Part shown: positions 1 through 64,000 of the stretch, piece after piece
Layout: each line of letters opens with the position of its first letter
Position numbering within the stretch: position 1 is the stretch's first letter
From: Algibacter lectus
GTDB lineage: Bacteria; Bacteroidota; Bacteroidia; Flavobacteriales; Flavobacteriaceae
Length of the DNA: 64,000 nucleotides
Direction: 5' to 3'
Assembly: GCF_900112395.1 (NCBI RefSeq)
Contig: NZ_FOLN01000011.1
Span: 1 to 64,000 of the forward strand
Program-made: the position numbers and the translations under genes
The notes under the pieces: model-generated
Told to the model about the DNA's origin: nothing
The model's database searches: none
The model's input: the letters and a program-made list of their open reading frames with translations, nothing else

Positions 1-1
1 A

Positions 2-769
2 AGTGCTGGAGCTACCGATATTGTAAATAATGAAGATGTTGGAAACAACACTACTTATAATTTAAGTTCAGATTTACCTGAAACATCTACAATATACGTT
101 GCCATCATACCTTATAATGCCGTTGGTGGTGCCATTGGATGTAATGAAGAATCTTTTACTACGGAGATACTTTTAACACGTCCTGAATGTACAATCCTTA
201 ACAATCCTACACAAAATGATATCGACGTTTCTTTAGATACCGATTTTAGCTGGGATCCTGTTTCTAACGCTGATGGATATAAAATTTCAATAGGTTCTTC
301 ACCAGGAGGAACAGATATTCTAAATAACGAAGATGTTGGAAACTCCACTTCATATACTTTTTCAGAAGATTTAAAGCAAGATACCTCTTATTATGTAAAC
401 GTTATACCTTATAATATTATGGGAGACGCAACTTCTTGCGCAGAAAATGTTTTCACCACTTTAACTGCTCCAAAACATGATGTAAAATATGGTTTTTCAC
501 CAGATAACGATGGTATCAACGATTTCTGGAATATTGAAGGTATAGAAATGCATCCTGATAATATGGTTACTATATATAACCGATGGGGCGATATGGTATT
601 CCAAATTAACGGATACAATAACACAACCCATGTGTTTAGAGGTATTGCAAATAAAAAGACTAAAATGGGAGCTGATGTATTACCAGAAGGCACTTATTTC
701 TTTAAGTTTAATATAAGTGGTCCGCATAATTTTGACAAACTAGAAGGCTTTGTAGTTATAAAAAGATAA
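2..769 (+). CDS. Type IX secreted adhesin, C-terminal part (5' end outside window)
   Basis: The reading frame is open from the left window edge, so only the last 255 residues are seen. Two tandem fibronectin-III-like repeats come first, each carrying a D-I-x-N-N-E-D-V-G-N-x-T motif and a Y-V-x-x-I-P-Y-N motif, and each separated by a P-x-C-x-x-x linker. The last ~85 residues (GFSPDNDGINDFW, IYNRWGDMVF, GTYFFKF, GFVVIKR) are the gliding-motility-associated CHU_C domain, the type B sorting signal for type IX secretion. The protein should therefore be exported to the cell surface as a large repeat adhesin. PorP/SprF follows 10 nt downstream, the usual arrangement for type B substrates. Confident for the family; the specific ligand is unknown. 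Confidence 0.9.
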   Translation, partial: SAGATDIVNNEDVGNNTTYNLSSDLPETSTIYVAIIPYNAVGGAIGCNEESFTTEILLTRPECTILNNPTQNDIDVSLDTDFSWDPVSNADGYKISIGSSPGGTDILNNEDVGNSTSYTFSEDLKQDTSYYVNVIPYNIMGDATSCAENVFTTLTAPKHDVKYGFSPDNDGINDFWNIEGIEMHPDNMVTIYNRWGDMVFQINGYNNTTHVFRGIANKKTKMGADVLPEGTYFFKFNISGPHNFDKLEGFVVIKR

Positions 770-779
770 ACCCATTTCA

Positions 780-1700
780 ATGATTTTTACAAAAAACATA
801 ATAGCAATTGCTATCATCACCATATTTGCCTGTAAATTAAACGCACAGCAAACACCTACATTCTCGGAGTATAATTACAACCCTTTTATTATAAATGCAG
901 CTTATACTGGCTTAACAGAAAACCCCGAGTTCTCTTTGAGTAATACAGGATTCTTTAATCAATTTGAAGGAAGTCCGAGAAATTTTTCATTTAGTGGCCA
1001 TGGTTCTATAAACAGAAACAAAATGGGCATTGGGGCAGGTATTATGCGAGACGAAATAGGTGTTACTACCTCAACCTCTTTTTTCGCGGCATATTCCTAT
1101 AAAATATTTTTCGATTTTAAAAGTAATAGACCTTACTGGCAATTGTATGATGCAGGTGTTCTATCTTTTGGTATTACCGCAGGGTTACAAGAATATCAAA
1201 GTAATTTAACCCAGTTAGGCATTATAGGAGATCCTAAATTTGCACAAGATATAAACAGTACGATACCAACCATTGGTTTAAGTTTTCTTTTTAATCACGC
1301 TTCTTTTTATGTTGGTTTTTCGACTCCAAATGTTATGGGCGATAGTTTGGCATCAGACAGTGATTTGGTGTTAAATAGTCCTTACTATGGATATTTTGGT
1401 TATCGTATTTATAATAATCGTTTTGAAGATTTTATGATAAAACCAAACATGCTCATAAAATATGAAGATGGAGCACCGTTACAAGCAGATTTTAATGTAG
1501 CCCTTAGTTTTAAAAATAAGCTAGAAATAGGAACAGGTTACCGAACTAGTAATTCCATAAACTTTTTAGCAGGAATCTATTTATTCAATAATCTACGCGC
1601 TATATACAATTACAATCTCGCCAACAAAAATTCTACCCTAGGAAACACACATGGTTTAATATTAAGTATTCAACTCGGTGATGGGTATAGTGTGAATTAA
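780..1700 (+). CDS. PorP/SprF family type IX secretion system outer-membrane protein
   Basis: 306 residues with an N-terminal signal peptide (hydrophobic residues 5-20, ending near LNAQQTP). The start of the mature part, TFSEYNYNPFIINAAYTG, is the PorP/SprF signature. The rest is a run of alternating amphipathic strands expected of an outer-membrane beta-barrel, ending in an aromatic-poor strand (LILSIQLGDGYSV). Family members anchor or assist secretion of type B CHU_C substrates and are typically encoded directly after the adhesin they serve, as here (10 nt after the adhesin stop). It is most likely a dedicated partner of the upstream protein rather than the core gliding SprF. A strong hairpin terminator follows. 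Confidence 0.9.
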   Translation: MIFTKNIIAIAIITIFACKLNAQQTPTFSEYNYNPFIINAAYTGLTENPEFSLSNTGFFNQFEGSPRNFSFSGHGSINRNKMGIGAGIMRDEIGVTTSTSFFAAYSYKIFFDFKSNRPYWQLYDAGVLSFGITAGLQEYQSNLTQLGIIGDPKFAQDINSTIPTIGLSFLFNHASFYVGFSTPNVMGDSLASDSDLVLNSPYYGYFGYRIYNNRFEDFMIKPNMLIKYEDGAPLQADFNVALSFKNKLEIGTGYRTSNSINFLAGIYLFNNLRAIYNYNLANKNSTLGNTHGLILSIQLGDGYSVN

Positions 1701-1728
1701 ATTTACTTACAACGGGAAACAAAAAAAA

Positions 1729-1746
1729 GACGCTTATATAAGCGTC
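1729..1746. terminator. Bidirectional intrinsic terminator between porP/sprF-like gene and sppA
   Basis: A perfect inverted repeat GACGCT-TATATA-AGCGTC has a run of eight A on its left and seven T on its right. It can therefore end transcripts of both the plus-strand PorP/SprF gene and the minus-strand sppA gene, which converge here. Confidence 0.85.
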
Positions 1747-1777
1747 TTTTTTTGTTTATTAAAATATGATCGAAATA

Positions 1778-3541
1778 TTACTTCACATCTAAACTATAAG
1801 GAAATAATAACTGAATACCTTTACGTTGCGTACGTGTTTTTACTTCTTTGTAAATATTGTATTGTACATCGCCTAGCTCTTCTTTTAAAATGGTCTCTTT
1901 AGCTTTCACTAAACCAAAATCTTGAAGCATTTTATCTAAGTCCTTTTTGAAAATAGGAAATTCGTTTATCTTGTATTCTTCAATTTCAGCAGCTTCAGCA
2001 GCATATTTTAAGGCTAAATCTAATCCGCCTAATTCATCAACTAAACCATTTTTTATTGCATCGGTACCCGTCCAAACACGTCCTTGCGCAATAGCTTTTA
2101 CATCATCTTGATCCATACCACGACCATCGGCAACTCTTTTTGTAAACAACTCGTATACATCAATAATTCCTTCTTTAATAAAAGTACGTTGTACATCGCT
2201 CATAGGCTCATAAAAACTAAACGACACGGCGTTTGTATTAGTGATTACTTGCTCGGCGTTAATACCAATTCTATCTGCTAACGCTTTACCATTTGGCATC
2301 ATTCCAAAGACACCAATACTTCCTGTAATGGTTGTTGGTTCTGCAATAATCTTATCAGCATTGCAAGCTATATAATAACCCCCAGATGCCGCTACGTTCC
2401 CCATAGACACAATTACGGGTTTTACTTTTTTAGTTAACTCTATTTCTCTCCAAATTAACTCACTGGCCACTGCACTTCCTCCGGGAGAATTAATACGCAA
2501 AACCACCGCTTTGACCTTATCATCTTCTCTTGCTTTTTTAAGCGAAGCTCCCATAGTACCTTGACCAACTTTATCCTCATCACCTTCACCATAGATAATT
2601 TCACCTTCGGCATAAATAACTGCAATTCTATTTTGATTACTTTTTAATTTCAATTTATCAGCTGCGTGAATAGCATAATCTGCAATAGAAATGGTCTTTA
2701 ATTTTTTATCATTTTCAATACCAATAGCATATTTTAGTCCATCAATATATTCATCGTGATAAGCAATTTTATCAATCATTTTAGACGATTTAGCTAAAGT
2801 TGCATTACGAGCCAAAAGGCTATCTGCAATTGTATTGAGTTCCGCTTCATCAATCATTCTACTTTTTGAAATATCACGTTTCATTTCTGTCCAAAGCGAA
2901 TTTAAATACACCGATATTTGCTCACGATTATTATCGCTCATCTCATTTTCTAAAAACGGCTCTACAGCACTTTTGTATTTCCCGAAGCGCACCACTTCCA
3001 TTTTAACACCCGATTTTTCTTGTAAATCTTTAAAGTATAACTGTTCAGAATATAAACCTTTAAATTCCATCGCTCCAACAGGATTCATAAAAATAGTATC
3101 GGCAACCGAAGATAAATAGTAATCTTTTTGCGTATAAATATCGGCGTAAGCCACAATAAACTTACCCGATTCTTTAAACTTCAATAACGCATCTCTTAAA
3201 GCTTTTGTTTGCGACAAACCAGCTTGTATAAAATTATTATCAATAGATATTCCTTTTATTTTATCGTCTGTAGCAGCTAATTTAATACCGTCTATAATAT
3301 TGAAAAGTCCATTTTTTTCATCTTCATTTAAAAAAGGATATTCAGCAAACTCCGTTTTACCTGCATAATCTTTAATTGGAAAATCTAATGTTAATTCTAA
3401 AACAGAATTATCTTTTACAGTAATAACATCATCACCTCCCGATCCCATAATAGCACCTAGAAAAATGATTCCTAAAAAGAAAAGTAAACAAAACAACATG
3501 ATTCCTGTTAATGTCGATAATACACGTTTTATAAATTCCAT
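1778..3541 (-). CDS. sppA: Signal peptide peptidase SppA, 67K type
   Basis: 587 residues, the length of the two-domain (67K) SppA proteins that degrade cleaved signal peptides in the inner membrane. Residues 9-33 form one N-terminal membrane segment. The N-terminal half carries the general-base lysine in FGKYKSAVEPF (K190). The C-terminal half carries NSPGGSAVAS (about 351-360) and the nucleophile serine in NVAASGGYY (S386), followed by TTITGSIGVFG. These correspond to E. coli K209 and S409. It stands alone between a bidirectional terminator and the men operon terminator, so it is probably monocistronic. Confidence 0.95.
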   Translation of the reverse strand: MEFIKRVLSTLTGIMLFCLLFFLGIIFLGAIMGSGGDDVITVKDNSVLELTLDFPIKDYAGKTEFAEYPFLNEDEKNGLFNIIDGIKLAATDDKIKGISIDNNFIQAGLSQTKALRDALLKFKESGKFIVAYADIYTQKDYYLSSVADTIFMNPVGAMEFKGLYSEQLYFKDLQEKSGVKMEVVRFGKYKSAVEPFLENEMSDNNREQISVYLNSLWTEMKRDISKSRMIDEAELNTIADSLLARNATLAKSSKMIDKIAYHDEYIDGLKYAIGIENDKKLKTISIADYAIHAADKLKLKSNQNRIAVIYAEGEIIYGEGDEDKVGQGTMGASLKKAREDDKVKAVVLRINSPGGSAVASELIWREIELTKKVKPVIVSMGNVAASGGYYIACNADKIIAEPTTITGSIGVFGMMPNGKALADRIGINAEQVITNTNAVSFSFYEPMSDVQRTFIKEGIIDVYELFTKRVADGRGMDQDDVKAIAQGRVWTGTDAIKNGLVDELGGLDLALKYAAEAAEIEEYKINEFPIFKKDLDKMLQDFGLVKAKETILKEELGDVQYNIYKEVKTRTQRKGIQLLFPYSLDVK

Positions 3542-3659
3542 ATTTTTTAAATTATTATTTTTCTATAAGTATTAAAAAAGCCTAAGACGTTACACTTATG
3601 CCTCATTATTATTTTTAAATTTTCTAAAAGATTTAACTTTAAATGTGCTGACATAAAAC

Positions 3660-3700
3660 AATAATACCCACCAAGCTATAAAAACCTAGTAGGTATTATT
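3660..3700 (-). terminator. Intrinsic-type terminator of the menC-CPBP-menE operon
   Basis: On the minus strand the RNA folds into an uninterrupted 16-bp stem: AAUAAUACC pairs with GGUAUUAUU, and the inner six to seven pairs include three G-U wobbles. On the plus strand those pairs are A-C mismatches, so the signal is strand-specific. It lies just after the menE stop in the direction of transcription and is followed by a short T-rich stretch (GTTTTATGT), so termination may be imperfect. Confidence 0.6.
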
Positions 3701-3722
3701 AAAATCACACATTATCGAGGTT

Positions 3723-4793
3723 TTAAAAAACAACCTGTTCTAAAGTGTTTTTACGATGAATTTTTCCCGAAGCCGTATTTACAAATTTACTTACCGCGTG
3801 AATAGCTTTTGGTTTTTCGTATTTATCCAAACCATCAAAAATAGATTCGTCTAGCTTATTATCTTTTCCTTCAATAATTAGAATAGCTTTCTCTCCTAAA
3901 GTCTCATCAGGAACAGATGTAATAAAAAATTGTTGAGGTATTTTACACTGTAGCTTCTCTTCTATCACCTCTGGATATAATTTAATACCACCAGAATTAA
4001 TTACGTTATCAAAACGGCCTAACCATTCAAAACTACTATCTGAATGTATTTTTACAATATCATTTGTAACTATAGTTTCATCTAAAAGCTCTGGAGCATT
4101 AATTACTAAACAACTTCTATCGTCGGTAGAAATAGTAATATTTGGTAAGGTTTTAAAGTATTTATCAGACTCCGTATCTGTAAAGTTATTTATCTTCTTA
4201 ATGGCAATATGCGATACCGTTTCCGTCATACCATAAGTTTCGTAAACATTAGGTTTTTTATCCTGAATTAAAGCTTTTATACTTTCAGAAACACGTCCGC
4301 CACCAACAATTACTGTTTTAATTTTATCGAAATATTTAGCGAAGTTTTTAAGTTGCATTGGTGTAAATGCGCAAAATTCGTAATCTTTTTCATAATCGAT
4401 TCTAGGGAAAGCCGCAGGCTCTACCATATCTAATTCTAAACCTAAAACAATAGCACGAACCATCATCATTTTACCTGCAATAAAGTTTGAAGGCAAACAA
4501 TGCAATACTTTTTTACCAGGTCTAAGGTCGAAGAAGTTACCAGTTGCAATGGCAGATTTTACCATAGCTTCCTTTTTAATTATTATCTCCTTGGGCTTAC
4601 CGGTAGATCCCGATGTACGTACTTTTATAAAATCATGCTTATCTAACCAATCGAGTAAAAACTCACCCAATTCGCGCTCGTAAGCAACGCCTTCTTTTAC
4701 AAAACTATACGCAACCTCCATTAAATCTTCATGAGAATAATGGTGATTATTTAATTTAAACCTTACATGTACTTTAGTGTAATCTGGTATCAT
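3723..4793 (-). CDS. menE: o-Succinylbenzoate-CoA ligase (MenE-like AMP-binding protein)
   Basis: Activates o-succinylbenzoate to its CoA thioester in menaquinone synthesis. The adenylate-forming P-loop is TSGSTGKPKE (about residues 60-69), followed by YETYGMTETVSHIA (A5 motif), GRFDNVINSGGIKLYPEVIE (hinge) and the C-terminal catalytic lysine in ASGKIHRKN. At 356 residues it is shorter than the ~450-residue proteobacterial enzymes but normal for the compact Bacteroidota form. It is the last gene of a three-gene unit: the CPBP gene ends 2 nt before its start, and menC is first. A hairpin terminator follows. Assignment rests on the motifs plus the men context. Confidence 0.9.
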   Translation of the reverse strand: MIPDYTKVHVRFKLNNHHYSHEDLMEVAYSFVKEGVAYERELGEFLLDWLDKHDFIKVRTSGSTGKPKEIIIKKEAMVKSAIATGNFFDLRPGKKVLHCLPSNFIAGKMMMVRAIVLGLELDMVEPAAFPRIDYEKDYEFCAFTPMQLKNFAKYFDKIKTVIVGGGRVSESIKALIQDKKPNVYETYGMTETVSHIAIKKINNFTDTESDKYFKTLPNITISTDDRSCLVINAPELLDETIVTNDIVKIHSDSSFEWLGRFDNVINSGGIKLYPEVIEEKLQCKIPQQFFITSVPDETLGEKAILIIEGKDNKLDESIFDGLDKYEKPKAIHAVSKFVNTASGKIHRKNTLEQVVF

Positions 4794-4795
4794 AA

Positions 4796-5752
4796 TTATT
4801 CTATTATTTTATAGTCTTCTTTTGTTGGTTCAATAACTTTTCCTATTAGTTTATCTTTCCAATTACTCCAATTATATTTCTTAGAAAGAATAAATAAAAG
4901 TATTGGAAAAACAACAAATACAGGTATAAATATTTCGCCTAATGCCATGGTATCTGGATCAGACATATCTTTTAAAATTGAGTCGGTTTGGAAGGCAGTC
5001 CAGTCGGCAGTAACCAACAGCGCTGTAAACAAGTTATTAGCGGCGTGAAACCCTAAGGCAAGCTCTAAACCTTCGTCCATTAAAGTTAAAACTCCTAAAA
5101 ACAAACCGGTACCAATGTAATAAACCATTATAACGGCCCCTAATTGCTCTACTTCTGGATTTGCAATGTGCATAAGTCCAAAACCAACCGAAGTGATTAA
5201 AAGTGGCAACCATTTATTTTTACAAACTACACCAATACCTTGCATTAGGTAGCCTCTAAAAAAATATTCTTCGAAACTGGTTTGTAACGGTATTAAAGTA
5301 ATAGCTATTGCTGCGAGTATTAAAAATGGTTTTAACCTAAAATTAAGCACATAATCTTCTGGCGCAAAAAAGAAATAATCTATCAATACAAAACCAGAAG
5401 AAATAACACCCCAAAGAATAAAAATAAACCAAAAACGGCTCCAATCTATCTTTTTTCGTGCTGTTGTTAATTGTACAAACGATTGCTTATGCAAAACTTT
5501 AGCCGAAAAAATAACGCCTGCCAATCCTGCCGCAAAAGAGACTAGCATTAAAAACAGAAACAAATTACTGCCCAAAGCCTCAATCATATCCGGGATTGTA
5601 ACGGGTATATTTCCGGTCTCAAAAACTTTTATGCCTAATACAACTCCCAAAGGAATCATACCAACCATTTGCCAAGCGGTAAAAACTATTAATACACCTA
5701 ATAAATATCTCCACCAATCGTGTAAGCCTTTAAAGGCTTGAGCTATATACAT
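4796..5752 (-). CDS. CPBP-family intramembrane metalloprotease (Abi/Rce1-like)
   Basis: 318 residues with about eight hydrophobic segments. The CPBP zinc-site motifs are complete: EEYFFRGYL (E161, E162, R166), a histidine in FGLMHIANPE (H195), and FHAANN (H236, N240). Known family members cleave prenylated or membrane-embedded substrates, or act in bacteriocin immunity; the substrate here is unknown. Its start overlaps the end of menC by 10 nt and it ends 2 nt before menE, so it is translationally embedded in a menaquinone operon. The operon position suggests constitutive, growth-linked expression. Family call is firm; role is not. Confidence 0.88.
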   Translation of the reverse strand: MYIAQAFKGLHDWWRYLLGVLIVFTAWQMVGMIPLGVVLGIKVFETGNIPVTIPDMIEALGSNLFLFLMLVSFAAGLAGVIFSAKVLHKQSFVQLTTARKKIDWSRFWFIFILWGVISSGFVLIDYFFFAPEDYVLNFRLKPFLILAAIAITLIPLQTSFEEYFFRGYLMQGIGVVCKNKWLPLLITSVGFGLMHIANPEVEQLGAVIMVYYIGTGLFLGVLTLMDEGLELALGFHAANNLFTALLVTADWTAFQTDSILKDMSDPDTMALGEIFIPVFVVFPILLFILSKKYNWSNWKDKLIGKVIEPTKEDYKIIE

Positions 5753-6795
5753 ACTTCTAAATTAAATTTCCAAGGTTCTACCTTATTATACTGCAATGTA
5801 CCATTTTTAACTAAAAGCGGTGAATCAAAATTGTTAGAAAACAAACTGCCCGTACCTAAACCTTGTGGTAAATTACTATTTAAACCATAGGTGTATTGTG
5901 CAATAGCATTTAAGCCTACATTACTCTCTAAGGCACTTGTAATCCACCAACCTATGTTTTGTTTATGGGCTAAATTAATCCAAGAATCGCTCCCTTTAAA
6001 ACCGCCTATTAAAGTTGGTTTTAAAATAATGTACTGCGGACAAATGTTTTCTAATAATGCTTGTTTTTTTTCTTCGGAAAACACACCTATAAGTTCCTCG
6101 TCTAGAGCAATGGGCAATGGTGTAGCCTTACAGAGTTTTGCCATTTCGGCTATCTGGCCTTGCTTTATAGGTTGCTCAATGGAATGTAAATCGAAATCTG
6201 ATAATATTTTCAGTTTTTCTAAAGCTTCCGAAGGTTTAAAAGCTCCATTAGCATCTACTCGTAATTCAATATCATTTGAATTGAATTCTTTTCGAATTGA
6301 TTTTAAAAGATTAATTTCTGTTTGAAAATCGATAGCACCAATTTTCATTTTAATACAACTAAAACCAGCTTCTATTTTATCCTGAATTTGTTGTTTCATG
6401 AAACTTTCCGTCCCCATCCAAATTAATCCGTTAATAGCAATGCTATCTTCCGTTTTAGTGAATTTTGAAGGAAACAAATCGAAACCATCTATGCTTTCAA
6501 TAGATTTAAAAGCCATTTCTAATCCAAATTGAATACTTGGAAATTCTTCTAACTGAAGTAATAAAGCATCTAAACCTAATTGAATATTTTTACAAACCCA
6601 TTTTAATTTATCTTCAAAATCGGGTCTATCATCAATGGAAAGTCCGCGAAACATGCCGCACTCTCCAACACCTTTTTTTTCACCTTCATTTAAAATAATA
6701 AACCAAGTATCTTTAGTCTTTAAAATGCCGCGCGAAGTTCCGCTAGCTTGTTTAAAGTTTAAAGTGTATGGTTGGTAAGTTGCCGTCATAGTCAT
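5743..6795 (-). CDS. menC: o-Succinylbenzoate synthase (MenC), enolase superfamily
   Basis: Dehydrates SHCHC to o-succinylbenzoate. Enolase-superfamily catalytic signatures are present in order: CIKMKIG (KxK acid/base pair), RVDANGAF (metal Asp), HSIEQP (metal Glu), ALDEEL (metal Asp/Glu) and IILKPTLIGG (catalytic Lys). The frame is open to an ATG at 6828, but that ATG sits directly behind a TAGTTTTG promoter element (6826-6833), inside the -7 region. The next in-frame ATGs, 6795 and 6789 (M-T-M-T-A-T-Y-Q), give a normal N-terminus and a ~25-nt leader, so 6795 is preferred. First gene of menC-CPBP-menE. Confidence 0.9.
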   Translation of the reverse strand: MTMTATYQPYTLNFKQASGTSRGILKTKDTWFIILNEGEKKGVGECGMFRGLSIDDRPDFEDKLKWVCKNIQLGLDALLLQLEEFPSIQFGLEMAFKSIESIDGFDLFPSKFTKTEDSIAINGLIWMGTESFMKQQIQDKIEAGFSCIKMKIGAIDFQTEINLLKSIRKEFNSNDIELRVDANGAFKPSEALEKLKILSDFDLHSIEQPIKQGQIAEMAKLCKATPLPIALDEELIGVFSEEKKQALLENICPQYIILKPTLIGGFKGSDSWINLAHKQNIGWWITSALESNVGLNAIAQYTYGLNSNLPQGLGTGSLFSNNFDSPLLVKNGTLQYNKVEPWKFNLEVCI

Positions 6796-6825
6796 GCTAA
6801 AATAACGATTTATTTTATGGAACAT

Positions 6826-6833
6826 CAAAACTA
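6826..6833 (-). promoter_or_regulatory. Putative Bacteroidota -7 element of the menC operon
   Basis: Read on the minus strand the bases are TAGTTTTG, an exact match to the Bacteroidota TAnnTTTG motif. It lies 31 nt before the preferred menC start. No good TTG at -33 is visible, only a T-run, so confidence is moderate. Confidence 0.45.
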
Positions 6834-7019
6834 GAGAAGGATTATAATAAAAATTTGAGATTGATTAATTGTTCAATCTTTTACTATAAAATCGATAATT
6901 ATTTGATGTATAATATTACAAATAACCACTTTCATCCATACACAAGGTATAGACTAAATAATTCAAAATCAATTTAATCAGTTTTAACGACTAATATAAT
7001 ACGTGTTAAAATGAATTTA

Positions 7020-7697
7020 TTAAAGTTCGATGCTTTCTCCTATTTCTAAAAGCATTAAATCTTTATCCTTCTCGAAAAACTTGCGTTTAGCAGCTTCATG
7101 ATCAATTTCAATATAGCCGAAAGTATCAAAATGGTAACCTAAAATTTTATCACATTCTACAAAATCGCTCGCTAAAATGGCATCGTTAATACCCATGGTA
7201 AAATTATCTCCAATAGGAAGAATAGCCAAATCTAACTTAGTTTGAAGCGGTATTAATTTCATATCAAAAGTAAGAGCCGTATCGCCTGCAATATAAATAT
7301 TTTTATGTTCGCCTTCTATAATAAAACCGCCAGGTTGCCCACCATAAGTACCATCAGGAAAAGACGATGTGTGTATGGCGTTTACATATTTTACATTTCC
7401 AAATTCAAAATCCCATTGCCCACCATGGTTCATTGGGTGACCTTCGAAACCAAGATTACCAAAATGCGTAACAATTTCGAAGTTAGAAATTATAACAGCA
7501 TTGGTACGTTTGGCAATAGCTTCAACATCTAGAATATGATCTTGATGTGCATGAGTTACCATAATATAGTCAGCTTTTAAAGTACTAATGTCAACGTTTG
7601 CAGCCTTTTCGTTTCCTGTAATAAAAGGATCAACAAGTATATTGATATCATCTATTTGAATACCTAAACAAGCGTGACCGTAAAATGTGATTTTCAT
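7020..7697 (-). CDS. UPF0173-type metal-dependent hydrolase (metallo-beta-lactamase fold)
   Basis: 225 residues. The metallo-beta-lactamase zinc motif T-H-A-H-Q-D-H is at residues 48-54, after the typical start KITFYGHACLGIQ and DPFITGN. Further metal ligands are expected in GDTALTFDM (Asp, about 138) and the late LGYHFDTFGYIEID (His). This is the UlaG/YtkL-like UPF0173 family, whose substrate is not known. It is third in the menB-menA unit, 42 nt after menA, a gap short enough for co-transcription. Some family members may hydrolyse thioesters, but that is not shown by this sequence. Confidence 0.85.
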   Translation of the reverse strand: MKITFYGHACLGIQIDDINILVDPFITGNEKAANVDISTLKADYIMVTHAHQDHILDVEAIAKRTNAVIISNFEIVTHFGNLGFEGHPMNHGGQWDFEFGNVKYVNAIHTSSFPDGTYGGQPGGFIIEGEHKNIYIAGDTALTFDMKLIPLQTKLDLAILPIGDNFTMGINDAILASDFVECDKILGYHFDTFGYIEIDHEAAKRKFFEKDKDLMLLEIGESIEL

Positions 7698-7739
7698 TCG
7701 AAATGAATTATAAAATTGAACTCTAAATTTACTAAATAT

Positions 7740-8642
7740 TTACAACACTTGCCCCAACCCCATCAAAATAGATAAAAGCACTGTTGTTAGCGCTAACTTT
7801 TTTAATTCGGGATCAAAATGTTTTGGGTTTTGTGTGTTATTCACTTTTTTAAGATGAAGAAATAAAGGAATAAAAGCGATAATAAAAATGAAATTAAATG
7901 GTGAATTATAAAACAGAACACCAAATAAAACGGATAACAAAATTGCCGAAACCACAAGAGTAATATGATAAGTTTTAGCTTTTTGACTACCTAATTTTAA
8001 GGCTAGCGTAATTTTGTTCGATTTAGTATCAGATTCTATATCTCGCATGTTGTTTAAATTAAGTACAGCTGTACTTAACAAACCTATTACCACGGCAGGT
8101 AAAACCACAACAAAATCTATGGTTTTTGCATACAAAATATAACCACCAATAACACTCACTAAACCAAAAAACAGAAACACAAAAACATCGCCCATAGCAT
8201 TATAGCCATAGGCATTACCGCCAACAGTATATTTTATGGCTGCAATTATAGCAGCAACGCCAAGTGCAAAAAACAACACAGCCAGAAAGAAATGAGCTTG
8301 ACCAAACGCATAATAAACAGTAAGTAAGGCTAAAATAACAGAAATCGCTACATTTATTGTAATGGCACGTTTCATTTCTATTGGAGATATCACACCACTT
8401 TGTATGGCACGCTCTGGCCCTATTCTATCATCATTATCCGTGCCTTTTACGCCATCGCCATAATCGTTTGCTAAATTTGATAGTATTTGAAAACTTAAAG
8501 TCGACAAAATAGCCAATAAACAAATCACCCAATTAAAAACACCTTGATAAGCTGCTAAAAACGAAGCTAAAATAATTCCTGAAACAGATAAAGGTAAAGT
8601 GCGCAAACGCATGGAAGAAATCCAAACTTTTGTTTTATTCAT
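7740..8642 (-). CDS. menA: 1,4-Dihydroxy-2-naphthoate polyprenyltransferase (MenA)
   Basis: An integral membrane UbiA-family prenyltransferase of 300 residues with about nine hydrophobic segments. It attaches the polyprenyl tail to 1,4-dihydroxy-2-naphthoate, giving demethylmenaquinone. The two aspartate-rich motifs are NLANDYGDGVKGTDNDD (residues 56-72) and NLNNMRDIESDTKSNK (195-210). The first is the MenA-type N-D-x-x-D form. The ATG directly abuts the menB stop with no spacer, so translation of the two is probably coupled. Confidence 0.95.
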   Translation of the reverse strand: MNKTKVWISSMRLRTLPLSVSGIILASFLAAYQGVFNWVICLLAILSTLSFQILSNLANDYGDGVKGTDNDDRIGPERAIQSGVISPIEMKRAITINVAISVILALLTVYYAFGQAHFFLAVLFFALGVAAIIAAIKYTVGGNAYGYNAMGDVFVFLFFGLVSVIGGYILYAKTIDFVVVLPAVVIGLLSTAVLNLNNMRDIESDTKSNKITLALKLGSQKAKTYHITLVVSAILLSVLFGVLFYNSPFNFIFIIAFIPLFLHLKKVNNTQNPKHFDPELKKLALTTVLLSILMGLGQVL

Positions 8643-9482
8643 TTATGGAATCCATTTTTTTTCAAAATTAGGCTTACGTTTTTCTAAAAAGGCATTTCTA
8701 CCTTCGGTAGCTTCCTCCGTCATGTAAGCTAAACGTGTTGCTTCTCCAGCAAATACTTGTTGCCCTACCATACCATCGTCTGTTAAATTCATAGCGAATT
8801 TCAACATTTTAATAGATGTAGGCGATTTTGCTAATATTTCCTGAGCCCACTCATAGGCTGTACTTTCTAATTCATCGTGAGGAACAACAGCATTCACCAT
8901 GCCCATATCAAAGGCTTCTTGAGCCGAGTAATTTCTTCCTAAAAAGAAAATCTCACGTGCTCTTTTCTGTCCTACCATTTTGGCTAAATAAGCCGATCCG
9001 TAACCACCATCAAAACTAGTAACATCAGCATCGGTTTGTTTAAAAATAGCATGCTCTTTACTCGCTAAAGTTAAATCGCAAACTACGTGTAAACTATGTC
9101 CGCCACCAACAGCCCAACCCGGAACCACAGCAATTACTGCTTTTGGCATAAAACGAATTAAACGTTGCACTTCTAATATATTTAAACGGTGATACCCATC
9201 TTCACCAACATAACCTTGGTGTCCACGTGCTTTTTGATCTCCCCCACTACAAAATGAATAAACACCATCTTTAGTCGATGGACCTTCGGCAGACAATAAT
9301 ACCACACCTATATTCACATCTTCGTTAGCATTATATAAGGCATCGTACAATTCTGATGTTGTTTTCGGACGAAATGCATTTCTCACATCTGGTCTATTAA
9401 ACGCAATACGCGCAACACCATTACATTTTTTATATGTAATATCGGTGTATTCTTTAACAGTTACCCAATTTTCTTGACTCAT
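8643..9482 (-). CDS. menB: 1,4-Dihydroxy-2-naphthoyl-CoA synthase (MenB)
   Basis: Crotonase-fold enzyme that closes the second ring of naphthoate from o-succinylbenzoyl-CoA. Seen are YSFCSGGDQKARG (about residues 75-87), the oxyanion-hole segment GWAVGGGHSLHVVCDL, and SFDGGYGSAYLAKMVGQKRAREI, all diagnostic of MenB rather than other crotonases. The frame could begin at a TTG at 9500, but that TTG is the end of a TATTTTTG promoter motif. The ATG at 9482 (M-S-Q-E-N-W) gives a 279-residue protein like its homologues and is chosen. First gene of menB-menA-UPF0173. Confidence 0.95.
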   Translation of the reverse strand: MSQENWVTVKEYTDITYKKCNGVARIAFNRPDVRNAFRPKTTSELYDALYNANEDVNIGVVLLSAEGPSTKDGVYSFCSGGDQKARGHQGYVGEDGYHRLNILEVQRLIRFMPKAVIAVVPGWAVGGGHSLHVVCDLTLASKEHAIFKQTDADVTSFDGGYGSAYLAKMVGQKRAREIFFLGRNYSAQEAFDMGMVNAVVPHDELESTAYEWAQEILAKSPTSIKMLKFAMNLTDDGMVGQQVFAGEATRLAYMTEEATEGRNAFLEKRKPNFEKKWIP

Positions 9483-9497
9483 TTTCTTTATTTTAGC

Positions 9498-9505
9498 CAA
9501 AAATA
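9498..9505 (-). promoter_or_regulatory. Putative -7 element of the menB operon
   Basis: On the minus strand this reads TATTTTTG, an exact TAnnTTTG match, 16 nt before the menB ATG. It implies a very short leader and rules out the in-frame TTG at 9500 as a start. Confidence 0.45.
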
Positions 9506-9536
9506 AATTTTATTTCATTAAAACCCTTCATTACCT

Positions 9537-10652
9537 ATGAAAAATAATATTTCACTACTCGTTTTACTATTTATTTGCCTTTCTTTAAATGCGCAATCGT
9601 ATAAATTTGAAACGGTTATAGACCTTGAAACTACCGATGTTATTAGCCAAGGAAATACCGGGACTTGCTGGAGTTTTTCTACATCGTCTTTTTTAGAGAG
9701 TGAAATAATAAGAATTACAGGTAAAAAGATTGATTTATCTGAAATGTATACCGTAAGAAACACCTACCCGAAAAAGGCCTGGAATTACATTATGCGCCAA
9801 GGTAAAACACAATTTAGTGATGGTGGTTTGGCTCACGATGTTTTAAATAGCGTAAAAGATCATGGTTTAGTACCAGCTTTCGCTTTTACAGGTCTTGAAG
9901 AAAATGCGACCAGACATAACCACAGTGAAATGCTTACCGTTTTAAGAGGTTTATTAAACACCTATACTAAAGATGTAAAGAAACCATTATCTCCAAAATG
10001 GAAACAGGTTACAGAATCCGTTTTAGATATTTATTTAGGAAAAAATGTTGAAACTTTTAATTATGAAGGCGTACAATACACACCACAATCATTTTTAGAA
10101 TTCACAAAAATAAACCCTGATGATTATGTAAGCTTAACATCATTTTCTCACCAACCATTTTACACAAGCTTCATTTTAAATATTCCTGATAATTTTTCTA
10201 ACGGAAGCTTCTATAATATCCCAATTGAGGAAATGATTAAAGTTGCAAATAATGCACTTAAAAAAGGATATACTATTGCTTTAGATTGCGATGTAAGCGA
10301 AAGTACATTTACAGCAAACCCTGGTATGGCTATAATTCCAGAAGACGGTAATGTTGATTTAAAGGACTTAACAGAAATTGTAGCAGAAAAAGAGATTACA
10401 CAAGCCTACAGACAACAAGAATTTGAAAACTTTAATACTACCGACGACCACTTAATGCATATTACAGGTTTAGTAAAGGACCAAAATGGCAATATTTACT
10501 ATAAAGTAAAAAACTCTTGGGGTAAAAACTCCGAACGCGTTGCGAACAATGGTTTTATATACATGAGTGAAGCTTATTTCAAATTAAAAATGATTTCAAT
10601 TACCTTAAATAAAAACGTACTTGATAAAAAATATCACAAAATTTTGAATTAA
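9537..10652 (+). CDS. Secreted C1-family (papain-like, bleomycin-hydrolase type) cysteine peptidase
   Basis: 371 residues with a cleavable signal peptide (residues 1-20, ...SLNAQ). The catalytic triad is visible: Q38 and C44 in SQGNTGTCWSFSTSSF, H305 in DDHLMHITG, and N326 in KVKNSWGKN. The order and the H-x-M-x-I-T-G context fit the bleomycin hydrolase/PepC branch, and the ~250-residue insert between Cys and His is typical of it. Because it carries a signal peptide it should act in the periplasm or outside, unlike cytoplasmic PepC. It is divergent from menB with 54 nt between starts. Probably a general aminopeptidase; substrate unknown. Confidence 0.88.
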   Translation: MKNNISLLVLLFICLSLNAQSYKFETVIDLETTDVISQGNTGTCWSFSTSSFLESEIIRITGKKIDLSEMYTVRNTYPKKAWNYIMRQGKTQFSDGGLAHDVLNSVKDHGLVPAFAFTGLEENATRHNHSEMLTVLRGLLNTYTKDVKKPLSPKWKQVTESVLDIYLGKNVETFNYEGVQYTPQSFLEFTKINPDDYVSLTSFSHQPFYTSFILNIPDNFSNGSFYNIPIEEMIKVANNALKKGYTIALDCDVSESTFTANPGMAIIPEDGNVDLKDLTEIVAEKEITQAYRQQEFENFNTTDDHLMHITGLVKDQNGNIYYKVKNSWGKNSERVANNGFIYMSEAYFKLKMISITLNKNVLDKKYHKILN

Positions 10653-10738
10653 AGTTAATTTTATCAGGAAGTAAATTGCGGATATCACAAAAGTGAATAC
10701 TAGTGATAATAAAGCAATGTTACTGTGAATATAATTAT

Positions 10739-10746
10739 TAATTTTG
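10739..10746 (+). promoter_or_regulatory. Putative -7 element upstream of the 58-residue ORF
   Basis: TAATTTTG, an exact TAnnTTTG match, lies 82 nt before the ATG at 10829. No clear TTG is seen 17-19 nt upstream. Confidence 0.3.
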
Positions 10747-10828
10747 TGGCGTAATAACAGTTTGTCAAGAAAACTTGCAAATTATCGAGATAAATCGTAC
10801 ATTACAACGTATTTAAACCCAGATTAAT

Positions 10829-11005
10829 ATGATTTTAACAGTTACTCTTACATTTACCCTACTTGTATTCGTTAATTTATTGCTTTTAAAATTTAGCTGT
10901 AACAAAACAGTTAAAACAACAAAAGTTAACAAACAACCAGTTATTTTAGCTCCGTATCTAGAATTAGATGCCATGCAAGAAAGACTGGCACCAACAGGTA
11001 GCTAA
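10829..11005 (+). CDS. Small single-pass membrane protein, unknown function
   Basis: An ATG-initiated 58-codon frame ending in TAA. Residues 1-21 are a hydrophobic segment (T-L-T-F-T-L-L-V-F-V-N-L-L-L-L) followed by K-F-S-C-N-K-T, then a basic stretch and the tail LELDAMQERLAPTGS. It could be a one-pass inner-membrane protein or, less likely, a secreted peptide. It lies between the C1 peptidase and ung in an otherwise empty 390-nt gap, with a TAnnTTTG motif upstream. No family is recognised. It is supported by sensible composition and context only. Confidence 0.5.
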   Translation: MILTVTLTFTLLVFVNLLLLKFSCNKTVKTTKVNKQPVILAPYLELDAMQERLAPTGS

Positions 11006-11041
11006 TTTGTAGCAAGCGTTTTAATTTTCCCTTTTCTTTTT

Positions 11042-11707
11042 TTACCACTCTATTATTTCTTCTCCAAGAATTTCAAGCTTTTGATTAACCTTTGAGAAAT
11101 GTTTATTTCCAAACCAATACCCTCTATTTGCAGATAATGGCGACGGATGCCCACTAGTTAATATCAAATGCTTAGTCGCATCAATTAATTTAGCCTTCTT
11201 TTTTGCAAAACCACCCCAAAGTAAAAATATTACATCTTCCTTATTATCACTTACTGCTTTAATTACAGCATCTGTAAACGTTTCCCAACCTTGTTTTTGA
11301 TGGCTCGCCGCTTCGTGAGCTCTAACGGTTAGTGTCGCATTTAAAAGTAATACACCTTGCTTTGCCCAACGTTCTAAATTACCGCTTTCAGGATACGGAA
11401 TACTTAAATCCGTTTCAATCTCTTTGAAGATATTAACTAATGATGGTGGATGTTTAACACCATCTGCCACAGAAAAACATAAACCATTAGCCTGCCCATG
11501 ATCATGATAAGGATCTTGACCAATAATAACCACTTTTACATCATTAAAATGGCAATAATTAAAGGCATTAAAAATGGCTTCTTCCGGAGGAAAACATTTT
11601 GAGTCCTTATATTCTTTAGAAACAAATGCTATTAAGTTTTTAAAATAATCCTTTTTAAACTCTGCCTCTAAATAGGGTTTCCAACTTTCGTGAATCTCTA
11701 AATTCAT
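11042..11707 (-). CDS. ung: Uracil-DNA glycosylase, family 1
   Basis: Removes uracil from DNA in base-excision repair. 221 residues, standard length. The catalytic water-activating Asp is in GQDPYHDHGQANGLCFSV (D65), and the minor-groove loop is GHPSPLSANRGYWFGNKHF (H187). VLLLNATLTV gives the uracil-recognition asparagine. The ATG at 11707 is the natural start (M-N-L-E-I-H-E-S-W). Its stop is 37 nt from the small ORF, facing it. Confidence 0.96.
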   Translation of the reverse strand: MNLEIHESWKPYLEAEFKKDYFKNLIAFVSKEYKDSKCFPPEEAIFNAFNYCHFNDVKVVIIGQDPYHDHGQANGLCFSVADGVKHPPSLVNIFKEIETDLSIPYPESGNLERWAKQGVLLLNATLTVRAHEAASHQKQGWETFTDAVIKAVSDNKEDVIFLLWGGFAKKKAKLIDATKHLILTSGHPSPLSANRGYWFGNKHFSKVNQKLEILGEEIIEW

Positions 11708-11774
11708 TTATAAAATTTTATTAAGAAACTAAATTAACACTATCTTTATTGTAATTTCAATTTAAGAAGAAAAA

Positions 11775-12209
11775 ATGTCGCTTAATTCTTTAGATATAAA
11801 AACAGATGCCAGAATGGAGCACGTGTTTAACGCCTATCCGGAATTTGTTAAAAATAAAATATTACATCTTAGAGCTTTAATTCTAGACGTAGCCAACAAC
11901 ATTGAAAGTATAAACACCATTGAAGAAACCTTAAAATGGGGAGAACCAAGCTATTTAGTAAAAAAAGGCAGCACCCTTAGAATTGACTGGAAACCAAAGA
12001 AACCAGACCAATACGCTATGTATTTTAAATGCACAAGTAAGCTTGTTGAAACATTTAAAATTGTTTTTAAAGATAATTTTGAGTTCGAAGGCCACCGTGC
12101 TATTGTTTTTCAACTTAACGATACCATACCCGAAACCGAGTTAAAACAATGTATTACTGCGGCTTTAACCTACCACAACGTTAAACAATTACCTTTTTTA
12201 GGATTATAG
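11775..12209 (+). CDS. DUF1801 (YdhG-like) domain protein
   Basis: 144 residues. The pattern ILHLRALILDVANN...ETLKWGEPSYL...IDWK...YAMYFKCTSKL...FEGHRAIVFQL is that of the DUF1801 fold, a small soluble iron-chaperone-like/YdhG domain of uncertain role. It is divergent from ung and convergent with holA, with only 1 nt between the two stops. Nothing in the sequence indicates a partner. Confidence 0.75.
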   Translation: MSLNSLDIKTDARMEHVFNAYPEFVKNKILHLRALILDVANNIESINTIEETLKWGEPSYLVKKGSTLRIDWKPKKPDQYAMYFKCTSKLVETFKIVFKDNFEFEGHRAIVFQLNDTIPETELKQCITAALTYHNVKQLPFLGL

Positions 12210-12210
12210 C

Positions 12211-13215
12211 TTAACTAAAAATACGTACCAAAAGTTCTTTTAGTAAATCGCCTTGCGGCACGGCATTAGAACCTACACCTTTACTTTTTACATCAAACTC
12301 CCTTAGCGTAGCTACTACGCCACTCACCTTTCTCATTGGGAAATTTCGAGCAGCCGTTATATAATCGTTCACAAAATACGGATTAACTCGAAGCGCAGAC
12401 GCGACACTCCTTGGCGACTTATCACTTAAACCATGAAACGTAAGCAATTGTGAGAAAAACGCAAATAACAACGATACTGTAACCACCATTGGGTTATCTT
12501 TTGGGTTATCACCAAAATAGTGTACAATTTTAAAAGCTTTAACGGTGTTACGCTCACCTACCGCTTTTCTTAACTCGAAGTTATTATAATCTTTACTAAT
12601 ACCAATATTTTCCTCAACGTGCTCTGGAGTAATTTGAGTGCCTTGCGGTAAAATAATTTGAAGTTTTTCTAACTCATTATTTATTTTGCTTAAATCTGTA
12701 CCTAAAAATTCCACAAGCATTTGTGCTGCTTTTGGAGTTATCTCGTACTTTTTAGGTGTTAGAACACGACGAATCCAATCGGCAACCTGGTTATCATAAA
12801 GTTTTTTACTCTCAAAAACAATCCCGTTTTTCTTAAGCGTTTTATAAAGCGCTTTACGCTTATCAATTTTTTTATACTTGTAATTAAAAACTAAAACTGT
12901 AGTTGGCTGTGGGTTTTCGGCGTATTTAGCCAATTTCTCAATACTTCGAGCTAAATCTTGCGCTTCCTTTACAATTACCACTTGGTGCTCTGCCATCATT
13001 GGGTAACGTTTAGCATGCCCAACAATATCATCTATAGTAACATCACGACCATACAATACCATTTGGTTAAAGCCGCGTTCGGCTTCATCTAAAACAGAGC
13101 TTTCAATAAAATCAGAAATTTTATCAATATAGTAAGGCTCTTCACCCATTAAAAAGTAAATAGGCTTTAAGTTTTTGTTTTTTATATCGGTTACTATTTG
13201 TTTTACTTCGTCCAA
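12211..13215 (-). CDS. holA: DNA polymerase III subunit delta (HolA)
   Basis: Clamp-loader delta subunit that opens the sliding clamp. 334 residues. The N-terminal segment DIKNKNLKPIYFLMGEEPYYIDKISDF is the clamp-binding start, followed by the AAA+-like regions and KDNPMVVTVSLLFAFFSQLL near the collar domain. Initiation is at TTG 13213-13215 (M-D-E-V-K-Q-I-V); the next in-frame Met (residue 23) would cut into the conserved N-terminus, so the TTG is kept. It stands head-to-head with the HsdR-N protein. Confidence 0.92.
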   Translation of the reverse strand: MDEVKQIVTDIKNKNLKPIYFLMGEEPYYIDKISDFIESSVLDEAERGFNQMVLYGRDVTIDDIVGHAKRYPMMAEHQVVIVKEAQDLARSIEKLAKYAENPQPTTVLVFNYKYKKIDKRKALYKTLKKNGIVFESKKLYDNQVADWIRRVLTPKKYEITPKAAQMLVEFLGTDLSKINNELEKLQIILPQGTQITPEHVEENIGISKDYNNFELRKAVGERNTVKAFKIVHYFGDNPKDNPMVVTVSLLFAFFSQLLTFHGLSDKSPRSVASALRVNPYFVNDYITAARNFPMRKVSGVVATLREFDVKSKGVGSNAVPQGDLLKELLVRIFS

Positions 13216-13291
13216 ATCTAGTATAAATTCCTATTTTATAAATTTCAAATTCCTAAAAACGATTGCAGTCTTTAAAACTTGATTATTTCCT

Positions 13292-13299
13292 TAACTTTG
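13292..13299 (+). promoter_or_regulatory. Putative -7 element of the HsdR-N gene
   Basis: TAACTTTG matches TAnnTTTG exactly, 19 nt before the chosen GTG start at 13318. It also argues against starting the protein at the in-frame TTG codons at 13279 and 13297. Confidence 0.4.
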
Positions 13300-13317
13300 A
13301 AAAAATTTAAAATTTCA

Positions 13318-13770
13318 GTGTTACAAAAATTAAATTTTCCTGAGTTTTCATTTCGTTTCAAAAATAGCGAAAATAAAGTATCTATATTCGATTGCATTCG
13401 CAAAAAATTTGTGATTTTACAACCCGAAGAATGGGTAAGGCAACATTGTGTGCTTTATTTAATGGAGGTTAAAAAATATCCCATCTCGTTAATTAACGTC
13501 GAAAAAGAACTCACTATTAACGATTTAAAAAAACGATATGATATTGTTATTTTTAATCCCGACGGTAGTATCCATTTAATTGTAGAATGTAAAGCCCCAA
13601 AAATAAATATTAATCAAACCACGTTCGACCAGATTGCACGCTATAACACCGCGCTAAACGCCACGTATTTAATGGTTACTAACGGAATTAATCATTATTA
13701 TTGTCAAATGGATTTTGAGAACGAACGTTATCAGTTTTTAAAAGATATACCGGAGTATAGTTCTCAGTGA
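13318..13770 (+). CDS. Stand-alone HsdR N-terminal-domain (PD-(D/E)xK) protein
   Basis: 150 residues from GTG 13318 (M-L-Q-K-L-N-F-P-E-F). The nuclease core is visible: an acidic residue in KRYDIVIFNPDG, then LIVECKAPKI (E-x-K), followed by QIARYNTALNATYLMVTNG. This is the type I restriction enzyme R-protein N-terminal fold (HSDR_N), but without helicase domains and without hsdM or hsdS nearby. It is a widespread single-domain gene in Flavobacteriia, commonly beside holA as here. It is more likely a housekeeping nuclease-like protein than a restriction system. The longer frame upstream begins inside the promoter motif and is not used. Confidence 0.8.
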   Translation: MLQKLNFPEFSFRFKNSENKVSIFDCIRKKFVILQPEEWVRQHCVLYLMEVKKYPISLINVEKELTINDLKKRYDIVIFNPDGSIHLIVECKAPKININQTTFDQIARYNTALNATYLMVTNGINHYYCQMDFENERYQFLKDIPEYSSQ

Positions 13771-13831
13771 GCAATAATTTAATTATTCAGAATAAAACAG
13801 ATAACCTTTTAACCCATAAATAAACCATCTT

Positions 13832-14818
13832 TTGAAACTTGCCATTGTTATATTAAACTGGAACGGAACACAACTATTAAAGCAATTTTTGCCATCGGTA
13901 GTTACGCATTCTAAAGAAGCCGATATTTATGTGGCCGACAATGCCTCTACAGATAACTCCGTTGCCTATATAAAAACCCGTTTTCCTGATGTAACAATAA
14001 TTCAGAATCAAGAAAATGGTGGCTATGCCAAAGGTTACAACGATGCTTTACAACATATTGAAGCCGATGTGTTTTGTTTATTAAACAGCGATGTAGAAGT
14101 TACAGAAAATTGGTTGAAACCTATAATAGAAACCTTTAATAAAAACCCAAAAACGGCCATACTTCAACCTAAAATATTAGACTTTAAAAACAAAGCCTTC
14201 TTTGAGTATGCCGGCGCTGCTGGTGGTTTTATAGACAAATATGGATACCCATATTGCAGAGGTCGCATTTTTGATACAATAGAAAAAGATAACGGACAAT
14301 ACAACGACACCATCGATATTTTTTGGGCAACTGGGGCATGTTTATTTATAAAAAGTGATGTTTTTAAAGCACTCAATGGGTTCGACGCTCACTTTTTTGC
14401 ACACATGGAGGAAATAGACCTCTGTTGGCGTGCAAAAAACCAAGGCCACCAAATAAAATACGTAGGCACATCTACCGTTTACCACGTTGGTGGCGCTACA
14501 CTAAATGCTATAAACCCCAAAAAAACCTTTCTTAATTTTAGAAACAGCCTATTCATGGTAACTAAAAATGCGAAAGGCAACATATTCGCTCTTATTTTTA
14601 TTCGTTTAGTTTTAGATGGTATTGCAGCTGTTAAATTTCTATTCGATTTAAAACCCAAACATACATTCGCTATTTTAAAAGCACACTTTAATTATTACTA
14701 CAATTTAAACCGGTTATTAAAACAACGTAAGGCCACAAAAAATAAAATTATTTACTACAACAAAACATCTGTGGTTATCGATTATTTCGTAAATAAGAAT
14801 ATGTATTACAAAAGTTAA
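13832..14818 (+). CDS. Family 2 glycosyltransferase, rhamnosyltransferase-like
   Basis: 328 residues of GT-A fold. The nucleotide-sugar site is KLAIVILNWNG at the start and ADNASTDNS; the metal-binding D-x-D-like motif is LLNSDVEV (about residue 90). FFAHMEEIDLCWRAKNQG is the acceptor-side ED motif. A hydrophobic stretch (IFALIFIRLVLDGIAAVKFLF) near residue 250 suggests membrane contact. The start is TTG 13832: a stop (13817-13819) lies just upstream in frame and no ATG follows before the conserved strand. It probably acts in cell-surface polysaccharide synthesis. Confidence 0.85.
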   Translation: MKLAIVILNWNGTQLLKQFLPSVVTHSKEADIYVADNASTDNSVAYIKTRFPDVTIIQNQENGGYAKGYNDALQHIEADVFCLLNSDVEVTENWLKPIIETFNKNPKTAILQPKILDFKNKAFFEYAGAAGGFIDKYGYPYCRGRIFDTIEKDNGQYNDTIDIFWATGACLFIKSDVFKALNGFDAHFFAHMEEIDLCWRAKNQGHQIKYVGTSTVYHVGGATLNAINPKKTFLNFRNSLFMVTKNAKGNIFALIFIRLVLDGIAAVKFLFDLKPKHTFAILKAHFNYYYNLNRLLKQRKATKNKIIYYNKTSVVIDYFVNKNMYYKS

Positions 14819-14870
14819 AAAGAATAAGTAAAAGTTTTGTTAATAACTCTGCTATCAACCTATTTTTATA

Positions 14871-14878
14871 TACTTTTG
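14871..14878 (+). promoter_or_regulatory. Putative -7 element of the OmpA lipoprotein gene
   Basis: TACTTTTG, an exact TAnnTTTG match, lies 48 nt before the ATG at 14926 in the intergenic region. Confidence 0.45.
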
Positions 14879-14925
14879 TTAATTATAGAAAGAACATTTT
14901 TTAATCCAAAATTATAAAACAACTT

Positions 14926-15765
14926 ATGAAAAAAGTTTTATTACTTAGTCTATCAGCCATGTTACTTTTAAGTTCATGTGTTACTAAAAAACAATTTACA
15001 GATCTTGAAGCAAAGCAAAAAGAAACTCAAGATTTACTTAATTCTGCAACCGTAAAATTAAACTCATGTTTAGAAGAGCGTGCTGCTGCAACTGCAAAAG
15101 CAACTGTATTAGAATCTCAAGTAAACGATTTACGTAAAAACAACGATAACCTTCAAATATTATCAGCAAAAGGAGCTAGTAGTATCGAAAAAACGTTAGA
15201 AAGCATCAAAGAAAAAGAGCTTAAAATTACACGTTTACAAGATGCCATGACTAAAAAAGACAGCATGACTTTAGCACTTGTAACAAGTTTAAAACGTGAA
15301 GTTGGTATCAATGATCCAGATATTGAAGTAAACGTAGAAAAAGGTGTGGTATTTATCTCTATTGCAGATAAATTATTATTCCAAAGCGGAAGCTACAATG
15401 TAACATCTAAAGCTAAAGAAGTATTAGCTAAGGTTGCAAAAGTAATTAACAGCAAACCAGATTTCGAAGCTATGATCGAAGGTCATACCGATAGCCAATC
15501 TTACCAAAAAGGTGTGCTTTTAGACAACTGGGATTTAAGTGTTAAACGTTCTACATCAATTATCCGTGTATTACAAGACTTAGGTGTTAATCCAGGACAG
15601 TTAATCGCTGCAGGACGTAGTTCTTATGTGCCTTTAGTAGATAACAATACTGCAGAAAACAGAGCAAAAAACAGACGTACTCGTGTTGTTGTTCTTCCCA
15701 AAATTGATCAATTTTACGATATGATCGAAAAAGAAATGAAAAACTTAGAGGCTGCAGGAAAATAA
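14926..15765 (+). CDS. OmpA-family lipoprotein (peptidoglycan-binding)
   Basis: 279 residues. Lipoprotein signal with lipobox L-S-S-C (C18). A charged coiled-coil of about 100 residues (TDLEAKQKETQDLLNSA onward) links to a C-terminal OmpA domain, about residues 130-270, with IEGHTDSQSY and NRAKNRRTRVVVLPK, which bind diaminopimelate in peptidoglycan. It should tether the outer membrane to the cell wall. It has its own promoter motif and a strong terminator 22 nt after the stop. It is the last core gene before the accessory island. Confidence 0.9.
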   Translation: MKKVLLLSLSAMLLLSSCVTKKQFTDLEAKQKETQDLLNSATVKLNSCLEERAAATAKATVLESQVNDLRKNNDNLQILSAKGASSIEKTLESIKEKELKITRLQDAMTKKDSMTLALVTSLKREVGINDPDIEVNVEKGVVFISIADKLLFQSGSYNVTSKAKEVLAKVAKVINSKPDFEAMIEGHTDSQSYQKGVLLDNWDLSVKRSTSIIRVLQDLGVNPGQLIAAGRSSYVPLVDNNTAENRAKNRRTRVVVLPKIDQFYDMIEKEMKNLEAAGK

Positions 15766-15786
15766 GCAACCTAGTTTAAAATATTT

Positions 15787-15817
15787 AAAAGCCCGACTGT
15801 AAAGTTGGGCTTTTTTT
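15787..15817 (+). terminator. Intrinsic terminator of the OmpA lipoprotein gene
   Basis: Stem GCCCGAC / GTTGGGC (one G-T pair) with loop TGTAAA, A-run on the left and seven T on the right. It insulates the cassette region from read-through. Confidence 0.9.
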
Positions 15818-15832
15818 ATGTCCTTTTTTTTC

Positions 15833-16049
15833 TGGGCGTTACCCTATCGGGTCAGGCTTTACGCTACAATTCCTCGTTCGTGCCTCTCTGCGGGATTTTC
15901 ACTGCAATCCTTAACGCAGGGCTAAGCACAAAGGTTTGGTCATTACAGTAATCTTCTAGTAGCTTAATTATTACATTTTTTTATGGGTTTTGATTTTGGA
16001 ATTGTATTTTTACTTCTTAATAAGTAAGCCTAGGCCTTAGTTGGCAATA
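15833..16049 (+). repeat. Composite repeat copy 1, ending in an attC-like core
   Basis: The left 86 bp (15833-15918) begin TGGGCGTTACCC and end TTAACGCA, forming a short GCGTTA/TAACGC inverted repeat. They are 84/86 identical to 22001-22086. The right half (from 15956) runs through TACTTCTTAATAAGTA and ends CCTTAGTTGGCAATA (core at 16040). That half recurs at 22125 and 26317. The last ten bases are complementary to 17075-17084, after the first cassette's genes. Confidence 0.75.
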
Positions 16050-16055
16050 ATATAA

Positions 16056-16247
16056 ATGACACTCGAAACTATATACCAAAAAGCAAATGGCGTAATTGGA
16101 ATTGATGGAATGACTGTCAATGAAAGACTTTATGTTTCAGGATTAATTGACATATTTGACCAAGCGAAAAGAGATGATAAGGAATTAGCAAAAACAATTC
16201 TTAAAGCACTAAAGGTTGACCAAAAATCAATCGAAAAAATTATTTGA
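16056..16247 (+). CDS. Hypothetical protein (cassette 1, first gene)
   Basis: 63 residues, predicted all-helical: LETIYQKANGVIGIDGMTVNERLYVSGLIDIFDQA then a charged helix ending in the C-terminal hydrophobic I-I. No known domain. It opens a three-gene cassette: the next gene starts 2 nt after its stop and the third abuts the second. The unit sits between GTTGGCAATA at 16040 and the matching inverse core at 17075. The frame is short but ATG-started and compact with its neighbours, so likely real. Confidence 0.6.
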   Translation: MTLETIYQKANGVIGIDGMTVNERLYVSGLIDIFDQAKRDDKELAKTILKALKVDQKSIEKII

Positions 16248-16249
16248 TA

Positions 16250-16603
16250 ATGAAATATAGCATTACAGATAAAAGAGAATTAAGCAATTCTGAAATTAAA
16301 TTTCTGCCCCATCTGTTTGAAAAAGAAAAATCGGAATGGACTAATTTAATTGGTAACTTGAAAGTAATCGCGAGATGTGGGTGCGGAAAGTGTCCGACCA
16401 TAATATTTGGTAAAACACTCGAATCAGAAATTCAAAAAGGAAAATTAATGATTGATTATGTTGGTAAAGGTGAAAACGGAGAATTGATTGGAATATCTGT
16501 ATTAGGAACTAACCAAATGCCGACTGAATTAGAGTTTTACTCAATAGACGGAGAATCTGACATTACTAAAATACCGAAAATTGACACTCTGAAATCTAAC
16601 TGA
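16250..16603 (+). CDS. Hypothetical cysteine-motif protein (cassette 1, second gene)
   Basis: 117 residues from ATG 16250. An upstream in-frame TTG at 16244 overlaps the previous gene's stop and is less likely. The middle carries a C-x-C-x-x-C motif in VIARCGCGKCPTIIFG (about residues 42-57), a possible metal site. The rest alternates strands and acidic loops. I have no family name for it. It starts 2 nt after gene 1 and ends with TGA directly abutting the ATG of gene 3, so the three are translated as a unit. Confidence 0.65.
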   Translation: MKYSITDKRELSNSEIKFLPHLFEKEKSEWTNLIGNLKVIARCGCGKCPTIIFGKTLESEIQKGKLMIDYVGKGENGELIGISVLGTNQMPTELEFYSIDGESDITKIPKIDTLKSN

Positions 16604-17062
16604 ATGAGAAAATATTTGATTTATTTGAACATACTTACTCTCTTCTTATGTTCTAGCTGTGCGTATGAATCAAAAAACCGTGAAAAACTAATTTCATCTT
16701 TCGAAGATAATTTTGGATTTAAACCACCTGAATCAATTAAAAAAATCAAACTCAAAAATCGAGGATATTTTGATTTTCAAGTTCAGTATCTGTCATTTAC
16801 ATATGACTCAAATGTTTTGGAAAAAATTATTGCACACGACCAACCTCTGAATATTGCCGAAAGTAATAATGCGAAATTTGGAGTTATAATTGAGAATTTG
16901 GAAAAAGACGCGAGTCCACCAAGTTGGTTTGATTTACCTAATAAAAACGTTGACCGAATTTATTATAAGAATGATTTTATAGACCATACATTTAGTGAAT
17001 ATTATTTGTGGATTAATAAAGAAACTGAAATGACTTATTTATATGTTCATTTCTTTGATTAA
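16604..17062 (+). CDS. Hypothetical lipoprotein (cassette 1, third gene)
   Basis: 152 residues. N-terminal hydrophobic stretch and lipobox L-C-S-S-C (Cys near residue 19) mark it as a membrane-anchored lipoprotein. A second half with SPPSWFDLPNKNVDRIYYKNDF and a C-terminal YLWINKETEMTYLYVHFFD strand. No known domain. Its ATG follows the stop of gene 2 without any gap. Confidence 0.65.
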   Translation: MRKYLIYLNILTLFLCSSCAYESKNREKLISSFEDNFGFKPPESIKKIKLKNRGYFDFQVQYLSFTYDSNVLEKIIAHDQPLNIAESNNAKFGVIIENLEKDASPPSWFDLPNKNVDRIYYKNDFIDHTFSEYYLWINKETEMTYLYVHFFD

Positions 17063-17074
17063 AAATAAAAATAC

Positions 17075-17273
17075 TATTGCCAACACGGTATAAAAAACAT
17101 AGGGCATTCGTGCTAAACCAAAAGGTCTGTGAATATTAATAAAGTCCGATAAATATAAAATTTGGCATTTATAGGAGAAAAGATAAAAGCAAAATATTTA
17201 TATTTAGCTAAGTAATAAACCGAAAAAAAAGTGCTTATCACCAGCCCTACGTTTCTTATACTTAACGTTGTAA
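17075..17273 (+). repeat. attC-like element 1 (family 1, ~200 bp)
   Basis: Inverse core TATTGCCAAC (17075-17084) is the reverse complement of GTTGGCAATA at 16040. After a 3-nt spacer comes GTATAAAAAACATAGGGC (17088-17105), pairing with GCCCTACGTTTCTTATAC (17244-17261) with two mismatches, both G-T on the bottom strand. A 5-nt spacer TTAAC then precedes the next core GTTGTAA (17267). Closely similar to 27993-28191. Confidence 0.75.
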
Positions 17274-17285
17274 AAACATTTAAAA

Positions 17286-17801
17286 ATGCACAAATTCATA
17301 ACATATCTTTTAATTTCATTTATATCCTTGAGTGTGTTTTCTCAAGATAAATATTTCAAATTACCACAAGCTAAAACCCAAAAACCCACCTACATTTTTA
17401 ATAAAACAATAATTGGAAGCGAATTATTAATGAAACGTTTGGGATCTTCTAAAGAAGAGATTCTAAAAAAGGTTAATAAAATATCAGTTATAAAAGATAA
17501 ACAAAGTAGAGGATTTAGCGACTATTATAATCTTACAGGGCAAGGTGTTTTATTTGTGGATTTAAAAGAAAAACCTATAAGCAAATCTCAATCTGAACTA
17601 AATGATTTTTTCGGACTGAATAAACAAAATGAAATCTATATTGACGGTTATTTATTAGAAAGTAAAAAATATCGAATATCACTAATTGGAGTTACGGAGA
17701 TTGAAATTGTAGAGCCAGATAACATAAACGGACTTAAAAGCCAAGTACTGAATATATGGACTTTAGCAAAAAGCGAAAGATATATGGAAAACACAAACTA
17801 A
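17286..17801 (+). CDS. Hypothetical secreted protein (cassette 2)
   Basis: 171 residues with a signal peptide (residues 1-19, ...SVFSQ). The middle segment GQGVLFVDLKEKP and EIYIDGYLLESKKYRISLIGVTEIEIVEPD loosely resembles the plug-type fold of TonB-receptor N-termini, but length and context do not support a receptor. No firm family. It begins 13 nt after core GTTGTAA (17267), but no matching TTACAAC follows the gene, so its own element looks degraded. Confidence 0.6.
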   Translation: MHKFITYLLISFISLSVFSQDKYFKLPQAKTQKPTYIFNKTIIGSELLMKRLGSSKEEILKKVNKISVIKDKQSRGFSDYYNLTGQGVLFVDLKEKPISKSQSELNDFFGLNKQNEIYIDGYLLESKKYRISLIGVTEIEIVEPDNINGLKSQVLNIWTLAKSERYMENTN

Positions 17802-17813
17802 CCGATATTTTTT

Positions 17814-17895
17814 TTTGGCTAAGTGCTTAATTAGAAATTTACTATTTTAGTGTAAACTCTAACCTTTTACTTGTGTAACCATGTCTCTTAACGAA
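17814..17895 (+). repeat. Degenerate attC-like remnant (right half)
   Basis: TTTTGGCTAAGTGCTTAATTAGAAA resembles the interior of element 27155-27353 (TTTTAGCTAAGTGCTTAATC). It continues to TAACC and CTTAACGAAC. No matching left stem or inverse core is found, so this is a partial copy. Confidence 0.4.
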
Positions 17896-17923
17896 CATTT
17901 TAAAAAATCGAATTACGAATAAA

Positions 17924-18529
17924 ATGAGTGATAATTATATAACTATTTGTACAGTAAAAGAAGTTGAAAACCCAAAAGAATTGAGTGAAAAAATTCTAAA
18001 ATGGTTACAATCAAATGAAACAATAGAAACTGAATTATCTTACTGCATTTTTAGTATGAGTAACAAAGGTTATAAACCAGGAAACAAACATATAGATGTA
18101 ATTGGCTCTAACGAAAATATATTAAGACTCAAAGTATGCGGAGTTGAAATAAAAACGGAACGAGAAGTATTTAACGCAGGTGCCTTTACTGCAATGACTA
18201 AATTAGAATGCCCAAATTGTATTACCGACAGATTTGAAGGAATAACACCTCAAGATTTTTTCACAGACAATTGTACCGAGGAACAATTAAATAGATTTGA
18301 TACTGTTTTTCCAGAATTTGACAAATGGACAAATAATGAAAATGCATCTTTAATCTGTCCACATTGTTTAAAAGAAAGCAATTTAATAAATTATAAAACG
18401 GACAATTCAATAGCGTTTTCAAATTTTGGATTTACTTTTTGGAACTGGCCAGATTTAAAAGAAGAATTTCTAATGGAATTAAAAGCTAAAATTGGAACAG
18501 ATATAGTTAGAATGAATGGACACATCTAA
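17924..18529 (+). CDS. Hypothetical zinc-ribbon-like protein (cassette 3)
   Basis: 201 residues. Two C-x-x-C pairs, LECPNC (C96, C99) and LICPHC (C145, C148), form a likely zinc ribbon, with an acidic insert between them. The N-terminal ~90 residues start with a helix and a strand run. The tail ends with WNWPDLKEEFLMELKAKIG. I recognise no named family. Its flanking elements are degraded. Confidence 0.65.
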   Translation: MSDNYITICTVKEVENPKELSEKILKWLQSNETIETELSYCIFSMSNKGYKPGNKHIDVIGSNENILRLKVCGVEIKTEREVFNAGAFTAMTKLECPNCITDRFEGITPQDFFTDNCTEEQLNRFDTVFPEFDKWTNNENASLICPHCLKESNLINYKTDNSIAFSNFGFTFWNWPDLKEEFLMELKAKIGTDIVRMNGHI

Positions 18530-18539
18530 AAAATGCACT

Positions 18540-18661
18540 ACAGCTCCCTATAAAAACAATTACTATTTTAAATCTAACCAAAGATAGTTGCCCTTTTGAT
18601 ACGTCTAATTTTCCTGCGAAAAATTCTAGCATGCAAACACAAAACTATACTTACACGGCGC
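18540..18661 (+). repeat. Degenerate attC-like element (family 2)
   Basis: Shares interior blocks with the well-preserved element 23889-24022: TATAAAAACAATT, ACGTCTAATTTTCCTGCGA and AAAATTCTAG. The outer cores are not recognisable (18540 TACAGC, 18658 GGCGC). This appears to be an eroded site. Confidence 0.5.
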
Positions 18662-18696
18662 TATTATAACAGTTAAAAGCAACAGATAAAGAAAGA

Positions 18697-18951
18697 ATGG
18701 AAGAATTATTCAATCAAGCTAAAGAATTTATGTCACAGAATCCACATTATGGATATTTAGTTGGTTCAATAGTTCTTTTTATCTTTTCCGTTGGGAATTT
18801 TAAAAAATGGAATTGGGCAGTTTCGCCTTCAGGATATAGCCAACGTTGGTGGTATAACTTTTTAGGAGAAAAATATTTTAGCACAATTATGGGAATACTA
18901 TTTTCGATTGGTGCAATAGCTTGTTTTTTGGGTTTCTATTTATCAAATTAA
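18697..18951 (+). CDS. Imm17-like immunity membrane protein
   Basis: 84 residues, two predicted membrane segments: YLVGSIVLFIFSVGNF (about 20-35) and IMGILFSIGAIACFLGFYL (about 64-82), with the loop WAVSPSGYSQRWWYNFLGEKY between. The pattern of N-terminal NPHYGYLVG, the W-x-(V)-(S)-P-S-G loop and the second helix matches the Immunity-protein-17 family of polymorphic toxin systems. No partner toxin is adjacent, as expected for a cassette-borne orphan immunity gene. Recognition is by eye. Confidence 0.6.
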   Translation: MEELFNQAKEFMSQNPHYGYLVGSIVLFIFSVGNFKKWNWAVSPSGYSQRWWYNFLGEKYFSTIMGILFSIGAIACFLGFYLSN

Positions 18952-19076
18952 TAACTATACTATGGAAAGTGTAAATATTTTTAAGGTAGAGAAATTACTC
19001 CAACCCCGTTGTTTTTTAGCTGATAATGAAAACTTAAAAAAGACAATCCCTACAATCAATTTGCCTTTTCGAGAGC

Positions 19077-19102
19077 GATAACTGATAACTGATAACTGAT
19101 AA
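19077..19102. repeat. Short tandem repeat, 7-mer GATAACT x3.7
   Basis: GATAACT occurs three times in a row plus GATAA in the intergenic stretch between the Imm17-like gene and the serine hydrolase. Replication slippage is likely to vary its copy number. The rest of the 18952-19193 gap shows nothing else recognisable. Confidence 0.8.
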
Positions 19103-19193
19103 AATATTAATTTAAATTTTCAATAAAACCACTTTATCATAATTGGATTGGCGTTGAAAAAAAGATGGAAAATTATATCTTAAACAGATAATT

Positions 19194-20285
19194 ATGAAAA
19201 ACATTAAACTTGAAATTTTAAGTATTTTAATTTTATGCATCACAGTAAGTTGTTCGGAAAACACAATCGAAGGTTTTGAATTTGGAGAAAATTTTGACCG
19301 AAATAAAATGGATACTTTCTTTTTAGCACTTGAAGAGCAAAATCTTGGAATGGGAAGTGTGGCCATATTTAAAAACGGACAATTAGATTATCAAAAATCA
19401 TTTGGAGAAGCAGATATTGAAAATAGCATTTCAGCAACACCGCAAACCAAATATAGAACTGCATCAATAACAAAGACGTTTACAGCATCTATGATTATGC
19501 AATTAATTGAGGAAAACAAACTCACACTATCAACAACACTTGATACTTATTTTCCAGAGTTACCCAATTCAAACTTAATAACAATAGAACATTTATTGAG
19601 GCATAAAAGTGGTCTTTTCAATTACACAGATACCGCATACGGTACTGATATTGTAACCCAACCAGCAACACAGCAACAACTAATTGACTTATTTATAGAG
19701 AATGGAACTGTATTTCAACCAAATGAACAAACGCTTTACTCCAATACAAACTATGTTGTTTTAGGCTTTATTATTGAAAGCATAGACCAAAAACCTTATT
19801 CAGATGCTTTGAGAGACCGAATAGTAATACCATTGGGTTTAACGAACACCTATAATGGAGAAGCAATAGATACAACTGATAAAGAGGCATTATCCTATAA
19901 TCCCGAATCTAATGATTGGATATTAGCAACTGAAACAAATACAACTCTTGTGAATGGAACGGGTTCTATAGTTTCAAACCCTGAAGATTTAAATACTTTT
20001 TTTCAAGAACTTTTCGATGGCAATGTAGTTTCAGCAATCTCATTGGAACAAATGCAAGCAAACAGTACAGACATTTATGGATTAGGCTTAATAGCTATTC
20101 CCTTTTATCAAAAAATGGGTTTTGGCGGCACAGGCCTTTTAGACGGTTTTCAATCTATTTCTATTCATTTCCCTAATGATAATGTTAGTATCTCTATCAC
20201 TTTAAATGGAGTTTCTATGTCAAGAAACGATATTGTAATTGGAGCTTTAAGTATATATTCTGGGTTAGAATACACTTTACCATAA
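19194..20285 (+). CDS. Beta-lactamase-class-C-like serine hydrolase, lipoprotein
   Basis: 363 residues, lipobox V-S-C (C20). The penicillin-binding catalytic motifs are complete: S-I-T-K (S91, K94) and Y-S-N (Y182, N184), with GFGGTGLLDGFQSISIHFPND giving the third box region. This is the class-C beta-lactamase/DD-peptidase fold that includes esterases and peptidases; the enzyme need not confer drug resistance. Its anchoring lipid puts it in the periplasm or on the surface. It is cassette cargo with weak borders. Confidence 0.85.
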   Translation: MKNIKLEILSILILCITVSCSENTIEGFEFGENFDRNKMDTFFLALEEQNLGMGSVAIFKNGQLDYQKSFGEADIENSISATPQTKYRTASITKTFTASMIMQLIEENKLTLSTTLDTYFPELPNSNLITIEHLLRHKSGLFNYTDTAYGTDIVTQPATQQQLIDLFIENGTVFQPNEQTLYSNTNYVVLGFIIESIDQKPYSDALRDRIVIPLGLTNTYNGEAIDTTDKEALSYNPESNDWILATETNTTLVNGTGSIVSNPEDLNTFFQELFDGNVVSAISLEQMQANSTDIYGLGLIAIPFYQKMGFGGTGLLDGFQSISIHFPNDNVSISITLNGVSMSRNDIVIGALSIYSGLEYTLP

Positions 20286-20517
20286 AATTGAAGCTTAAAA
20301 AGAGAATTAATAGATTTAAAACAACAAGAAAATACAAAACAGATTGTTGACTTTTAAGGTAAAAATCTTGATTTAAAATCTAAAATACATAGCCCGAATT
20401 TTAATCAAAAAAGGAAGGGTAAAAAAGTTTGAAAATAATTACTATTTTGGCTTCATCAAAGGCCGTTGTATTTTTTGTTATACATAGACCTTACTCAACA
20501 TTAGTAAAGAACCAAGC

Positions 20518-21825
20518 ATGAAAAAAATAGTTTTAGTCTTATTACTTGTCTTCATTTTTAGTTGTTCTAACGAGAGCAAAACAGATAAAGAATTACTAGA
20601 AAACGACAAAAAAGAATTAGTAGAAAACCTAGATTCTTATAAAGTTGCTACTTACAAATTTGGTAAAATACTCATTAGAGCTTCCGCAGAAAAAAACACC
20701 ATATCGCCAGAATTTCAATCTTTTAAATCTGACCTGGATAGAATATTCAACAAGGTCGTAAAATACGATTTAGATAACCCGGAAAGCCTTTCTATGCTCG
20801 ATTACATTTCTATTTATCGTGATTATAAAAACATGGAAGATTTTATAATGGAAACCGACGAAGATATTTTTCCAACATTAATAGACGCCTTCAATTTGGC
20901 TTATGGAGATTCTATTAGCAAACAAAGAGAATATCTAAAAGGAGAAGATAAAGTATATGTTCAAAATATAGAACACTCCGTTTTAAGCGCCATTGTAATT
21001 TTAAGTAAAGATTTAGGTAAAGAAGTATCGCTCTATGAGTGCACAAAAACATACCCAGAATTACTACCAGATTCTGAGATAAAAACACTGTTACAGTATT
21101 TTAGAGGATTTTTATTTTTTGAAAAAGGGCTTTATTATTTATCCGAAGATGAAATTTCTAGAAACATAGACTGGTTAAACCACAACGAAAAAATCGACTT
21201 GCCATATACAAGAGCGCTATTTCAATGGGGAAACCTCAATAACGAGCAAACCCATATAGGAATTCATTCTTTAAATCATTTATTTAGAGGGTTTGATAGA
21301 TTAATGATGGAAAGGGAAATTGATGAAAAACGTGCCATGGAAGATTTTGAAATGTTTTTAAAAGACACCAAGAAAATTGGTTTAGACAATGAAATTGTAT
21401 GGTCTGTTGAAAGCTATTTATATCTAAAAAATGAAGATAATGAAAAAGCAATTGCAGCCTTAACCAAACTAAAAACAAGCAAATTACTTTCCTCTGGAGA
21501 CAAAGAAAGAATAGACGAGTCTATAGAGTATGTAAAGAACCGAAAGCCCGGAAAAGTACTCAATGGCGTTTACGACAAGTACTTTTTAAGTAAAATAGCT
21601 ACAAAATATATGTTTTCAATTTTAGCACAAGTAGATTGGAAAAAAGTAATGAAAGAACAAAATGTGCCTCATACCGACGAAATTTTTAAAACCATCGATA
21701 ACCTAAAAGTCTTTTTAGAAAACATGGAGAAATACTCTAGCACAGAAAACCTAAAGCAAACTGGAGACGAGATTAAAAATACAGGAAAAAACCTTTGGAA
21801 CAAAGCAAAAGCGTTAGCCGAATAA
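20518..21825 (+). CDS. Hypothetical helical-repeat lipoprotein
   Basis: 435 residues. Lipobox F-S-C (C16). The mature part is very charged and helical, with repeated segments (VENLDSYKVATYKFGK..., EIVWSVESYLYLKNEDNEKAIAALTKLK..., KERIDESIEYVKNRKPGKV) reminiscent of tetratricopeptide-like helices, but no motif is clear. The tail carries NLKQTGDEIKNTGKNLWNKAKALAE. No function can be given. Its own left border is vague; composite repeat copy 2 follows the gene. Confidence 0.65.
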   Translation: MKKIVLVLLLVFIFSCSNESKTDKELLENDKKELVENLDSYKVATYKFGKILIRASAEKNTISPEFQSFKSDLDRIFNKVVKYDLDNPESLSMLDYISIYRDYKNMEDFIMETDEDIFPTLIDAFNLAYGDSISKQREYLKGEDKVYVQNIEHSVLSAIVILSKDLGKEVSLYECTKTYPELLPDSEIKTLLQYFRGFLFFEKGLYYLSEDEISRNIDWLNHNEKIDLPYTRALFQWGNLNNEQTHIGIHSLNHLFRGFDRLMMEREIDEKRAMEDFEMFLKDTKKIGLDNEIVWSVESYLYLKNEDNEKAIAALTKLKTSKLLSSGDKERIDESIEYVKNRKPGKVLNGVYDKYFLSKIATKYMFSILAQVDWKKVMKEQNVPHTDEIFKTIDNLKVFLENMEKYSSTENLKQTGDEIKNTGKNLWNKAKALAE

Positions 21826-22000
21826 AAATAACCTTGGCCAAATACCATCTCTAAATAATTGTTTGGCCCTGCCCTATTCACCAAAATTCTCACACGTTTT
21901 CTATATGGTTTTTGTTTGGTCACTTTAACCTTTGAACACGTAATATACATACATCAAGATTAAAGAACCAAATTAATAACATATTCCTAATTTCGCTTTT
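21826..22000. other. Intergenic region before composite repeat copy 2, no gene
   Basis: 175 nt of AT-rich sequence after the helical lipoprotein gene. It contains a short run CACGTAATATACATAC that looks like a broken stem but no matching partner. No ORF, RNA or promoter is recognised. Confidence 0.5.
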
Positions 22001-22219
22001 TGGGCGTTACCCTATCGGGTCAGGCTTTACGTTACAATTCCTCGTTCGTACCTCTCTGCGGGATTTTCACTGCAATCCTTAACGCATGGGCACAAAACCA
22101 ATGTTTAGTTTACACAGCAACCTGCTAGTAGCTTAATTATTACATTTTATTCATGGGGTTTCCCTTTGGAATTGTATTTTTACTTCTTAATAAGTAAGCT
22201 TATACCTTAGTTGTAACAC
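22001..22219 (+). repeat. Composite repeat copy 2, ending in attC-like core
   Basis: The left 86 bp repeat 15833-15918 at 84/86 identity. The right half (from 22125) repeats CTAGTAGCTTAATTATTACA, GGAATTGTATTTTTACTTC and TTAATAAGTAAGC, then ends ATACCTTAGTTGTAACAC (core at 22210-22219). Those ten bases are complementary to GTGTTACAAC at 23053-23062, after the next gene. Confidence 0.78.
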
Positions 22220-22235
22220 ATTAAAAACAAAACTG

Positions 22236-23051
22236 ATGAAAAATAATATTATCTACATATTACTTATAATTCTAACTGTTAGTTGTAAGAATCAAGCAAT
22301 TGTTTATGACGACCCAATTCCAAAACACGACAGCTTAAAAATAAATTCAAAATTCACTAATGAAGAACGAGTAATAAATATTTGGACACCACCAAACTAT
22401 GATGGTTCTACAGATAGTTTGACCGTCCTATATATGCCTGATGGTGGAATAAAAGAAGATTTTCCGCATATTGCAAATACTTTGGATACACTAATTAAAC
22501 AAAATAAAATACCTAATCTTATATTAGTAGGTATTGAAAATACAGAAAGAAGAAGAGATTTATCTGGTCCATCAAACATTGAATACGATTTAAAGTTTAT
22601 TCCAAATCCAGGAGGAGCTGATAATTTTAGAAAATTCATAACAAATGAATTATTTCCAGAGATTAATAAAAGATATAGGACAACAGATAAAAAGGCAATT
22701 TTAGGCGAGTCCTTAGCTGGCTTATTCGTAATTGAAACATTAATTTTAGAACCAAATATGTTTGATTACTATATTGCTATGGATCCTTCCTTGTGGTTTA
22801 ACGAAAACTATTTAGTAACAAATTTTCAAAAGTTAACCGAAGAAAATAATTATGAAAATAAAAGTCTTTGGTATGCTGGGTCAAGCGTAACTGATATATC
22901 CACTTATACAAATAAATTAGAACAAATATTAAAAGATACTAAAGGTGGATTAATATGGAAATATGAAGATGAACCTGAGGAAAAACATAATACAATATTT
23001 AGAGCTACAAAAGAAAAAGCGTTGATTTGGACATTTAGCGAAAAAAAATAA
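22236..23051 (+). CDS. Esterase-like alpha/beta hydrolase, lipoprotein (cassette)
   Basis: 271 residues. Lipobox V-S-C (C17). Esterase-D/Fes-like fold: YMPDGGIKEDFPH near the oxyanion hole, nucleophile elbow G-E-S-L-A-G (S159), and histidine in PEEKHNTIF (H251). The acid is unclear. The gene sits 17 nt after core GTTGTAACAC and is followed at once by GTGTTACAAC, so this is the clearest single-gene cassette of the array. Confidence 0.85.
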   Translation: MKNNIIYILLIILTVSCKNQAIVYDDPIPKHDSLKINSKFTNEERVINIWTPPNYDGSTDSLTVLYMPDGGIKEDFPHIANTLDTLIKQNKIPNLILVGIENTERRRDLSGPSNIEYDLKFIPNPGGADNFRKFITNELFPEINKRYRTTDKKAILGESLAGLFVIETLILEPNMFDYYIAMDPSLWFNENYLVTNFQKLTEENNYENKSLWYAGSSVTDISTYTNKLEQILKDTKGGLIWKYEDEPEEKHNTIFRATKEKALIWTFSEKK

Positions 23052-23052
23052 C

Positions 23053-23188
23053 GTGTTACAACAATGTATATAAAAAACAGGCTAGATAGCATTAAAATCA
23101 AGGGGTTCGGCTTGTATCAAGCTTTGTGTTTAACGGAATTTTTTGTGCTTCGTAATCGCCTACTTTTCATATACTAACCGTTGTAAGC
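23053..23188 (+). repeat. attC-like element 2 (~136 bp)
   Basis: Inverse core GTGTTACAAC (reverse complement of 22210-22219), spacer AAT, left stem GTATATAAAAAACAGGC (23066-23082), right stem GCCTACTTTTCATATAC (23158-23174), then TAACC and core GTTGTAAGC (23180). The 17-bp stem has three mismatches on the top strand; all three are G-T wobbles on the bottom strand. Confidence 0.8.
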
Positions 23189-23204
23189 GATTTGAGAAAA
23201 ACCT

Positions 23205-23882
23205 ATGAAAACACAAAAAGCATTAGATAAATTAATGAAATCTGACAAAGACCATAAAGTAATTTCTGCATTTGCAGGAGTAATCTATGAAAACTCTCTG
23301 AATATGCAGATTAATGTTATCGGAGCAATGCACACTTCTAAATGGTTAAAAAATAGAATAAAGCCTTTTTGGACAGAATATAATCACGGAACTAGTGAAT
23401 GGATAGAAAAGTGTCTTAATAGGGCAATAGATTTTGATTCAGATGATTATGCTGTTTCTGCACTTTTGAATTGTAAAATTCATTCAGTTATTTTGAGTTT
23501 AAAAAAAATGAAAATGATTTTTATATCTTCTCGCTATTATGAAGATTTTAAAAATGGAAAAGTAAATGTTTTAACATTTGCTAAAAGTATTGATAAACAT
23601 TCAAGTAAAGTTTTACCGAAGGTTGTCGAGTTTGGTTGGATCGATGGAACTGATGAGATTATAGATGTTTCTGTAATGCGAGCAATGGTTTTTAACACTA
23701 AATATGAATTAAAAAACAAACAAGTTTACGGGAAAAACTACTCAACTAATTTTCGAAGAGCAACATTACCTTATGGAAATTGGAATCTAGAAAATTCAGA
23801 AGGATTTGAATTAAGAGAAGAATGGAATATTTTTAATGAACTTAACTCTGAAATCAAGAGTGAGTTAATATTAATTGAATAA
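23205..23882 (+). CDS. Hypothetical protein (cassette)
   Basis: 225 residues, soluble, no signal peptide. Rich in charged alpha/beta segments (FWTEYNHGTSEWIEKCLNRA; NKQVYGKNYSTNFRRATLPYGNW; ELREEWNIFNELNSEI). I recognise no domain. The gene begins 17 nt after core GTTGTAAGC and ends before GCTTACAAC, a perfect 9-nt complement, so the cassette limits are clear. Confidence 0.65.
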   Translation: MKTQKALDKLMKSDKDHKVISAFAGVIYENSLNMQINVIGAMHTSKWLKNRIKPFWTEYNHGTSEWIEKCLNRAIDFDSDDYAVSALLNCKIHSVILSLKKMKMIFISSRYYEDFKNGKVNVLTFAKSIDKHSSKVLPKVVEFGWIDGTDEIIDVSVMRAMVFNTKYELKNKQVYGKNYSTNFRRATLPYGNWNLENSEGFELREEWNIFNELNSEIKSELILIE

Positions 23883-23888
23883 AAAACG

Positions 23889-24022
23889 GCTTACAACAAA
23901 GTATAAAAACAATTGCGATTTAGTACTTAATCAAAGGTCGTTACGTGTTTGTAACGTCTGATTTTCCTTCGAAAAATCCTCGGATAAAAACACGTAACTA
24001 TTATTATACATGAACGTTGTGC
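23889..24022 (+). repeat. attC-like element 3 (family 2, ~134 bp)
   Basis: Inverse core GCTTACAAC (23889-23897) pairs with GTTGTAAGC at 23180. Spacer AAA, left stem GTATAAAAACAATTGCG (23901-23917), right stem CGTAACTATTATTATAC (23993-24009), spacer ATGAAC, core GTTGTGC (24016). Four of 17 stem pairs are mismatched; two of these are G-T on the bottom strand. Confidence 0.75.
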
Positions 24023-24044
24023 TAGATCATAAAAACCTACACTA

Positions 24045-24794
24045 ATGAAAGAAATTTCGATTTTAGACTGTGAAAATTACGAATCTATGCTATCATCTTT
24101 AGCTTCGATTTTCACTACTTCTGGAAATGATATTTTATCTTTTTTAAAGTCAACCGATTTAAACGAAATATGGAAAAAAAGCCTAAAAGAAAAATACGCT
24201 AACGAATACTTATTTGATGAGTTTCTTAATGAATTTAAAATTAATGAATCTAAAATAATCAAAGCTTACTGGTTTCATAATACCAGAGTTTTGAAAGGTT
24301 CTGAATTTAAGGAGGGAATTTTACCACTATCAATAGCAATAAATAAAATAGAAACTCTTATAAATGAGATTATAAAAAAAATACAAATTCCAATAAATAA
24401 TAATTCTTTGTTAGGATGTTCTGTAATTCAAAATAAATTAAATTCTAAAACAAATCAAGGTCCTTGGGCTTTTTTAATACGTGATTTTGCTTTTGAAAAA
24501 GCGGATGGAATACACGACTATTTGAAAAGCCCTGAATTAATTGAAGATATTATATATTTTAAATATCCCGAAAAATATGATTTAATATTCCGTGAATTTC
24601 AAAATACAACAGTTAAATGTATAATTAAATTTAAAACAGAAAAAGAATTTCATCCACAAAGACTGTTATACGTTATAAATTATCTCTATAATAAAATAAA
24701 TGATAAAAAAATGGATTGGAGGTCTAATGCAAACTTTAGTAACAATGGCAAAATTATAAGTCCAGAAATGATTTTAAAAATTGACTACTTATAA
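24045..24794 (+). CDS. Hypothetical protein with an H-x-T-R motif (cassette)
   Basis: 249 residues, soluble. Residues 74-96 read AYWFHNTRVLKGSEFKEGILPL; the H-x-T-R followed by a downstream G-I-L-P-L loosely recalls the DarT/ART-type start of NAD-using folds, but the match is too short to call. The C-terminal part is basic-acidic alternation (ERLLYVINYLYNKIN-like helix). Core GTTGTGC precedes and GCACAAC (24805) follows; together they define the cassette end. Confidence 0.55.
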   Translation: MKEISILDCENYESMLSSLASIFTTSGNDILSFLKSTDLNEIWKKSLKEKYANEYLFDEFLNEFKINESKIIKAYWFHNTRVLKGSEFKEGILPLSIAINKIETLINEIIKKIQIPINNNSLLGCSVIQNKLNSKTNQGPWAFLIRDFAFEKADGIHDYLKSPELIEDIIYFKYPEKYDLIFREFQNTTVKCIIKFKTEKEFHPQRLLYVINYLYNKINDKKMDWRSNANFSNNGKIISPEMILKIDYL

Positions 24795-24804
24795 AAATAA
24801 CGAG

Positions 24805-24825
24805 GCACAACATTGTAAATAATTT
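24805..24825 (+). repeat. Truncated attC-like element: inverse core only
   Basis: GCACAAC (24805-24811) is the reverse complement of GTTGTGC at 24016. It is followed by GTAAATAATTTAC and then by AT-rich DNA with no right stem or core before the SMI1-like gene, so the element appears cut. Confidence 0.45.
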
Positions 24826-24872
24826 ACAAAAACGTCAAAACAAATTGAATAAAACAAAAAAATGAAACGAAA

Positions 24873-25259
24873 ATGCCATTTCCAGTAGAAGAAAAATATA
24901 TTATCGAAACAGAATCGGAATTGAGTGTGAAATTTCCATTCGAATTTAAAAACCGAATGATAAAATCAAATGGTGGAGAAATAGATTCAGGTGAATTTTT
25001 CTTCCAACTTCACCCATTTTTTGATAAATCTGACAAAAAAAGAATAAGTCGGACTTGTAATCATATTGGTCTTGAAACAAAAAACGCAAGAGAATGGCAA
25101 GGCTTTCCCAAAAATGGAATTGTAATTGGTAATGGCGGTTCTGGAGATTTAATATTTTTACAACATAATGGAAATGGAATTTTAACTGATGAAATTTATT
25201 TATGGGATCATGGAGAAATTGAAAAAATAGCGGAATCGATTAATAAACTTGATGAATAA
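24873..25259 (+). CDS. SMI1/KNR4-family immunity-like protein
   Basis: 128 residues. The typical N-terminus IIETESELSVKFPFEFKNRMIKSNGGEI and the later NGIVIGNGGSGDLIFLQHNG, IYLWDHG are SMI1/KNR4 (SUKH) motifs. Such small stand-alone proteins commonly neutralise nuclease or other polymorphic toxins; no toxin gene lies beside it here. Located behind a truncated attC-like element, so it may have been captured by fusion of two cassettes. Confidence 0.8.
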   Translation: MPFPVEEKYIIETESELSVKFPFEFKNRMIKSNGGEIDSGEFFFQLHPFFDKSDKKRISRTCNHIGLETKNAREWQGFPKNGIVIGNGGSGDLIFLQHNGNGILTDEIYLWDHGEIEKIAESINKLDE

Positions 25260-25280
25260 CACAATAACACATTCACCTCC

Positions 25281-26252
25281 ATGAAAGCAGAAAAAATAGG
25301 CTTCCTTATTCTTAAATATGGCATTTACAGCATTTTAGTAGGCTTAATTTTAATGAAACTCTTTGGCAATTCTTTTGAAGAAATGATTCATAACTACAAG
25401 GCTAAAAGAGAAATGGAAATGATTCATTACGGAGGCCCCGTTTCTGAAGTAAATAAGCATATTACAGCAAGAAATAATAAAGTTGAAGAACTCAATAATT
25501 TAACAAGTAACCTAGCAAACAAGATAAACACAATTCTATACTATACAAACGACACAACAACAATACACTCTGCGTTAATACAGGCGAATAGAAAATATAG
25601 TAGTAATTACACCAATCCTTACCAAATTGGTAGAAACCATATTGCAGAATCTAATAAAATCATTAAATATATAAATGAATTCGAAGAAAAGATAGATAGT
25701 TTAGGGTTCAATATTTTTATTAACAGAGGAAAAGGAAATGAATTTCTTACTAATGTTTTTCAAAACAAATTAGGTAGTGAAATACGCATTAAAAACGTTA
25801 ATGAACAAGATAGTGTAAACAAATATAAAGTTATAGAACTTCATTATTATCCAGATAGAACAAAACAGCGTTTAATAGAGCGAATAAAAGAAAGAGAGGT
25901 ATCATGGTTTGCTGCAGTTGGATCTACGCCTGAAAAAGAAATAGCATTATTGGATGAAATACAATATTCTATTGCCATTTTTACAGAAAAAGAACTTCAA
26001 GAACAAAAACTAGAATTTCAAGGAATTAAATCACTTTTAGCTCCAAGACTAAACCTACCTAAAAACAGTACATTCTACTTTAGTTGTTACAATAAAAAAC
26101 TAGACAGCCTTACCTTTGTAAAAAAAACAGAACTTTTTGAAACTATGTTCTTAAAAAAACAACATAATATAAAAGGTGAAATTAGATCTGTTAAGGTAAT
26201 ATTAAATCAAAATAAAGACTCAATATCAACTATAGATAATGATGGGCTATAG
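25281..26252 (+). CDS. Hypothetical single-pass membrane protein
   Basis: 323 residues. One membrane helix (about residues 8-27, FLILKYGIYSILVGLILMK), then an extracytoplasmic or cytoplasmic charged domain with long helices and a strand-rich C-terminal part (NSTFYFSCYNKKLDSLTFVKKTELFETMF). No domain recognised. It follows the SMI1-like gene by 21 nt, so the two are possibly co-transcribed. Composite repeat copy 3 begins right after it. Confidence 0.6.
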   Translation: MKAEKIGFLILKYGIYSILVGLILMKLFGNSFEEMIHNYKAKREMEMIHYGGPVSEVNKHITARNNKVEELNNLTSNLANKINTILYYTNDTTTIHSALIQANRKYSSNYTNPYQIGRNHIAESNKIIKYINEFEEKIDSLGFNIFINRGKGNEFLTNVFQNKLGSEIRIKNVNEQDSVNKYKVIELHYYPDRTKQRLIERIKEREVSWFAAVGSTPEKEIALLDEIQYSIAIFTEKELQEQKLEFQGIKSLLAPRLNLPKNSTFYFSCYNKKLDSLTFVKKTELFETMFLKKQHNIKGEIRSVKVILNQNKDSISTIDNDGL

Positions 26253-26257
26253 TTAAC

Positions 26258-26411
26258 AAGGCTTTTCATTACACCTCCTGGCTCGTATCTCTCTGCGAGA
26301 TTTTTATTTTAGCATCGTAGTAGCCTAATTATTACAAAATTCTTTATGAGTTCCGCTTTCGAAATTGTATTTTTACTTCTTATTAAGTACGCATATACCG
26401 TAGTTACCAGT
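26258..26411 (+). repeat. Composite repeat copy 3 (degenerate), ending in attC-like core
   Basis: The left part is eroded (ACACCTCCTGGCTCGTATCTCTCTGCGAGATTTT resembles the other copies). From 26317 the right half is well kept: TAGCCTAATTATTACA, GAAATTGTATTTTTACTTC, TATTAAGTACGCATATACCG. It ends TAGTTACCAGT (core 26403-26411), which is complementary to ACTGGTAC at 27155 except for one missing base. Confidence 0.65.
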
Positions 26412-26425
26412 AATACAAGAACACT

Positions 26426-27148
26426 ATGAACAAGAATAAAATATTTTATATAGTTATATTTATTCTCTTAACTTCTTTCATTTATCTCTTTATTAACTTT
26501 GAGTTAAAAATTTGGATTTTTTGGGGAATTGTACCTTTAGTTATATGGATTATAAATAAAGATGTTATTACTGGTAATAAATGGTTTCCTAAAAAAGAAT
26601 CGATGAAAAGTTCTAATTCTCTTAAAACTCAAAAAACTTTAGAGCAAATAATTACTGAATTACCTAAACTAAAGCAAATTGAAAAAGAAGGCTATATTGA
26701 GTTATCAGAATTATGTTGTTCAAAAGAGGTTCAAAAAAAAGTAATTCCTTTTCTTGAGGACTTAAAAGATTTTTCAAACGAAGAAGAGTATTTAACTACA
26801 TTAAATTTTGTAATGGAATATTTAGATAACAATAATATCTTTTTTATTATGTCTCTTGATTGGAAACAAGATGTGGAAACATTAAAGTGGAGAATAGAAA
26901 ATTCATTACAGAACAATTTCAATCTCTTTGTTGAATTACCTGATTTAAATAATTATTCGGACAGAACATCTGTCTCTTTTGATAATATATTTGAAGATTT
27001 TGACAAACCTTTAAGAAAAAAAGGAAAGCAAATAGGGTTTATTGATACTAAGAGTGATGAATATGTTATCATAATTCATGAAATTATTGATAGAGAAAAA
27101 ATTATTGAGACAGTTAGTAAAATCGGATATAACTATTTTGACAAATAA
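26426..27148 (+). CDS. DUF6630-like membrane-anchored protein (cassette)
   Basis: 240 residues. Two N-terminal membrane segments (residues ~6-26 and ~29-42), then a soluble domain with IMSLDWKQDVETLKWRIE, LFVELPDLNNYSDRTSVSFDNIFEDFDKPLRK and a C-terminal GFIDTKSDEYVIIIHEI. The LDWKxD, SVSFDNIF and GFIDTxSDEYV pattern is what I associate with the DUF6630 family, function unknown. It starts 15 nt after core GTTACCAGT and is followed by the element at 27155. Confidence 0.6.
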   Translation: MNKNKIFYIVIFILLTSFIYLFINFELKIWIFWGIVPLVIWIINKDVITGNKWFPKKESMKSSNSLKTQKTLEQIITELPKLKQIEKEGYIELSELCCSKEVQKKVIPFLEDLKDFSNEEEYLTTLNFVMEYLDNNNIFFIMSLDWKQDVETLKWRIENSLQNNFNLFVELPDLNNYSDRTSVSFDNIFEDFDKPLRKKGKQIGFIDTKSDEYVIIIHEIIDREKIIETVSKIGYNYFDK

Positions 27149-27154
27149 AGAACT

Positions 27155-27353
27155 ACTGGTACAATGGCTATAATTAATACGGGTTTTGGTGCTTAACCCA
27201 AAGTTTAGAGCTTTTAAGCAAGTCCGCCAAATCAAAAAGATTTGGCTTCATAAAGAAAAAGATAAAACAAAATAAAAAGTTTTAGCTAAGTGCTTAATCG
27301 AAAGTTCAGTACTTTTAATTCCCGTACTAACCATAGCCGAGACGTTGGCAGTA
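27155..27353 (+). repeat. attC-like element 4 (~199 bp)
   Basis: Inverse core ACTGGTAC, spacer AAT, left stem GGCTATAATTAATACGGG (27166-27183), right stem CCCGTACTAACCATAGCC (27321-27338), spacer GAGAC, core GTTGGCAGTA (27344-27353). The 18-bp stem has three top-strand mismatches and all three are G-T on the bottom strand. The interior shares TTTTAGCTAAGTGCTTAATC with element 17814-17895. Confidence 0.75.
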
Positions 27354-27364
27354 ATTAGAAAAAA

Positions 27365-27991
27365 ATGACAAACATAGGAGATTTAAGTGCAGATGGTTAT
27401 GGGATAATGATATTTTCACCAGACGTTTTTTGTGATTATTTAAAATTAAAGAAATGTCGGGCAAAGAAATACATATCATATTTTGACAAAAATAAAGAGT
27501 TCTTTCATCAAACAATCAAAGACGGAAAAATTCTTCCAATATACCAATTAGCATCATTTGAGTATGAACTATTTGTTTCTGTAAATGAAAGTGAAATGAA
27601 TATTCCAAAAGATTATTTAAAAGTGTATGAATACAATGGATTCTATATCGAAGTTGGAAAAGAAAATAAATTGTGTTTTTCAAGTTTTGATTTTATGGAA
27701 TATGAATCAAGTCTAATAAAGCAAAACATAACTGAAAAAAGTGATTTAACTCCAAGTGGACCTGAAGGAATTCTAGAGAAGTATAATACATCTCTTGGTT
27801 TAGAAATTGAAGAAGGAATATACTCCTTAGATATTATTGGACTTAAAAGAAAAAATGAATTAGAAAGAGAAAGTAAAAATTTTGGTTATTTAATGCGTTT
27901 AACATTAGGTGAAAATATAGAAAATGACAATTTTCTGAAAGCTGATAATGATAATTGCACATTTGATATATTACAGTATGAAAAGCAATAA
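27365..27991 (+). CDS. Hypothetical protein (cassette)
   Basis: 208 residues, soluble. An alpha/beta mix with KKCRAKKYISYFDKNKEFFHQTIKDGKILPIYQL early and IYSLDIIGLKRKN late. No named domain recognised. It begins 12 nt after core GTTGGCAGTA and is followed, 1 nt after its stop, by TACTGCCAAC (10-nt complement). This is among the best delimited cassettes. Immunity or enzyme roles are only guesses. Confidence 0.65.
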   Translation: MTNIGDLSADGYGIMIFSPDVFCDYLKLKKCRAKKYISYFDKNKEFFHQTIKDGKILPIYQLASFEYELFVSVNESEMNIPKDYLKVYEYNGFYIEVGKENKLCFSSFDFMEYESSLIKQNITEKSDLTPSGPEGILEKYNTSLGLEIEEGIYSLDIIGLKRKNELERESKNFGYLMRLTLGENIENDNFLKADNDNCTFDILQYEKQ

Positions 27992-27992
27992 C

Positions 27993-28191
27993 TACTGCCA
28001 ACAAGGTATAAAAAACATAGGGCGTTTGTGATAAACCGAAAGGTCTGTACATATTAATGAAGTCCGCTAAATATAAAATTTGGCGTTTATAGTAGAAAAT
28101 ATAAAAGCAAAATATTTATATTTAGCTAAGTAATAAACCGAAGCGGAAGTGCTTATCACCTGCCCTACGTTTCTTGCACGAGACGTCACAA
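27993..28191 (+). repeat. attC-like element 5 (family 1, ~200 bp)
   Basis: Inverse core TACTGCCAAC pairs with GTTGGCAGTA at 27344. Spacer AAG, left stem GTATAAAAAACATAGGGC (28006-28023), right stem GCCCTACGTTTCTTGCAC (28162-28179), spacer GAGAC, then GTCACAA (core GTT changed to GTC). Highly similar along its whole length to element 1 at 17075-17273, about 10.9 kb away. Confidence 0.75.
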
Positions 28192-28215
28192 ACAATTTAA
28201 CCCAAGTTATACCCA

Positions 28216-28710
28216 ATGAAGAAACTAAAGTTATTGATTGGATTTTTAATTGGATTTATCATTTTATCCTGTTCAAATGCTGACAGTTCAGGAAATCAAG
28301 ACCCAATAATTGGAAACTGGAAACTTGAATCCGTAACAATACTTGATTTAAATGAAATCCTAATATCCGAAGAACCACTTTCTGAATGTGAAGAAAGAAA
28401 TCGTATGATATTTTATTCCAACCAAAGTTATACTTTCTCAAAATTTAATGAAGATATAAACGGAGAGTGTTACGATTCAGTTCAATCGATTTCTGATGGA
28501 AATTGGTCTTATAGTTCAATAAACAGTTATCAAATATCTGGCATTGTATCTTTTGGAATGGTTTTAGCTAATTTAAGTCAGAAATACGATGAAATGATTT
28601 TATCAAATAATAACAGTCTTTTGACCGTCAGAAAAGAAAATCATTTTTTTGATGCTGCAGGTAATTTAATTACAGGATCAATATTAATCGAAGAATATTC
28701 AAAAGAATAA
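28216..28710 (+). CDS. Lipocalin-like lipoprotein
   Basis: 164 residues. Lipobox L-S-C (C19). The mature part opens with PIIGNWKLESVTI, the G-x-W start of lipocalin-like folds, and continues with a strand-rich body (NQSYTFSKFN, DGNWSYSSINSYQISG). Such small lipoproteins sit in the outer membrane of Bacteroidota and may carry small hydrophobic ligands. Nothing indicates a specific role. It follows attC-like element 5 with a changed core, and no matching element follows the gene. Confidence 0.7.
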   Translation: MKKLKLLIGFLIGFIILSCSNADSSGNQDPIIGNWKLESVTILDLNEILISEEPLSECEERNRMIFYSNQSYTFSKFNEDINGECYDSVQSISDGNWSYSSINSYQISGIVSFGMVLANLSQKYDEMILSNNNSLLTVRKENHFFDAAGNLITGSILIEEYSKE

Positions 28711-28786
28711 AAACTAAAAAAAGAGTTACAGACTATCAAATGTGAATATAGAATAAACGAAAAATAACTAAACAAACCACCAACCC

Positions 28787-29188
28787 ATGAAAAATTCAAA
28801 CCATAAAAAAAACTACTATATTTTAATTCTCATCGCGTTTATTATTTTTAGCTGTAATTCTGGTAAAGAAAAATGTATAATTGAAGAAATTGAAAAATCT
28901 ACTGATGATACAGCCATATCCATAAGAAAACATGAAGTTACTAGTTTTGGTTCGAGTTTCTCTTATTCCACGAATTCTAATGATGAGGCTCAGGAAGTAA
29001 AAGACGTTAAAATAAGTTTCAGCAACGAACCACTAAGTGCTATACTAGAAAAATTAGAATACCCGTACAATAAAGCCGACCTTAAAAAAGACCCAATATT
29101 GAACATTGACTATTACAGAGAAAACATAACCAAGAAAAAAGCTATTAAAGACATCATTTCTAAATTAACAGAAACGTACCAGTTTTAA
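28787..29188 (+). CDS. Hypothetical lipoprotein
   Basis: 133 residues. Lipobox F-S-C (C23) after a basic N-terminus and hydrophobic stretch. The mature part has a Ser/Asn-rich segment (SSFSYSTNSNDEAQ) and a helical tail (NITKKKAIKDIISKLTETYQF). No family recognised. It ends 13 nt from the convergent YciO-type gene and is the last plus-strand gene of the island. Confidence 0.55.
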   Translation: MKNSNHKKNYYILILIAFIIFSCNSGKEKCIIEEIEKSTDDTAISIRKHEVTSFGSSFSYSTNSNDEAQEVKDVKISFSNEPLSAILEKLEYPYNKADLKKDPILNIDYYRENITKKKAIKDIISKLTETYQF

Positions 29189-29201
29189 AAAAGAGTATCA
29201 A

Positions 29202-29822
29202 TTAAAAAATATCTAAACTCCCCTTACCTTCACGAACAATTATAGGTTCACCATCAGAAAGGTCAATAACTGTAGAAGCCTCGTTATCACCATAACCACC
29301 ATCGATTACTAAATCGACTAGGTTATCCCATTTTTCCAAAATTAATTCTGGATCTGTGGTATATTCCAAAACAGCATCTTCATCATGTATAGATGTTGAT
29401 ATAATCGGGTTTCCTAGAAGCTTCACAATATCGAGCGCAATAGCATTATCTGGCACACGAATACCAACTGTTTTTCGCTTTTTAAACGGGTTTGGTAAGT
29501 TTTTAGAACCTGGTAAAATAAATGTATAAGGCCCAGGAAGCGCACGTTTAAGTATTTTAAAAACAGACGTATCAATTTGCTTTACGTAATCACTAATATT
29601 ACTTAAATCGTGACAAACAAACGAAAAGTTAGCTTTTTCGAGCTTAACACCTTTAATACGTGCAATTTTCTCTAAAGCTTTAACGTTAGTAATATCACAA
29701 CCTAAACCATAAACAGTATCGGTTGGGTAGATTATGAGTCCGCCGCGTTTCAAAATAGCGACTGCTTTTTCAATCTGTTTTGGATTTGGGTTCTCCTCAT
29801 AAATTCTTAAAAATTCAGCCAT
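29202..29822 (-). CDS. Sua5/YciO/YrdC-family protein (YciO type)
   Basis: 206 residues of the YrdC fold that makes threonylcarbamoyl-AMP for tRNA t6A modification in TsaC/Sua5. The signatures GGLIIYPTDTVYGLGCDI, FVCHDLSNIS, LKRALPGPYTFILPGSKN, KTVGIRVPDN and IISTSIHDE, and the C-terminal DLSDGEPIIVREGKGSL, run closest to E. coli YciO in length and order. The precise reaction of YciO homologues is less certain than for TsaC. It faces the end of the cassette island. Confidence 0.85.
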   Translation of the reverse strand: MAEFLRIYEENPNPKQIEKAVAILKRGGLIIYPTDTVYGLGCDITNVKALEKIARIKGVKLEKANFSFVCHDLSNISDYVKQIDTSVFKILKRALPGPYTFILPGSKNLPNPFKKRKTVGIRVPDNAIALDIVKLLGNPIISTSIHDEDAVLEYTTDPELILEKWDNLVDLVIDGGYGDNEASTVIDLSDGEPIIVREGKGSLDIF

Positions 29823-29935
29823 AATAACTATCTTGCGTTACATTATTTAACGCTACAAAGTAAATATTATTTTTAACATATAATGAAGTAGTTTAAAATA
29901 CTTCAATTAAAGCTTTTACAAAAAACATTATTTAT

Positions 29936-30805
29936 ATGAAATTTCTTAAAATTTTATCCATAAACCTCTTGGCGGTTATAACTATTTTAAGCTGCTCAGA
30001 AAAAATAGAACCTATTGCCACAGCTGATATCTTAGACACGACTTTGGAGTACGAAGAGTTAGATATAGTATATGGTGATGATGAGAATCAAACTTTTGAT
30101 TTATACCTGCCTGCCGATAGAACCGTAGATACTAAAATTATAATATTAATACATGGTGGTGGTTGGTCTGCTGGTGATAAAGCAGAAATGGATCCGTTAA
30201 AAACACTTTTAATTCAAGACTTTCCAGATGTAGCCATAGTGAATATGAACTACCGTTTGGCAGATAGCAATAACAAGCCTTACCCAATGCAAACTAATGA
30301 TATTAGCACGGTAATTAGATATTTAAAAACGAACCAAATAAAGCTTTCTATTTCCGATCAGCTTGGGTTTATTGGAGCAAGCGCTGGTGGGCATTTAGCC
30401 TTATTATGGGCTTATAGTTTTGATACCTTACAAAAAACCAATATGGTTTGTAGTATTGTTGGTCCAACAAATTTAACCGATCCTAATTTTGCTTTAGCAG
30501 CAGAAGAAAGTAGTGAATTAGATGCTTTTTTAACCTTGTTTGGAGAAGATCCTACCGTAGAATATTTAGAAGAAGTAAGTCCGTTACACCAAGTAACAGC
30601 TAATGCACCTGCAACTATTTTGTTTTATGGCGGACAAGATCCATTGATACCAATAAGCCAAGGAGCAGATTTAAACGAGAAACTATCTAAACTTAACGTT
30701 ACCCACGAGTACACCCTTTATCCCGAAGCTGGACACGGCTGGACCGGAATAGAGTTTATAGATACGTGGACCAAAATAAAAGCATTTACCATAGATAACT
30801 TATAA
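29936..30805 (+). CDS. Alpha/beta hydrolase (BD-FAE/Aes-like esterase), lipoprotein
   Basis: 289 residues. Lipobox L-S-C (C20). Carboxylesterase features: LIHGGGWSAGDK (oxyanion hole, residues ~72-82), nucleophile in GASAGGHLALLW (S149), acid in GGQDPLIP (D235) and His in AGHGWTG (H267). Likely an outer-membrane-anchored esterase acting on acylated sugars, but no substrate is shown. It carries its own bidirectional terminator downstream. Confidence 0.9.
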   Translation: MKFLKILSINLLAVITILSCSEKIEPIATADILDTTLEYEELDIVYGDDENQTFDLYLPADRTVDTKIIILIHGGGWSAGDKAEMDPLKTLLIQDFPDVAIVNMNYRLADSNNKPYPMQTNDISTVIRYLKTNQIKLSISDQLGFIGASAGGHLALLWAYSFDTLQKTNMVCSIVGPTNLTDPNFALAAEESSELDAFLTLFGEDPTVEYLEEVSPLHQVTANAPATILFYGGQDPLIPISQGADLNEKLSKLNVTHEYTLYPEAGHGWTGIEFIDTWTKIKAFTIDNL

Positions 30806-30810
30806 ACTAA

Positions 30811-30850
30811 AAAAGGCTAAAATTCAAATTTTGAATTTTAGCCTTTTTTT
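30811..30850. terminator. Strong bidirectional terminator
   Basis: An 18-bp near-perfect palindrome around AAAATTCAAATTTTGAATTTT, flanked by AAAAGGCT and AGCCTTTT with T-runs in both directions. It separates the plus-strand esterase and the minus-strand Gly-rich protein gene, which converge here. Confidence 0.9.
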
Positions 30851-30869
30851 TTATTCTATACTTATTTTA

Positions 30870-31538
30870 TTAACGCATGCCACCACCTGGAGGGCCACCT
30901 TGTCCGCCGCCACGAGACATTCCCGAATCACTATTATTATTCGATTCTGGTTCTTCAATTAATTCCGATTTTACTTTTGCTTGATATTTAAGCCATTTGC
31001 CATATTGCTTTTCGCTTAAAATAGATTCCAAATGCGTGTTTAATTTTCCTTCGGCAACTTTAACTTCTTTTTTAGCAGGATCAATTTTTTGTTTAATTTT
31101 AGCACGCTCCGGATCGTCTTTAGAGTCATTAGAAGAGGTATCGCTTCTATCCATTCTAGAACCACTTTGGTTCTGACCACGACTAGATTGCATTGCTTTC
31201 ATTTTTGCATTAACATATACATTTAGAGTATCAAAATTATCCTTGTTTAAAAGTGCAATTTCGTTAACACGAATATTATACTTCTCGATTGCCTTACGCA
31301 CCTTTAAAGTTAAATCTTTATGTTTTTTCTTAATTTTAATCTTCTTAATAGCAGCTTCATCATCATAATTAAAAATACCTGCTACTTTAGCCGCATTAAA
31401 CTCTACCATTTTTGGGCGTTCTTGGCTACTGCTCATACTTCTGCCACCACCTGGAGGGCCACCTTGTCCGCCACCACCTGGTTGGGCATAAATAAAACTA
31501 AAGCTTAATATGCATACTAATACTAAAAGAATTCTCAT
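30870..31538 (-). CDS. Secreted Gly-rich protein with duplicated GGxGGPPGGG termini
   Basis: 222 residues from ATG 31538 (M-R-I-L-L-V-L-V, signal peptide of ~19 residues, cut after Q near F-I-Y-A-Q). A TTG-less longer frame (to 31592) lacks a signal at its start. Just after the cleavage site comes GGGGQGGPPGGGRSM and the very end is RGGGQGGPPGGGMR; a 30-bp direct repeat encodes both. The middle is lysine- and acid-rich helices (KKIKIKKKHKDLTLKVRKAIEKYN; HLESILSEKQYGKWLKYQAKVKSEL). It has some resemblance to Spy-like or chaperone-like periplasmic helices, not enough to name. Function unknown. Confidence 0.75.
   Translation of the reverse strand: MRILLVLVCILSFSFIYAQPGGGGQGGPPGGGRSMSSSQERPKMVEFNAAKVAGIFNYDDEAAIKKIKIKKKHKDLTLKVRKAIEKYNIRVNEIALLNKDNFDTLNVYVNAKMKAMQSSRGQNQSGSRMDRSDTSSNDSKDDPERAKIKQKIDPAKKEVKVAEGKLNTHLESILSEKQYGKWLKYQAKVKSELIEEPESNNNSDSGMSRGGGQGGPPGGGMR
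30879..30908. repeat. 30-bp direct repeat, copy A (also at 31443-31472)
   Basis: GCCACCACCTGGAGGGCCAC followed by CTTGTCCGCC is identical at 30879-30908 and 31443-31472. The two copies encode the Gly-rich motif near both ends of the Gly-rich protein, about 560 bp apart, so recombination between them would delete the core of the gene in frame. Confidence 0.95.
31443..31472. repeat. 30-bp direct repeat, copy B
   Basis: Identical to 30879-30908; encodes the N-terminal GGQGGPPGGG segment of the Gly-rich protein. Confidence 0.95.
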
Positions 31539-31628
31539 ATCTATTTGTTTTTCTATTGTTTTAACTTTAGATGCTAAATAACAAAATAACATGCGCTGTT
31601 AGGATAATTTTAACGAATTATAAACATA

Positions 31629-31662
31629 AAAAAGCCTTTTAAGAGGACTTAAAAGGCTTTTT
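31629..31662 (-). terminator. Intrinsic terminator of the UvrD/PcrA helicase gene
   Basis: 15-bp stem AAAAAGCCTTTTAAG / CTTAAAAGGCTTTTT with loop AGGA. The T-run follows in the minus direction, behind the helicase stop (31683). Confidence 0.9.
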
Positions 31663-31682
31663 CAAATTGTTTAAATAAACGG

Positions 31683-34058
31683 TTAACCAATAACATCTAG
31701 TTTAGCAAAACGTAGTAATAATTTTTTAGTACCTCCATGCTGAAAACTAATTTCGGCTTTAATATCGGCACCTGTTCCTTCAATTTTCTTTACTTCACCT
31801 GTACCAAAACGAATATGTTTTACAATATTACCAACAGCCAATTTACTATCAAATAAGTTAGTATCATTGCTGGTTTTAGCCATAGGCTTTAAATTTTTAG
31901 GTGTAGTCACCTGGAACTTATCAGAAGAAGATTTTGTTGGTCCTCCTTTTTTAAGTACGGCTTGTTTTGCCGGCTTAAATCTTATTTTCCCAGAACTTGT
32001 AGGTTTATTTTCTGAAACATCACCAAATATTTTAGAATCTAGCATAGGGTTAAACCTGCGCTCTTCTATAGGCGTTACAATATCAAGATACTGCTCATCT
32101 ATTTCTTCTATAAATCTACTCGGCTCAGAATCTACCAATTTACCCCAACGGTATCGCGATAAAGCATAGGTTAAATACGCTTGTTTTTCGGCACGTGTTA
32201 AGGCTACGTAAAACAAACGGCGTTCTTCCTCGAGTTCGCTACGCGTATTCATACTCATGGCGCTTGGGAATAAATCTTCCTCTAAACCAACAATAAATAC
32301 ATGCTGAAACTCTAACCCTTTTGCTAAGTGAATCGTCATTAAAGCAACGTGATCGGCATCACCTTTATCGGAATCCATATCTGTAGACAAGGCTACATCT
32401 TCTAGAAACTCGGCTAAATTACCTGTGGTATCGGCTATTTCTTTTTGGCCTTCCACAAAATCCTTCATACCATTGATAAGTTCCTCTATATTTTCAATTT
32501 TAACAACACCTTCGGGCGTATTATCCTTTTTATATTCGGTAATAATACCTGCTGTTCGTGTTACGTATTCTGCTAACTCAAAAACATCGGCCGTTTCATT
32601 TAATACCTGAAACGTTTCTATTAAAGTAACAAAGTTCTTAAGCTTAGTTTTTGTTCCTGCATTGATTTTAACATCGGTTTTATCGATATTTTTCATCACC
32701 TCGAAAATAGAGCGTTTGTAGCCATTGGCCGAAACAATCAATTTATCTACAGTAGTTTGGCCAATACCACGGCCTGGGAAGTTTATAATTCGTTTTAAAG
32801 CTTCCTCATCGGCAGGGTTAATAATTAACCTTAAATAAGCTAAAACATCTTTAATTTCTTTCCTTTGGTAAAAAGATAAACCACCATAAATTCTATAAGG
32901 AATATCACGCTTTCTTAAAGCATCCTCTATAGAACGGGATTGTGCATTAGTACGATACAAAATAGCAAAATCACTATTTGGTAACTGCTCGTTCATTTTA
33001 GTTTCCCAAATGGTACTCGCAACATAACGCCCCTCATCTCCATCAGTAAGCGATCGGTTTACTTTTATTTTTGGTCCTTCATCATTGGCTGTCCAAACTA
33101 CTTTATCTAGTTTAGTTTCATTTTTATCAATAATGGAGTTTGCTGCGTTTACAATATTTTTTGTAGATCTGTAATTTTGCTCTAGTCTAAATTCCTTAAC
33201 ATCATCATAATCATTCTGAAAATTTAAAATGTTACTAATATTTGCACCACGGAAGGCATAAATACTTTGCGCATCATCCCCAACCACACAAATATTTTGA
33301 AACTTATCAGATAACGCTCTCACTATTAAATATTGCGAGTGGTTTGTATCCTGATACTCATCAACCAAAATATATCTAAATCGGTTTTGATATTTTGCTA
33401 ACACTTCCGGAAAACGGGTTAAAAGCTCGTTAGTTTTCAATAATAAATCATCAAAATCCATGGCACCAGCTTTAAAACAGCGATCTACAAATTCTTTGTA
33501 AATATCTCCCATTCTTGGTCGGCGTGCCATAGCATCGGCTTCTTTCAATTCGGGGTTCTGAAAATATGCACGAACGGTAATTAAACTGTTTTTGTAAGAT
33601 GAAATTCTAGAACGTACTTGCTTGTATTTATAAAGATCTTTATCTAGACCCATTTCTCTAATAATAGAAGAAATTAATCTATCGGAATCTTGAGTATCAT
33701 AAATAGTGAAATTTGACGGGTAGCCTAGTTTATCGGCTTCCATACGTAGAATTTTAGCGAAAACCGAGTGAAAGGTTCCCATCCATAGGTTTTTCGCTTC
33801 GCTATTTCCTACAATAGTAGCAATACGTTCTTTCATTTCCTTTGCCGCTTTATTGGTAAAGGTTAACGACAAAATATTAAACGCATCAATACCCTGACTC
33901 ATTAAATATGCTATACGAAAAGTAAGCACACGTGTTTTTCCCGATCCTGCGCCGGCAATAACTATCATAGGGCCATCCTTTTGTATGGTTGGAGCTAATT
34001 GAGCCTCGTTTAACTTAGCTAATTGCTCCTGTAATTCCCTCTCTAAATCCTTTTTCAA
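31683..34058 (-). CDS. uvrD: ATP-dependent DNA helicase UvrD/PcrA
   Basis: 791 residues of superfamily 1A. Motifs in order: I, AGAGSGKTRVL (about 35-45); II, LVDEYQDTNHSQ; III, VVGDDAQSIYAFRGA; IV, LEQNYRST; V, LMTIHLAKGLEF; VI, LFYVALTRAEK. A Lys-rich C-terminal tail ends in the small C-terminal domain VKHIRFGTGEVKKIEG. It unwinds DNA in repair and replication restart. A terminator follows. Called PcrA or UvrD by different naming habits. Confidence 0.95.
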   Translation of the reverse strand: MKKDLERELQEQLAKLNEAQLAPTIQKDGPMIVIAGAGSGKTRVLTFRIAYLMSQGIDAFNILSLTFTNKAAKEMKERIATIVGNSEAKNLWMGTFHSVFAKILRMEADKLGYPSNFTIYDTQDSDRLISSIIREMGLDKDLYKYKQVRSRISSYKNSLITVRAYFQNPELKEADAMARRPRMGDIYKEFVDRCFKAGAMDFDDLLLKTNELLTRFPEVLAKYQNRFRYILVDEYQDTNHSQYLIVRALSDKFQNICVVGDDAQSIYAFRGANISNILNFQNDYDDVKEFRLEQNYRSTKNIVNAANSIIDKNETKLDKVVWTANDEGPKIKVNRSLTDGDEGRYVASTIWETKMNEQLPNSDFAILYRTNAQSRSIEDALRKRDIPYRIYGGLSFYQRKEIKDVLAYLRLIINPADEEALKRIINFPGRGIGQTTVDKLIVSANGYKRSIFEVMKNIDKTDVKINAGTKTKLKNFVTLIETFQVLNETADVFELAEYVTRTAGIITEYKKDNTPEGVVKIENIEELINGMKDFVEGQKEIADTTGNLAEFLEDVALSTDMDSDKGDADHVALMTIHLAKGLEFQHVFIVGLEEDLFPSAMSMNTRSELEEERRLFYVALTRAEKQAYLTYALSRYRWGKLVDSEPSRFIEEIDEQYLDIVTPIEERRFNPMLDSKIFGDVSENKPTSSGKIRFKPAKQAVLKKGGPTKSSSDKFQVTTPKNLKPMAKTSNDTNLFDSKLAVGNIVKHIRFGTGEVKKIEGTGADIKAEISFQHGGTKKLLLRFAKLDVIG

Positions 34059-34198
34059 ATCCTAATTCATTTTAAAGCGTGAAATTAACCATTGTTCAGC
34101 ATTTTCTAAGTCGGAATTATTAAAAATTATGAACAATTCACTTAAATATTTAAGTTTTAAATATCTTTACGTCTAAGTTATTCAAATAAAAAAAACAT

Positions 34199-35746
34199 AT
34201 GTTAGATTTTCTCGGAACAATTTCATGGTGGGTGTGGGTACTAATAGCACTAGCCATTGTAGCTATTCGTGATGTATTGCAAAAGCACCACACTATAAGT
34301 CATAATTTCCCTATTGTAGGGCATTTACGCTATTGGCTGGAAAGTATAGGGCCAGAAATGCGCCAGTATTTCGTAGCAAATAACCGAGAAGAATTACCGT
34401 TTAATAGAATTGAACGTGGCTGGATTTATGCCTCTGCAAAAAACGAAAATAACTACGAAGGTTTTGGAACTGATAGAGATATTTTCCAACACCAGCACTT
34501 TTTTGTAAATAATGCCATGATGCCTCATGAAATTAAAGACGAAAATCATCCTAATAAAATTGACAAATCGTTTTTACCATGCGCCAAAGTTATGGGTGAA
34601 TTCAATAAACGAAGAAAACCATTTCGTCCTGCTTCTATTATAAACGTATCGGCCATGAGTTTTGGTTCACTTTCTGCAAAAGCAGTAGAGTCTATGAACA
34701 AAGGGATAAAGCTTGCCGATGCTTACCACAATACAGGTGAAGGTGGTTTATCACCTTATCACAGTCATGGTGGTGATGTTGTGTTTCATTTTGGAACAGG
34801 TTATTTTGGTGTGCGTAATGCCGATGGTGGATTTTCTTTAGAAAAACTAGTAGAGTTGGTAGAGAAAAAACCTTTTATCCGTGCCATAGAGATAAAACTT
34901 TCTCAGGGTGCAAAACCAGGAAAAGGTGGCGTATTGCCAGGCGCAAAAATTACTCAAGAGATATCTGAAATTCGCCATGTTGAAATAGGGAAAGATGTGC
35001 TTTCTCCTCCAAACCACAAGGCCTTTTCTAACGTACCAGAAATGGTAGAGTTTATCGAAAAAATTGCCGAAGCTACAGGTTTACCTGTAGGTATAAAAGC
35101 AGCTATTGGTAAATTAGACCAATGGAAAGAGCTTGCAGATATTATGCAAAAAACAGGTAAAGGACCAGATTTTATTACCGTAGATGGTGGTGAAGGTGGT
35201 ACTGGTGCTGCACCTCCAAGTTTTGCCGATCACGTATCACTACCATGGGTTTATGGTTTTTCGGATTTATATAAACTTTTTAAAGACAAAGGATTAAGCG
35301 AGCGAATTGTATTTGTCGGTAGTGGAAAATTAGGTTTTCCGGCAAAAGCAGCTATGGCATTCGCTATGGGTGTAGATTGTATAAATGTTGCCAGAGAGTC
35401 TATGATGAGTATTGGCTGTATACAAGCGCAAGTTTGCCATACTAACCGCTGCCCTACCGGTATTGCTACACAAAATAAATGGTTGCAAAATGGTATCAAT
35501 CCAGAATTAAAAGCACAACGTTTGGCACAGTATTACAAAACATTTAGAAAAGAATTAATAGAAATTACTCACGCTGCGGGTTACGAACATCCTTGCCAGT
35601 TTAAAATGACCGATATAGAAATTAATATCGATGGTAACGACCTCGCAAAAGACCTCAGCCGTACGTATATGTACGAGAAAACAAAAGTCCCTTTCAACGG
35701 GATGCAAAGCCTAAAAGATTGTAAATATCTAGGAGGCGTAAAATAA
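34199..35746 (+). CDS. FMN-binding glutamate-synthase-family protein
   Basis: 515 residues. N-terminal membrane segment (about 5-24), then the GltB FMN domain: AMSFGSLSAKAVESMNKG, EGGLSPYHSHGGD, ITVDGGEGGTGAAPPSF (active site) and the Fe-S-type cysteines in CIQAQVCHTNRCPTGIAT. Single-polypeptide relatives occur in many Bacteroidota; they lack the glutaminase part of GltB, and their biological substrate is not established. Terminator hairpin lies directly after the stop. Confidence 0.88.
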   Translation: MLDFLGTISWWVWVLIALAIVAIRDVLQKHHTISHNFPIVGHLRYWLESIGPEMRQYFVANNREELPFNRIERGWIYASAKNENNYEGFGTDRDIFQHQHFFVNNAMMPHEIKDENHPNKIDKSFLPCAKVMGEFNKRRKPFRPASIINVSAMSFGSLSAKAVESMNKGIKLADAYHNTGEGGLSPYHSHGGDVVFHFGTGYFGVRNADGGFSLEKLVELVEKKPFIRAIEIKLSQGAKPGKGGVLPGAKITQEISEIRHVEIGKDVLSPPNHKAFSNVPEMVEFIEKIAEATGLPVGIKAAIGKLDQWKELADIMQKTGKGPDFITVDGGEGGTGAAPPSFADHVSLPWVYGFSDLYKLFKDKGLSERIVFVGSGKLGFPAKAAMAFAMGVDCINVARESMMSIGCIQAQVCHTNRCPTGIATQNKWLQNGINPELKAQRLAQYYKTFRKELIEITHAAGYEHPCQFKMTDIEINIDGNDLAKDLSRTYMYEKTKVPFNGMQSLKDCKYLGGVK

Positions 35747-35748
35747 AA

Positions 35749-35781
35749 AAAAAGCCATTTCTTTAAAAGAAATGGCTTTTT
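35749..35781. terminator. Bidirectional intrinsic terminator
   Basis: Perfect 15-16-bp stem AAAAAGCCATTTCTTT / AAAGAAATGGCTTTTT with a one-base loop core, between convergent genes (glutamate-synthase-like at left, carboxypeptidase-regulatory protein at right). Confidence 0.9.
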
Positions 35782-35802
35782 AATTTTAGGATCAAGATCT
35801 CA

Positions 35803-37563
35803 TTAATTATCTCTTAATACATGTATTGTTATTGAAAGGGTTCTTATGTTTCCTGATAAATCTGTATAGGTTCCGTTAATGGTTGCATCAATATAATCAC
35901 CAACATTACCATAGCTCGCCAAGTTTAGCTGTAAACTATTAGCGACATTATAATCTAAGTCTACATTCCCTGCTTCAAAACCAAATTGAGAAAAAGCATA
36001 ATTTCCAGGCGTTATTGTATCGATTCCAATATAAAACCAATCGGTAATAGGTCCGGTGTTCGATTTTGCATTTATAGTAAAACCTGTTCCTTGCTGATAT
36101 GCATTTGCATCTATACCTATAACGTAATAATCTACTGGATTAGCATCTACCTGTATACTAACGTATTCTGTTATAGTGTTACACGCTATAATATTACCAA
36201 CATTACTATTTGTAAAATTGAATGTTAACTCATTTGTTGTTTGAAAACTATCATAATCTACACCTTCTAACGTAAAATCAAGAACAGAAGCACATTGTAA
36301 TACTGAAAATGAAAACAAACCATTTGTTACTTGAGATGTTGCGTAGAAATTACCATAGTCTAAAACTACATATCCGTTTGTTACGTTAACACTAGAACAA
36401 TCTACCAAACTCCCTGTAATAGTTGAAGAAACAACCGAAGTTAGTACAATATCACCTAAATTAGTATCTGAAGAAAAAGGACCTATTGTTGTAGTATACT
36501 CTAAATCGCTACATTGATTAAAGGCTTTTAATGTTAATACTTCATTTGCAGGTATTAATCCACAAATTTCGCCGTCTCCATTAGTATAACCAGTTCTTGG
36601 ATAAATAGCACCAGTTCTCCATAACTCCACTTTTACATTAGAAATAGGGCTATTAGCATTGTCTACAATATTTAAGCACAAGTTTACTGTTGGAAATTGA
36701 GCATCGCAGTTCCACCAAGAAAAATGAGCAACTTCACCTACGTACTTTCCTCCTACTAATGTAGCAGCACCATCTTCTATCCAATAGCCATTAACCTCAT
36801 CAAAATGCCATAACGGTATACTTGCTGGCGCTACACTTATTTGAGCAGGATCTACAGGTAATTCAATTTGTGCAAAACTACCATCTGCTATGTTTAATTT
36901 TTCTCCAGAATCTCCTTTTAATTCAACATTTATCATACCGTAAGTTTCTAAAACACGCTCTTGTCCATTAGAGTTTTGAGCTTGTAAACTTCCTGGCATT
37001 AAATCTTCCACATCAGGATTAGCTGGGTCTAGGTGATATACAAATACCTTAACATTCCCTGAGTATGCGTTTCCGTTTTCATCTTTAAAATCACCATCAA
37101 AACTTACTTTTGTTCCATTGGCTAAATAAACCTCACTATTACTTCCAGAAGCCACTGTACCGGCTAAATGCTCTGCAACCAGCATAATTTTAATTTGGTT
37201 TGTACCAGAAGTTGGCACTACCGCTCGCATACCTTTTAAATAACCCGATTTTTCGGCTGTAATAAATGCTTGATTTTGGTTTACATCGGTATTATTAATA
37301 ATAAACATTCCGTTTTCGTCTGTAGAAGCCGCTTTACCTCCTATTGTAATGTTTACATTTTCTAAAGGTAAATTTGCTTCATCAACAATTCTTCCCATAA
37401 AATCTCTTTGAATACTAGAGCCTAAATCTAAAGTGGCTTCGTTGTTTTCTCCAGGATCTAAAGAAGAATCGTTACTATCATTTGGGTTGCATGACGTAAA
37501 TAATGTGCTTAGCACTATAACTAGGCTAAGGATAAATCTAAAATTTTTGCTTACTATTTTCAT
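35803..37563 (-). CDS. Carboxypeptidase-regulatory-like domain lipoprotein
   Basis: 586 residues. Lipobox T-S-C (Cys near residue 25), followed by an acidic Ser/Asn/Asp linker. A carboxypeptidase-regulatory-like fold opens with FMGRIVDEANLPLENVNITIGG and continues with DENGMF and AEKSGYLKGM. Later comes SPISNVKVELWRTGAIYPRTGYTNGDGEICG, a second such domain, then strand-rich repeats to the end. A surface or periplasmic adhesin-like lipoprotein is likely. It is the gene after the two-component pair, but in the same direction with an 84-nt gap. Confidence 0.75.
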   Translation of the reverse strand: MKIVSKNFRFILSLVIVLSTLFTSCNPNDSNDSSLDPGENNEATLDLGSSIQRDFMGRIVDEANLPLENVNITIGGKAASTDENGMFIINNTDVNQNQAFITAEKSGYLKGMRAVVPTSGTNQIKIMLVAEHLAGTVASGSNSEVYLANGTKVSFDGDFKDENGNAYSGNVKVFVYHLDPANPDVEDLMPGSLQAQNSNGQERVLETYGMINVELKGDSGEKLNIADGSFAQIELPVDPAQISVAPASIPLWHFDEVNGYWIEDGAATLVGGKYVGEVAHFSWWNCDAQFPTVNLCLNIVDNANSPISNVKVELWRTGAIYPRTGYTNGDGEICGLIPANEVLTLKAFNQCSDLEYTTTIGPFSSDTNLGDIVLTSVVSSTITGSLVDCSSVNVTNGYVVLDYGNFYATSQVTNGLFSFSVLQCASVLDFTLEGVDYDSFQTTNELTFNFTNSNVGNIIACNTITEYVSIQVDANPVDYYVIGIDANAYQQGTGFTINAKSNTGPITDWFYIGIDTITPGNYAFSQFGFEAGNVDLDYNVANSLQLNLASYGNVGDYIDATINGTYTDLSGNIRTLSITIHVLRDN

Positions 37564-37647
37564 AATTTAAATGTTTAAGTGTTCGAATTTTATTGCTTAT
37601 ACACTTATATACATTTACCTTATTTTTTGTTACCCTATTTTTTGAAT

Positions 37648-38388
37648 TTATTTAAATAAACTTAAAAATGCCTTTCTATTTGCTTTTGAAATAGGCACAC
37701 GGTAGGTATTATCTAAAACCACATAACCCTCATTTTCAAAATGTCGTACTTTTTCTAAATTTATAATATGAGATTTGTGGCATTTGAAAAATTTTGAATT
37801 TAATAGCTTTTGAAATTTCCCTAAATTATACGAACTCATTATGGTTGTTTTATCTATTAAATGAATTTTAGTATACCCATCATAACCTTCTAAATGTAAA
37901 ACCTCATCTTGAGGGATAAATGAAACGCCTTTTTTAGTAGGCACCACAATTTTGTTATTGTTCGCTATGTTTTCTTCTAATAAACTAACCAGCTTAGAGT
38001 TGTTATCACTTTCATTCTTTAACTTAATTAAGTCTAAAGCCTTATTTACAGCGTTAACCAAATCTTCATTATCTACCGGCTTTAAAACATAATCTATGGC
38101 CGATTTTTTAAAAGCTTCAATAGCATATTCACTATACGCTGTTACAAAAATGACCTGGAAATTGACGTTTTTTAATTGAGCTAGCAGTTCGAAACCATTC
38201 ATTCTAGGCATTTCTATATCTAGAAACAAAATTTGCGGTTCTTCTTTATTTATTGCGACTATGGCTTCTTCTGGTTTTTGAAAAGCACCCGAAATTTTAA
38301 TAACAGGAAATAGTTTTTCAATCTTGCGTTGTAAACCTTTTAAGTTTGAAATTTCATCGTCTACCAAAATCGCCGTTATACTATCCAT
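37648..38388 (-). CDS. LytTR-family response regulator
   Basis: 246 residues. Receiver domain: acidic pocket D10/D11, phosphoacceptor D57 in LFLDIEMPRMNG, T84 in VTAYSEY and K103 in YVLKPVD. C-terminal LytTR DNA-binding domain follows (HLEGYDGYTKIHLIDKT, FFKCHKSHIINLEKVRHFENEG). The ATG shares its A with the kinase stop (TAATG), so the pair is translationally coupled. Likely controls genes for surface polysaccharide or cell-wall functions. Confidence 0.93.
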   Translation of the reverse strand: MDSITAILVDDEISNLKGLQRKIEKLFPVIKISGAFQKPEEAIVAINKEEPQILFLDIEMPRMNGFELLAQLKNVNFQVIFVTAYSEYAIEAFKKSAIDYVLKPVDNEDLVNAVNKALDLIKLKNESDNNSKLVSLLEENIANNNKIVVPTKKGVSFIPQDEVLHLEGYDGYTKIHLIDKTTIMSSYNLGKFQKLLNSKFFKCHKSHIINLEKVRHFENEGYVVLDNTYRVPISKANRKAFLSLFK

Positions 38389-41237
38389 TATTTATTTTTT
38401 TCAATTATAAATATCGACTTATTCCCTTTATCTTCTCGATCTGGATACATTTCTTCTTTGCTATAACTTATGTTCCATTTTTCCGAAGAATTTAAAAAGT
38501 GTAATCTATCTTTTAAAACATTTGAAGATTTAACTTCCTTGTGTGTCCTTTTTTTGGTGTTAACAAACCCAACTCCATCATCAATAATTTCAACCTTAAA
38601 AGTGAGCGGACTGATATAAACAAAATTGAGCGTAATTAAACCATTATCCATTTTATTAAAAACTCCGTGATTCACTGCGTTTTCTACAATAGGCTGCAAT
38701 AACATCGTTGGTATGGTAATACTTTCTTTATCTAATTTTACATCGATATTGATAGTGAAATTTAGCTTTTCTTTAAACCGAAGCTTCTCAATCTCCAAAT
38801 AGTTATTAAGCACGCTAATTTCGGTTGCTAAAGAAATTTCGTTTTCTTTAGATAACTCGAAAAATTGACGAATAAGTTTTGAGAATTTCACCAAATATGT
38901 TTCCGAAGCTTCAAAATTATTTTCACCTATATAGTACTGTATTGCCGATAAGGAATTAAAAACAAAATGAGGATTCATTTGAAACCTTAGTGCTTTTAAC
39001 TGTAATTCTGACAAACGCTTGTCTTGATATATTTGTTGATTTCTTTTGAATTGTGAACGTTTTACAAAAAATCTAGAAATTAATACAATAAGAAATATAC
39101 TTAACAACACCATGAACGCTTTTACCCAAATGGCTTGCCACCACAAAGGCTTAATAGTGAAGCTCAATTGTTTTTTCGCACTACCGGCATCGATATGCAG
39201 CGTATACTTTCCGGGTTGAAGATTATTAAAACTAAAATTATTAGTAGTTGTTGTTACCCAATCTTTTTGAATAGGTTTTAATTTGTATTTATATGAAAAA
39301 ACATCGTATCCCGACGAAAAATCAATATGCGATATATTGAAATTTAAATTATTATTTTTTTGATATTTAAAAACAGAATAATCTGCTAAAATATCTCTTT
39401 TATTATATGTAGCCTTATCTATATAAACATCTAACAAATGGGTTTCGTTTTTTACATCTTTAGGTAAAATTACAATCCCTTTGTCTGTACTCGCCATTAA
39501 TTGATTTTTGTAAACAATAACATTACTCACACTGTTAGAGGATAATCCGTTGTTTTTATCTATGACCAATTGCAGACTAAAATCTCCATTACTTTTTGTG
39601 TATTTTAATATACCAGACTCTGTTGCCAACCAAATAATATTATCTTCAATAAAGGCATTATTTACAATTTGAAATTCGGAACCAGGAAGCTGCTTTATGG
39701 TTTTTAAATCTGAAATGTAAGCGCCAAAACCATCTGTGTTTATTAAAATGTCGTCTTCTGAAACTGCTTTCAGGTTTAAAATAGACTTATTTAAATCTTG
39801 ATTGGTAAATAGTATAGATTGAAATTCTTCATCTATAAACTCTTTTAAACCACTAGATGTAGCAACTAAAAGCTTTTGATTGAACAGAAATATTTGATTA
39901 ATCCCTTGTTGGTTATATTGTGTTTCAATACTGTAATTATTTGGGTTTATTTTATTCATTCCAAATGCAAACCTTGTATAAAAATAATCGTCATGATAAA
40001 CTAATTGCCTAATTTTATCATTAATATCGTTGACATTGTTTAAAAAATCGAGCTTCTCAATTTTATTGTTTTTCGCGATTATTACACTTGATTTAGATAG
40101 ATAATATTCTGCGTCTAAAGCTTTAATATAAGACGCATCAAAAATATAATCGTCCTCTGCTATAAATTGAACAAACTCTTTTTTAGTATCATCATATTTA
40201 TAAAATCCTTTATCAAAAACATTGGCAATTATTTTATCATTTACATAACTAATATCACTTACGGTTTCTGTAGATAAGCAATATTTAACTTGTTGTTTTT
40301 CTTTAGGTAAGTGGTAAATACCATTTGTAAATGTGCTTAACCAAATAGACCCTACTTTATCATAAAAACCAAAATGTGCTTTTAATTTATTCGGAATATA
40401 ATAGGTATTGGTGATGTAAAAATCGGGATCTAGCATACCTACAAAGCTGGCTCCTGAAATTTGTAAACGATTATTAATAAGATTAATCCTTACGTATTTA
40501 GAGGTTTCAATATTAATCTCATTTTTAAAATTTCTTCTGTATAACTTTAAAGTATTTAAATTGAGAAAAGCATATTCTTTATTATTCACCCAATAAAATA
40601 AACTATCAGTAATCTGGCCTCTTACATTCTTGTTTTCAAGTACATCTTTAAACTCAAACCCCTCTATAACAGTCTTATTTTTATCTCTAATAAAAATAGA
40701 GTCTTTAGCTGTATTTGTTGTAAAACTGGAAACCTTAGCATGCTTAACATAAGCCACTCTTATTAAATCTTCTGTTTTAGAATCTGTTAGGTTATGCCAT
40801 TTTTCACCTTTTAAAATATGGAACTTATTAGATCCAGTTAAAATAATAGAGTTATCAACTTGACTTGAAAATATTGGACTAAAAATTTCTCCTTTTTGTT
40901 CACTCTCAAAACCGTATACACTATCATTTTCTATGTAACCTAATTTTGATGATTTAGATAAATACCACAGTTTATTGTCTGGTGTTGGGAAAATTCCCCA
41001 AACATCATTATTTGCCAAACCATCTTTAGTAGTAAACACTTTAAAAGTATTGCCATTGTATTTAACTAAACCTTTAGCCGTAGCAAACCATAAAAAACCT
41101 TTTTGATCTTGGGCTATTTTATAAATATGGTTACTTGGCAAACCATCATCGGTAGTGTAATTTGTAAATTGTTGTGAAAAGGAAAAACTCCATATCGAAA
41201 TAAGTAATAAAGCGATATAGAGTTTTTTATATTTCAA
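38388..41237 (-). CDS. LytS-type sensor kinase with propeller (Reg_prop) and Y_Y_Y domain
   Basis: 949 residues. Signal peptide, then two-component-regulator propeller repeats (NYTTDDGLPSNHIYKIAQDQKGFLWFAT, YNGNTFKVFTTKDGLANN, IWLATESGILKY), a Y_Y_Y domain (VFSYKYKLKP... FNNLQPGKYTLHIDAG), one membrane helix near residue 710-730, then a His-kinase domain with H757 in MNPHFVFNSLSAIQYY and an HATPase with LQPIVENAVNHGVF and DDGVGF. Initiation is at a TTG (41235-41237), since the ATG upstream is out of frame. A TAnnTTTG motif lies 26 nt upstream. It pairs with the LytTR regulator. Confidence 0.92.
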   Translation of the reverse strand: MKYKKLYIALLLISIWSFSFSQQFTNYTTDDGLPSNHIYKIAQDQKGFLWFATAKGLVKYNGNTFKVFTTKDGLANNDVWGIFPTPDNKLWYLSKSSKLGYIENDSVYGFESEQKGEIFSPIFSSQVDNSIILTGSNKFHILKGEKWHNLTDSKTEDLIRVAYVKHAKVSSFTTNTAKDSIFIRDKNKTVIEGFEFKDVLENKNVRGQITDSLFYWVNNKEYAFLNLNTLKLYRRNFKNEINIETSKYVRINLINNRLQISGASFVGMLDPDFYITNTYYIPNKLKAHFGFYDKVGSIWLSTFTNGIYHLPKEKQQVKYCLSTETVSDISYVNDKIIANVFDKGFYKYDDTKKEFVQFIAEDDYIFDASYIKALDAEYYLSKSSVIIAKNNKIEKLDFLNNVNDINDKIRQLVYHDDYFYTRFAFGMNKINPNNYSIETQYNQQGINQIFLFNQKLLVATSSGLKEFIDEEFQSILFTNQDLNKSILNLKAVSEDDILINTDGFGAYISDLKTIKQLPGSEFQIVNNAFIEDNIIWLATESGILKYTKSNGDFSLQLVIDKNNGLSSNSVSNVIVYKNQLMASTDKGIVILPKDVKNETHLLDVYIDKATYNKRDILADYSVFKYQKNNNLNFNISHIDFSSGYDVFSYKYKLKPIQKDWVTTTTNNFSFNNLQPGKYTLHIDAGSAKKQLSFTIKPLWWQAIWVKAFMVLLSIFLIVLISRFFVKRSQFKRNQQIYQDKRLSELQLKALRFQMNPHFVFNSLSAIQYYIGENNFEASETYLVKFSKLIRQFFELSKENEISLATEISVLNNYLEIEKLRFKEKLNFTINIDVKLDKESITIPTMLLQPIVENAVNHGVFNKMDNGLITLNFVYISPLTFKVEIIDDGVGFVNTKKRTHKEVKSSNVLKDRLHFLNSSEKWNISYSKEEMYPDREDKGNKSIFIIEKNK

Positions 41238-41262
41238 TAGTATTTCATTTAAGTGATTAAAA

Positions 41263-41270
41263 CAAAAGTA
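41263..41270 (-). promoter_or_regulatory. Putative -7 element of the sensor kinase operon
   Basis: Minus-strand TACTTTTG, an exact TAnnTTTG match, 26 nt before the kinase TTG start. No clear -33 TTG. Confidence 0.45.
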
Positions 41271-41284
41271 AGGGTTTTAAGTAT

Positions 41285-41836
41285 TTATTGATCCATTTCT
41301 CGTAATACTCTACCTTCACCTTCTACATAACCTTGAATTGTAGGATCTAATGCATCAATATAATCTCCAGAAAAGGTGAATTCTATATAATCACCAACAA
41401 TTACCGGATGTGCTGTAACTGTGCACATAATAGGTGTGCTTGGCAAATTTGTTGTACTAGAAATAAACATATTTCCTGCAAAAACATCTGTAAAATAAAA
41501 ATTACTAGTAACACCATCTGAAACTCCCCAACCAAAATTAGTAGTAGATGTAAACGTGCTGAAATCTTGAAAAGTAAAACTTCCATCTATAATCGGGCTT
41601 GATCCTGACGCTGTTTCAGCACCTGCTCTAAAAAAGAACTTTTGGTATACGGAATTAGTATTTGAAGTAAACCAACCTTTAGCTTGCGAATCGAAAACTC
41701 TTTCTACTCCGTTATTAACGGTATATTTAAAATACTCATCGGTATTACCTGTAGACGTTAATGCATCATCATTACTACAATTGTATATTAATAACAATAT
41801 AACAGCTAGGCTTATTGATTTTAAAATTGAATTCAT
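41285..41836 (-). CDS. Hypothetical lipoprotein
   Basis: 183 residues. Lipobox Y-N-C (C20), then a Thr/Ser-rich strand-rich body (SFTFQDFSTFTSTTNFGWG; GDYIEFTFSGDYIDALDPTIQGYVEGEGRV). No named family; likely an outer-membrane lipoprotein with a beta-rich fold. Twelve nt after the upstream lipoprotein gene, last of the cluster. Confidence 0.65.
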   Translation of the reverse strand: MNSILKSISLAVILLLIYNCSNDDALTSTGNTDEYFKYTVNNGVERVFDSQAKGWFTSNTNSVYQKFFFRAGAETASGSSPIIDGSFTFQDFSTFTSTTNFGWGVSDGVTSNFYFTDVFAGNMFISSTTNLPSTPIMCTVTAHPVIVGDYIEFTFSGDYIDALDPTIQGYVEGEGRVLREMDQ

Positions 41837-41848
41837 TCTTATTTATTA

Positions 41849-42520
41849 TTAATCTTGAAAAACACCTAATGTGCCTTCATAATGTCCTGTAAATGTTTCT
41901 CCAAGATAATTTACATAAACATAATCTACATTAATTGTACTTTCTTCAGGGTTGATGGTATCAATATTAATGGCATTTACCGTTAATGTAGGTGTAGCAT
42001 TTCCTGGACCTTGAGCATTAGTATAATCATCTGAAGATGGATTTCCATACTCAACTCCATCAATAAAATAAGGCGTACTTAAAGACTCAAAAGCACCTAT
42101 ATAATTTTCTACTATCACAGTATCTGGAGTTGAATTAATTGTTGCATGATAAAGATCACCGACATACGTATTTCCTGCAGTAGGTGCGGAATTTGCTAAG
42201 CTTGGATTATCTTCAACTGTTAAATTAAAGAACACAAAGTTAGACGTGTTTAATGTAAATATATACTCGTTCGCATCTGCTGGCGCTCCCGTGCTAGAAT
42301 CGCCATCTGCCATACGCCCATCAATAAAGAAAAAGTTGTATTGATCTGGAGGGTTATTATCTTCATCTACTTCAAAATAAGCATTGGCCGTTTCGTAAAA
42401 TGTGCCATTATGTGTAAAACCATCTGTTGGGTTTACTGGATCTGTTTGAGCATCATCATTATTATCACAACTATACATTGAAATAGTAAGAAGTACTAAA
42501 AGTGCTTTTATTGTTTTCAT
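41849..42520 (-). CDS. Hypothetical lipoprotein
   Basis: 223 residues, lipobox Y-S-C (C18), acidic linker DNNDDAQTDPVNPTDGF, strand-rich body (NFFFIDGRM, YIFTLNTSNFVFFNLTVED, GNTYVGDLYHATI), C-terminal VDYVYVNYLGETFTGHYEGTLGVF. Resembles its downstream neighbour in design (paralogous small beta lipoproteins). No assigned function. Confidence 0.65.
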   Translation of the reverse strand: MKTIKALLVLLTISMYSCDNNDDAQTDPVNPTDGFTHNGTFYETANAYFEVDEDNNPPDQYNFFFIDGRMADGDSSTGAPADANEYIFTLNTSNFVFFNLTVEDNPSLANSAPTAGNTYVGDLYHATINSTPDTVIVENYIGAFESLSTPYFIDGVEYGNPSSDDYTNAQGPGNATPTLTVNAINIDTINPEESTINVDYVYVNYLGETFTGHYEGTLGVFQD

Positions 42521-42542
42521 CTTTATTTCTTATTGAATCTTA

Positions 42543-42974
42543 TTAATGATATAAATCGATAATTACGCAGTATTCGGCTTCTAATCCGCTTGCTGTAATA
42601 TCATATCTAAATTCTTCACCAATAGCATTACCCGCTCTCTGGCAAGCAACATTTACATTATAGATTGTACCATTAACACTTAATTGTCCTACTCCAGTTG
42701 CTCCGTCTGTTACCACTAATGTTACAAACCAAAAATTCCCTGGGTCGCTAGATTTATATATTTCTACTTCTGGCCCATTTGATGATGTGTAAAAGAAATC
42801 TGTAGTTAAATCTGCTTCGTTAATTAATGTTTGTGTATTATCTGAAGTGTCTAAAAAAGTAAACCCAGCAAAATTACATTCATCTTGATTATCTGCATTG
42901 CCATCATCATTATCACAGTTAAATAAAACTAGTGTTAAAACCAGTAGACAAAGCGTTTTGATAGTTGTTTTCAT
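42543..42974 (-). CDS. Hypothetical lipoprotein
   Basis: 143 residues from ATG 42974 (M-K-T-T-I-K-T-L-C-L); the longer frame to 43007 adds a basic peptide before the signal and is less likely. Lipobox F-N-C (Cys near 19). Then an Asp/Asn-rich linker and a small beta-rich domain ending with YDITASGLEAEYCVIIDLYH. Third of three lipoprotein genes that follow lgt and the MopE-like gene. Confidence 0.65.
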   Translation of the reverse strand: MKTTIKTLCLLVLTLVLFNCDNDDGNADNQDECNFAGFTFLDTSDNTQTLINEADLTTDFFYTSSNGPEVEIYKSSDPGNFWFVTLVVTDGATGVGQLSVNGTIYNVNVACQRAGNAIGEEFRYDITASGLEAEYCVIIDLYH

Positions 42975-43068
42975 AATTGTTAATTTGTTTTTATATTTAT
43001 TATACATTTCCCTTATATCAAAGCAACTAAGAAATTGTTACCCCTTTAATTTATTTTTTTTTAATTAT

Positions 43069-43755
43069 TTAAGAAACTTCATCTACTATTCCATCACAAT
43101 CATTATCAATACCATCCTTAATTTCTAAAGCATACGGATGTATTTCACTATTAGTATCATCACAATCTAAGGCATTATAAACCCCCTCTTTTTCTGCTTG
43201 TACCTGAGAACCGTAACCATCGCCATCATCATCTACATAAAGTATATCATCTTTATCTGTTATTCCATTACAATTATCATCTATATCATTACTAGCAATT
43301 TCGTCTGCAATTGGGTTTACGTTTGGATCTTTATCATTACAATCTGCACTATTTGTAACAAAGTTTTCTGGAGTATCTTCCCATAAAACAACTTCAATAA
43401 CTTCGGACACATCTGGGTTTCCAAAACCATCACCATCATTATCATAATAAAAAGTAATGGCATGTAAATCATTACAATCTTCGTCTATAAGATTATCTGG
43501 AATCTCTGTAGCTCCAGGATTAATATTGGCGTTGGCATCATCGCAATCTGTATTGTCTAACACATAATCTGCAGGTTCATCACCAGATGTATAAGAAACA
43601 GCATTTACTGATGAGTCGCCAAAGCCATCTTGATCTAAGTCTGGCCAATAATTATATTCGGCAGTACCACCAATACTACAGCCGGAACCTATTATAAATA
43701 CAGCGGTTACTAATAACATAATTGGTAATATTATTTTTAAAAATCGATTTTTCAT
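43069..43755 (-). CDS. MopE-like calcium/metal-binding repeat lipoprotein
   Basis: 228 residues. Lipobox S-G-C (Cys ~26). Three repeats follow the MopE pattern: D-x-D-x-D-G-F/Y-G, then an aspartate run like DCDDANANINPGATEIPDN, then a third with DCDDTNSEIHPYALEIKDG and a D-x-D-C-D-G-I end. Such acidic loops bind calcium or other divalent metals. It may be a surface lipoprotein; lgt immediately precedes it, 4 nt before its start. Placement beside lgt may be coincidental or a transcriptional unit. Confidence 0.85.
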   Translation of the reverse strand: MKNRFLKIILPIMLLVTAVFIIGSGCSIGGTAEYNYWPDLDQDGFGDSSVNAVSYTSGDEPADYVLDNTDCDDANANINPGATEIPDNLIDEDCNDLHAITFYYDNDGDGFGNPDVSEVIEVVLWEDTPENFVTNSADCNDKDPNVNPIADEIASNDIDDNCNGITDKDDILYVDDDGDGYGSQVQAEKEGVYNALDCDDTNSEIHPYALEIKDGIDNDCDGIVDEVS

Positions 43756-43759
43756 AATG

Positions 43760-44560
43760 TTATATATTAATTGTTTTTAAATCTGTTTGTTTATAATATT
43801 TATAGTAGAAATAAGCTGAAATTGAAATAAGGCATAAGCCGATAAATTGCGAATGCGAAAGCACATTTTCTATAATAAACCCTCTATCATCTCCTCTAAA
43901 AAACTCTAGAATACCACGACCTAAAGCATAAAGCATTAAATAGATTAAGAAAACTTGCCCATTAAATTGTTTGTGTTTTTTAACCATTAATAATGTTAGC
44001 ATAATGCAGACCAATAATAATACTTCGTACAATTGTGTTGGATGTACAGACGCACCATGTGTTGTTGGGAATATTAAACCAGAGCTACCAGTTGTTGGAG
44101 CTCCATAACAACATCCTGCACTAAAACAGCCTAATCGGCCTATAGAATGTACAATAGTTGTCGTAATCGCAAAAATATCTAGCATTGGTAAAACCGGTAT
44201 CTTCTGCTTTTTTAAATACCAAATGATATATGGAATAATGACTACAAATGAACCATAGAATACAAAACCTCCCGAAAAATTATCAGACATTAAACCAGGA
44301 TTTTGTGTGTAAAGCAACGGATCTTGTAAATAGAAAAACAACTTTCCGCCAACAAACCCCGCTATAAAAATGAGATAAAAAAATGTATTAGAAATATTAG
44401 TGATACCTAGTTCTCTTTTAGCGCTCCATCTGGTATAAATAGCTGCGGCTAAAGTTCCTAATGCTATTAAAAAAGCATAAGAGTAGACGGTAACATGTTT
44501 TACACCCAATAGATTTGATAAAAACACTGGTAAATCAAAAGTGAATAGTTCTGGATACAT
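43760..44560 (-). CDS. lgt: Prolipoprotein diacylglyceryl transferase (Lgt family)
   Basis: 266 residues, about seven membrane segments. The Lgt motifs are DNFSGGFVFYGSF, SIGRLGCFSAGCCYGAPT and HPTQLYE, with ARGILEFFRGDDRG near the end. It transfers a diacylglyceryl group to the lipobox cysteine of the many lipoproteins seen in this window. It may be the sole copy or one of two paralogues. The family call is firm, activity is not tested. Confidence 0.82.
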   Translation of the reverse strand: MYPELFTFDLPVFLSNLLGVKHVTVYSYAFLIALGTLAAAIYTRWSAKRELGITNISNTFFYLIFIAGFVGGKLFFYLQDPLLYTQNPGLMSDNFSGGFVFYGSFVVIIPYIIWYLKKQKIPVLPMLDIFAITTTIVHSIGRLGCFSAGCCYGAPTTGSSGLIFPTTHGASVHPTQLYEVLLLVCIMLTLLMVKKHKQFNGQVFLIYLMLYALGRGILEFFRGDDRGFIIENVLSHSQFIGLCLISISAYFYYKYYKQTDLKTINI

Positions 44561-44816
44561 CTCGTTATTTTTTTCTTAAAAATTATATGCTAACTCGTTA
44601 TACTTCTCTCTTATATAGATAACATATTAAAAATGTCATCCTTATTTCAGAAAAATATGTTTAAAGAGTTTTAGGTTGAAATAACTAATAGCTATTGCAA
44701 AATAACATCTATATGCAGAGTTTTACAGACGCATTTACGGAGATGAAGTTTTGATTCGATGAAAGAGCTATTTCATTCAACCATTAGAAAATTTATGTTT
44801 TTATAAAAAAACACCT

Positions 44817-44824
44817 TATGTTTG
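44817..44824 (+). promoter_or_regulatory. Putative -7 element of the 172-residue gene
   Basis: TATGTTTG, an exact TAnnTTTG match, 20 nt before the ATG at 44844, giving a short leader. Confidence 0.45.
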
Positions 44825-44843
44825 TAAGAGTATTATTAAACCT

Positions 44844-45362
44844 ATGGAAGAACAAGTTTTAAACCTAATTATGTATACAGTCCCATCTATAATTACGGGA
44901 CTAATAGCTTTTTATTTTTTTAAAGAACATACCAAAAATGAAGATGGTCGTAGACGTTTTTTACTAAAAAAAGACATGCAAGTACACGCCTTACCACTTC
45001 GCTTACAAGCTTACGAACGTATGGCTATTTTTTTAGAGCGCATTACACCATCAAAACTACTAATACGTATAGCGCCAACATCTTCTAATAAAGAAAACTA
45101 CGAATCTTTGTTAATACAAAGTATAGAGCAAGAATTTGAGCATAACTTATCGCAACAAATTTATATAACCGATAAATGTTGGAACATTATTACAGCATCT
45201 AAAAATGCAACTATTCAACTTATTAGAAAAGCGAGTTTATTGGAAAAAACCGACACAGCAAATAAATTACGAGAAGTTGTTTTAACCGAAATGATGGACC
45301 GTTTAGCACCAACCGATGCGGCCTTATCTTATATTAAAGAAGAAGTTTCCGATTTATGGTAA
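44844..45362 (+). CDS. Hypothetical membrane-anchored protein (DUF7935-like)
   Basis: 172 residues. One N-terminal membrane segment (about residues 5-24), then RRRFLLKKDMQVHALPLRLQAYERMAIFLERITPSKLLIRI, followed by a helical cytoplasmic part. The arrangement is one I associate with the DUF7935 family of Flavobacteriia; function unknown. It converges with and overlaps the patatin gene by 9 nt at their 3' ends. Confidence 0.6.
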   Translation: MEEQVLNLIMYTVPSIITGLIAFYFFKEHTKNEDGRRRFLLKKDMQVHALPLRLQAYERMAIFLERITPSKLLIRIAPTSSNKENYESLLIQSIEQEFEHNLSQQIYITDKCWNIITASKNATIQLIRKASLLEKTDTANKLREVVLTEMMDRLAPTDAALSYIKEEVSDLW

Positions 45363-46274
45363 AATATCTTGGCGCAACTCATTAGAGCGTGCCTCCAAGC
45401 TTTTACTCTTAGCATAATCGAAACCTTGTTTCCACCAAACTGTCATGTGTTTTTTATTGAAAATTAAAGAATTCTCGGTAAGTTTAGATGGCGTATAATA
45501 TAAATTAAGTTGCACATTTCTATATTTTGCAGCCAGCTTACCAATAGTAATATCACTACGTTCTACCTGATCTAATAAATGCCCAAATAAATTAAGCATT
45601 AACGAAAATGGGTTTTTACCAAGTACTTTGTTGTACTCCATATTTTCCGATTCTAAAATTACTGCATCAATTTCGGTAGCACCACGTAAAATAGCTTCTC
45701 TTATTGGCACAACACAGCCAAAAGCACCATCGGCATACTCAAAACCATCAACTTTAGCCAAAGACATAAACGGAATATAATTACAGGAAATCCATATCCA
45801 TTCGCAAAACTCGTCGTAACTAAAATCTTTTATAGACTTATACTCTACTCTATTTTTTGATAAATTCGAAACCGTAACCACAACATCTTCTTTAGTTGCT
45901 CTAATTAAGTCGAATTCTTCCTTGGTAAAATGCCTTTTTAAATAGCGTTTAAGCGCTTTACTCTCACCAAAAGTCCTCTTACTCTTTATAAACTGTAGTA
46001 ACGTATTAAAGTAGTTAATAGTAACATAATCTCGCCCTTCCTTTTTGCGCATTACAAAAGGATTAATACTAAAAATATTACTCTGTTTCACATTAGTAAA
46101 AACATCATAAATTTTATCAATTTTACCTGCAGCTAAATGAGGCACAAGCAAACTTCCGGTAGATGTTCCTAAAAACAAATCGTATTCACGACCTTCCTCC
46201 TGCATTAAATATTGAGCTACGCCACCTGCATACGCACCTTTACTTCCTCCTCCCGATATTACTAATGCTTTCAT
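45354..46274 (-). CDS. Patatin-like phospholipase
   Basis: 306 residues. Oxyanion-hole motif GGGSKGAYAGG (residues 8-18), nucleophile elbow GTSTG (S38), and catalytic aspartate in ADGAFG (D182). No signal peptide, so it is probably cytoplasmic or membrane-associated. Patatins release fatty acids from membrane lipids. Its stop overlaps the end of the DUF7935-like gene. Confidence 0.9.
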   Translation of the reverse strand: MKALVISGGGSKGAYAGGVAQYLMQEEGREYDLFLGTSTGSLLVPHLAAGKIDKIYDVFTNVKQSNIFSINPFVMRKKEGRDYVTINYFNTLLQFIKSKRTFGESKALKRYLKRHFTKEEFDLIRATKEDVVVTVSNLSKNRVEYKSIKDFSYDEFCEWIWISCNYIPFMSLAKVDGFEYADGAFGCVVPIREAILRGATEIDAVILESENMEYNKVLGKNPFSLMLNLFGHLLDQVERSDITIGKLAAKYRNVQLNLYYTPSKLTENSLIFNKKHMTVWWKQGFDYAKSKSLEARSNELRQDILP

Positions 46275-46499
46275 TTAAAATATTTAAAGGGTAAATATAA
46301 ACAAGAATTTACAGATAGCTTATTATTCGTTTAAAACTTATTTCACGACCAGTGCAGAAACATAAAAGCTTGTTAAAAGAAATCTTACAAAAAGTACATA
46401 TCTCTTTAATAAGTATTTACTCTTTCAAACTTTCGCTCACCTATTTTATCGATTATTTAAGCTGTAGAAATACAACGCAAGCAGAAAACCCAAAGAAAA

Positions 46500-48497
46500 C
46501 TACTCTGCTTTAAGCAACGTTTTAGCAAACTTAGAAAACCTCCAATTATGATGCTTAATCGCCTGTTCTAAGCTTTTATGGCAAAGCGCATTACAAGCTT
46601 GTATTTGATGTAAATATTGAAAGGCGTTTTGGCGCGTTTCAAAACCATAATTAGAACCTGTGTAGCTAGTTAATTCATCAAAATATTTCGATTTATTTTC
46701 AGTCTCATAATCCTCAGTCACCAAAGCTAACGTTAACCAAAGCTGTCTTATATTTTTATCATTAAACCCTTGAACATCTTTTGTTTTATTCAAATAAAAG
46801 TTTCGCTTACGCGGAAAATTAACCCATAAATTAAATAAAGCCGTTTCTATGGTTGAATAAGAATCATCTGCCAAAAGTGTTTCATATTCGGCTTGTAATG
46901 TTATTGGAATTTTAGTTAAAGTCTGAGCTACTAACTGACGTATTTTGATGTCTTTAGAATTCAAAATCCCTCGAAATAAATTAGTTTTATCAATCAACGA
47001 ATCTTCCACAAGTCTTTTAAAATAATCCATACGCGCAAAATCACTCATGCTTCCATAAAGCAAATCCCATTTAGCAAAACTTATTTGATTAATAGATGCA
47101 GATTTACAAGAAAAAATGTCATTTTTATTTCTCAAATTATTCAATATAGTTTCAGACTGCTTTATTAATTCATCCTTAAAAAACTCTGTATTAATTAAAT
47201 AATTTTCAACAAACAGACTTAAATCTTTACCACTAGCAAGTTCTACTTCATCTATAAAATTTTTAGTTTCTACATTTTTAAATTGATATTTCAGTAAATA
47301 GTTTTTTACAGCAACCTTAAAAGCATCATCACCAACTTGTTCCCTGAGCATATACAATACCCAAGCGCCTTTTTTATAAAACGTAACACTGCTCGATTTT
47401 GGATTTAAAAGCGAGGTGCTTTCACCCGCTTGATCTTGAGCTAGCAATTCCTGTGCATACTCGTATAAACGCCCAAAATAATAGTCGTCTCCAAACACAT
47501 TACGTTCCGCTAAAAGCGCATAATACGTTGCAAAACCTTCTTGTAACCAGTGATGCGTACCAGAAGTTTCTGTTACCAAATCGCCAAACCATTGGTGCGC
47601 TAACTCATGCGCATTAACGTTTACATAGTTTTTATCTACAAAACCAATAGAGTCTACCACAAAAGCATCTGAAAACAAGGTTGTACTCGTGTTTTCCATG
47701 CCAGCATAAAGAAAATCTTTTACAGGAATTTGCTTGTAATTCTGCCAAGGATACGCAACTCCAATTTCATCTTCTAAAAAATCGAACATTTGTTTGGTAT
47801 AGCGGTATGTAGGCTCAAATCTCAAGGAATCTTCCGGATAATAATACATTTCTAACGGCTTATTACTTTTAGAAACTTCTTGATTTTTACTGTATTTACC
47901 TATTGCAATGGCTAATAAATAACTCGACATTGGTTTCTGCATATCATAATGCCAAGTAGCAAAACCGTCCGAAACCTCTTTATTTACAAAGTTTCCATTT
48001 GCTATAACCTGATAATCTTTACAGAACGAAATACTTAAATCGAACACCACCTTCTCGTTCATATCATCAAAACTAGGCAGCCAATTGCTTGTATATTTCC
48101 CCTGACCCTGTGTCCAAACCTGCTTATTACCTTCTAGATACTCCCAATCTATAAAATACATGGCTTTTTTAGGCTGTACTTTAAAAGAAACAACAACGCT
48201 ATGATGTGAACCTGCTTTAAAATCACGCCTCAAAATCAAATGATTACCATCGTAATCACTTCCCGAAAACCGATTATCCAAAACATAAGATATAGTCTTG
48301 AAGTTTTTAGCATCAATATACACCGAATCGGTGTTTTTTAAGATTTCAAATTGATAGGTAATCTCGCCTTCAACTTCTTTCTCTATTAAATCGCCAAAAG
48401 CGATATGAGCTTGAGCCGTAGTAAAGTTAACATATTCGGTTTGTTGTCCAAACGCACAATTGAAAACCATAAAAATTAAAATAAAATACAATCTCAT
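46500..48497 (-). CDS. M1-family metallopeptidase (aminopeptidase N-like)
   Basis: 665 residues. Signal peptide (residues 1-17, ...CAFGQ). The peptide-binding G-x-M-E-N signature YAGMENT lies at residues 264-270, and the zinc site is HELAHQWFGDLVTETSGTHHW (H297, E298, H301) with the third ligand in LQEGFATYY (E320). The C-terminal half is helical HEAT-like repeats. Likely a periplasmic or surface aminopeptidase. No operon partner. Confidence 0.92.
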   Translation of the reverse strand: MRLYFILIFMVFNCAFGQQTEYVNFTTAQAHIAFGDLIEKEVEGEITYQFEILKNTDSVYIDAKNFKTISYVLDNRFSGSDYDGNHLILRRDFKAGSHHSVVVSFKVQPKKAMYFIDWEYLEGNKQVWTQGQGKYTSNWLPSFDDMNEKVVFDLSISFCKDYQVIANGNFVNKEVSDGFATWHYDMQKPMSSYLLAIAIGKYSKNQEVSKSNKPLEMYYYPEDSLRFEPTYRYTKQMFDFLEDEIGVAYPWQNYKQIPVKDFLYAGMENTSTTLFSDAFVVDSIGFVDKNYVNVNAHELAHQWFGDLVTETSGTHHWLQEGFATYYALLAERNVFGDDYYFGRLYEYAQELLAQDQAGESTSLLNPKSSSVTFYKKGAWVLYMLREQVGDDAFKVAVKNYLLKYQFKNVETKNFIDEVELASGKDLSLFVENYLINTEFFKDELIKQSETILNNLRNKNDIFSCKSASINQISFAKWDLLYGSMSDFARMDYFKRLVEDSLIDKTNLFRGILNSKDIKIRQLVAQTLTKIPITLQAEYETLLADDSYSTIETALFNLWVNFPRKRNFYLNKTKDVQGFNDKNIRQLWLTLALVTEDYETENKSKYFDELTSYTGSNYGFETRQNAFQYLHQIQACNALCHKSLEQAIKHHNWRFSKFAKTLLKAE

Positions 48498-48604
48498 AAA
48501 TAAAACCCTTCAAAAACAGCACCAATATAGTTGTTTTGATGTTTAAAAGTTAAAAACTAGCACCAAAATTATTGTAGTTTAATTATTATTTCTAGTTTAG
48601 TTAT

Positions 48605-50710
48605 GTGAAAAGTAATTACCTGCAAACACCCATAGATTATTTAAAAGGCGTAGGCCCAAATCGCGCAAACTTACTGCGGAAAGAACTCGGTATTCACACC
48701 TATCAAGATTTAATAAACCTGTTTCCAAATCGCTACATAGATCGCACGCAATACTATAAAATAAAGGGTTTACAACCCAATACAGCCGAAATCCAAGTCA
48801 TTGGAAAAATAACCAAATTTACCGAAGTGGCGCAAAAACGAGGCAAACGCCTAGTAGCTACTTTTGTTGACGACACAGGCGCGATGGAGTTAGTTTGGTT
48901 TCGTGGTCAAAAATGGATTCGTGAAAACCTAAAATTGAATACAAAATACGTTGCTTTTGGAAAAACCAATGCCTTTGGAGGAAAATACAGCATGCCTCAT
49001 CCAGACTTAGAACCACTGGAAGAACACGAAAAAAACATGCGTTCGGCCATGCAACCCGTTTATCCTTCCACGGAAAAACTTTCGAATAAAGGAGTTTCAA
49101 ACCGAATGATTAGTAAAATAATGCAGCAAATTTTCATTGATACAAACGGAAGATTTGTTGAAACTTTATCTCAAAATATACTTTCAGAATTAAAATTAAT
49201 AAGCAAAAGTGAAGCGCTTTTTAATATCCATTTCCCGAAGAGTCAAGAGCTACTTTCTAAGGCTCAATTTCGATTAAAATTCGAAGAATTATTTTATATT
49301 CAATTGCAATTAATTATTAAAAATTTAATTCATAAATCTAAAATAAAAGGCTTTCCGTTTGATAAAGTCGGCACATATTTCAACACCTTTTTTAAAGAGC
49401 ATTTACCCTTCGATTTAACAGGTGCACAAAAACGCGTTTTAAAAGAAATTAGAGCAGATTTAGGCAGTAATGCTCAAATGAATCGTCTTTTACAGGGCGA
49501 TGTAGGCTCTGGCAAGACCATAGTAGCCTTCATGTCAACATTAATGGCGCTTGACAACGGTTTCCAAGCTTGCTTAATGGCTCCGACTGAAATTTTGTCA
49601 GTCCAGCACTATAACGGATTACTAGAACTATCTAAAGATTTAAATATCAGTATAGAAATACTCACAGGCTCAACAAAAACTTCAAAACGAAAAATTATTC
49701 ATGAAAAGTTAGAAAGTGGCGAATTACAGCTTTTAATTGGCACGCATGCCTTACTGGAGGATAAAGTAAAATTTAAAAATTTAGGCCTCGCTATTATAGA
49801 CGAACAACATAGATTTGGTGTTGCTCAACGAAGTAAATTATGGCACAAAAACACATCGCCACCACATGTTTTAGTCATGACGGCTACACCTATTCCGCGA
49901 ACCTTAGCCATGTCTGTTTATGGTGATTTAGACATCTCAATAATCGACGAATTACCACCCGGAAGAAAGTCGATAAAAACAGTACATCGCTATGATAAAA
50001 ACAGGCTAAATGTTTTCCGTTTTATTCGTGATGAAATTAAATTAGGTAGGCAAGTCTACGTGGTCTACCCTTTGATAAAAGAAAACGAAAAAATGGATTA
50101 TAAAGATTTAATGGACGGCCACGAAAGTCTCTCTAGAGATTTCCCAATGCCAGAATATCAAATCTCCATTGTTCACGGAAAAATGAAGCCCGCCGATAAA
50201 GAATACGAAATGCAACGTTTTATAAAAGGCGAAACTCAAATTATGGTTGCAACTACCGTAATTGAAGTTGGAGTAAACGTACCCAACGCTTCGGTAATGA
50301 TTATTGAAAGCGCTGAGCGTTTTGGCTTATCGCAACTGCACCAATTGCGCGGACGCGTTGGTCGTGGAGCAGAACAAAGTTATTGTATTCTAATGACGGG
50401 GTATAAACTAAGTCAAGACAGCAAAAAGCGCTTAGAAACCATGGTTAAAACCAATGATGGCTTTGAAATTGCAGAGGTAGATTTGCGACTACGCGGCCCT
50501 GGAGACATCATGGGCACACAACAAAGTGGTGTTTTAAACCTTAAAATTGCCGATATCATTAAGGATAATGATATTTTACAGCACGCTAGATACCATGCTA
50601 AAAATATACTCAACAAAGATAAAAGCTTATCGACACCAGAAAACCTGCCTATTTTAAATACTTATAAATCGTTGAGTAAGTATAAAAATATCTGGAATTA
50701 TATTAGTTAG
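48605..50710 (+). CDS. recG: ATP-dependent DNA helicase RecG
   Basis: 701 residues from GTG 48605 (M-K-S-N-Y-L-Q-T-P-I); the nearby ATG two bases upstream is out of frame. N-terminal wedge/OB part with PTAEIQVIGKITKF and ELVWFRGQKWI. Walker A GDVGSGKT (about 299-306), DEAD-like IIDEQHRFG, ATPIPRTLAMSVYGD, and the helicase end EVGVNVPNAS, RFGLSQLHQLRGRVGRG. RecG reverses stalled replication forks. Followed by miaE in the same direction, 52 nt apart. Confidence 0.96.
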   Translation: MKSNYLQTPIDYLKGVGPNRANLLRKELGIHTYQDLINLFPNRYIDRTQYYKIKGLQPNTAEIQVIGKITKFTEVAQKRGKRLVATFVDDTGAMELVWFRGQKWIRENLKLNTKYVAFGKTNAFGGKYSMPHPDLEPLEEHEKNMRSAMQPVYPSTEKLSNKGVSNRMISKIMQQIFIDTNGRFVETLSQNILSELKLISKSEALFNIHFPKSQELLSKAQFRLKFEELFYIQLQLIIKNLIHKSKIKGFPFDKVGTYFNTFFKEHLPFDLTGAQKRVLKEIRADLGSNAQMNRLLQGDVGSGKTIVAFMSTLMALDNGFQACLMAPTEILSVQHYNGLLELSKDLNISIEILTGSTKTSKRKIIHEKLESGELQLLIGTHALLEDKVKFKNLGLAIIDEQHRFGVAQRSKLWHKNTSPPHVLVMTATPIPRTLAMSVYGDLDISIIDELPPGRKSIKTVHRYDKNRLNVFRFIRDEIKLGRQVYVVYPLIKENEKMDYKDLMDGHESLSRDFPMPEYQISIVHGKMKPADKEYEMQRFIKGETQIMVATTVIEVGVNVPNASVMIIESAERFGLSQLHQLRGRVGRGAEQSYCILMTGYKLSQDSKKRLETMVKTNDGFEIAEVDLRLRGPGDIMGTQQSGVLNLKIADIIKDNDILQHARYHAKNILNKDKSLSTPENLPILNTYKSLSKYKNIWNYIS

Positions 50711-50762
50711 GTTTTATTAAAACTACACAAAACAGTTACTTTTACAAAAAAAATTAAATATC

Positions 50763-51344
50763 ATGCTTGGTTTAAAATTAGCAACAGACCCGCGATGGGT
50801 AAACATTGTAGAATCTAATATTGAAGAAATATTAACCGACCATGCTTGGTGCGAACAAAAAGCCGCAACCAATGCTATTACTATAATTACTCTAAATCCT
50901 GAATATGACGATTTAGTTACCGATTTGCTAGAATTAGCTAAAGAAGAAATAGAACATTTCCAAATGGTGCATGAAATTATAAAAAAACGCGGTTTTAAGC
51001 TCGGACGTGAACGAAAAGACAGTTACGTTAACGAACTATATAAATTTATGAATAAGGGCGGAAATCGTCTGCAAGCAATGGTAGACCGCTTATTATTCTC
51101 TGCCATGATAGAAGCAAGAAGTTGCGAGCGGTTTAAATTACTTTCAGAAAAAATTAAAGATCCAGAATTATCTAAATTCTATCACAACCTAATGGTTAGT
51201 GAAGCTGGACATTACACCTTATTTATTGGTTTCGCGAGAAAATACGGAAAATCAATCGATGTAGATAAACGTTGGCAAGAATTAATAGATTTTGAAGCAG
51301 AAGTGATTCAAAACTATGGAAAACAAGAAACCATACACGGTTAA
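50763..51344 (+). CDS. miaE: tRNA-(ms2io6A)-hydroxylase (MiaE)
   Basis: 193 residues, ferritin-like diiron fold. Ligand pattern E-x-x-H: EEIEHFQMVHE, and later EARSCERF and SEAGHYTLFIGFA. It hydroxylates the isopentenyl side chain of ms2i6A37 in tRNA. The start MLGLKLATDPRWV is diagnostic. Its 3' end carries a terminator hairpin that overlaps the coding sequence. Confidence 0.92.
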   Translation: MLGLKLATDPRWVNIVESNIEEILTDHAWCEQKAATNAITIITLNPEYDDLVTDLLELAKEEIEHFQMVHEIIKKRGFKLGRERKDSYVNELYKFMNKGGNRLQAMVDRLLFSAMIEARSCERFKLLSEKIKDPELSKFYHNLMVSEAGHYTLFIGFARKYGKSIDVDKRWQELIDFEAEVIQNYGKQETIHG

Positions 51345-51361
51345 GTATATGGTTTCTTGTT
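51322..51361 (+). terminator. Terminator hairpin overlapping the miaE stop
   Basis: A 14-bp stem AACAAGAAACCATA (51322-51335) / TATGGTTTCTTGTT (51348-51361) with a 12-nt loop that contains the miaE stop codon. The T-run after it is short (TTATATTTTAT), so it could equally stabilise the 3' end. Confidence 0.6.
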
Positions 51362-51385
51362 ATATTTTATAATGTAATTTCTGGA

Positions 51386-51832
51386 TTAATGAAACTCACT
51401 ATACTCGTGTAACGATTTAAAAGTTTCTTCGTAAAACAATATGGCCGAAATTAAATTATCGGTATCAGAGTATGGTAAAATACGACCTTGAAATCGCCTC
51501 ATTTGGTCCAAGTATTCATCGGTAGCTTCAAATTGATCATCTAAAGCACCACTATTATCACTATCATTTGGAATACCTAAACTCGTCATGGTAATACCTG
51601 GCTTAGTAGCAAAAGCTATATAAGGCAAAAGCTTTACTAAGCTTTCAATACGTTCTACATACAAAGTTAATAATTGACCTTTTTGCATACGATCTAACTC
51701 TGCCTTGTTATGGTATTTTTTAATAGCTACCTTTTCACTAATAATACTTCTAGCTGGTTTATTCTTTTGAGCGAAACCAATACTAGTTACCATAAAAAGG
51801 CTAAAACAAAATAATACAACTTTAAATTTCAT
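51386..51832 (-). CDS. Hypothetical secreted protein
   Basis: 148 residues from ATG 51832 (M-K-F-K-V-V-L-F-C-F); a longer frame to 51856 adds a peptide without a signal. Signal peptide residues 1-21 (...GFAQ). The mature part is helical and acidic (RMQKGQLLTLYVERIESLVKLLPYIAFATKPG; NSGALDDQFEATDEYLDQMRRFQGRIL). No family recognised. It faces miaE from the opposite strand. Confidence 0.65.
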   Translation of the reverse strand: MKFKVVLFCFSLFMVTSIGFAQKNKPARSIISEKVAIKKYHNKAELDRMQKGQLLTLYVERIESLVKLLPYIAFATKPGITMTSLGIPNDSDNSGALDDQFEATDEYLDQMRRFQGRILPYSDTDNLISAILFYEETFKSLHEYSEFH

Positions 51833-52323
51833 ATTGAATTTTTTGGGGATCAACATTGCAAATTTAAGCTATTAAACGTAAAAAACAAGCGTTTTATCGA
51901 TTATATGTTCATTTTTATAACAATTAGAACACTTAACAAATCATAACACCCTTGTTTTCTAACTATTTAATAGAAAAACCACACAATGTTTTCTTTCTAC
52001 TAAATTAGTACAATTCTTTCATTTAAAATACTTAACAATAAAAAAAATTAACTTACATAGCTTTTTAAAGCCTCAAATAAAAGGATTAAACTTAAAATAA
52101 CTGACCTAATTCATCTAAAAAATGAGCCCTCATTAAAATCTTATTCCCTAAATAAACGCAAAGAAACTAATAATAGTATTTATCTTACTAAAACGTTTTA
52201 TTTATACATATAAACTGTTTATTCTAGTTAATTAGCTACATTTGTTGTTAAACATCAACTAAAGCTCACTCTTTTTTTGATTAAATTTTATGTTTTTAAG
52301 TAAAAAATTTTTCCCTACAAAAA
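51833..52323. other. 491-nt intergenic region, no gene
   Basis: AT-rich spacer between divergent genes. The one recognisable signal is the TAnnTTTG motif at 52237. No ORF over 60 codons, tRNA or repeat was recognised. It could contain a leader or a small RNA that I cannot see. Confidence 0.6.
52237..52244 (+). promoter_or_regulatory. Putative -7 element of the PAS kinase gene
   Basis: TACATTTG, an exact TAnnTTTG match, 80 nt upstream of the kinase ATG. It is the best promoter candidate of the gap. Confidence 0.45.
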
Positions 52324-54195
52324 ATGAACTATTTACAAGAAGAACTCTACAGTTCTTTAAAAACAAACCCTAAAATTTTTGAGTTTATTGAAAAAAACTC
52401 ATTAGACGGTATTTGGTACTCAGATCTTGAAAATCCTGAAAATGAATGGATGGACGATCGTTTCTGGGAAATTCTAGGCTACGACCCTCAAAAAATGCCT
52501 TCCAAATCTTCTACTTGGCGAGATATTATAAACCAAGACGATCTAAAAGCAGCCCTTACAAACTTTAACCAGCATATTGAAGACCCTAATATTCCGTACG
52601 ACCAAGTCCTTAGGTTTACCCATAAAAAAGGTAGAACAGTATGGATTAGATCTAAAGGCATGGCTATTAGGAATGAAGAAAATAAAGCCATTAGAATGGT
52701 GGGTTCTCATCTTGAAATCACCGAACTTAAAGAAAATGAAGAATTTCTGCACCGCTGCAACCAAGAAGCCAATATTGGTTTTTGGGATATGTCTGTAGAA
52801 AACAAAACTATAAAATGGAGTAATACAACCAAAGCCATACATGGTGTAGACTTAGATTTCAAACCTTGTCTTGAAACTAGTATCAATTTTTACAAAGAAG
52901 GCTCTAGCAGAACAAAAATTACAGAACTTGTATTTAGAGCTCTAAATTTTGGAGAACCTTTTAACGATGAACTACAAATTGTTACCATACAAGGCGAATA
53001 CAAATGGGTTAAGGTTATTGGTTTTCCTGAAAAAATAAAAGACAATTACAATAGAGTTTATGGAACGATACAAGACATAAACGATCTTAAAAAATCTCAA
53101 ATAAAATTAAAACAGAGCGAACAAGCCTTTAGAGGTAACTTTGAAAATGCGGCTATTGGAATGGCTTTATTTGACAACGATAAAAAATGGATCAAAATAA
53201 ACCAAACGTTTTGCGATATATTGGGTTACACACACGATGAGCTTTCTTTATTAAGCTTTGAAGATATAACACACCCTGAAGACTTACATACAGATGCTGC
53301 TGAAATAGAAGAAATTATTGATGGCGCTAGAGATCATTACAAAGTAGATAAGCGCTATTTTCATAAAAACGGACACCTTGTTAATATTCACTTTGCCGTC
53401 TCTGTTGTAAGAGACACAGATAACGAAGTGCTTTATTTTATTTCTCAAATTATAGACATAACCCTTTTAAAGGAGCAAGAAAAGGCCTTAAAACGCATTA
53501 TTTCTATTACACAAGATCAAAATGATCGTCTTAAAAATTTCGCCCATATTGTATCTCATAACTTAAGATCTCATTCCGGAGGAATTTCTGCTCTATTACA
53601 ACTTTTAAGAGATGATGAACCCGAACTTTTCGAAAATGAAATGATTCAATTATTAGAAACCTCATCTTTTAATTTACAAGAAACCATTAACCACTTATCA
53701 GAAGTTGTTAAAATTAATTTATCATCAAACGATAATTTAACATTAATACCTTTAAGTAATATTATTAACAAGCAAATTGCATCTCTCACACCTATTGCTG
53801 AAAAAAACAACATAAAAATTACAAACAATACCGAAGAAAATATTAAAGTACTCGGTATTTCTGCTTATGTTGAAAGCATAATTTTAAACTTCATAACGAA
53901 TGCTATAAAATATAGTTCTAGTGAGCGAGACAGCTTTTTAAATATAAATTCGGAGAAAAAAGGTCCATACATCATTATATCTTTTACTGATAATGGTATT
54001 GGAATCGATCTTGATTTAAACAAAAACAAATTGTTTGGAATGTACAAAACATTCCATGACAATGAGGATGCCCGAGGTATTGGTTTATTTATTACAAAAA
54101 ACCAAATAGAAACTTTGGGAGGAAAAATAGAAGTAACTAGCGAACTAAATAAAGGAACCACTTTTAAAGTATTTTTTAAACATGAAAAAAATTAA
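52324..54195 (+). CDS. PAS-domain sensor histidine kinase
   Basis: 623 residues, no membrane segment. Three PAS units: about residues 20-140, 145-255 and 265-385 (FENAAIGMALFDNDKKWIKINQTFCDILGYT is the classic PAS). Dimerisation/phosphoacceptor helix with H412 in IVSHNLRSHSGG, then an HATPase with NFITNAIKYSS (N-box) and DNGIGIDLD, RGIGLFITKNQIETLGGKIEV (G-boxes). Soluble sensing is implied. It overlaps the response regulator ORF by 14 nt. Confidence 0.92.
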   Translation: MNYLQEELYSSLKTNPKIFEFIEKNSLDGIWYSDLENPENEWMDDRFWEILGYDPQKMPSKSSTWRDIINQDDLKAALTNFNQHIEDPNIPYDQVLRFTHKKGRTVWIRSKGMAIRNEENKAIRMVGSHLEITELKENEEFLHRCNQEANIGFWDMSVENKTIKWSNTTKAIHGVDLDFKPCLETSINFYKEGSSRTKITELVFRALNFGEPFNDELQIVTIQGEYKWVKVIGFPEKIKDNYNRVYGTIQDINDLKKSQIKLKQSEQAFRGNFENAAIGMALFDNDKKWIKINQTFCDILGYTHDELSLLSFEDITHPEDLHTDAAEIEEIIDGARDHYKVDKRYFHKNGHLVNIHFAVSVVRDTDNEVLYFISQIIDITLLKEQEKALKRIISITQDQNDRLKNFAHIVSHNLRSHSGGISALLQLLRDDEPELFENEMIQLLETSSFNLQETINHLSEVVKINLSSNDNLTLIPLSNIINKQIASLTPIAEKNNIKITNNTEENIKVLGISAYVESIILNFITNAIKYSSSERDSFLNINSEKKGPYIIISFTDNGIGIDLDLNKNKLFGMYKTFHDNEDARGIGLFITKNQIETLGGKIEVTSELNKGTTFKVFFKHEKN

Positions 54196-54574
54196 TTTAG
54201 CCTGTATTATTGAAGACGACCCAACCCACGTTTATATTACCAAACGGTTTTTAAACTTAACCGGACTTGTGGAATCGATTCTAATATGCTCCAACGGAAA
54301 GGATGCTTTCACCAAGCTAAAAGCCATAATCTCTAGCGGAGAAAAGCTACCAGAACTAATATTATTAGATTTAAACATGCCAGTTTGGGATGGTTGGCAA
54401 TTTCTAGATGCTTTTAAAGAGATTCCTGTAGAAGATAAAATTGATATCTACATACTAACGAGCTCTAACAACGAAGCCGATATAGAACGTGCTAAAAACT
54501 ATAATATCGACAGCAATTATATTGTTAAACCAATAACATTAGAAAAACTAAAAGATGTTATCTTTAGCGAATAA
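54182..54574 (+). CDS. Single-domain response regulator (CheY-like)
   Basis: 130 residues, receiver domain only. Acidic pocket E11, D12, D13; phosphoacceptor D63 in LILLDLNMPVWDGW; T/S switch in ILTSSNN; K in YIVKPIT. No output domain, so it may act on a distant target or in a phosphorelay. Its start overlaps the end of the kinase, so they are coupled. Its 3' end overlaps the PPTase gene tail-to-tail by 11 nt. Confidence 0.9.
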   Translation: MKKINLACIIEDDPTHVYITKRFLNLTGLVESILICSNGKDAFTKLKAIISSGEKLPELILLDLNMPVWDGWQFLDAFKEIPVEDKIDIYILTSSNNEADIERAKNYNIDSNYIVKPITLEKLKDVIFSE

Positions 54575-55331
54575 ATTCTTTTAACAAACTATCTAAAGGG
54601 TAAAGTATTATGTTCTCAACATGTATTTTACCCTTTTTAAATGCTAAAGCCCCTATATAATCATGATCTACAGTAAAACTTACCACTTGTGTATTTTGTT
54701 TTAATTGAAAAGTGCTATCAATAAAATTACCTCCATCTAAAACGTTTATTTTCAACAAATTATCATCAATTCCCTTTCCGGTAGCTTTTACAATAGCCTC
54801 CTTTCTAGTCCAAAATTTATAAAACGTTTTATTTTTATTTTCAGCAGTTAAAACCGCATTAATTTCAGGTACACTAAAAACTGTTGGCAATATTTCAGTA
54901 AAATTAAAATCTTTAGAAAGATACTCAACATCCACACCCAATTCCTGCAAACCTAAAGCTATTAACGCATAGTTTTCTGCATGAGACACGTTGAAGTGTA
55001 ATTCGGGGCAAAAAGCTAAGAATGGCTTTTTATTAGCATCTTTACTTAATTCTATTCTCGAAACATCTACACCTACTTCTTTTGCTAAAATTAGTTTTAG
55101 CAAACCTCTGCACACTATAAACCTATTAGCATCCTTTTGATGATAATATCTTTGAGCACGTTCTATTTCCGAAGTATTTAAAAGCATTTTTAACTCCGAG
55201 AGCACATCTACATAATCGGATATTTTAAACTTGAAAAGCTTCACACCTTTCTCATCTAACTTAGAATCGTAAATCTGACTAGAATTCAACTTTACAAATT
55301 CACAACATATTTTAATACGGGAATCAATCAT
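54564..55331 (-). CDS. 4'-Phosphopantetheinyl transferase, Sfp type
   Basis: 255 residues. The Sfp motif pair is complete: FNVSHAENYALIALG (SH motif), GVDVEYLSKDF (D134, E136, magnesium site) and FYKFWTRKEAIVKATGKGI (W174, K177, E178). It should transfer the phosphopantetheine arm to the PCP and ACP domains of the adjacent synthases. Its start overlaps the NRPS end by 8 nt, so co-expression with the synthases is expected. Confidence 0.93.
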   Translation of the reverse strand: MIDSRIKICCEFVKLNSSQIYDSKLDEKGVKLFKFKISDYVDVLSELKMLLNTSEIERAQRYYHQKDANRFIVCRGLLKLILAKEVGVDVSRIELSKDANKKPFLAFCPELHFNVSHAENYALIALGLQELGVDVEYLSKDFNFTEILPTVFSVPEINAVLTAENKNKTFYKFWTRKEAIVKATGKGIDDNLLKINVLDGGNFIDSTFQLKQNTQVVSFTVDHDYIGALAFKKGKIHVENIILYPLDSLLKEFIR

Positions 55332-58300
55332 AATCTCTATCTAAAATAGCTTGTAAAATTTGCCCTAACACCTTATCATTTGGACTTTGAAACATGTTTT
55401 TATGATTTCCAGGAATAACATGCCTAATTACTCCTCCTTTTGCGACTTCTCTCCAACCTAAATAATTGGTGTCATGAGCATAAAATATATTATTATCTTC
55501 AACTTTAAGTAAATCTATTTCCAAATCTTCAGGTATAATTTGGTAATTATTAACAGCTAATCTATGCATATCATCCAACTCCAAAGGCCAAGGATACTCT
55601 AATTTATGCTGTGCTTCGCGGCCAAGTTTAATTCTTAAGTAAGACGATTTAATTTTTGATTTTATAATACCTAGCCATCGACTAAAATTCTCCTTATCTA
55701 AAAGCATCATTTTAGCCACAAAAACAACTTGCCCTAAACTATAAGATAAATGCACTCTAGTTTTCTTAAAAGAAACTTCATAATTATAAGTTGGATACAC
55801 ATAACTATCTAACATAATGAGTGACGACACTTTTCGGTTTTGAACTTTTAAAATCTTAACCATTTCAAAAGCAATAATCCCTCCTAGCGAATACCCAGCA
55901 ATAGCATAAGGTCCGGTTGGGTTAGATTCAACAATTTCCGCAACATAATGTGCCGCCATTTTTTTAATAGAATCATGTGGTGCATCAATGCCGTTAAGGC
56001 CTTTTGCTTGCAATCCATAAACGGGTTGCTCTTTATCTAGCGTTCTCGATAAGGTTTCGAATATTAAAACATTGTGATCGGCACCATGTATCACGTAAAG
56101 TGGCGTTTTATTTCCAGAAGTTTTTATTGGTGTAAGGGAACTCCAACTAGAAATATCTTTATCCGAATCTATAAATTTAGCCAACTTCGCAATGGTTGGA
56201 TGTTCTAATAAAGAAGAAAGCGGATAGTTTTTCCCCGTTTCCTTTTCTATACGCACCATAACTTTTACAGCGATTAAAGAATGGCCACCAAGTTCGAAGA
56301 AATTAGCAAATATATCAATACTATTAACCCCTAGAGACTCTTGCCATATTTCGGCTACTATTTGTTCTGTTTTATTTCTAGGTGCTGTAAAATGCGTTGT
56401 TTCTCTTTTTTCCGAAGCATTTTTTAATAAAGACTTTCTGTCTATTTTACCATTTAATGTTTTTGGAAATTCGGTTACTAAGTTAAAGTCCTGAGGCACC
56501 ATGTAATCAGGAAGCTTTGTAGAAAGATTCTTTTTCCATTTCGCCATGTTATCTTCGGAAAAATCACGAGCCTCATTAGTAATAATAAAAGCCATTAAAC
56601 GACTTGAATTAACAACCACAACAGACGACAGTATTTCAGATTCCTCTTCTAAAGCTTCTTCTATTTCACCTAACTCAATACGGTGTCCACGAATTTTAAC
56701 TTGATGGTCTATTCGTCCTAAACACAAAATATCTCCAGATGGTAGTAATTTACCTAAATCTCCTGTTCTGTAAAGTTTGGTTTGTTGTTCTGTATCAAAA
56801 TCGTTGCTTGTAAATTTTTCTGCCGTAAGCTCAGGTCGCCTCCAATACCCTTTAGCTACACCGTCTCCAGCAATACAAATTTCGCCAGTTTTCCCTGCTT
56901 CCACCAATAATCCTTGTGAGTTCAATAAATAAATATGAGTATTTGCTATTGGAGCTCCTATTGTTATTTGCTCATCACCCTTATTAATTTCCTTTACGGT
57001 AGACCAAATTGTAGTTTCAGTAGGTCCATAAACATTCCATAGCTCATCTACCCTACTTAATATTTTTTTTGCTAGAGGCAACGGTAACATTTCACCACCG
57101 CAAAGCGCTTTAATCGCCAACGGGTTTTCCCATCCTGCATCTAATAGCATTTGCCAAGTAGTTGGCGTTGCTTGAAGCATCGTGATGCGTTCTTGCTTTA
57201 ATAACTTCAACATTAAACGACTATCTCTAGCCGTATCATCGTTTGCAATTACCAATGTAGCACCTACTAATAATGGGAGAAAAAGCTCAAGACCAGCAAT
57301 ATCAAATGAAATTGTTGTAATCGATAACAGCTTATCATGGTTTTTAATACCAGGCTTAAGCATCATGCTAAATAAAAAATTGACTAAATTCTTATGAGTT
57401 ACCGATACGCCTTTGGGCTTACCTGTAGAACCTGAAGTATAAAGTATGTAAGCAACCTCATTGTTACTCACGTTTAAAGAAAGTGGTGTTGAAGCGTATT
57501 TTGATAAGTTTGAAAATACATCTTCATACAATAACACCGATGCATTTGTTTTTAAACTTAATGAAAATGTTTTAGATGAAATAAGAAAATTTGCTCCCGA
57601 ATCATCTAACATAAATTCCAATCTATTTATTGGATAATTTGGATCTAATGGTAAATACGTTGCTCCGCATTGCATTAAGGCAATTAATGAAACAACAAGC
57701 TCTATTGAACGCGGTAAAGCAACCCCAACAATATCTCCAGATTTTACTCCCTGCTCTACAAAGTAATGAGAAAGCTGATTAACTTGAACTTCTAATTCTT
57801 GATATGAAATTTCTGTTTCCTCAAACTTTAAGGCTTGCTTTTTAGCAAAAGTTTTGGACACCTCTTTAATAAGATCATGTAAAGGCATCTGTGGATAAAC
57901 AGCTTGTGTTCTATTCAATTCTTCATATTGAGAAGCATCAACCTTTACAATTTCTCCGATGGTAATATTTGGTTGCGCTACAATCGATTCTAATATAGAC
58001 TTAAAAGAAGCCATCATACGTTCTATAGTAGATGGTTTAAAAAGCGCTGAATTGTAAGACCACTCTAGAGTAAAATTTTCCTCTGTACCCGTAGCATTTA
58101 AAAATATTTCAAAGGTTTCCGACGTTCTCGGATTACTAATTACTTTATATTCTAATCCTTCAAAATTAACCTGAGACGTCATGCCCATATCAATATTAAA
58201 AACAACAGGAACCAGCGGTACTCGCGATGGATCTCTATGTAGTGGAAGCTTTTGTAATAACTCGCCAAAACTTAACTGTTGATGATCGTAAGCATCGAAA

Positions 58301-59298
58301 ACAGAGTTTTTTCTATATTTTAAATATTCCCCAAATGAAAAAGACGTATTAAGCTTACTCCGAAGTGGTAATAAATTTACACAATGCCCAATTAACTGCG
58401 TTTTGCCTGTTACCGATTGTCCAGCTGCAGGTAAACCAAGCACAATATCATCTTGACCTGTTTCTTTACAAAGAAAAACCTCAAAAGCAGCCATTAAAGT
58501 GGTTACAAAACTACAACCAGATTGTATTCCTATTTTCTTTAATTTGGATAGCAAATCTTTCTCTATTGAGAAATCTAAACGATTACTCTTAAAAGTTCTA
58601 AGTTTTGGTCTTGCAAAATCTGTAGGTAATGTGAGTTCTGGTATTGATGATTGGTATTGCTCTAACCAGTAATTTTCTGTTTTAATATTTTCTTCGCTTC
58701 CTGTAAACTGAATTAACTCATCTACGTATGCACTATAATCGTCTACATTAGGAAGGTTATAGGTTTTATTTGCAGTATAAGAAGAATAAAGCTCTCCTAA
58801 CTCTTCTAGCATAATTCCGAAAGACCAACCATCGCAAATAATATGGTGAGCCGTAATTAACAACTCATGTTCCTGCTCATTTTTTCTTATTAAAGCAAAC
58901 TTAATTAATGGTCCTTTTGTTAAATCAAAAATAAAATTAGCATCTTCCAATACATAATTTGCTATAGCCTGTTTTTTTTCTTCTGAAGTAAATTGTGATA
59001 AATCGTGTTGTTCAACTTCAAACGAAATAAATTTCATAACGCTCATAAAGCGTCCGTCCCGACTAAAAACAGAACGCAATGCCTCATGCCTTTGCACTAA
59101 TGTTTGCAAAGCCAGTTCTAAAGCAGAATGATTCAATTCCCCTTCTAAAACAAGAGATATTGATTCATTATAGGCTCTATTTGCATCAATTCCTCCTAAA
59201 TTACAACTAATCCAGATTTCAGCTTGAGACTGCGTTATAGCAATCACCTTTTCTAGTTCTGGCCCAGAAAAAGGATTGAAATTATTAATTTTGTTCAA
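55324..59298 (-). CDS. Non-ribosomal peptide synthetase, C-A-PCP-TE
   Basis: 1324 residues. Condensation domain: HHIICDG (H151-G157). Adenylation domain: TSGSTGKPKG (621-630), YGPTETTIW (757-765), RTGDLG, GRIDHQVKIRGHRIELGEIE, NGKIDR (K951). Aligned by eye to GrsA, the binding pocket reads D666 I667 L670 Q709 C733 G735 V756 I764 W765 K951, 8/10 identical to the glycine signature DILQLGLIWK. PCP: FFELGGHSL (S1007). Thioesterase: GYSLGG (S1137), D1164, H1299. It is downstream (66 nt) of the PKS-AMT gene, so it takes the growing chain, adds one amino acid and releases it. Confidence 0.93.
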   Translation of the reverse strand: MNKINNFNPFSGPELEKVIAITQSQAEIWISCNLGGIDANRAYNESISLVLEGELNHSALELALQTLVQRHEALRSVFSRDGRFMSVMKFISFEVEQHDLSQFTSEEKKQAIANYVLEDANFIFDLTKGPLIKFALIRKNEQEHELLITAHHIICDGWSFGIMLEELGELYSSYTANKTYNLPNVDDYSAYVDELIQFTGSEENIKTENYWLEQYQSSIPELTLPTDFARPKLRTFKSNRLDFSIEKDLLSKLKKIGIQSGCSFVTTLMAAFEVFLCKETGQDDIVLGLPAAGQSVTGKTQLIGHCVNLLPLRSKLNTSFSFGEYLKYRKNSVFDAYDHQQLSFGELLQKLPLHRDPSRVPLVPVVFNIDMGMTSQVNFEGLEYKVISNPRTSETFEIFLNATGTEENFTLEWSYNSALFKPSTIERMMASFKSILESIVAQPNITIGEIVKVDASQYEELNRTQAVYPQMPLHDLIKEVSKTFAKKQALKFEETEISYQELEVQVNQLSHYFVEQGVKSGDIVGVALPRSIELVVSLIALMQCGATYLPLDPNYPINRLEFMLDDSGANFLISSKTFSLSLKTNASVLLYEDVFSNLSKYASTPLSLNVSNNEVAYILYTSGSTGKPKGVSVTHKNLVNFLFSMMLKPGIKNHDKLLSITTISFDIAGLELFLPLLVGATLVIANDDTARDSRLMLKLLKQERITMLQATPTTWQMLLDAGWENPLAIKALCGGEMLPLPLAKKILSRVDELWNVYGPTETTIWSTVKEINKGDEQITIGAPIANTHIYLLNSQGLLVEAGKTGEICIAGDGVAKGYWRRPELTAEKFTSNDFDTEQQTKLYRTGDLGKLLPSGDILCLGRIDHQVKIRGHRIELGEIEEALEEESEILSSVVVVNSSRLMAFIITNEARDFSEDNMAKWKKNLSTKLPDYMVPQDFNLVTEFPKTLNGKIDRKSLLKNASEKRETTHFTAPRNKTEQIVAEIWQESLGVNSIDIFANFFELGGHSLIAVKVMVRIEKETGKNYPLSSLLEHPTIAKLAKFIDSDKDISSWSSLTPIKTSGNKTPLYVIHGADHNVLIFETLSRTLDKEQPVYGLQAKGLNGIDAPHDSIKKMAAHYVAEIVESNPTGPYAIAGYSLGGIIAFEMVKILKVQNRKVSSLIMLDSYVYPTYNYEVSFKKTRVHLSYSLGQVVFVAKMMLLDKENFSRWLGIIKSKIKSSYLRIKLGREAQHKLEYPWPLELDDMHRLAVNNYQIIPEDLEIDLLKVEDNNIFYAHDTNYLGWREVAKGGVIRHVIPGNHKNMFQSPNDKVLGQILQAILDRDYD

Positions 59299-59364
59299 CG
59301 TAATAGGGTTTTACATTAATTTTGATTTAAAACATATAAAGTAGTCGAAAAAAAAATAGTTTTC

Positions 59365-62300
59365 TTACAACTCTATTTTAGCGAAGCCACTCTCTACATT
59401 CAAATCTTCTATAAACCATGCAGGATTTCCCTGTTCATCCATACCTAGGCGTGCACCATTTTTTGGTGGTTCGTTTAAATCTGATGTAAATGATGTGCTA
59501 TTTTTTGAGTTTGAATTAAAAACACCAGCTGAAACAAGTTCATCTAAACAAGAAACAAATACGCTTTTAAGCTTATTTATATCTTGTTCGTTATACGCGT
59601 TAGTAATAAAACAAGGGAAACCATCCCAAATGTGAATTCCTTTTTCTCTCATTAAAACAAAAAGTAATTCAGAATACGGTATTTCCTCTAAAAACTTTAA
59701 TCGCCATAAAGAACCAAAATAATTAACTTCTATTGGAAGCTTACGTTTTTTGATTTCAATGATTAAATCTGAAACTAAATTTTCAGTCATTGCTGTTAAT
59801 TTAGTTTGTAGCTCAGGCCCTTGCTCTTTCATGAAAACTAGAGAAGCCTTTGAAGCTGCTAAAGCAAGTGGATGACGAACAAAAGTACCTGCAAAATAGG
59901 TAACACCTACCTCAGGGTAAGATTCATCTCCATACTCCCAAAAACCACCATCAATAGCATCCATCCATGTGCTACTACCCGCAATTGCACCAATAGAAAG
60001 ACCTCCGCCAATTACTTTTCCATAAGCAGCAATATCTGCTTTTATATTAAATAAGGCTTGCGCTCCTCCTGGATGCATTCTGAACCCAGTAATAACCTCA
60101 TCAAAAACAAGAGCTGTTTCTGATGCTTTTGTAATTTCACGAACTTTATTAAGAAATTCAATGGGCTGAAACTCCGGTCTGCGACTTTGAACAGGCTCAA
60201 CAACAACAGCTGCTAATTCGTGCGAACGTTGGCGAATGATTTCTAAACTTTCATCTGTACCATATTCTAAAACTAAAACATTTTGAACAGATTGTGATAA
60301 AATACCTGCCGCGGCTGGAAAAGTTTTAAGTTTTTTAGAACCTCTTACAAGCGCCTCGTCATTAATACCATGGTACGAACCTGAAAAGGCAACCACAAGC
60401 GAACGCCCCGTAACGGTTCTAGCAATACGCATAGCACCTAAAACAGCTTCAGAACCGGTATTACAAAGTGCAATACGCTCATGCCCTGTAAACTCGCTAA
60501 GCAACTCACAAACCTCACCAGCTAATGGATGCTGAGGCCCAACTTCATAACCACTTTCAATTTGTTTGTGCAATGCTTCTTTTATAAAGTCTGGTTGATG
60601 ACCAAATAAGCATGAACCAAAACCATTCAAAGTATCAATATATTCATTGTTATCTAAATCCCATAGTCGATTTCCTGATGATTTTTCAACTACTATTGGG
60701 TATACAAGTTCTTTTGTTTCTGGTTTAAAACCCGATACAACTCTCGGATCAGACATATGACTACGATGTTTTTGAGAATATGCCTTACTACCAGCTGTTT
60801 TAGTATTATAGCTTTCAACTAAATTATCTAAAAATGCTTTTTGCTTACTATTTACACCTGTTGACTTTTTTTCTATTTTAGGGGACGCACCAAAAGGTTT
60901 TTGATGTTCCTTTTTTTCATCTTCAGATAACCCCTCTGAATCAATGATAATAGGAGCTATAATTGGTTTTTGGTCTTGAACAACAGGTGCAGGTCGCGGT
61001 TGAACAACCGTACTATCGTGACCTTGTAATAATTCCATTTGCTTTCCAAGAAGCTGTAGTTGCTGAGCTATTAAACCTAATGCCGTATTTTGGTTAGGGT
61101 TGCTTACCACATTTACAGGCTGCGGCGATGGCATACTTGGCGCTGTATAATTTACAGAAGCTTGTGCTTGAACAGGGGTAACAGCTGGGGCAGGCGCATA
61201 TGCTTCTTTAGGTAAAATTTTATCGATATAATCTGCTAACAAATTTGGTGAACCAAGTTCATCATTTAACTGCCTAAATGTAATTGGCGTATTAAATTCA
61301 TTTTTAAATGTTATAGCCATTTGTGTTAGCACTAAAGAATCTAAACCAAGTTCTAAAAAACTGTGATTAAAATCATTAGCTTCAATTTCAACTCCAGAGG
61401 TTTCTTCTATAATCTCTGATATTTTATTAAGAAGGGTAGGTTTTCTCATAAATTTATATTCGGTATTATGCACTAGATCAATAGACTGATCTTCGGTATT
61501 TACTATATTATTGATTTGTTTATTAGCATCTAATTCGATAGATAAAGGCTCTACCCAACAAGGTTTACGATCAAATACGTATGATGGTAATAAAAGTTTT
61601 TGTCTAGTTTGTTCACTATAAAAAGAATTCCAGTTAGGTTCTACTCCATGTAGCCATAAAGTACCTAATGCATGCAATACAGAATGGTGAGCTGTTTCAT
61701 TTTCTTTAGGAAATGATAAGCTAGCAATAGAAGCTAAAGATTTTAAACCTGTTTTTTGCATTGACAAAGTTGTTAACGCTCGGCCAGGGCCTACCTCTAG
61801 CAATAAAGGATCTTCTAGTTTTAAAACAGTTTCCATGGCTCCCGAAAAGTTTACGGTTGCTCTTAAGTGATTCGTCCAATATTCTGAACTTGTCGCTTCA
61901 GCATCAGTTAACCAATCTCCAGTTACTGTGGATACTATAGGTAATCGAGGAACACTTAATGTTATTTTTTTTACTTCTGCTTCAAAAACATCTAAAATAG
62001 GATTCATCATTGTAGAGTGAAACGCATGACTCGTTAATAAAAGCTTATTAGCAATATTTTCTACATCTAATACTTTCGAAAAACTTTCAATTTCATTATC
62101 AGGTCCTGACACTACAATTAATCGATCTGAATTGATAGCAGCAATGGATAGTGTTTTAGGAATTATATTTTTAACAAGTTCAACATTAGATCGAACAGAT
62201 AACATGCTGCCTCCAGGAAGTTCACTAACTAGCTTACCTCGCATTGTAATAAGATGTAATGCATCTTCTAAAGTAAATATACCCGCTAAATGAGCTGCTA

Positions 62301-64000
62301 CAAATTCCCCAACACTATGGCCACAAAATAATGTTGGCTTTACCCCCCAACTCATCCATAGTTGTGAAAGTGCGTACTCTACAACAAATAATGCAGGCTG
62401 TGTGTATTTGGTGTCTTTTAGCTTTAATTCAGCCTCTTCTGAGTTTTCATCAGGATAAATTATTTGTCTTATGTCTAATTTTATATAAGACTTTAATAAG
62501 TCAGCACATTTGTCTACAGCTTCTTTAAATACTTTTTCTTCAGTATAAAGCGATTTACCCATTTGAAGGTATTGTGCACCTTGCCCTGGGAATAAAAAAG
62601 CTAATTCACTAGAGGTAATATTTAGTAAATGTGTTTTAATGTTTTTATTGTCGTCTAATAATAATAATTTATGAAAAGCATCTTCTGTATTCTCAGCGAT
62701 TATAAATCCTCTATTTGCAAACGAATCTCTAGTATTGACTAAAGAATGAGCAACATCAGCAAGGGAAAAATCAGTATTTGTTTTTAAATAATTCCCTAAT
62801 TCAGATTGATATCCTTGTAAACTATTTTGTGTTTTAGCCGACCAAGGCAGAACCTGTAACGATCGCGAAGCACTAGAAACTTTTTGTTCATTTTCATATT
62901 CTTCGACAACGATATGCACGTTTGTTCCTCCAACACCAAAAGAGCTAATTCCTGCTTTTCTGAGACCATCAGATTCCCAAGCGTTTAATTTGTTATTAAC
63001 GTAAAACGGGCTGTTTTCAAAATCAATAGATGGATTTGGTTTCTCAAAACCTAATGATGGGGGAATTTGACGATTTTTTAGTGATAATATTGTCTTAATT
63101 ACACCCGCAACACCAGCTGCAGCAGTAAGGTGGCCCATATTACTTTTAATAGTTCCAATAGCACAATACCCGTTAACAGGCTGTTTTCCAAAAGCCATTT
63201 TTAGTCCTTCAATCTCTATTGGGTCACCAATAGGTGTTGCAGTACCATGAGCTTCAATGTAACTAATTTCAGAAGGTTGTGCACCAGCATCAAGTAGCGC
63301 GTTAGATATAGCGCCAGCTTGCCCTTCTGTACTTGGAGCTGTAAAGCTTCCTTTATTACCACCATCATTATTTATACCAACACCTTTTATAACGCCGTAA
63401 ATAATATCTCCATCTGCTTTAGCATCTTCTAAGCTTTTAAGAAGAATTACACCAGCACCATCACTAAATACGGTGCCTTTTCCTTTTTCATCAAAAGAAC
63501 GGCAATGACCATCAGGACTAAGCATAGAACCTTCTTGATAAAGGTGTCCGCTATGAATAGGTGCTGTTATACTTGAGCCTCCTGCCAGAGCAACATCACA
63601 ACGACCATTTCTAATCGCATCTGCAGCTTCAGCTATTGCTAACAATGATGTTGAACAAGCAGAATGTATACTTACAGCAGGTCCTTTAAGGTTTAAATGA
63701 TATGCAGTTCTCGATGATATATAATCTTTTTCATTAACAGTATTTGCCTGAAGTACACCAACTTTATTTAGCAACTCTTTATTAGGCAGTACATTATTTT
63801 TATAATAGGTATTTGTGCCCGTACCCGCATAAACACCAATACTTCCTTTGTAATGTTTAGGTAGGTGACCTGACTGTTCAAGAGTTTCCCAAGCTATTTC
63901 TAAAAATAAACGTTGTTGCGGGTCCATTGCTTCAGCTAGCTTTTGGTTTAGACCAAAAAACTTAGCATCAAACTCCTTTACTGAAGGAACAATCCCTCTT
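59365..64000 (-). CDS. Hybrid PKS: KS-AT-ACP-aminotransferase (5' end outside window)
   Basis: The frame is open to the right window edge, so the N-terminus is missing. Counted from the internal Met at 63927: KS with HSACSTSL (C91), EAHGTA (H227), NMGHLTA (H266). AT with LFPGQGAQY, GHSVGE (S538) and SHAFHS (H637), the HAFH form typical of malonyl specificity. ACP FLELGLDSL (S864). A Pro/Gln-rich linker (910-990) leads to a class III PLP aminotransferase with NGFGSCLFGH, CNTGSEA, FDEVITGF (D1276) and AYGKVIGGG (PLP lysine K1304). The last ~40 residues (GARLGMDEQGNPAWFIED) resemble a docking tail. The AMT would set a beta-amino group. Confidence 0.93.
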   Translation of the reverse strand, partial: RGIVPSVKEFDAKFFGLNQKLAEAMDPQQRLFLEIAWETLEQSGHLPKHYKGSIGVYAGTGTNTYYKNNVLPNKELLNKVGVLQANTVNEKDYISSRTAYHLNLKGPAVSIHSACSTSLLAIAEAADAIRNGRCDVALAGGSSITAPIHSGHLYQEGSMLSPDGHCRSFDEKGKGTVFSDGAGVILLKSLEDAKADGDIIYGVIKGVGINNDGGNKGSFTAPSTEGQAGAISNALLDAGAQPSEISYIEAHGTATPIGDPIEIEGLKMAFGKQPVNGYCAIGTIKSNMGHLTAAAGVAGVIKTILSLKNRQIPPSLGFEKPNPSIDFENSPFYVNNKLNAWESDGLRKAGISSFGVGGTNVHIVVEEYENEQKVSSASRSLQVLPWSAKTQNSLQGYQSELGNYLKTNTDFSLADVAHSLVNTRDSFANRGFIIAENTEDAFHKLLLLDDNKNIKTHLLNITSSELAFLFPGQGAQYLQMGKSLYTEEKVFKEAVDKCADLLKSYIKLDIRQIIYPDENSEEAELKLKDTKYTQPALFVVEYALSQLWMSWGVKPTLFCGHSVGEFVAAHLAGIFTLEDALHLITMRGKLVSELPGGSMLSVRSNVELVKNIIPKTLSIAAINSDRLIVVSGPDNEIESFSKVLDVENIANKLLLTSHAFHSTMMNPILDVFEAEVKKITLSVPRLPIVSTVTGDWLTDAEATSSEYWTNHLRATVNFSGAMETVLKLEDPLLLEVGPGRALTTLSMQKTGLKSLASIASLSFPKENETAHHSVLHALGTLWLHGVEPNWNSFYSEQTRQKLLLPSYVFDRKPCWVEPLSIELDANKQINNIVNTEDQSIDLVHNTEYKFMRKPTLLNKISEIIEETSGVEIEANDFNHSFLELGLDSLVLTQMAITFKNEFNTPITFRQLNDELGSPNLLADYIDKILPKEAYAPAPAVTPVQAQASVNYTAPSMPSPQPVNVVSNPNQNTALGLIAQQLQLLGKQMELLQGHDSTVVQPRPAPVVQDQKPIIAPIIIDSEGLSEDEKKEHQKPFGASPKIEKKSTGVNSKQKAFLDNLVESYNTKTAGSKAYSQKHRSHMSDPRVVSGFKPETKELVYPIVVEKSSGNRLWDLDNNEYIDTLNGFGSCLFGHQPDFIKEALHKQIESGYEVGPQHPLAGEVCELLSEFTGHERIALCNTGSEAVLGAMRIARTVTGRSLVVAFSGSYHGINDEALVRGSKKLKTFPAAAGILSQSVQNVLVLEYGTDESLEIIRQRSHELAAVVVEPVQSRRPEFQPIEFLNKVREITKASETALVFDEVITGFRMHPGGAQALFNIKADIAAYGKVIGGGLSIGAIAGSSTWMDAIDGGFWEYGDESYPEVGVTYFAGTFVRHPLALAASKASLVFMKEQGPELQTKLTAMTENLVSDLIIEIKKRKLPIEVNYFGSLWRLKFLEEIPYSELLFVLMREKGIHIWDGFPCFITNAYNEQDINKLKSVFVSCLDELVSAGVFNSNSKNSTSFTSDLNEPPKNGARLGMDEQGNPAWFIEDLNVESGFAKIEL

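Follow-up and report, generated by a model that had tools for sequence, protein, structure and literature searches.

An integrase-less array of an integron-type cassette system in Algibacter lectus, most likely served in trans by a XerA-like recombinase

The region at positions 15829-28193 of the window (the whole 64,000-nucleotide stretch of Algibacter lectus DNA analysed here) is a CALIN-like, integrase-less part of an integron-type cassette system. The enzyme that acts on it is most likely a XerA-like tyrosine recombinase, encoded elsewhere in the same genome and working in trans. In its workings the system resembles an integron, but its recombinase does not qualify as an integrase of the known family.

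A sequence-only reading of the window had described five well-formed inverted-repeat elements, several degraded ones and 15 plus-strand genes. All five elements are present (B1, B3, B4, B6 and B7), as are degraded ones (B2 and the half-site B5), and the gene count was about right: the plus strand has 14 ORFs of 70 aa or more with starts from 16244 to 27365, and two more up to 29188. That description had not told the B-type repeats apart from a second type of element (A1, A2 and A3), which ends in GTT and heads each sub-array. The features of the region are as follows.

15829-16042 (+): A1, attI-like head site; core GTT at 16040-16042; R' GTTGGCAATA against B1 R'', 10/10
16041-17267 (+): cassette 1, from G|TT to G|TT, with genes 16244-16603 and 16604-17062
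17075-17275 (+): B1, attC-like site of the long class; 188 nt from AAC to GTT; E = 2.5e-9; 88% copy at B7; its 3' core is part of the following cassette
17286-17801 (+): cassette-like gene 3' of B1; its own attC looks degraded
18549-18655, approximate (+): B2, degraded attC-like site; E = 1.3e-8; 72% to B4
18697-18951 (+): Imm17-family immunity-like protein (PF15562, 8.6e-6)
21997-22212 (+): A2, second attI-like head site; core GTT at 22210-22212; 88% to A1; R' against B3 R'', 10/10
22211-23180 (+): cassette with an esterase-like gene (22236-23051)
23054-23188 (+): B3, attC-like site, by covariance model and R'/R'' match
23181-24016 (+): mobile cassette with a 225-aa gene (23205-23882); directly 3' of A1 in the relative G150
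23889-24024 (+): B4, attC-like site, by covariance model and R'/R'' match
24017-24811 (+): cassette with a 249-aa gene (24045-24794), ending at the AAC of half-site B5
24804-24836 (+): B5, attC-like half-site that retains only the 5' half; R'' GCACAAC against B4 R', 7/7
24873-25259 (+): SUKH (SMI1/KNR4) immunity-like protein (PF09346, 8.4e-13)
~26252-26405 (+): A3, third attI-like head site, in a more decayed state, with its core GTT at 26403-26405
26404-27344 (+): cassette with a DUF6630 gene (26426-27148)
27154-27352 (+): B6, attC-like site of the long class; E = 9.6e-10
27345-28185 (+): cassette with a 208-aa gene (27365-27991)
27994-28193 (+): B7, final attC-like site, with GTC as its mutated core; R'' TACTGCCAAC against B6 R', 10/10; E = 6.5e-5

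A covariance model built from 53 bottom-strand sites, with B3 and B4 as the only training sites from the window, recovered the untrained B6, B1, B2 and B7 with the E-values given above; a search of the window against Rfam, at gathering score, gave 0 matches. A CALIN is defined, in the account of PMC9668308, as at least two attC sites under 4 kb apart without an integrase. According to covariance model R1, B3/B4 and B6/B7 are such pairs of attC-like sites, and no integrase lies nearby. Unlike known CALINs, the array consists of sites of a new class and has three attI-like head sites, and a close relative carries another cassette at one of these.

The 3' core (GTT+n) of each intact element in the window is the reverse complement of the 5' end (n+AAC) of the next element, a complementarity between neighbours that marks cassettes cut at G|TT. 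Adjacent pairs match at 10/10 (A1-B1), 10/10 (A2-B3), 9/9 (B3-B4), 7/7 (B4-B5) and 10/10 (B6-B7). The R' of A3, GTTACCAGTA, matches B6, TACTGGTAcAAT, over 8 nt and then slips by 1 nt at the core, which is why this pair scored 0 in the pairwise matrix. Some non-adjacent pairs also match well (A1-B7 and B6-B1 9/10, B1-B3 8/10) because some cassettes start alike; the adjacent partner was nevertheless the best match in each of the five scored rows. Within the window, no R'' partner was found for the R' of B1, nor a partner for B7. The core had been described as conserved only as GTT, correctly so, since the bases 3' of GTT are part of the next cassette. The core consensus of IntI-type integrons is GTTRRRY; here the bases after GTT are G/A, T/G and C/A/G with variation, the GTT itself being demanded by the site search. 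Neighbouring R' and R'' ends matched over at least 4 nt in 71 of 104 pairs, as against 9 of 133 own-end pairs and 6.5% of random pairs. The longest ORF was on the plus strand in 175 of 197 cassettes and on the minus strand in 6 (none in 16). As in integrons, the cassettes mostly hold a single gene in the direction of the array, are bounded by G|TT and split an attC between neighbours.

The sequence-only reading had staked its case on relatives differing at the GTT boundaries and on element ends moving with their genes. Both were found, in support of cassettes: the window's own genome and the closely related G150 differ exactly at GTT. In G150, A1 is 98% identical and is joined at its GTT to a different cassette, namely the one that occupies 23181-24016 in the window; the two copies are 96.5% identical, and the junction falls precisely at G|TT. 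Four high-identity comparisons show the beginning of a cassette travelling together with its gene between different arrays, in one case across families, and a 629-nt stretch with 97.3% identity between G056 and Algoriphagus begins exactly at TT. A single attI orthologue in three species is followed by three different first cassettes, each starting at GTT. The locus of the window array is empty in some relatives. Five more distant shared stretches (76-82%) start inside cassettes and are uninformative on the boundary. As comparisons of sequence, these junctions show movement at GTT between relatives.

The same elements might be read as a MITE- or REP-like repeat family among static gene clusters that change by homologous recombination, with an unrelated Xer or phage recombinase nearby. 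The elements are indeed repeated, contig ends are often found close to such recombinases or sites, and the same genome has another, non-cassette dispersed repeat. However, the G150 breakpoint falls at GTT between A1 and B3, which otherwise have no common sequence there, and repeats would not be expected to show R'/R'' complementarity specific to neighbours; we consider this explanation very improbable.

The unrelated dispersed repeat makes up part of A1 (15829-15921). The A elements were rejected as a single unit, as their 90-bp GGGCGTTACC...TAACGC half is this repeat. Its 15 other copies (L018, L020-L033; L019 is the A3 of the window) are not followed by motif-found attC sites, and only the 3' half of A is therefore considered attI-like. 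Beyond the genus, that half gave only short low-score matches (25 of 199 genomes, the own genome alone being convincing); A is thus called attI-like solely from its architecture and the G150 junction. The inverted repeat of A1 and A2 reaches but does not exceed the 95th percentile of random GTTs, and that of A3 falls below it. Only 19 of 40 attI-like sites lie above this percentile.

The earlier statement that no integrase was in view holds for the window, where none was found, but not for the genome: a tyrosine recombinase of 375 aa is encoded at the end of contig C13, and behind it lie an attI-like site and linked cassettes of its own. The window array is not adjacent to it. Recombinases of this kind are linked to arrays, as seen in cassette walks run from their stop codons, each starting at the best of several GTTs. 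At 40 loci, 30 walks gave at least one linked cassette and 22 at least two, with up to 20; 20 further loci gave at least one in 10 and at least two in 9. Control starts in the own genome, largely in non-array DNA, gave none in 4435 of 4522 cases, one in 85 and two in 2. Given that walks start from the best GTT and 87 of the 4522 controls yield at least one link, single links can be due to chance. A minus-strand walk was dropped as a control, since linked inverted repeats can be followed on either strand. The attI-like GTT, looked for from -60 to +200/220 relative to the recombinase stop, lies 26-135 bp 3' of it with an R' matching the first attC (40 loci with a chain), so that an attI-like site stands beside the integrase gene as in integrons. 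Nine of the 10 loci without a complete chain among the first 40 have a motif-found attC downstream, and the remaining one has 206 bp of DNA. Among the 10 misses in the further set, two have less than 250 bp of downstream DNA and four lack any site, which means that not every recombinase-profile match is an array enzyme.

The sites also lie mostly downstream of the recombinase and on its strand. We used the motif version of the site finder (a GTATA-type motif), the version without the motif being too noisy. At 80 named loci it placed 54 sites on the recombinase strand in 409 kb of downstream DNA, 5 in 603 kb of upstream DNA and 11 on the other strand; the first 21 loci had 133 downstream and 17 on the other strand. 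The ratio of 133 downstream to 1 upstream was set aside as a measure of direction, 297 kb having been sampled downstream and 42 kb upstream. Among 31 genomes, the 19 with the recombinase (E of 1e-80 or better) had 1-82 attC matches, at least 9 in 18 of them, and the 12 without it had 0-6, a contrast confounded by kinship (18 of the 19 belong to the window's family, 11 of the 12 do not) and affected by the training of the covariance model on that family. Across the family line, the one genome on each side (G158 and G004) goes the expected way. Both the placement of the sites and, with the caveat of kinship, the way in which their counts follow the recombinase argue against a mere repeat family. 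Counting against the proposed account, the window does not adjoin the recombinase, and G150, with its different array, has a different one (42% identity), so that action in trans would not be tied to one enzyme.

The attC-like sites form strand-asymmetric, covarying hairpins. The bottom-strand hairpin is the more stable in 237 of 262 sites, top-strand mismatches are A·C in 488 cases versus G·T in 17, and 96% of cells are paired, with 166 double-change cells versus 48 in shuffles; the sites being related to each other, these strand and covariation tests are not independent. Conserved bottom-strand G·T pairs occur at two positions of the stem, at one in 42 and at the other in 52 of the 53 sequences. 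R and L boxes and a hairpin with a preferred bottom strand, as in attC, are thus seen by folding and covariation only. The extrahelical L''-arm bases that set strand choice, the first of them a conserved G, are not a general feature here: in 216 of 262 sites the L'' arm carries no additional base within the first 20 stem columns, and 46 have extra bases.

The array recombinases lack the IntI-specific additional domain (I2, around patch III), and in this the integrase differs in kind from IntI. IntI4 aligns to the recombinase in two pieces, its residues 183-233 facing about 10 residues. The motif spacing is 66-71 in 36 of 39 array recombinases versus 109 in 10 of 10 IntI proteins, and another pattern gave 38 of 39 (the exceptions in both counts were not hand-checked). 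All three array-associated proteins scanned fell below the cut-offs of TIGR02249 and NF011946 and exceeded the cut-off of 220 for NF040815 (XerA), with 234.0, 220.6 and 229.8 bits. The best NCBIfam match of the recombinase is this NF040815 model, 'site-specific tyrosine recombinase/integron integrase', at 234 bits, and the nearest solved structure is XerA 4a8e (1.6e-42). Unlike XerA, many array-associated members have ~370-400 aa, with an extra N-terminal stretch of ~80-100 aa, and adjoin attC arrays. XerC/XerD-like genes are present separately in the own genome, which makes chromosome dimer resolution at dif by the recombinase unlikely and also speaks against an unrelated Xer protein beside repeats. 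In the classification of PMC8138268, the insert is 'not fully conserved' in an integron-like subgroup, and relatives of the array enzymes may therefore already sit in that subgroup.

These observations bear on whether the array could instead be a classical CALIN, left by a canonical IntI with the usual attC sites and now decaying. The R''-L''...L'-R' layout, the GTT core and the bottom-strand hairpin follow the classical plan, and canonical IntI exceeds the cut-off in 105 of 395 genomes of the phylum, in other lineages. By contrast, no genome of the window's family, the own one among them, has IntI over the cut-off (0 of 149); the TIGR02249 matches at 1e-20 in 137 of the 149 are no measure of prevalence, since ordinary Xer proteins are among them. 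In the tree, IntI and the array-associated enzymes form separate groups and are not nested, 9 of the 10 IntI rows coming from one family and support being modest (83/97) where IntI is united with archaeal and other Xer-like rows. With insert-less enzymes beside the arrays and extra L''-arm bases in so few sites, a classical CALIN is very unlikely.

In the integron-type mechanism that we propose, cassettes, mostly a single gene with one attC-like site, would be cut at G|TT and joined to an attI-like head site (A1, A2 or A3) or to another attC. The joining would most likely be the work of the 375-aa XerA-like recombinase of contig C13, which would reach the window array in trans. Its substrate would be single-stranded, and the choice of strand, by an enzyme without the I2 helix, appears to be marked by the conserved G·T wobble pairs, which the enzyme would read in place of extrahelical bases. 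Alternatively, the system might be integron-like with an attC substrate that is double-stranded or cruciform and handled like a Xer/dif pair. The closeness of the enzyme to XerA, a Xer protein, would fit this, as would the frequent palindromes among the attI-like sites and the missing I2 helix, which PMC7790495 ties to single-strand use. However, neither the bottom-strand bias and the direction of the wobbles nor the asymmetric unpaired spacer of the attC-like hairpins has a clear reason in a duplex, and we judge this alternative unlikely.

The system shares with chromosomal integrons of the Vibrio superintegron type an integrase gene, an attI-like site just 3' of it and long one-way arrays of mostly one-gene cassettes, along with a GTT core shared by neighbours and hairpin attC sites with a favoured bottom strand and an asymmetric unpaired spacer. 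It differs from IntI integrons in its XerA-like integrase without the insert, in its strongest attI-like sites being palindromes, and in attC sites with conserved G·T wobbles and mostly no extra L''-arm base. An integron is already known from the wider phylum: the complete one that IntegronFinder 2.0 reported in Bacteroidetes is that of Salinibacter ruber M1, the available text of that survey reporting no such system in Flavobacteriaceae (PMC9024848), and other surveys list Bacteroidota among integron-bearing phyla (PMC8618304, PMC9668308). The canonical enzyme of the phylum has the insert; that of the window's genome does not. In open-licence papers, preprints not included, we found no description of flavobacterial integrons of this kind; an earlier description elsewhere is possible. 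Of 395 genomes sampled across the phylum, 106 have a strong profile match to the array-associated recombinase, although a linked array was present at just 10 of the 20 loci of this kind that were sampled; in a sample of 40 genomes, 30 have between 1 and 82 attC matches.

We lean towards the view that Bacteroidota, and above all Flavobacteriaceae, harbour a second integron lineage, in which an I2-less XerA-like recombinase would use bottom-strand attC sites by way of G·T wobbles, perhaps with help from its N-terminal domain. If so, either single-strand cassette recombination arose twice or I2 was not its origin. According to PMC7790495, the I2 helix is held to be the innovation through which integrases acquired single-strand recombination; in the same account, its deletion abolishes IntI1 function, so that direct proof of this role is lacking. 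An insert-less enzyme beside hairpin sites makes the question directly testable. Finally, the cargo of the arrays includes immunity-like and defence-like genes, of which the arrays may thus be a large unseen pool.

The attC-like sites of the window (B1-B7) lie between 15.8 and 28.2 kb, interspersed with plus-strand genes; B1, B3, B4, B6 and B7 are well formed, and the others are degraded. Their plan is nnnAAC-spacer-GTATA (or like)...TATAC-spacer-GTTnnn, with boxes R''/L''...L'/R', where R'' comprises the bases up to AAC and R' those from the GTT core on. The bases following GTT vary among elements, yet equal the reverse complement of those preceding AAC in the next element. Error-free R'/R'' matches of 7 to 10 nt join A1-B1, A2-B3, B3-B4, B4-B5 and B6-B7, where A1, A2 and A3 are attI-like sites that head sub-arrays and each end in GTT. 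A3 and B6 match over 8 nt until the register shifts by one base at the core, and the pair scores 0 in the pairwise R'/R'' matrix. Good non-adjacent matches also exist (e.g. A1-B7, 9/10), because cassettes often start alike; the neighbor is still the best partner in all five scored rows. At the level of sequence, this neighbor complementarity is the trace expected of cassettes cut at G|TT: each cassette contributes the opening bases of its own site, which is whole only in the circle. No R'/R'' partner for B1 or B7 was found in the window, and the region from 17.8 to 22.0 kb is mostly decayed. Separately, a dispersed element of ~90 bp (GGGCGTTACC...TAACGC) occupies 15829-15921 and 21997-22089, with 15 further intergenic BLAST matches in the same genome (L018, L020-L033) that show no cassette linkage.

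We then compared relatives. The interval between the flanking OmpA-like and YciO-like genes spans ~13.4 kb in the window, 10.0 kb in genome G150, 3.6 kb in G149, 1.3 kb in G151 and ~0.1 to 0.2 kb in G152 and G017, and by coordinates it is nearly empty in several other genera. The intervals of G019 (8.3 kb) and G006 (2.9 kb) hold other genes, with no match to the A sites. In G150, A1 (98% identical) is joined to the window's 23181-24016 cassette (96.5%) at the junction ...ACCTTAGTT|GTAAGCG. In the window, A1 precedes another cassette and the 225-aa cassette comes after B3 (...CTAACCGTT|GTAAGCG); A1 and B3 share no other sequence at the junction. Further afield, a cassette stretch of 629 nt shared by G056 and Algoriphagus ornithinivorans, which belongs to another family, is 97.3% identical and starts exactly at TT. 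One of 605 nt (90.7%) common to G061 and G109 starts at TT, and a whole 359-nt cassette is present in two arrays of G056 (91.4% identical). In five more distant pairs (76-82%), the shared stretch starts within the cassette. The G150 array also carries, at the end of an attC-like site, an insertion that by eye looks IS3-type (L219, reversed coordinates ~3480-4780).

The window's own genome has 11 Phage_integrase matches. One of them, a 375-aa recombinase, sits at one end of contig C13. Directly after it come an attI-like site and then two gene-attC units (genes of 272 and 184 aa), linked by the R'/R'' rule up to the point where another element and the end of the contig follow. Beside the last C13 cassette (L054:12600-12800) lies an element that by eye bears terminal inverted repeats (GGCAGTTAAAA...TTTTAACTGCC) and may be a small mobile element.

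In 149 genomes of the window's family (Flavobacteriaceae, as judged from named neighbors in the tree described below), no protein scored above the TIGR02249 cut-off for integron integrases; loci were chosen around the best matches below it, with long contigs preferred. Of 104 neighboring R'/R'' pairs in the first 21 loci, 71 match over at least 4 nt. A stepwise search for R'/R''-linked cassettes from a GTT near the recombinase stop found at least one complete linked cassette in 30 of 40 loci and at least two in 22, with maxima of 18, 19 and 20; nine of the ten misses had motif-found sites downstream, and one had 206 bp of DNA. Among 20 further phylum-wide loci, ten gave at least one linked cassette and nine at least two, the misses including two with <250 bp downstream and four without any site. 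Single links are weak, since the search chooses the best of several GTTs; 87 of 4522 control starts led to one or more links, and two links were reached from 2 of them. Linked pairs occurred in 8 of 80 named, profile-found loci, many of which have little DNA downstream of the recombinase: Winogradskyella ursingii, Flavobacteriaceae S0862, Seonamhaeicola aphaedonensis, Rufibacter, Zunongwangia mangrovi, two uncultured lineages and Algibacter onchidii (9/9 pairs linked). Among the 80, loci from outside Bacteroidota showed no linked pair. Across all 80, 54 motif sites lie downstream in the orientation of the recombinase, 5 lie upstream and 11 are on the opposite strand; the downstream DNA is shorter in total than the upstream DNA. 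Two recombinases of this group are found at different places in each of G056, G100, G149 and G151, several with their own arrays.

A covariance model of bottom-strand attC sites (R1) found 33 sites in the window's genome at E 1e-3 or better, and 38 at 0.05. Among 31 genomes searched with both tools (recombinase threshold 1e-80 or better), the 19 with a recombinase had from 1 to at least 82 sites (18/19 with at least 9) and the 12 without had 0 to 6 (Mann-Whitney p 2.6e-6, overstated because kinship differs between the groups, the window's family making up 18/19 and 1/12). G158, outside the family with a recombinase, has 9 sites; G004, inside it without one, has 0. Many attC hits in the window's genome fall close to the end of a contig or on a short one (C11, C22, C25, C31, C32); cassette arrays may therefore fragment assemblies and be counted too low.

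The bottom strand folds more stably in 237 of 262 attC sites (39 loci), and across 53 aligned bottom strands pairing in a 20-pair stem reaches 96% and double-change cells number 166 versus 48 in shuffles, although the attC sequences are mutually related and these strand and covariation tests therefore not independent. Among top-strand stem mismatches, A·C or C·A accounts for 488 and G·T or T·G for 17, an excess that becomes wobbles when read on the bottom strand; at three stem positions the pair is G·T in 53, 42 and 52 of the 53 aligned strands. On the R'' side the spacer is usually short, at 1-3 nt, and on the R' side it usually extends to 4-5 nt. The classical extrahelical base has its place on the L'' arm (PMC2727003); here an unpaired L''-arm base occurs in 46/262 sites, and an unpaired L'-arm base is commoner. 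Sites measure 115-134 nt in 201/262 and 180-194 nt in 39/262, B1, B6 and B7 belonging to the long class.

The best solved-structure match of the recombinase is archaeal XerA, in one piece; the IntI4 match is split in two, with IntI4 residues 183-233 opposite about ten residues. Of 39 array-associated enzymes, 36 have a catalytic-motif spacing of 66-71 (the others 32, 81 and 81), or 38 by a second motif pattern (the other 129), versus 109 in 10/10 canonical IntI from the same phylum. In a tree, IntI is a clade to itself, and the 39 array-associated rows are all placed in two other clades of 27 rows each. Canonical IntI exceeded the cut-off in 105/395 phylum genomes versus 0/149 sampled family genomes. 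By these comparisons the array-associated recombinase differs from IntI in lacking its specific insert (I2). The predicted structure combines an XerA/IntI-like core with an N-terminal domain, for which residues 1-80 of L080 give a confident ββαββα-type model with weak likeness to XPB N-terminal and HARP domains. Canonical IntI and an insert-less family match occur together in G262, G396, G444, G454, G463 and G505, from the phylum outside the window's class.

Comparison of sequences shows directional cassettes with a defined cut point that change between relatives, a recurring recombinase-attI-array order and a strand-biased hairpin. The insert-less recombinase would take a cassette's attC as a folded bottom strand and join it to attI or to a second attC; in the window's genome it could reach the A sites from a distance. 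G150 has a recombinase of its own, which is a different relative. The window array, which the sequence-only reading had taken for integron-like with no integrase in view, is very probably the integrase-less part of an integron-type system, worked most likely by the C13 recombinase; our confidence is tempered by the confounding with kinship and by the loci that show no site. In layout the system is an integron; its enzyme and hairpin marks differ from those of the described integrons in the tests above. We found no earlier report of such a system in the open-licence literature.

Products of the window's cassette region:
Imm17, SUKH, a beta-lactamase-fold lipoprotein, an esterase, DUF6630, a lipocalin-like protein and unknowns

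For 70 of 163 cassette proteins at other loci, the first 25 families listed include FRG, Schlafen AlbA_2, HNH, AAA_21, SLATT_5 and GmrSD_N, each listed family with one or two members. The PADLOC matches listed among cassette proteins include PDC-S15, AriA, GajA and a CBASS-type endonuclease effector.
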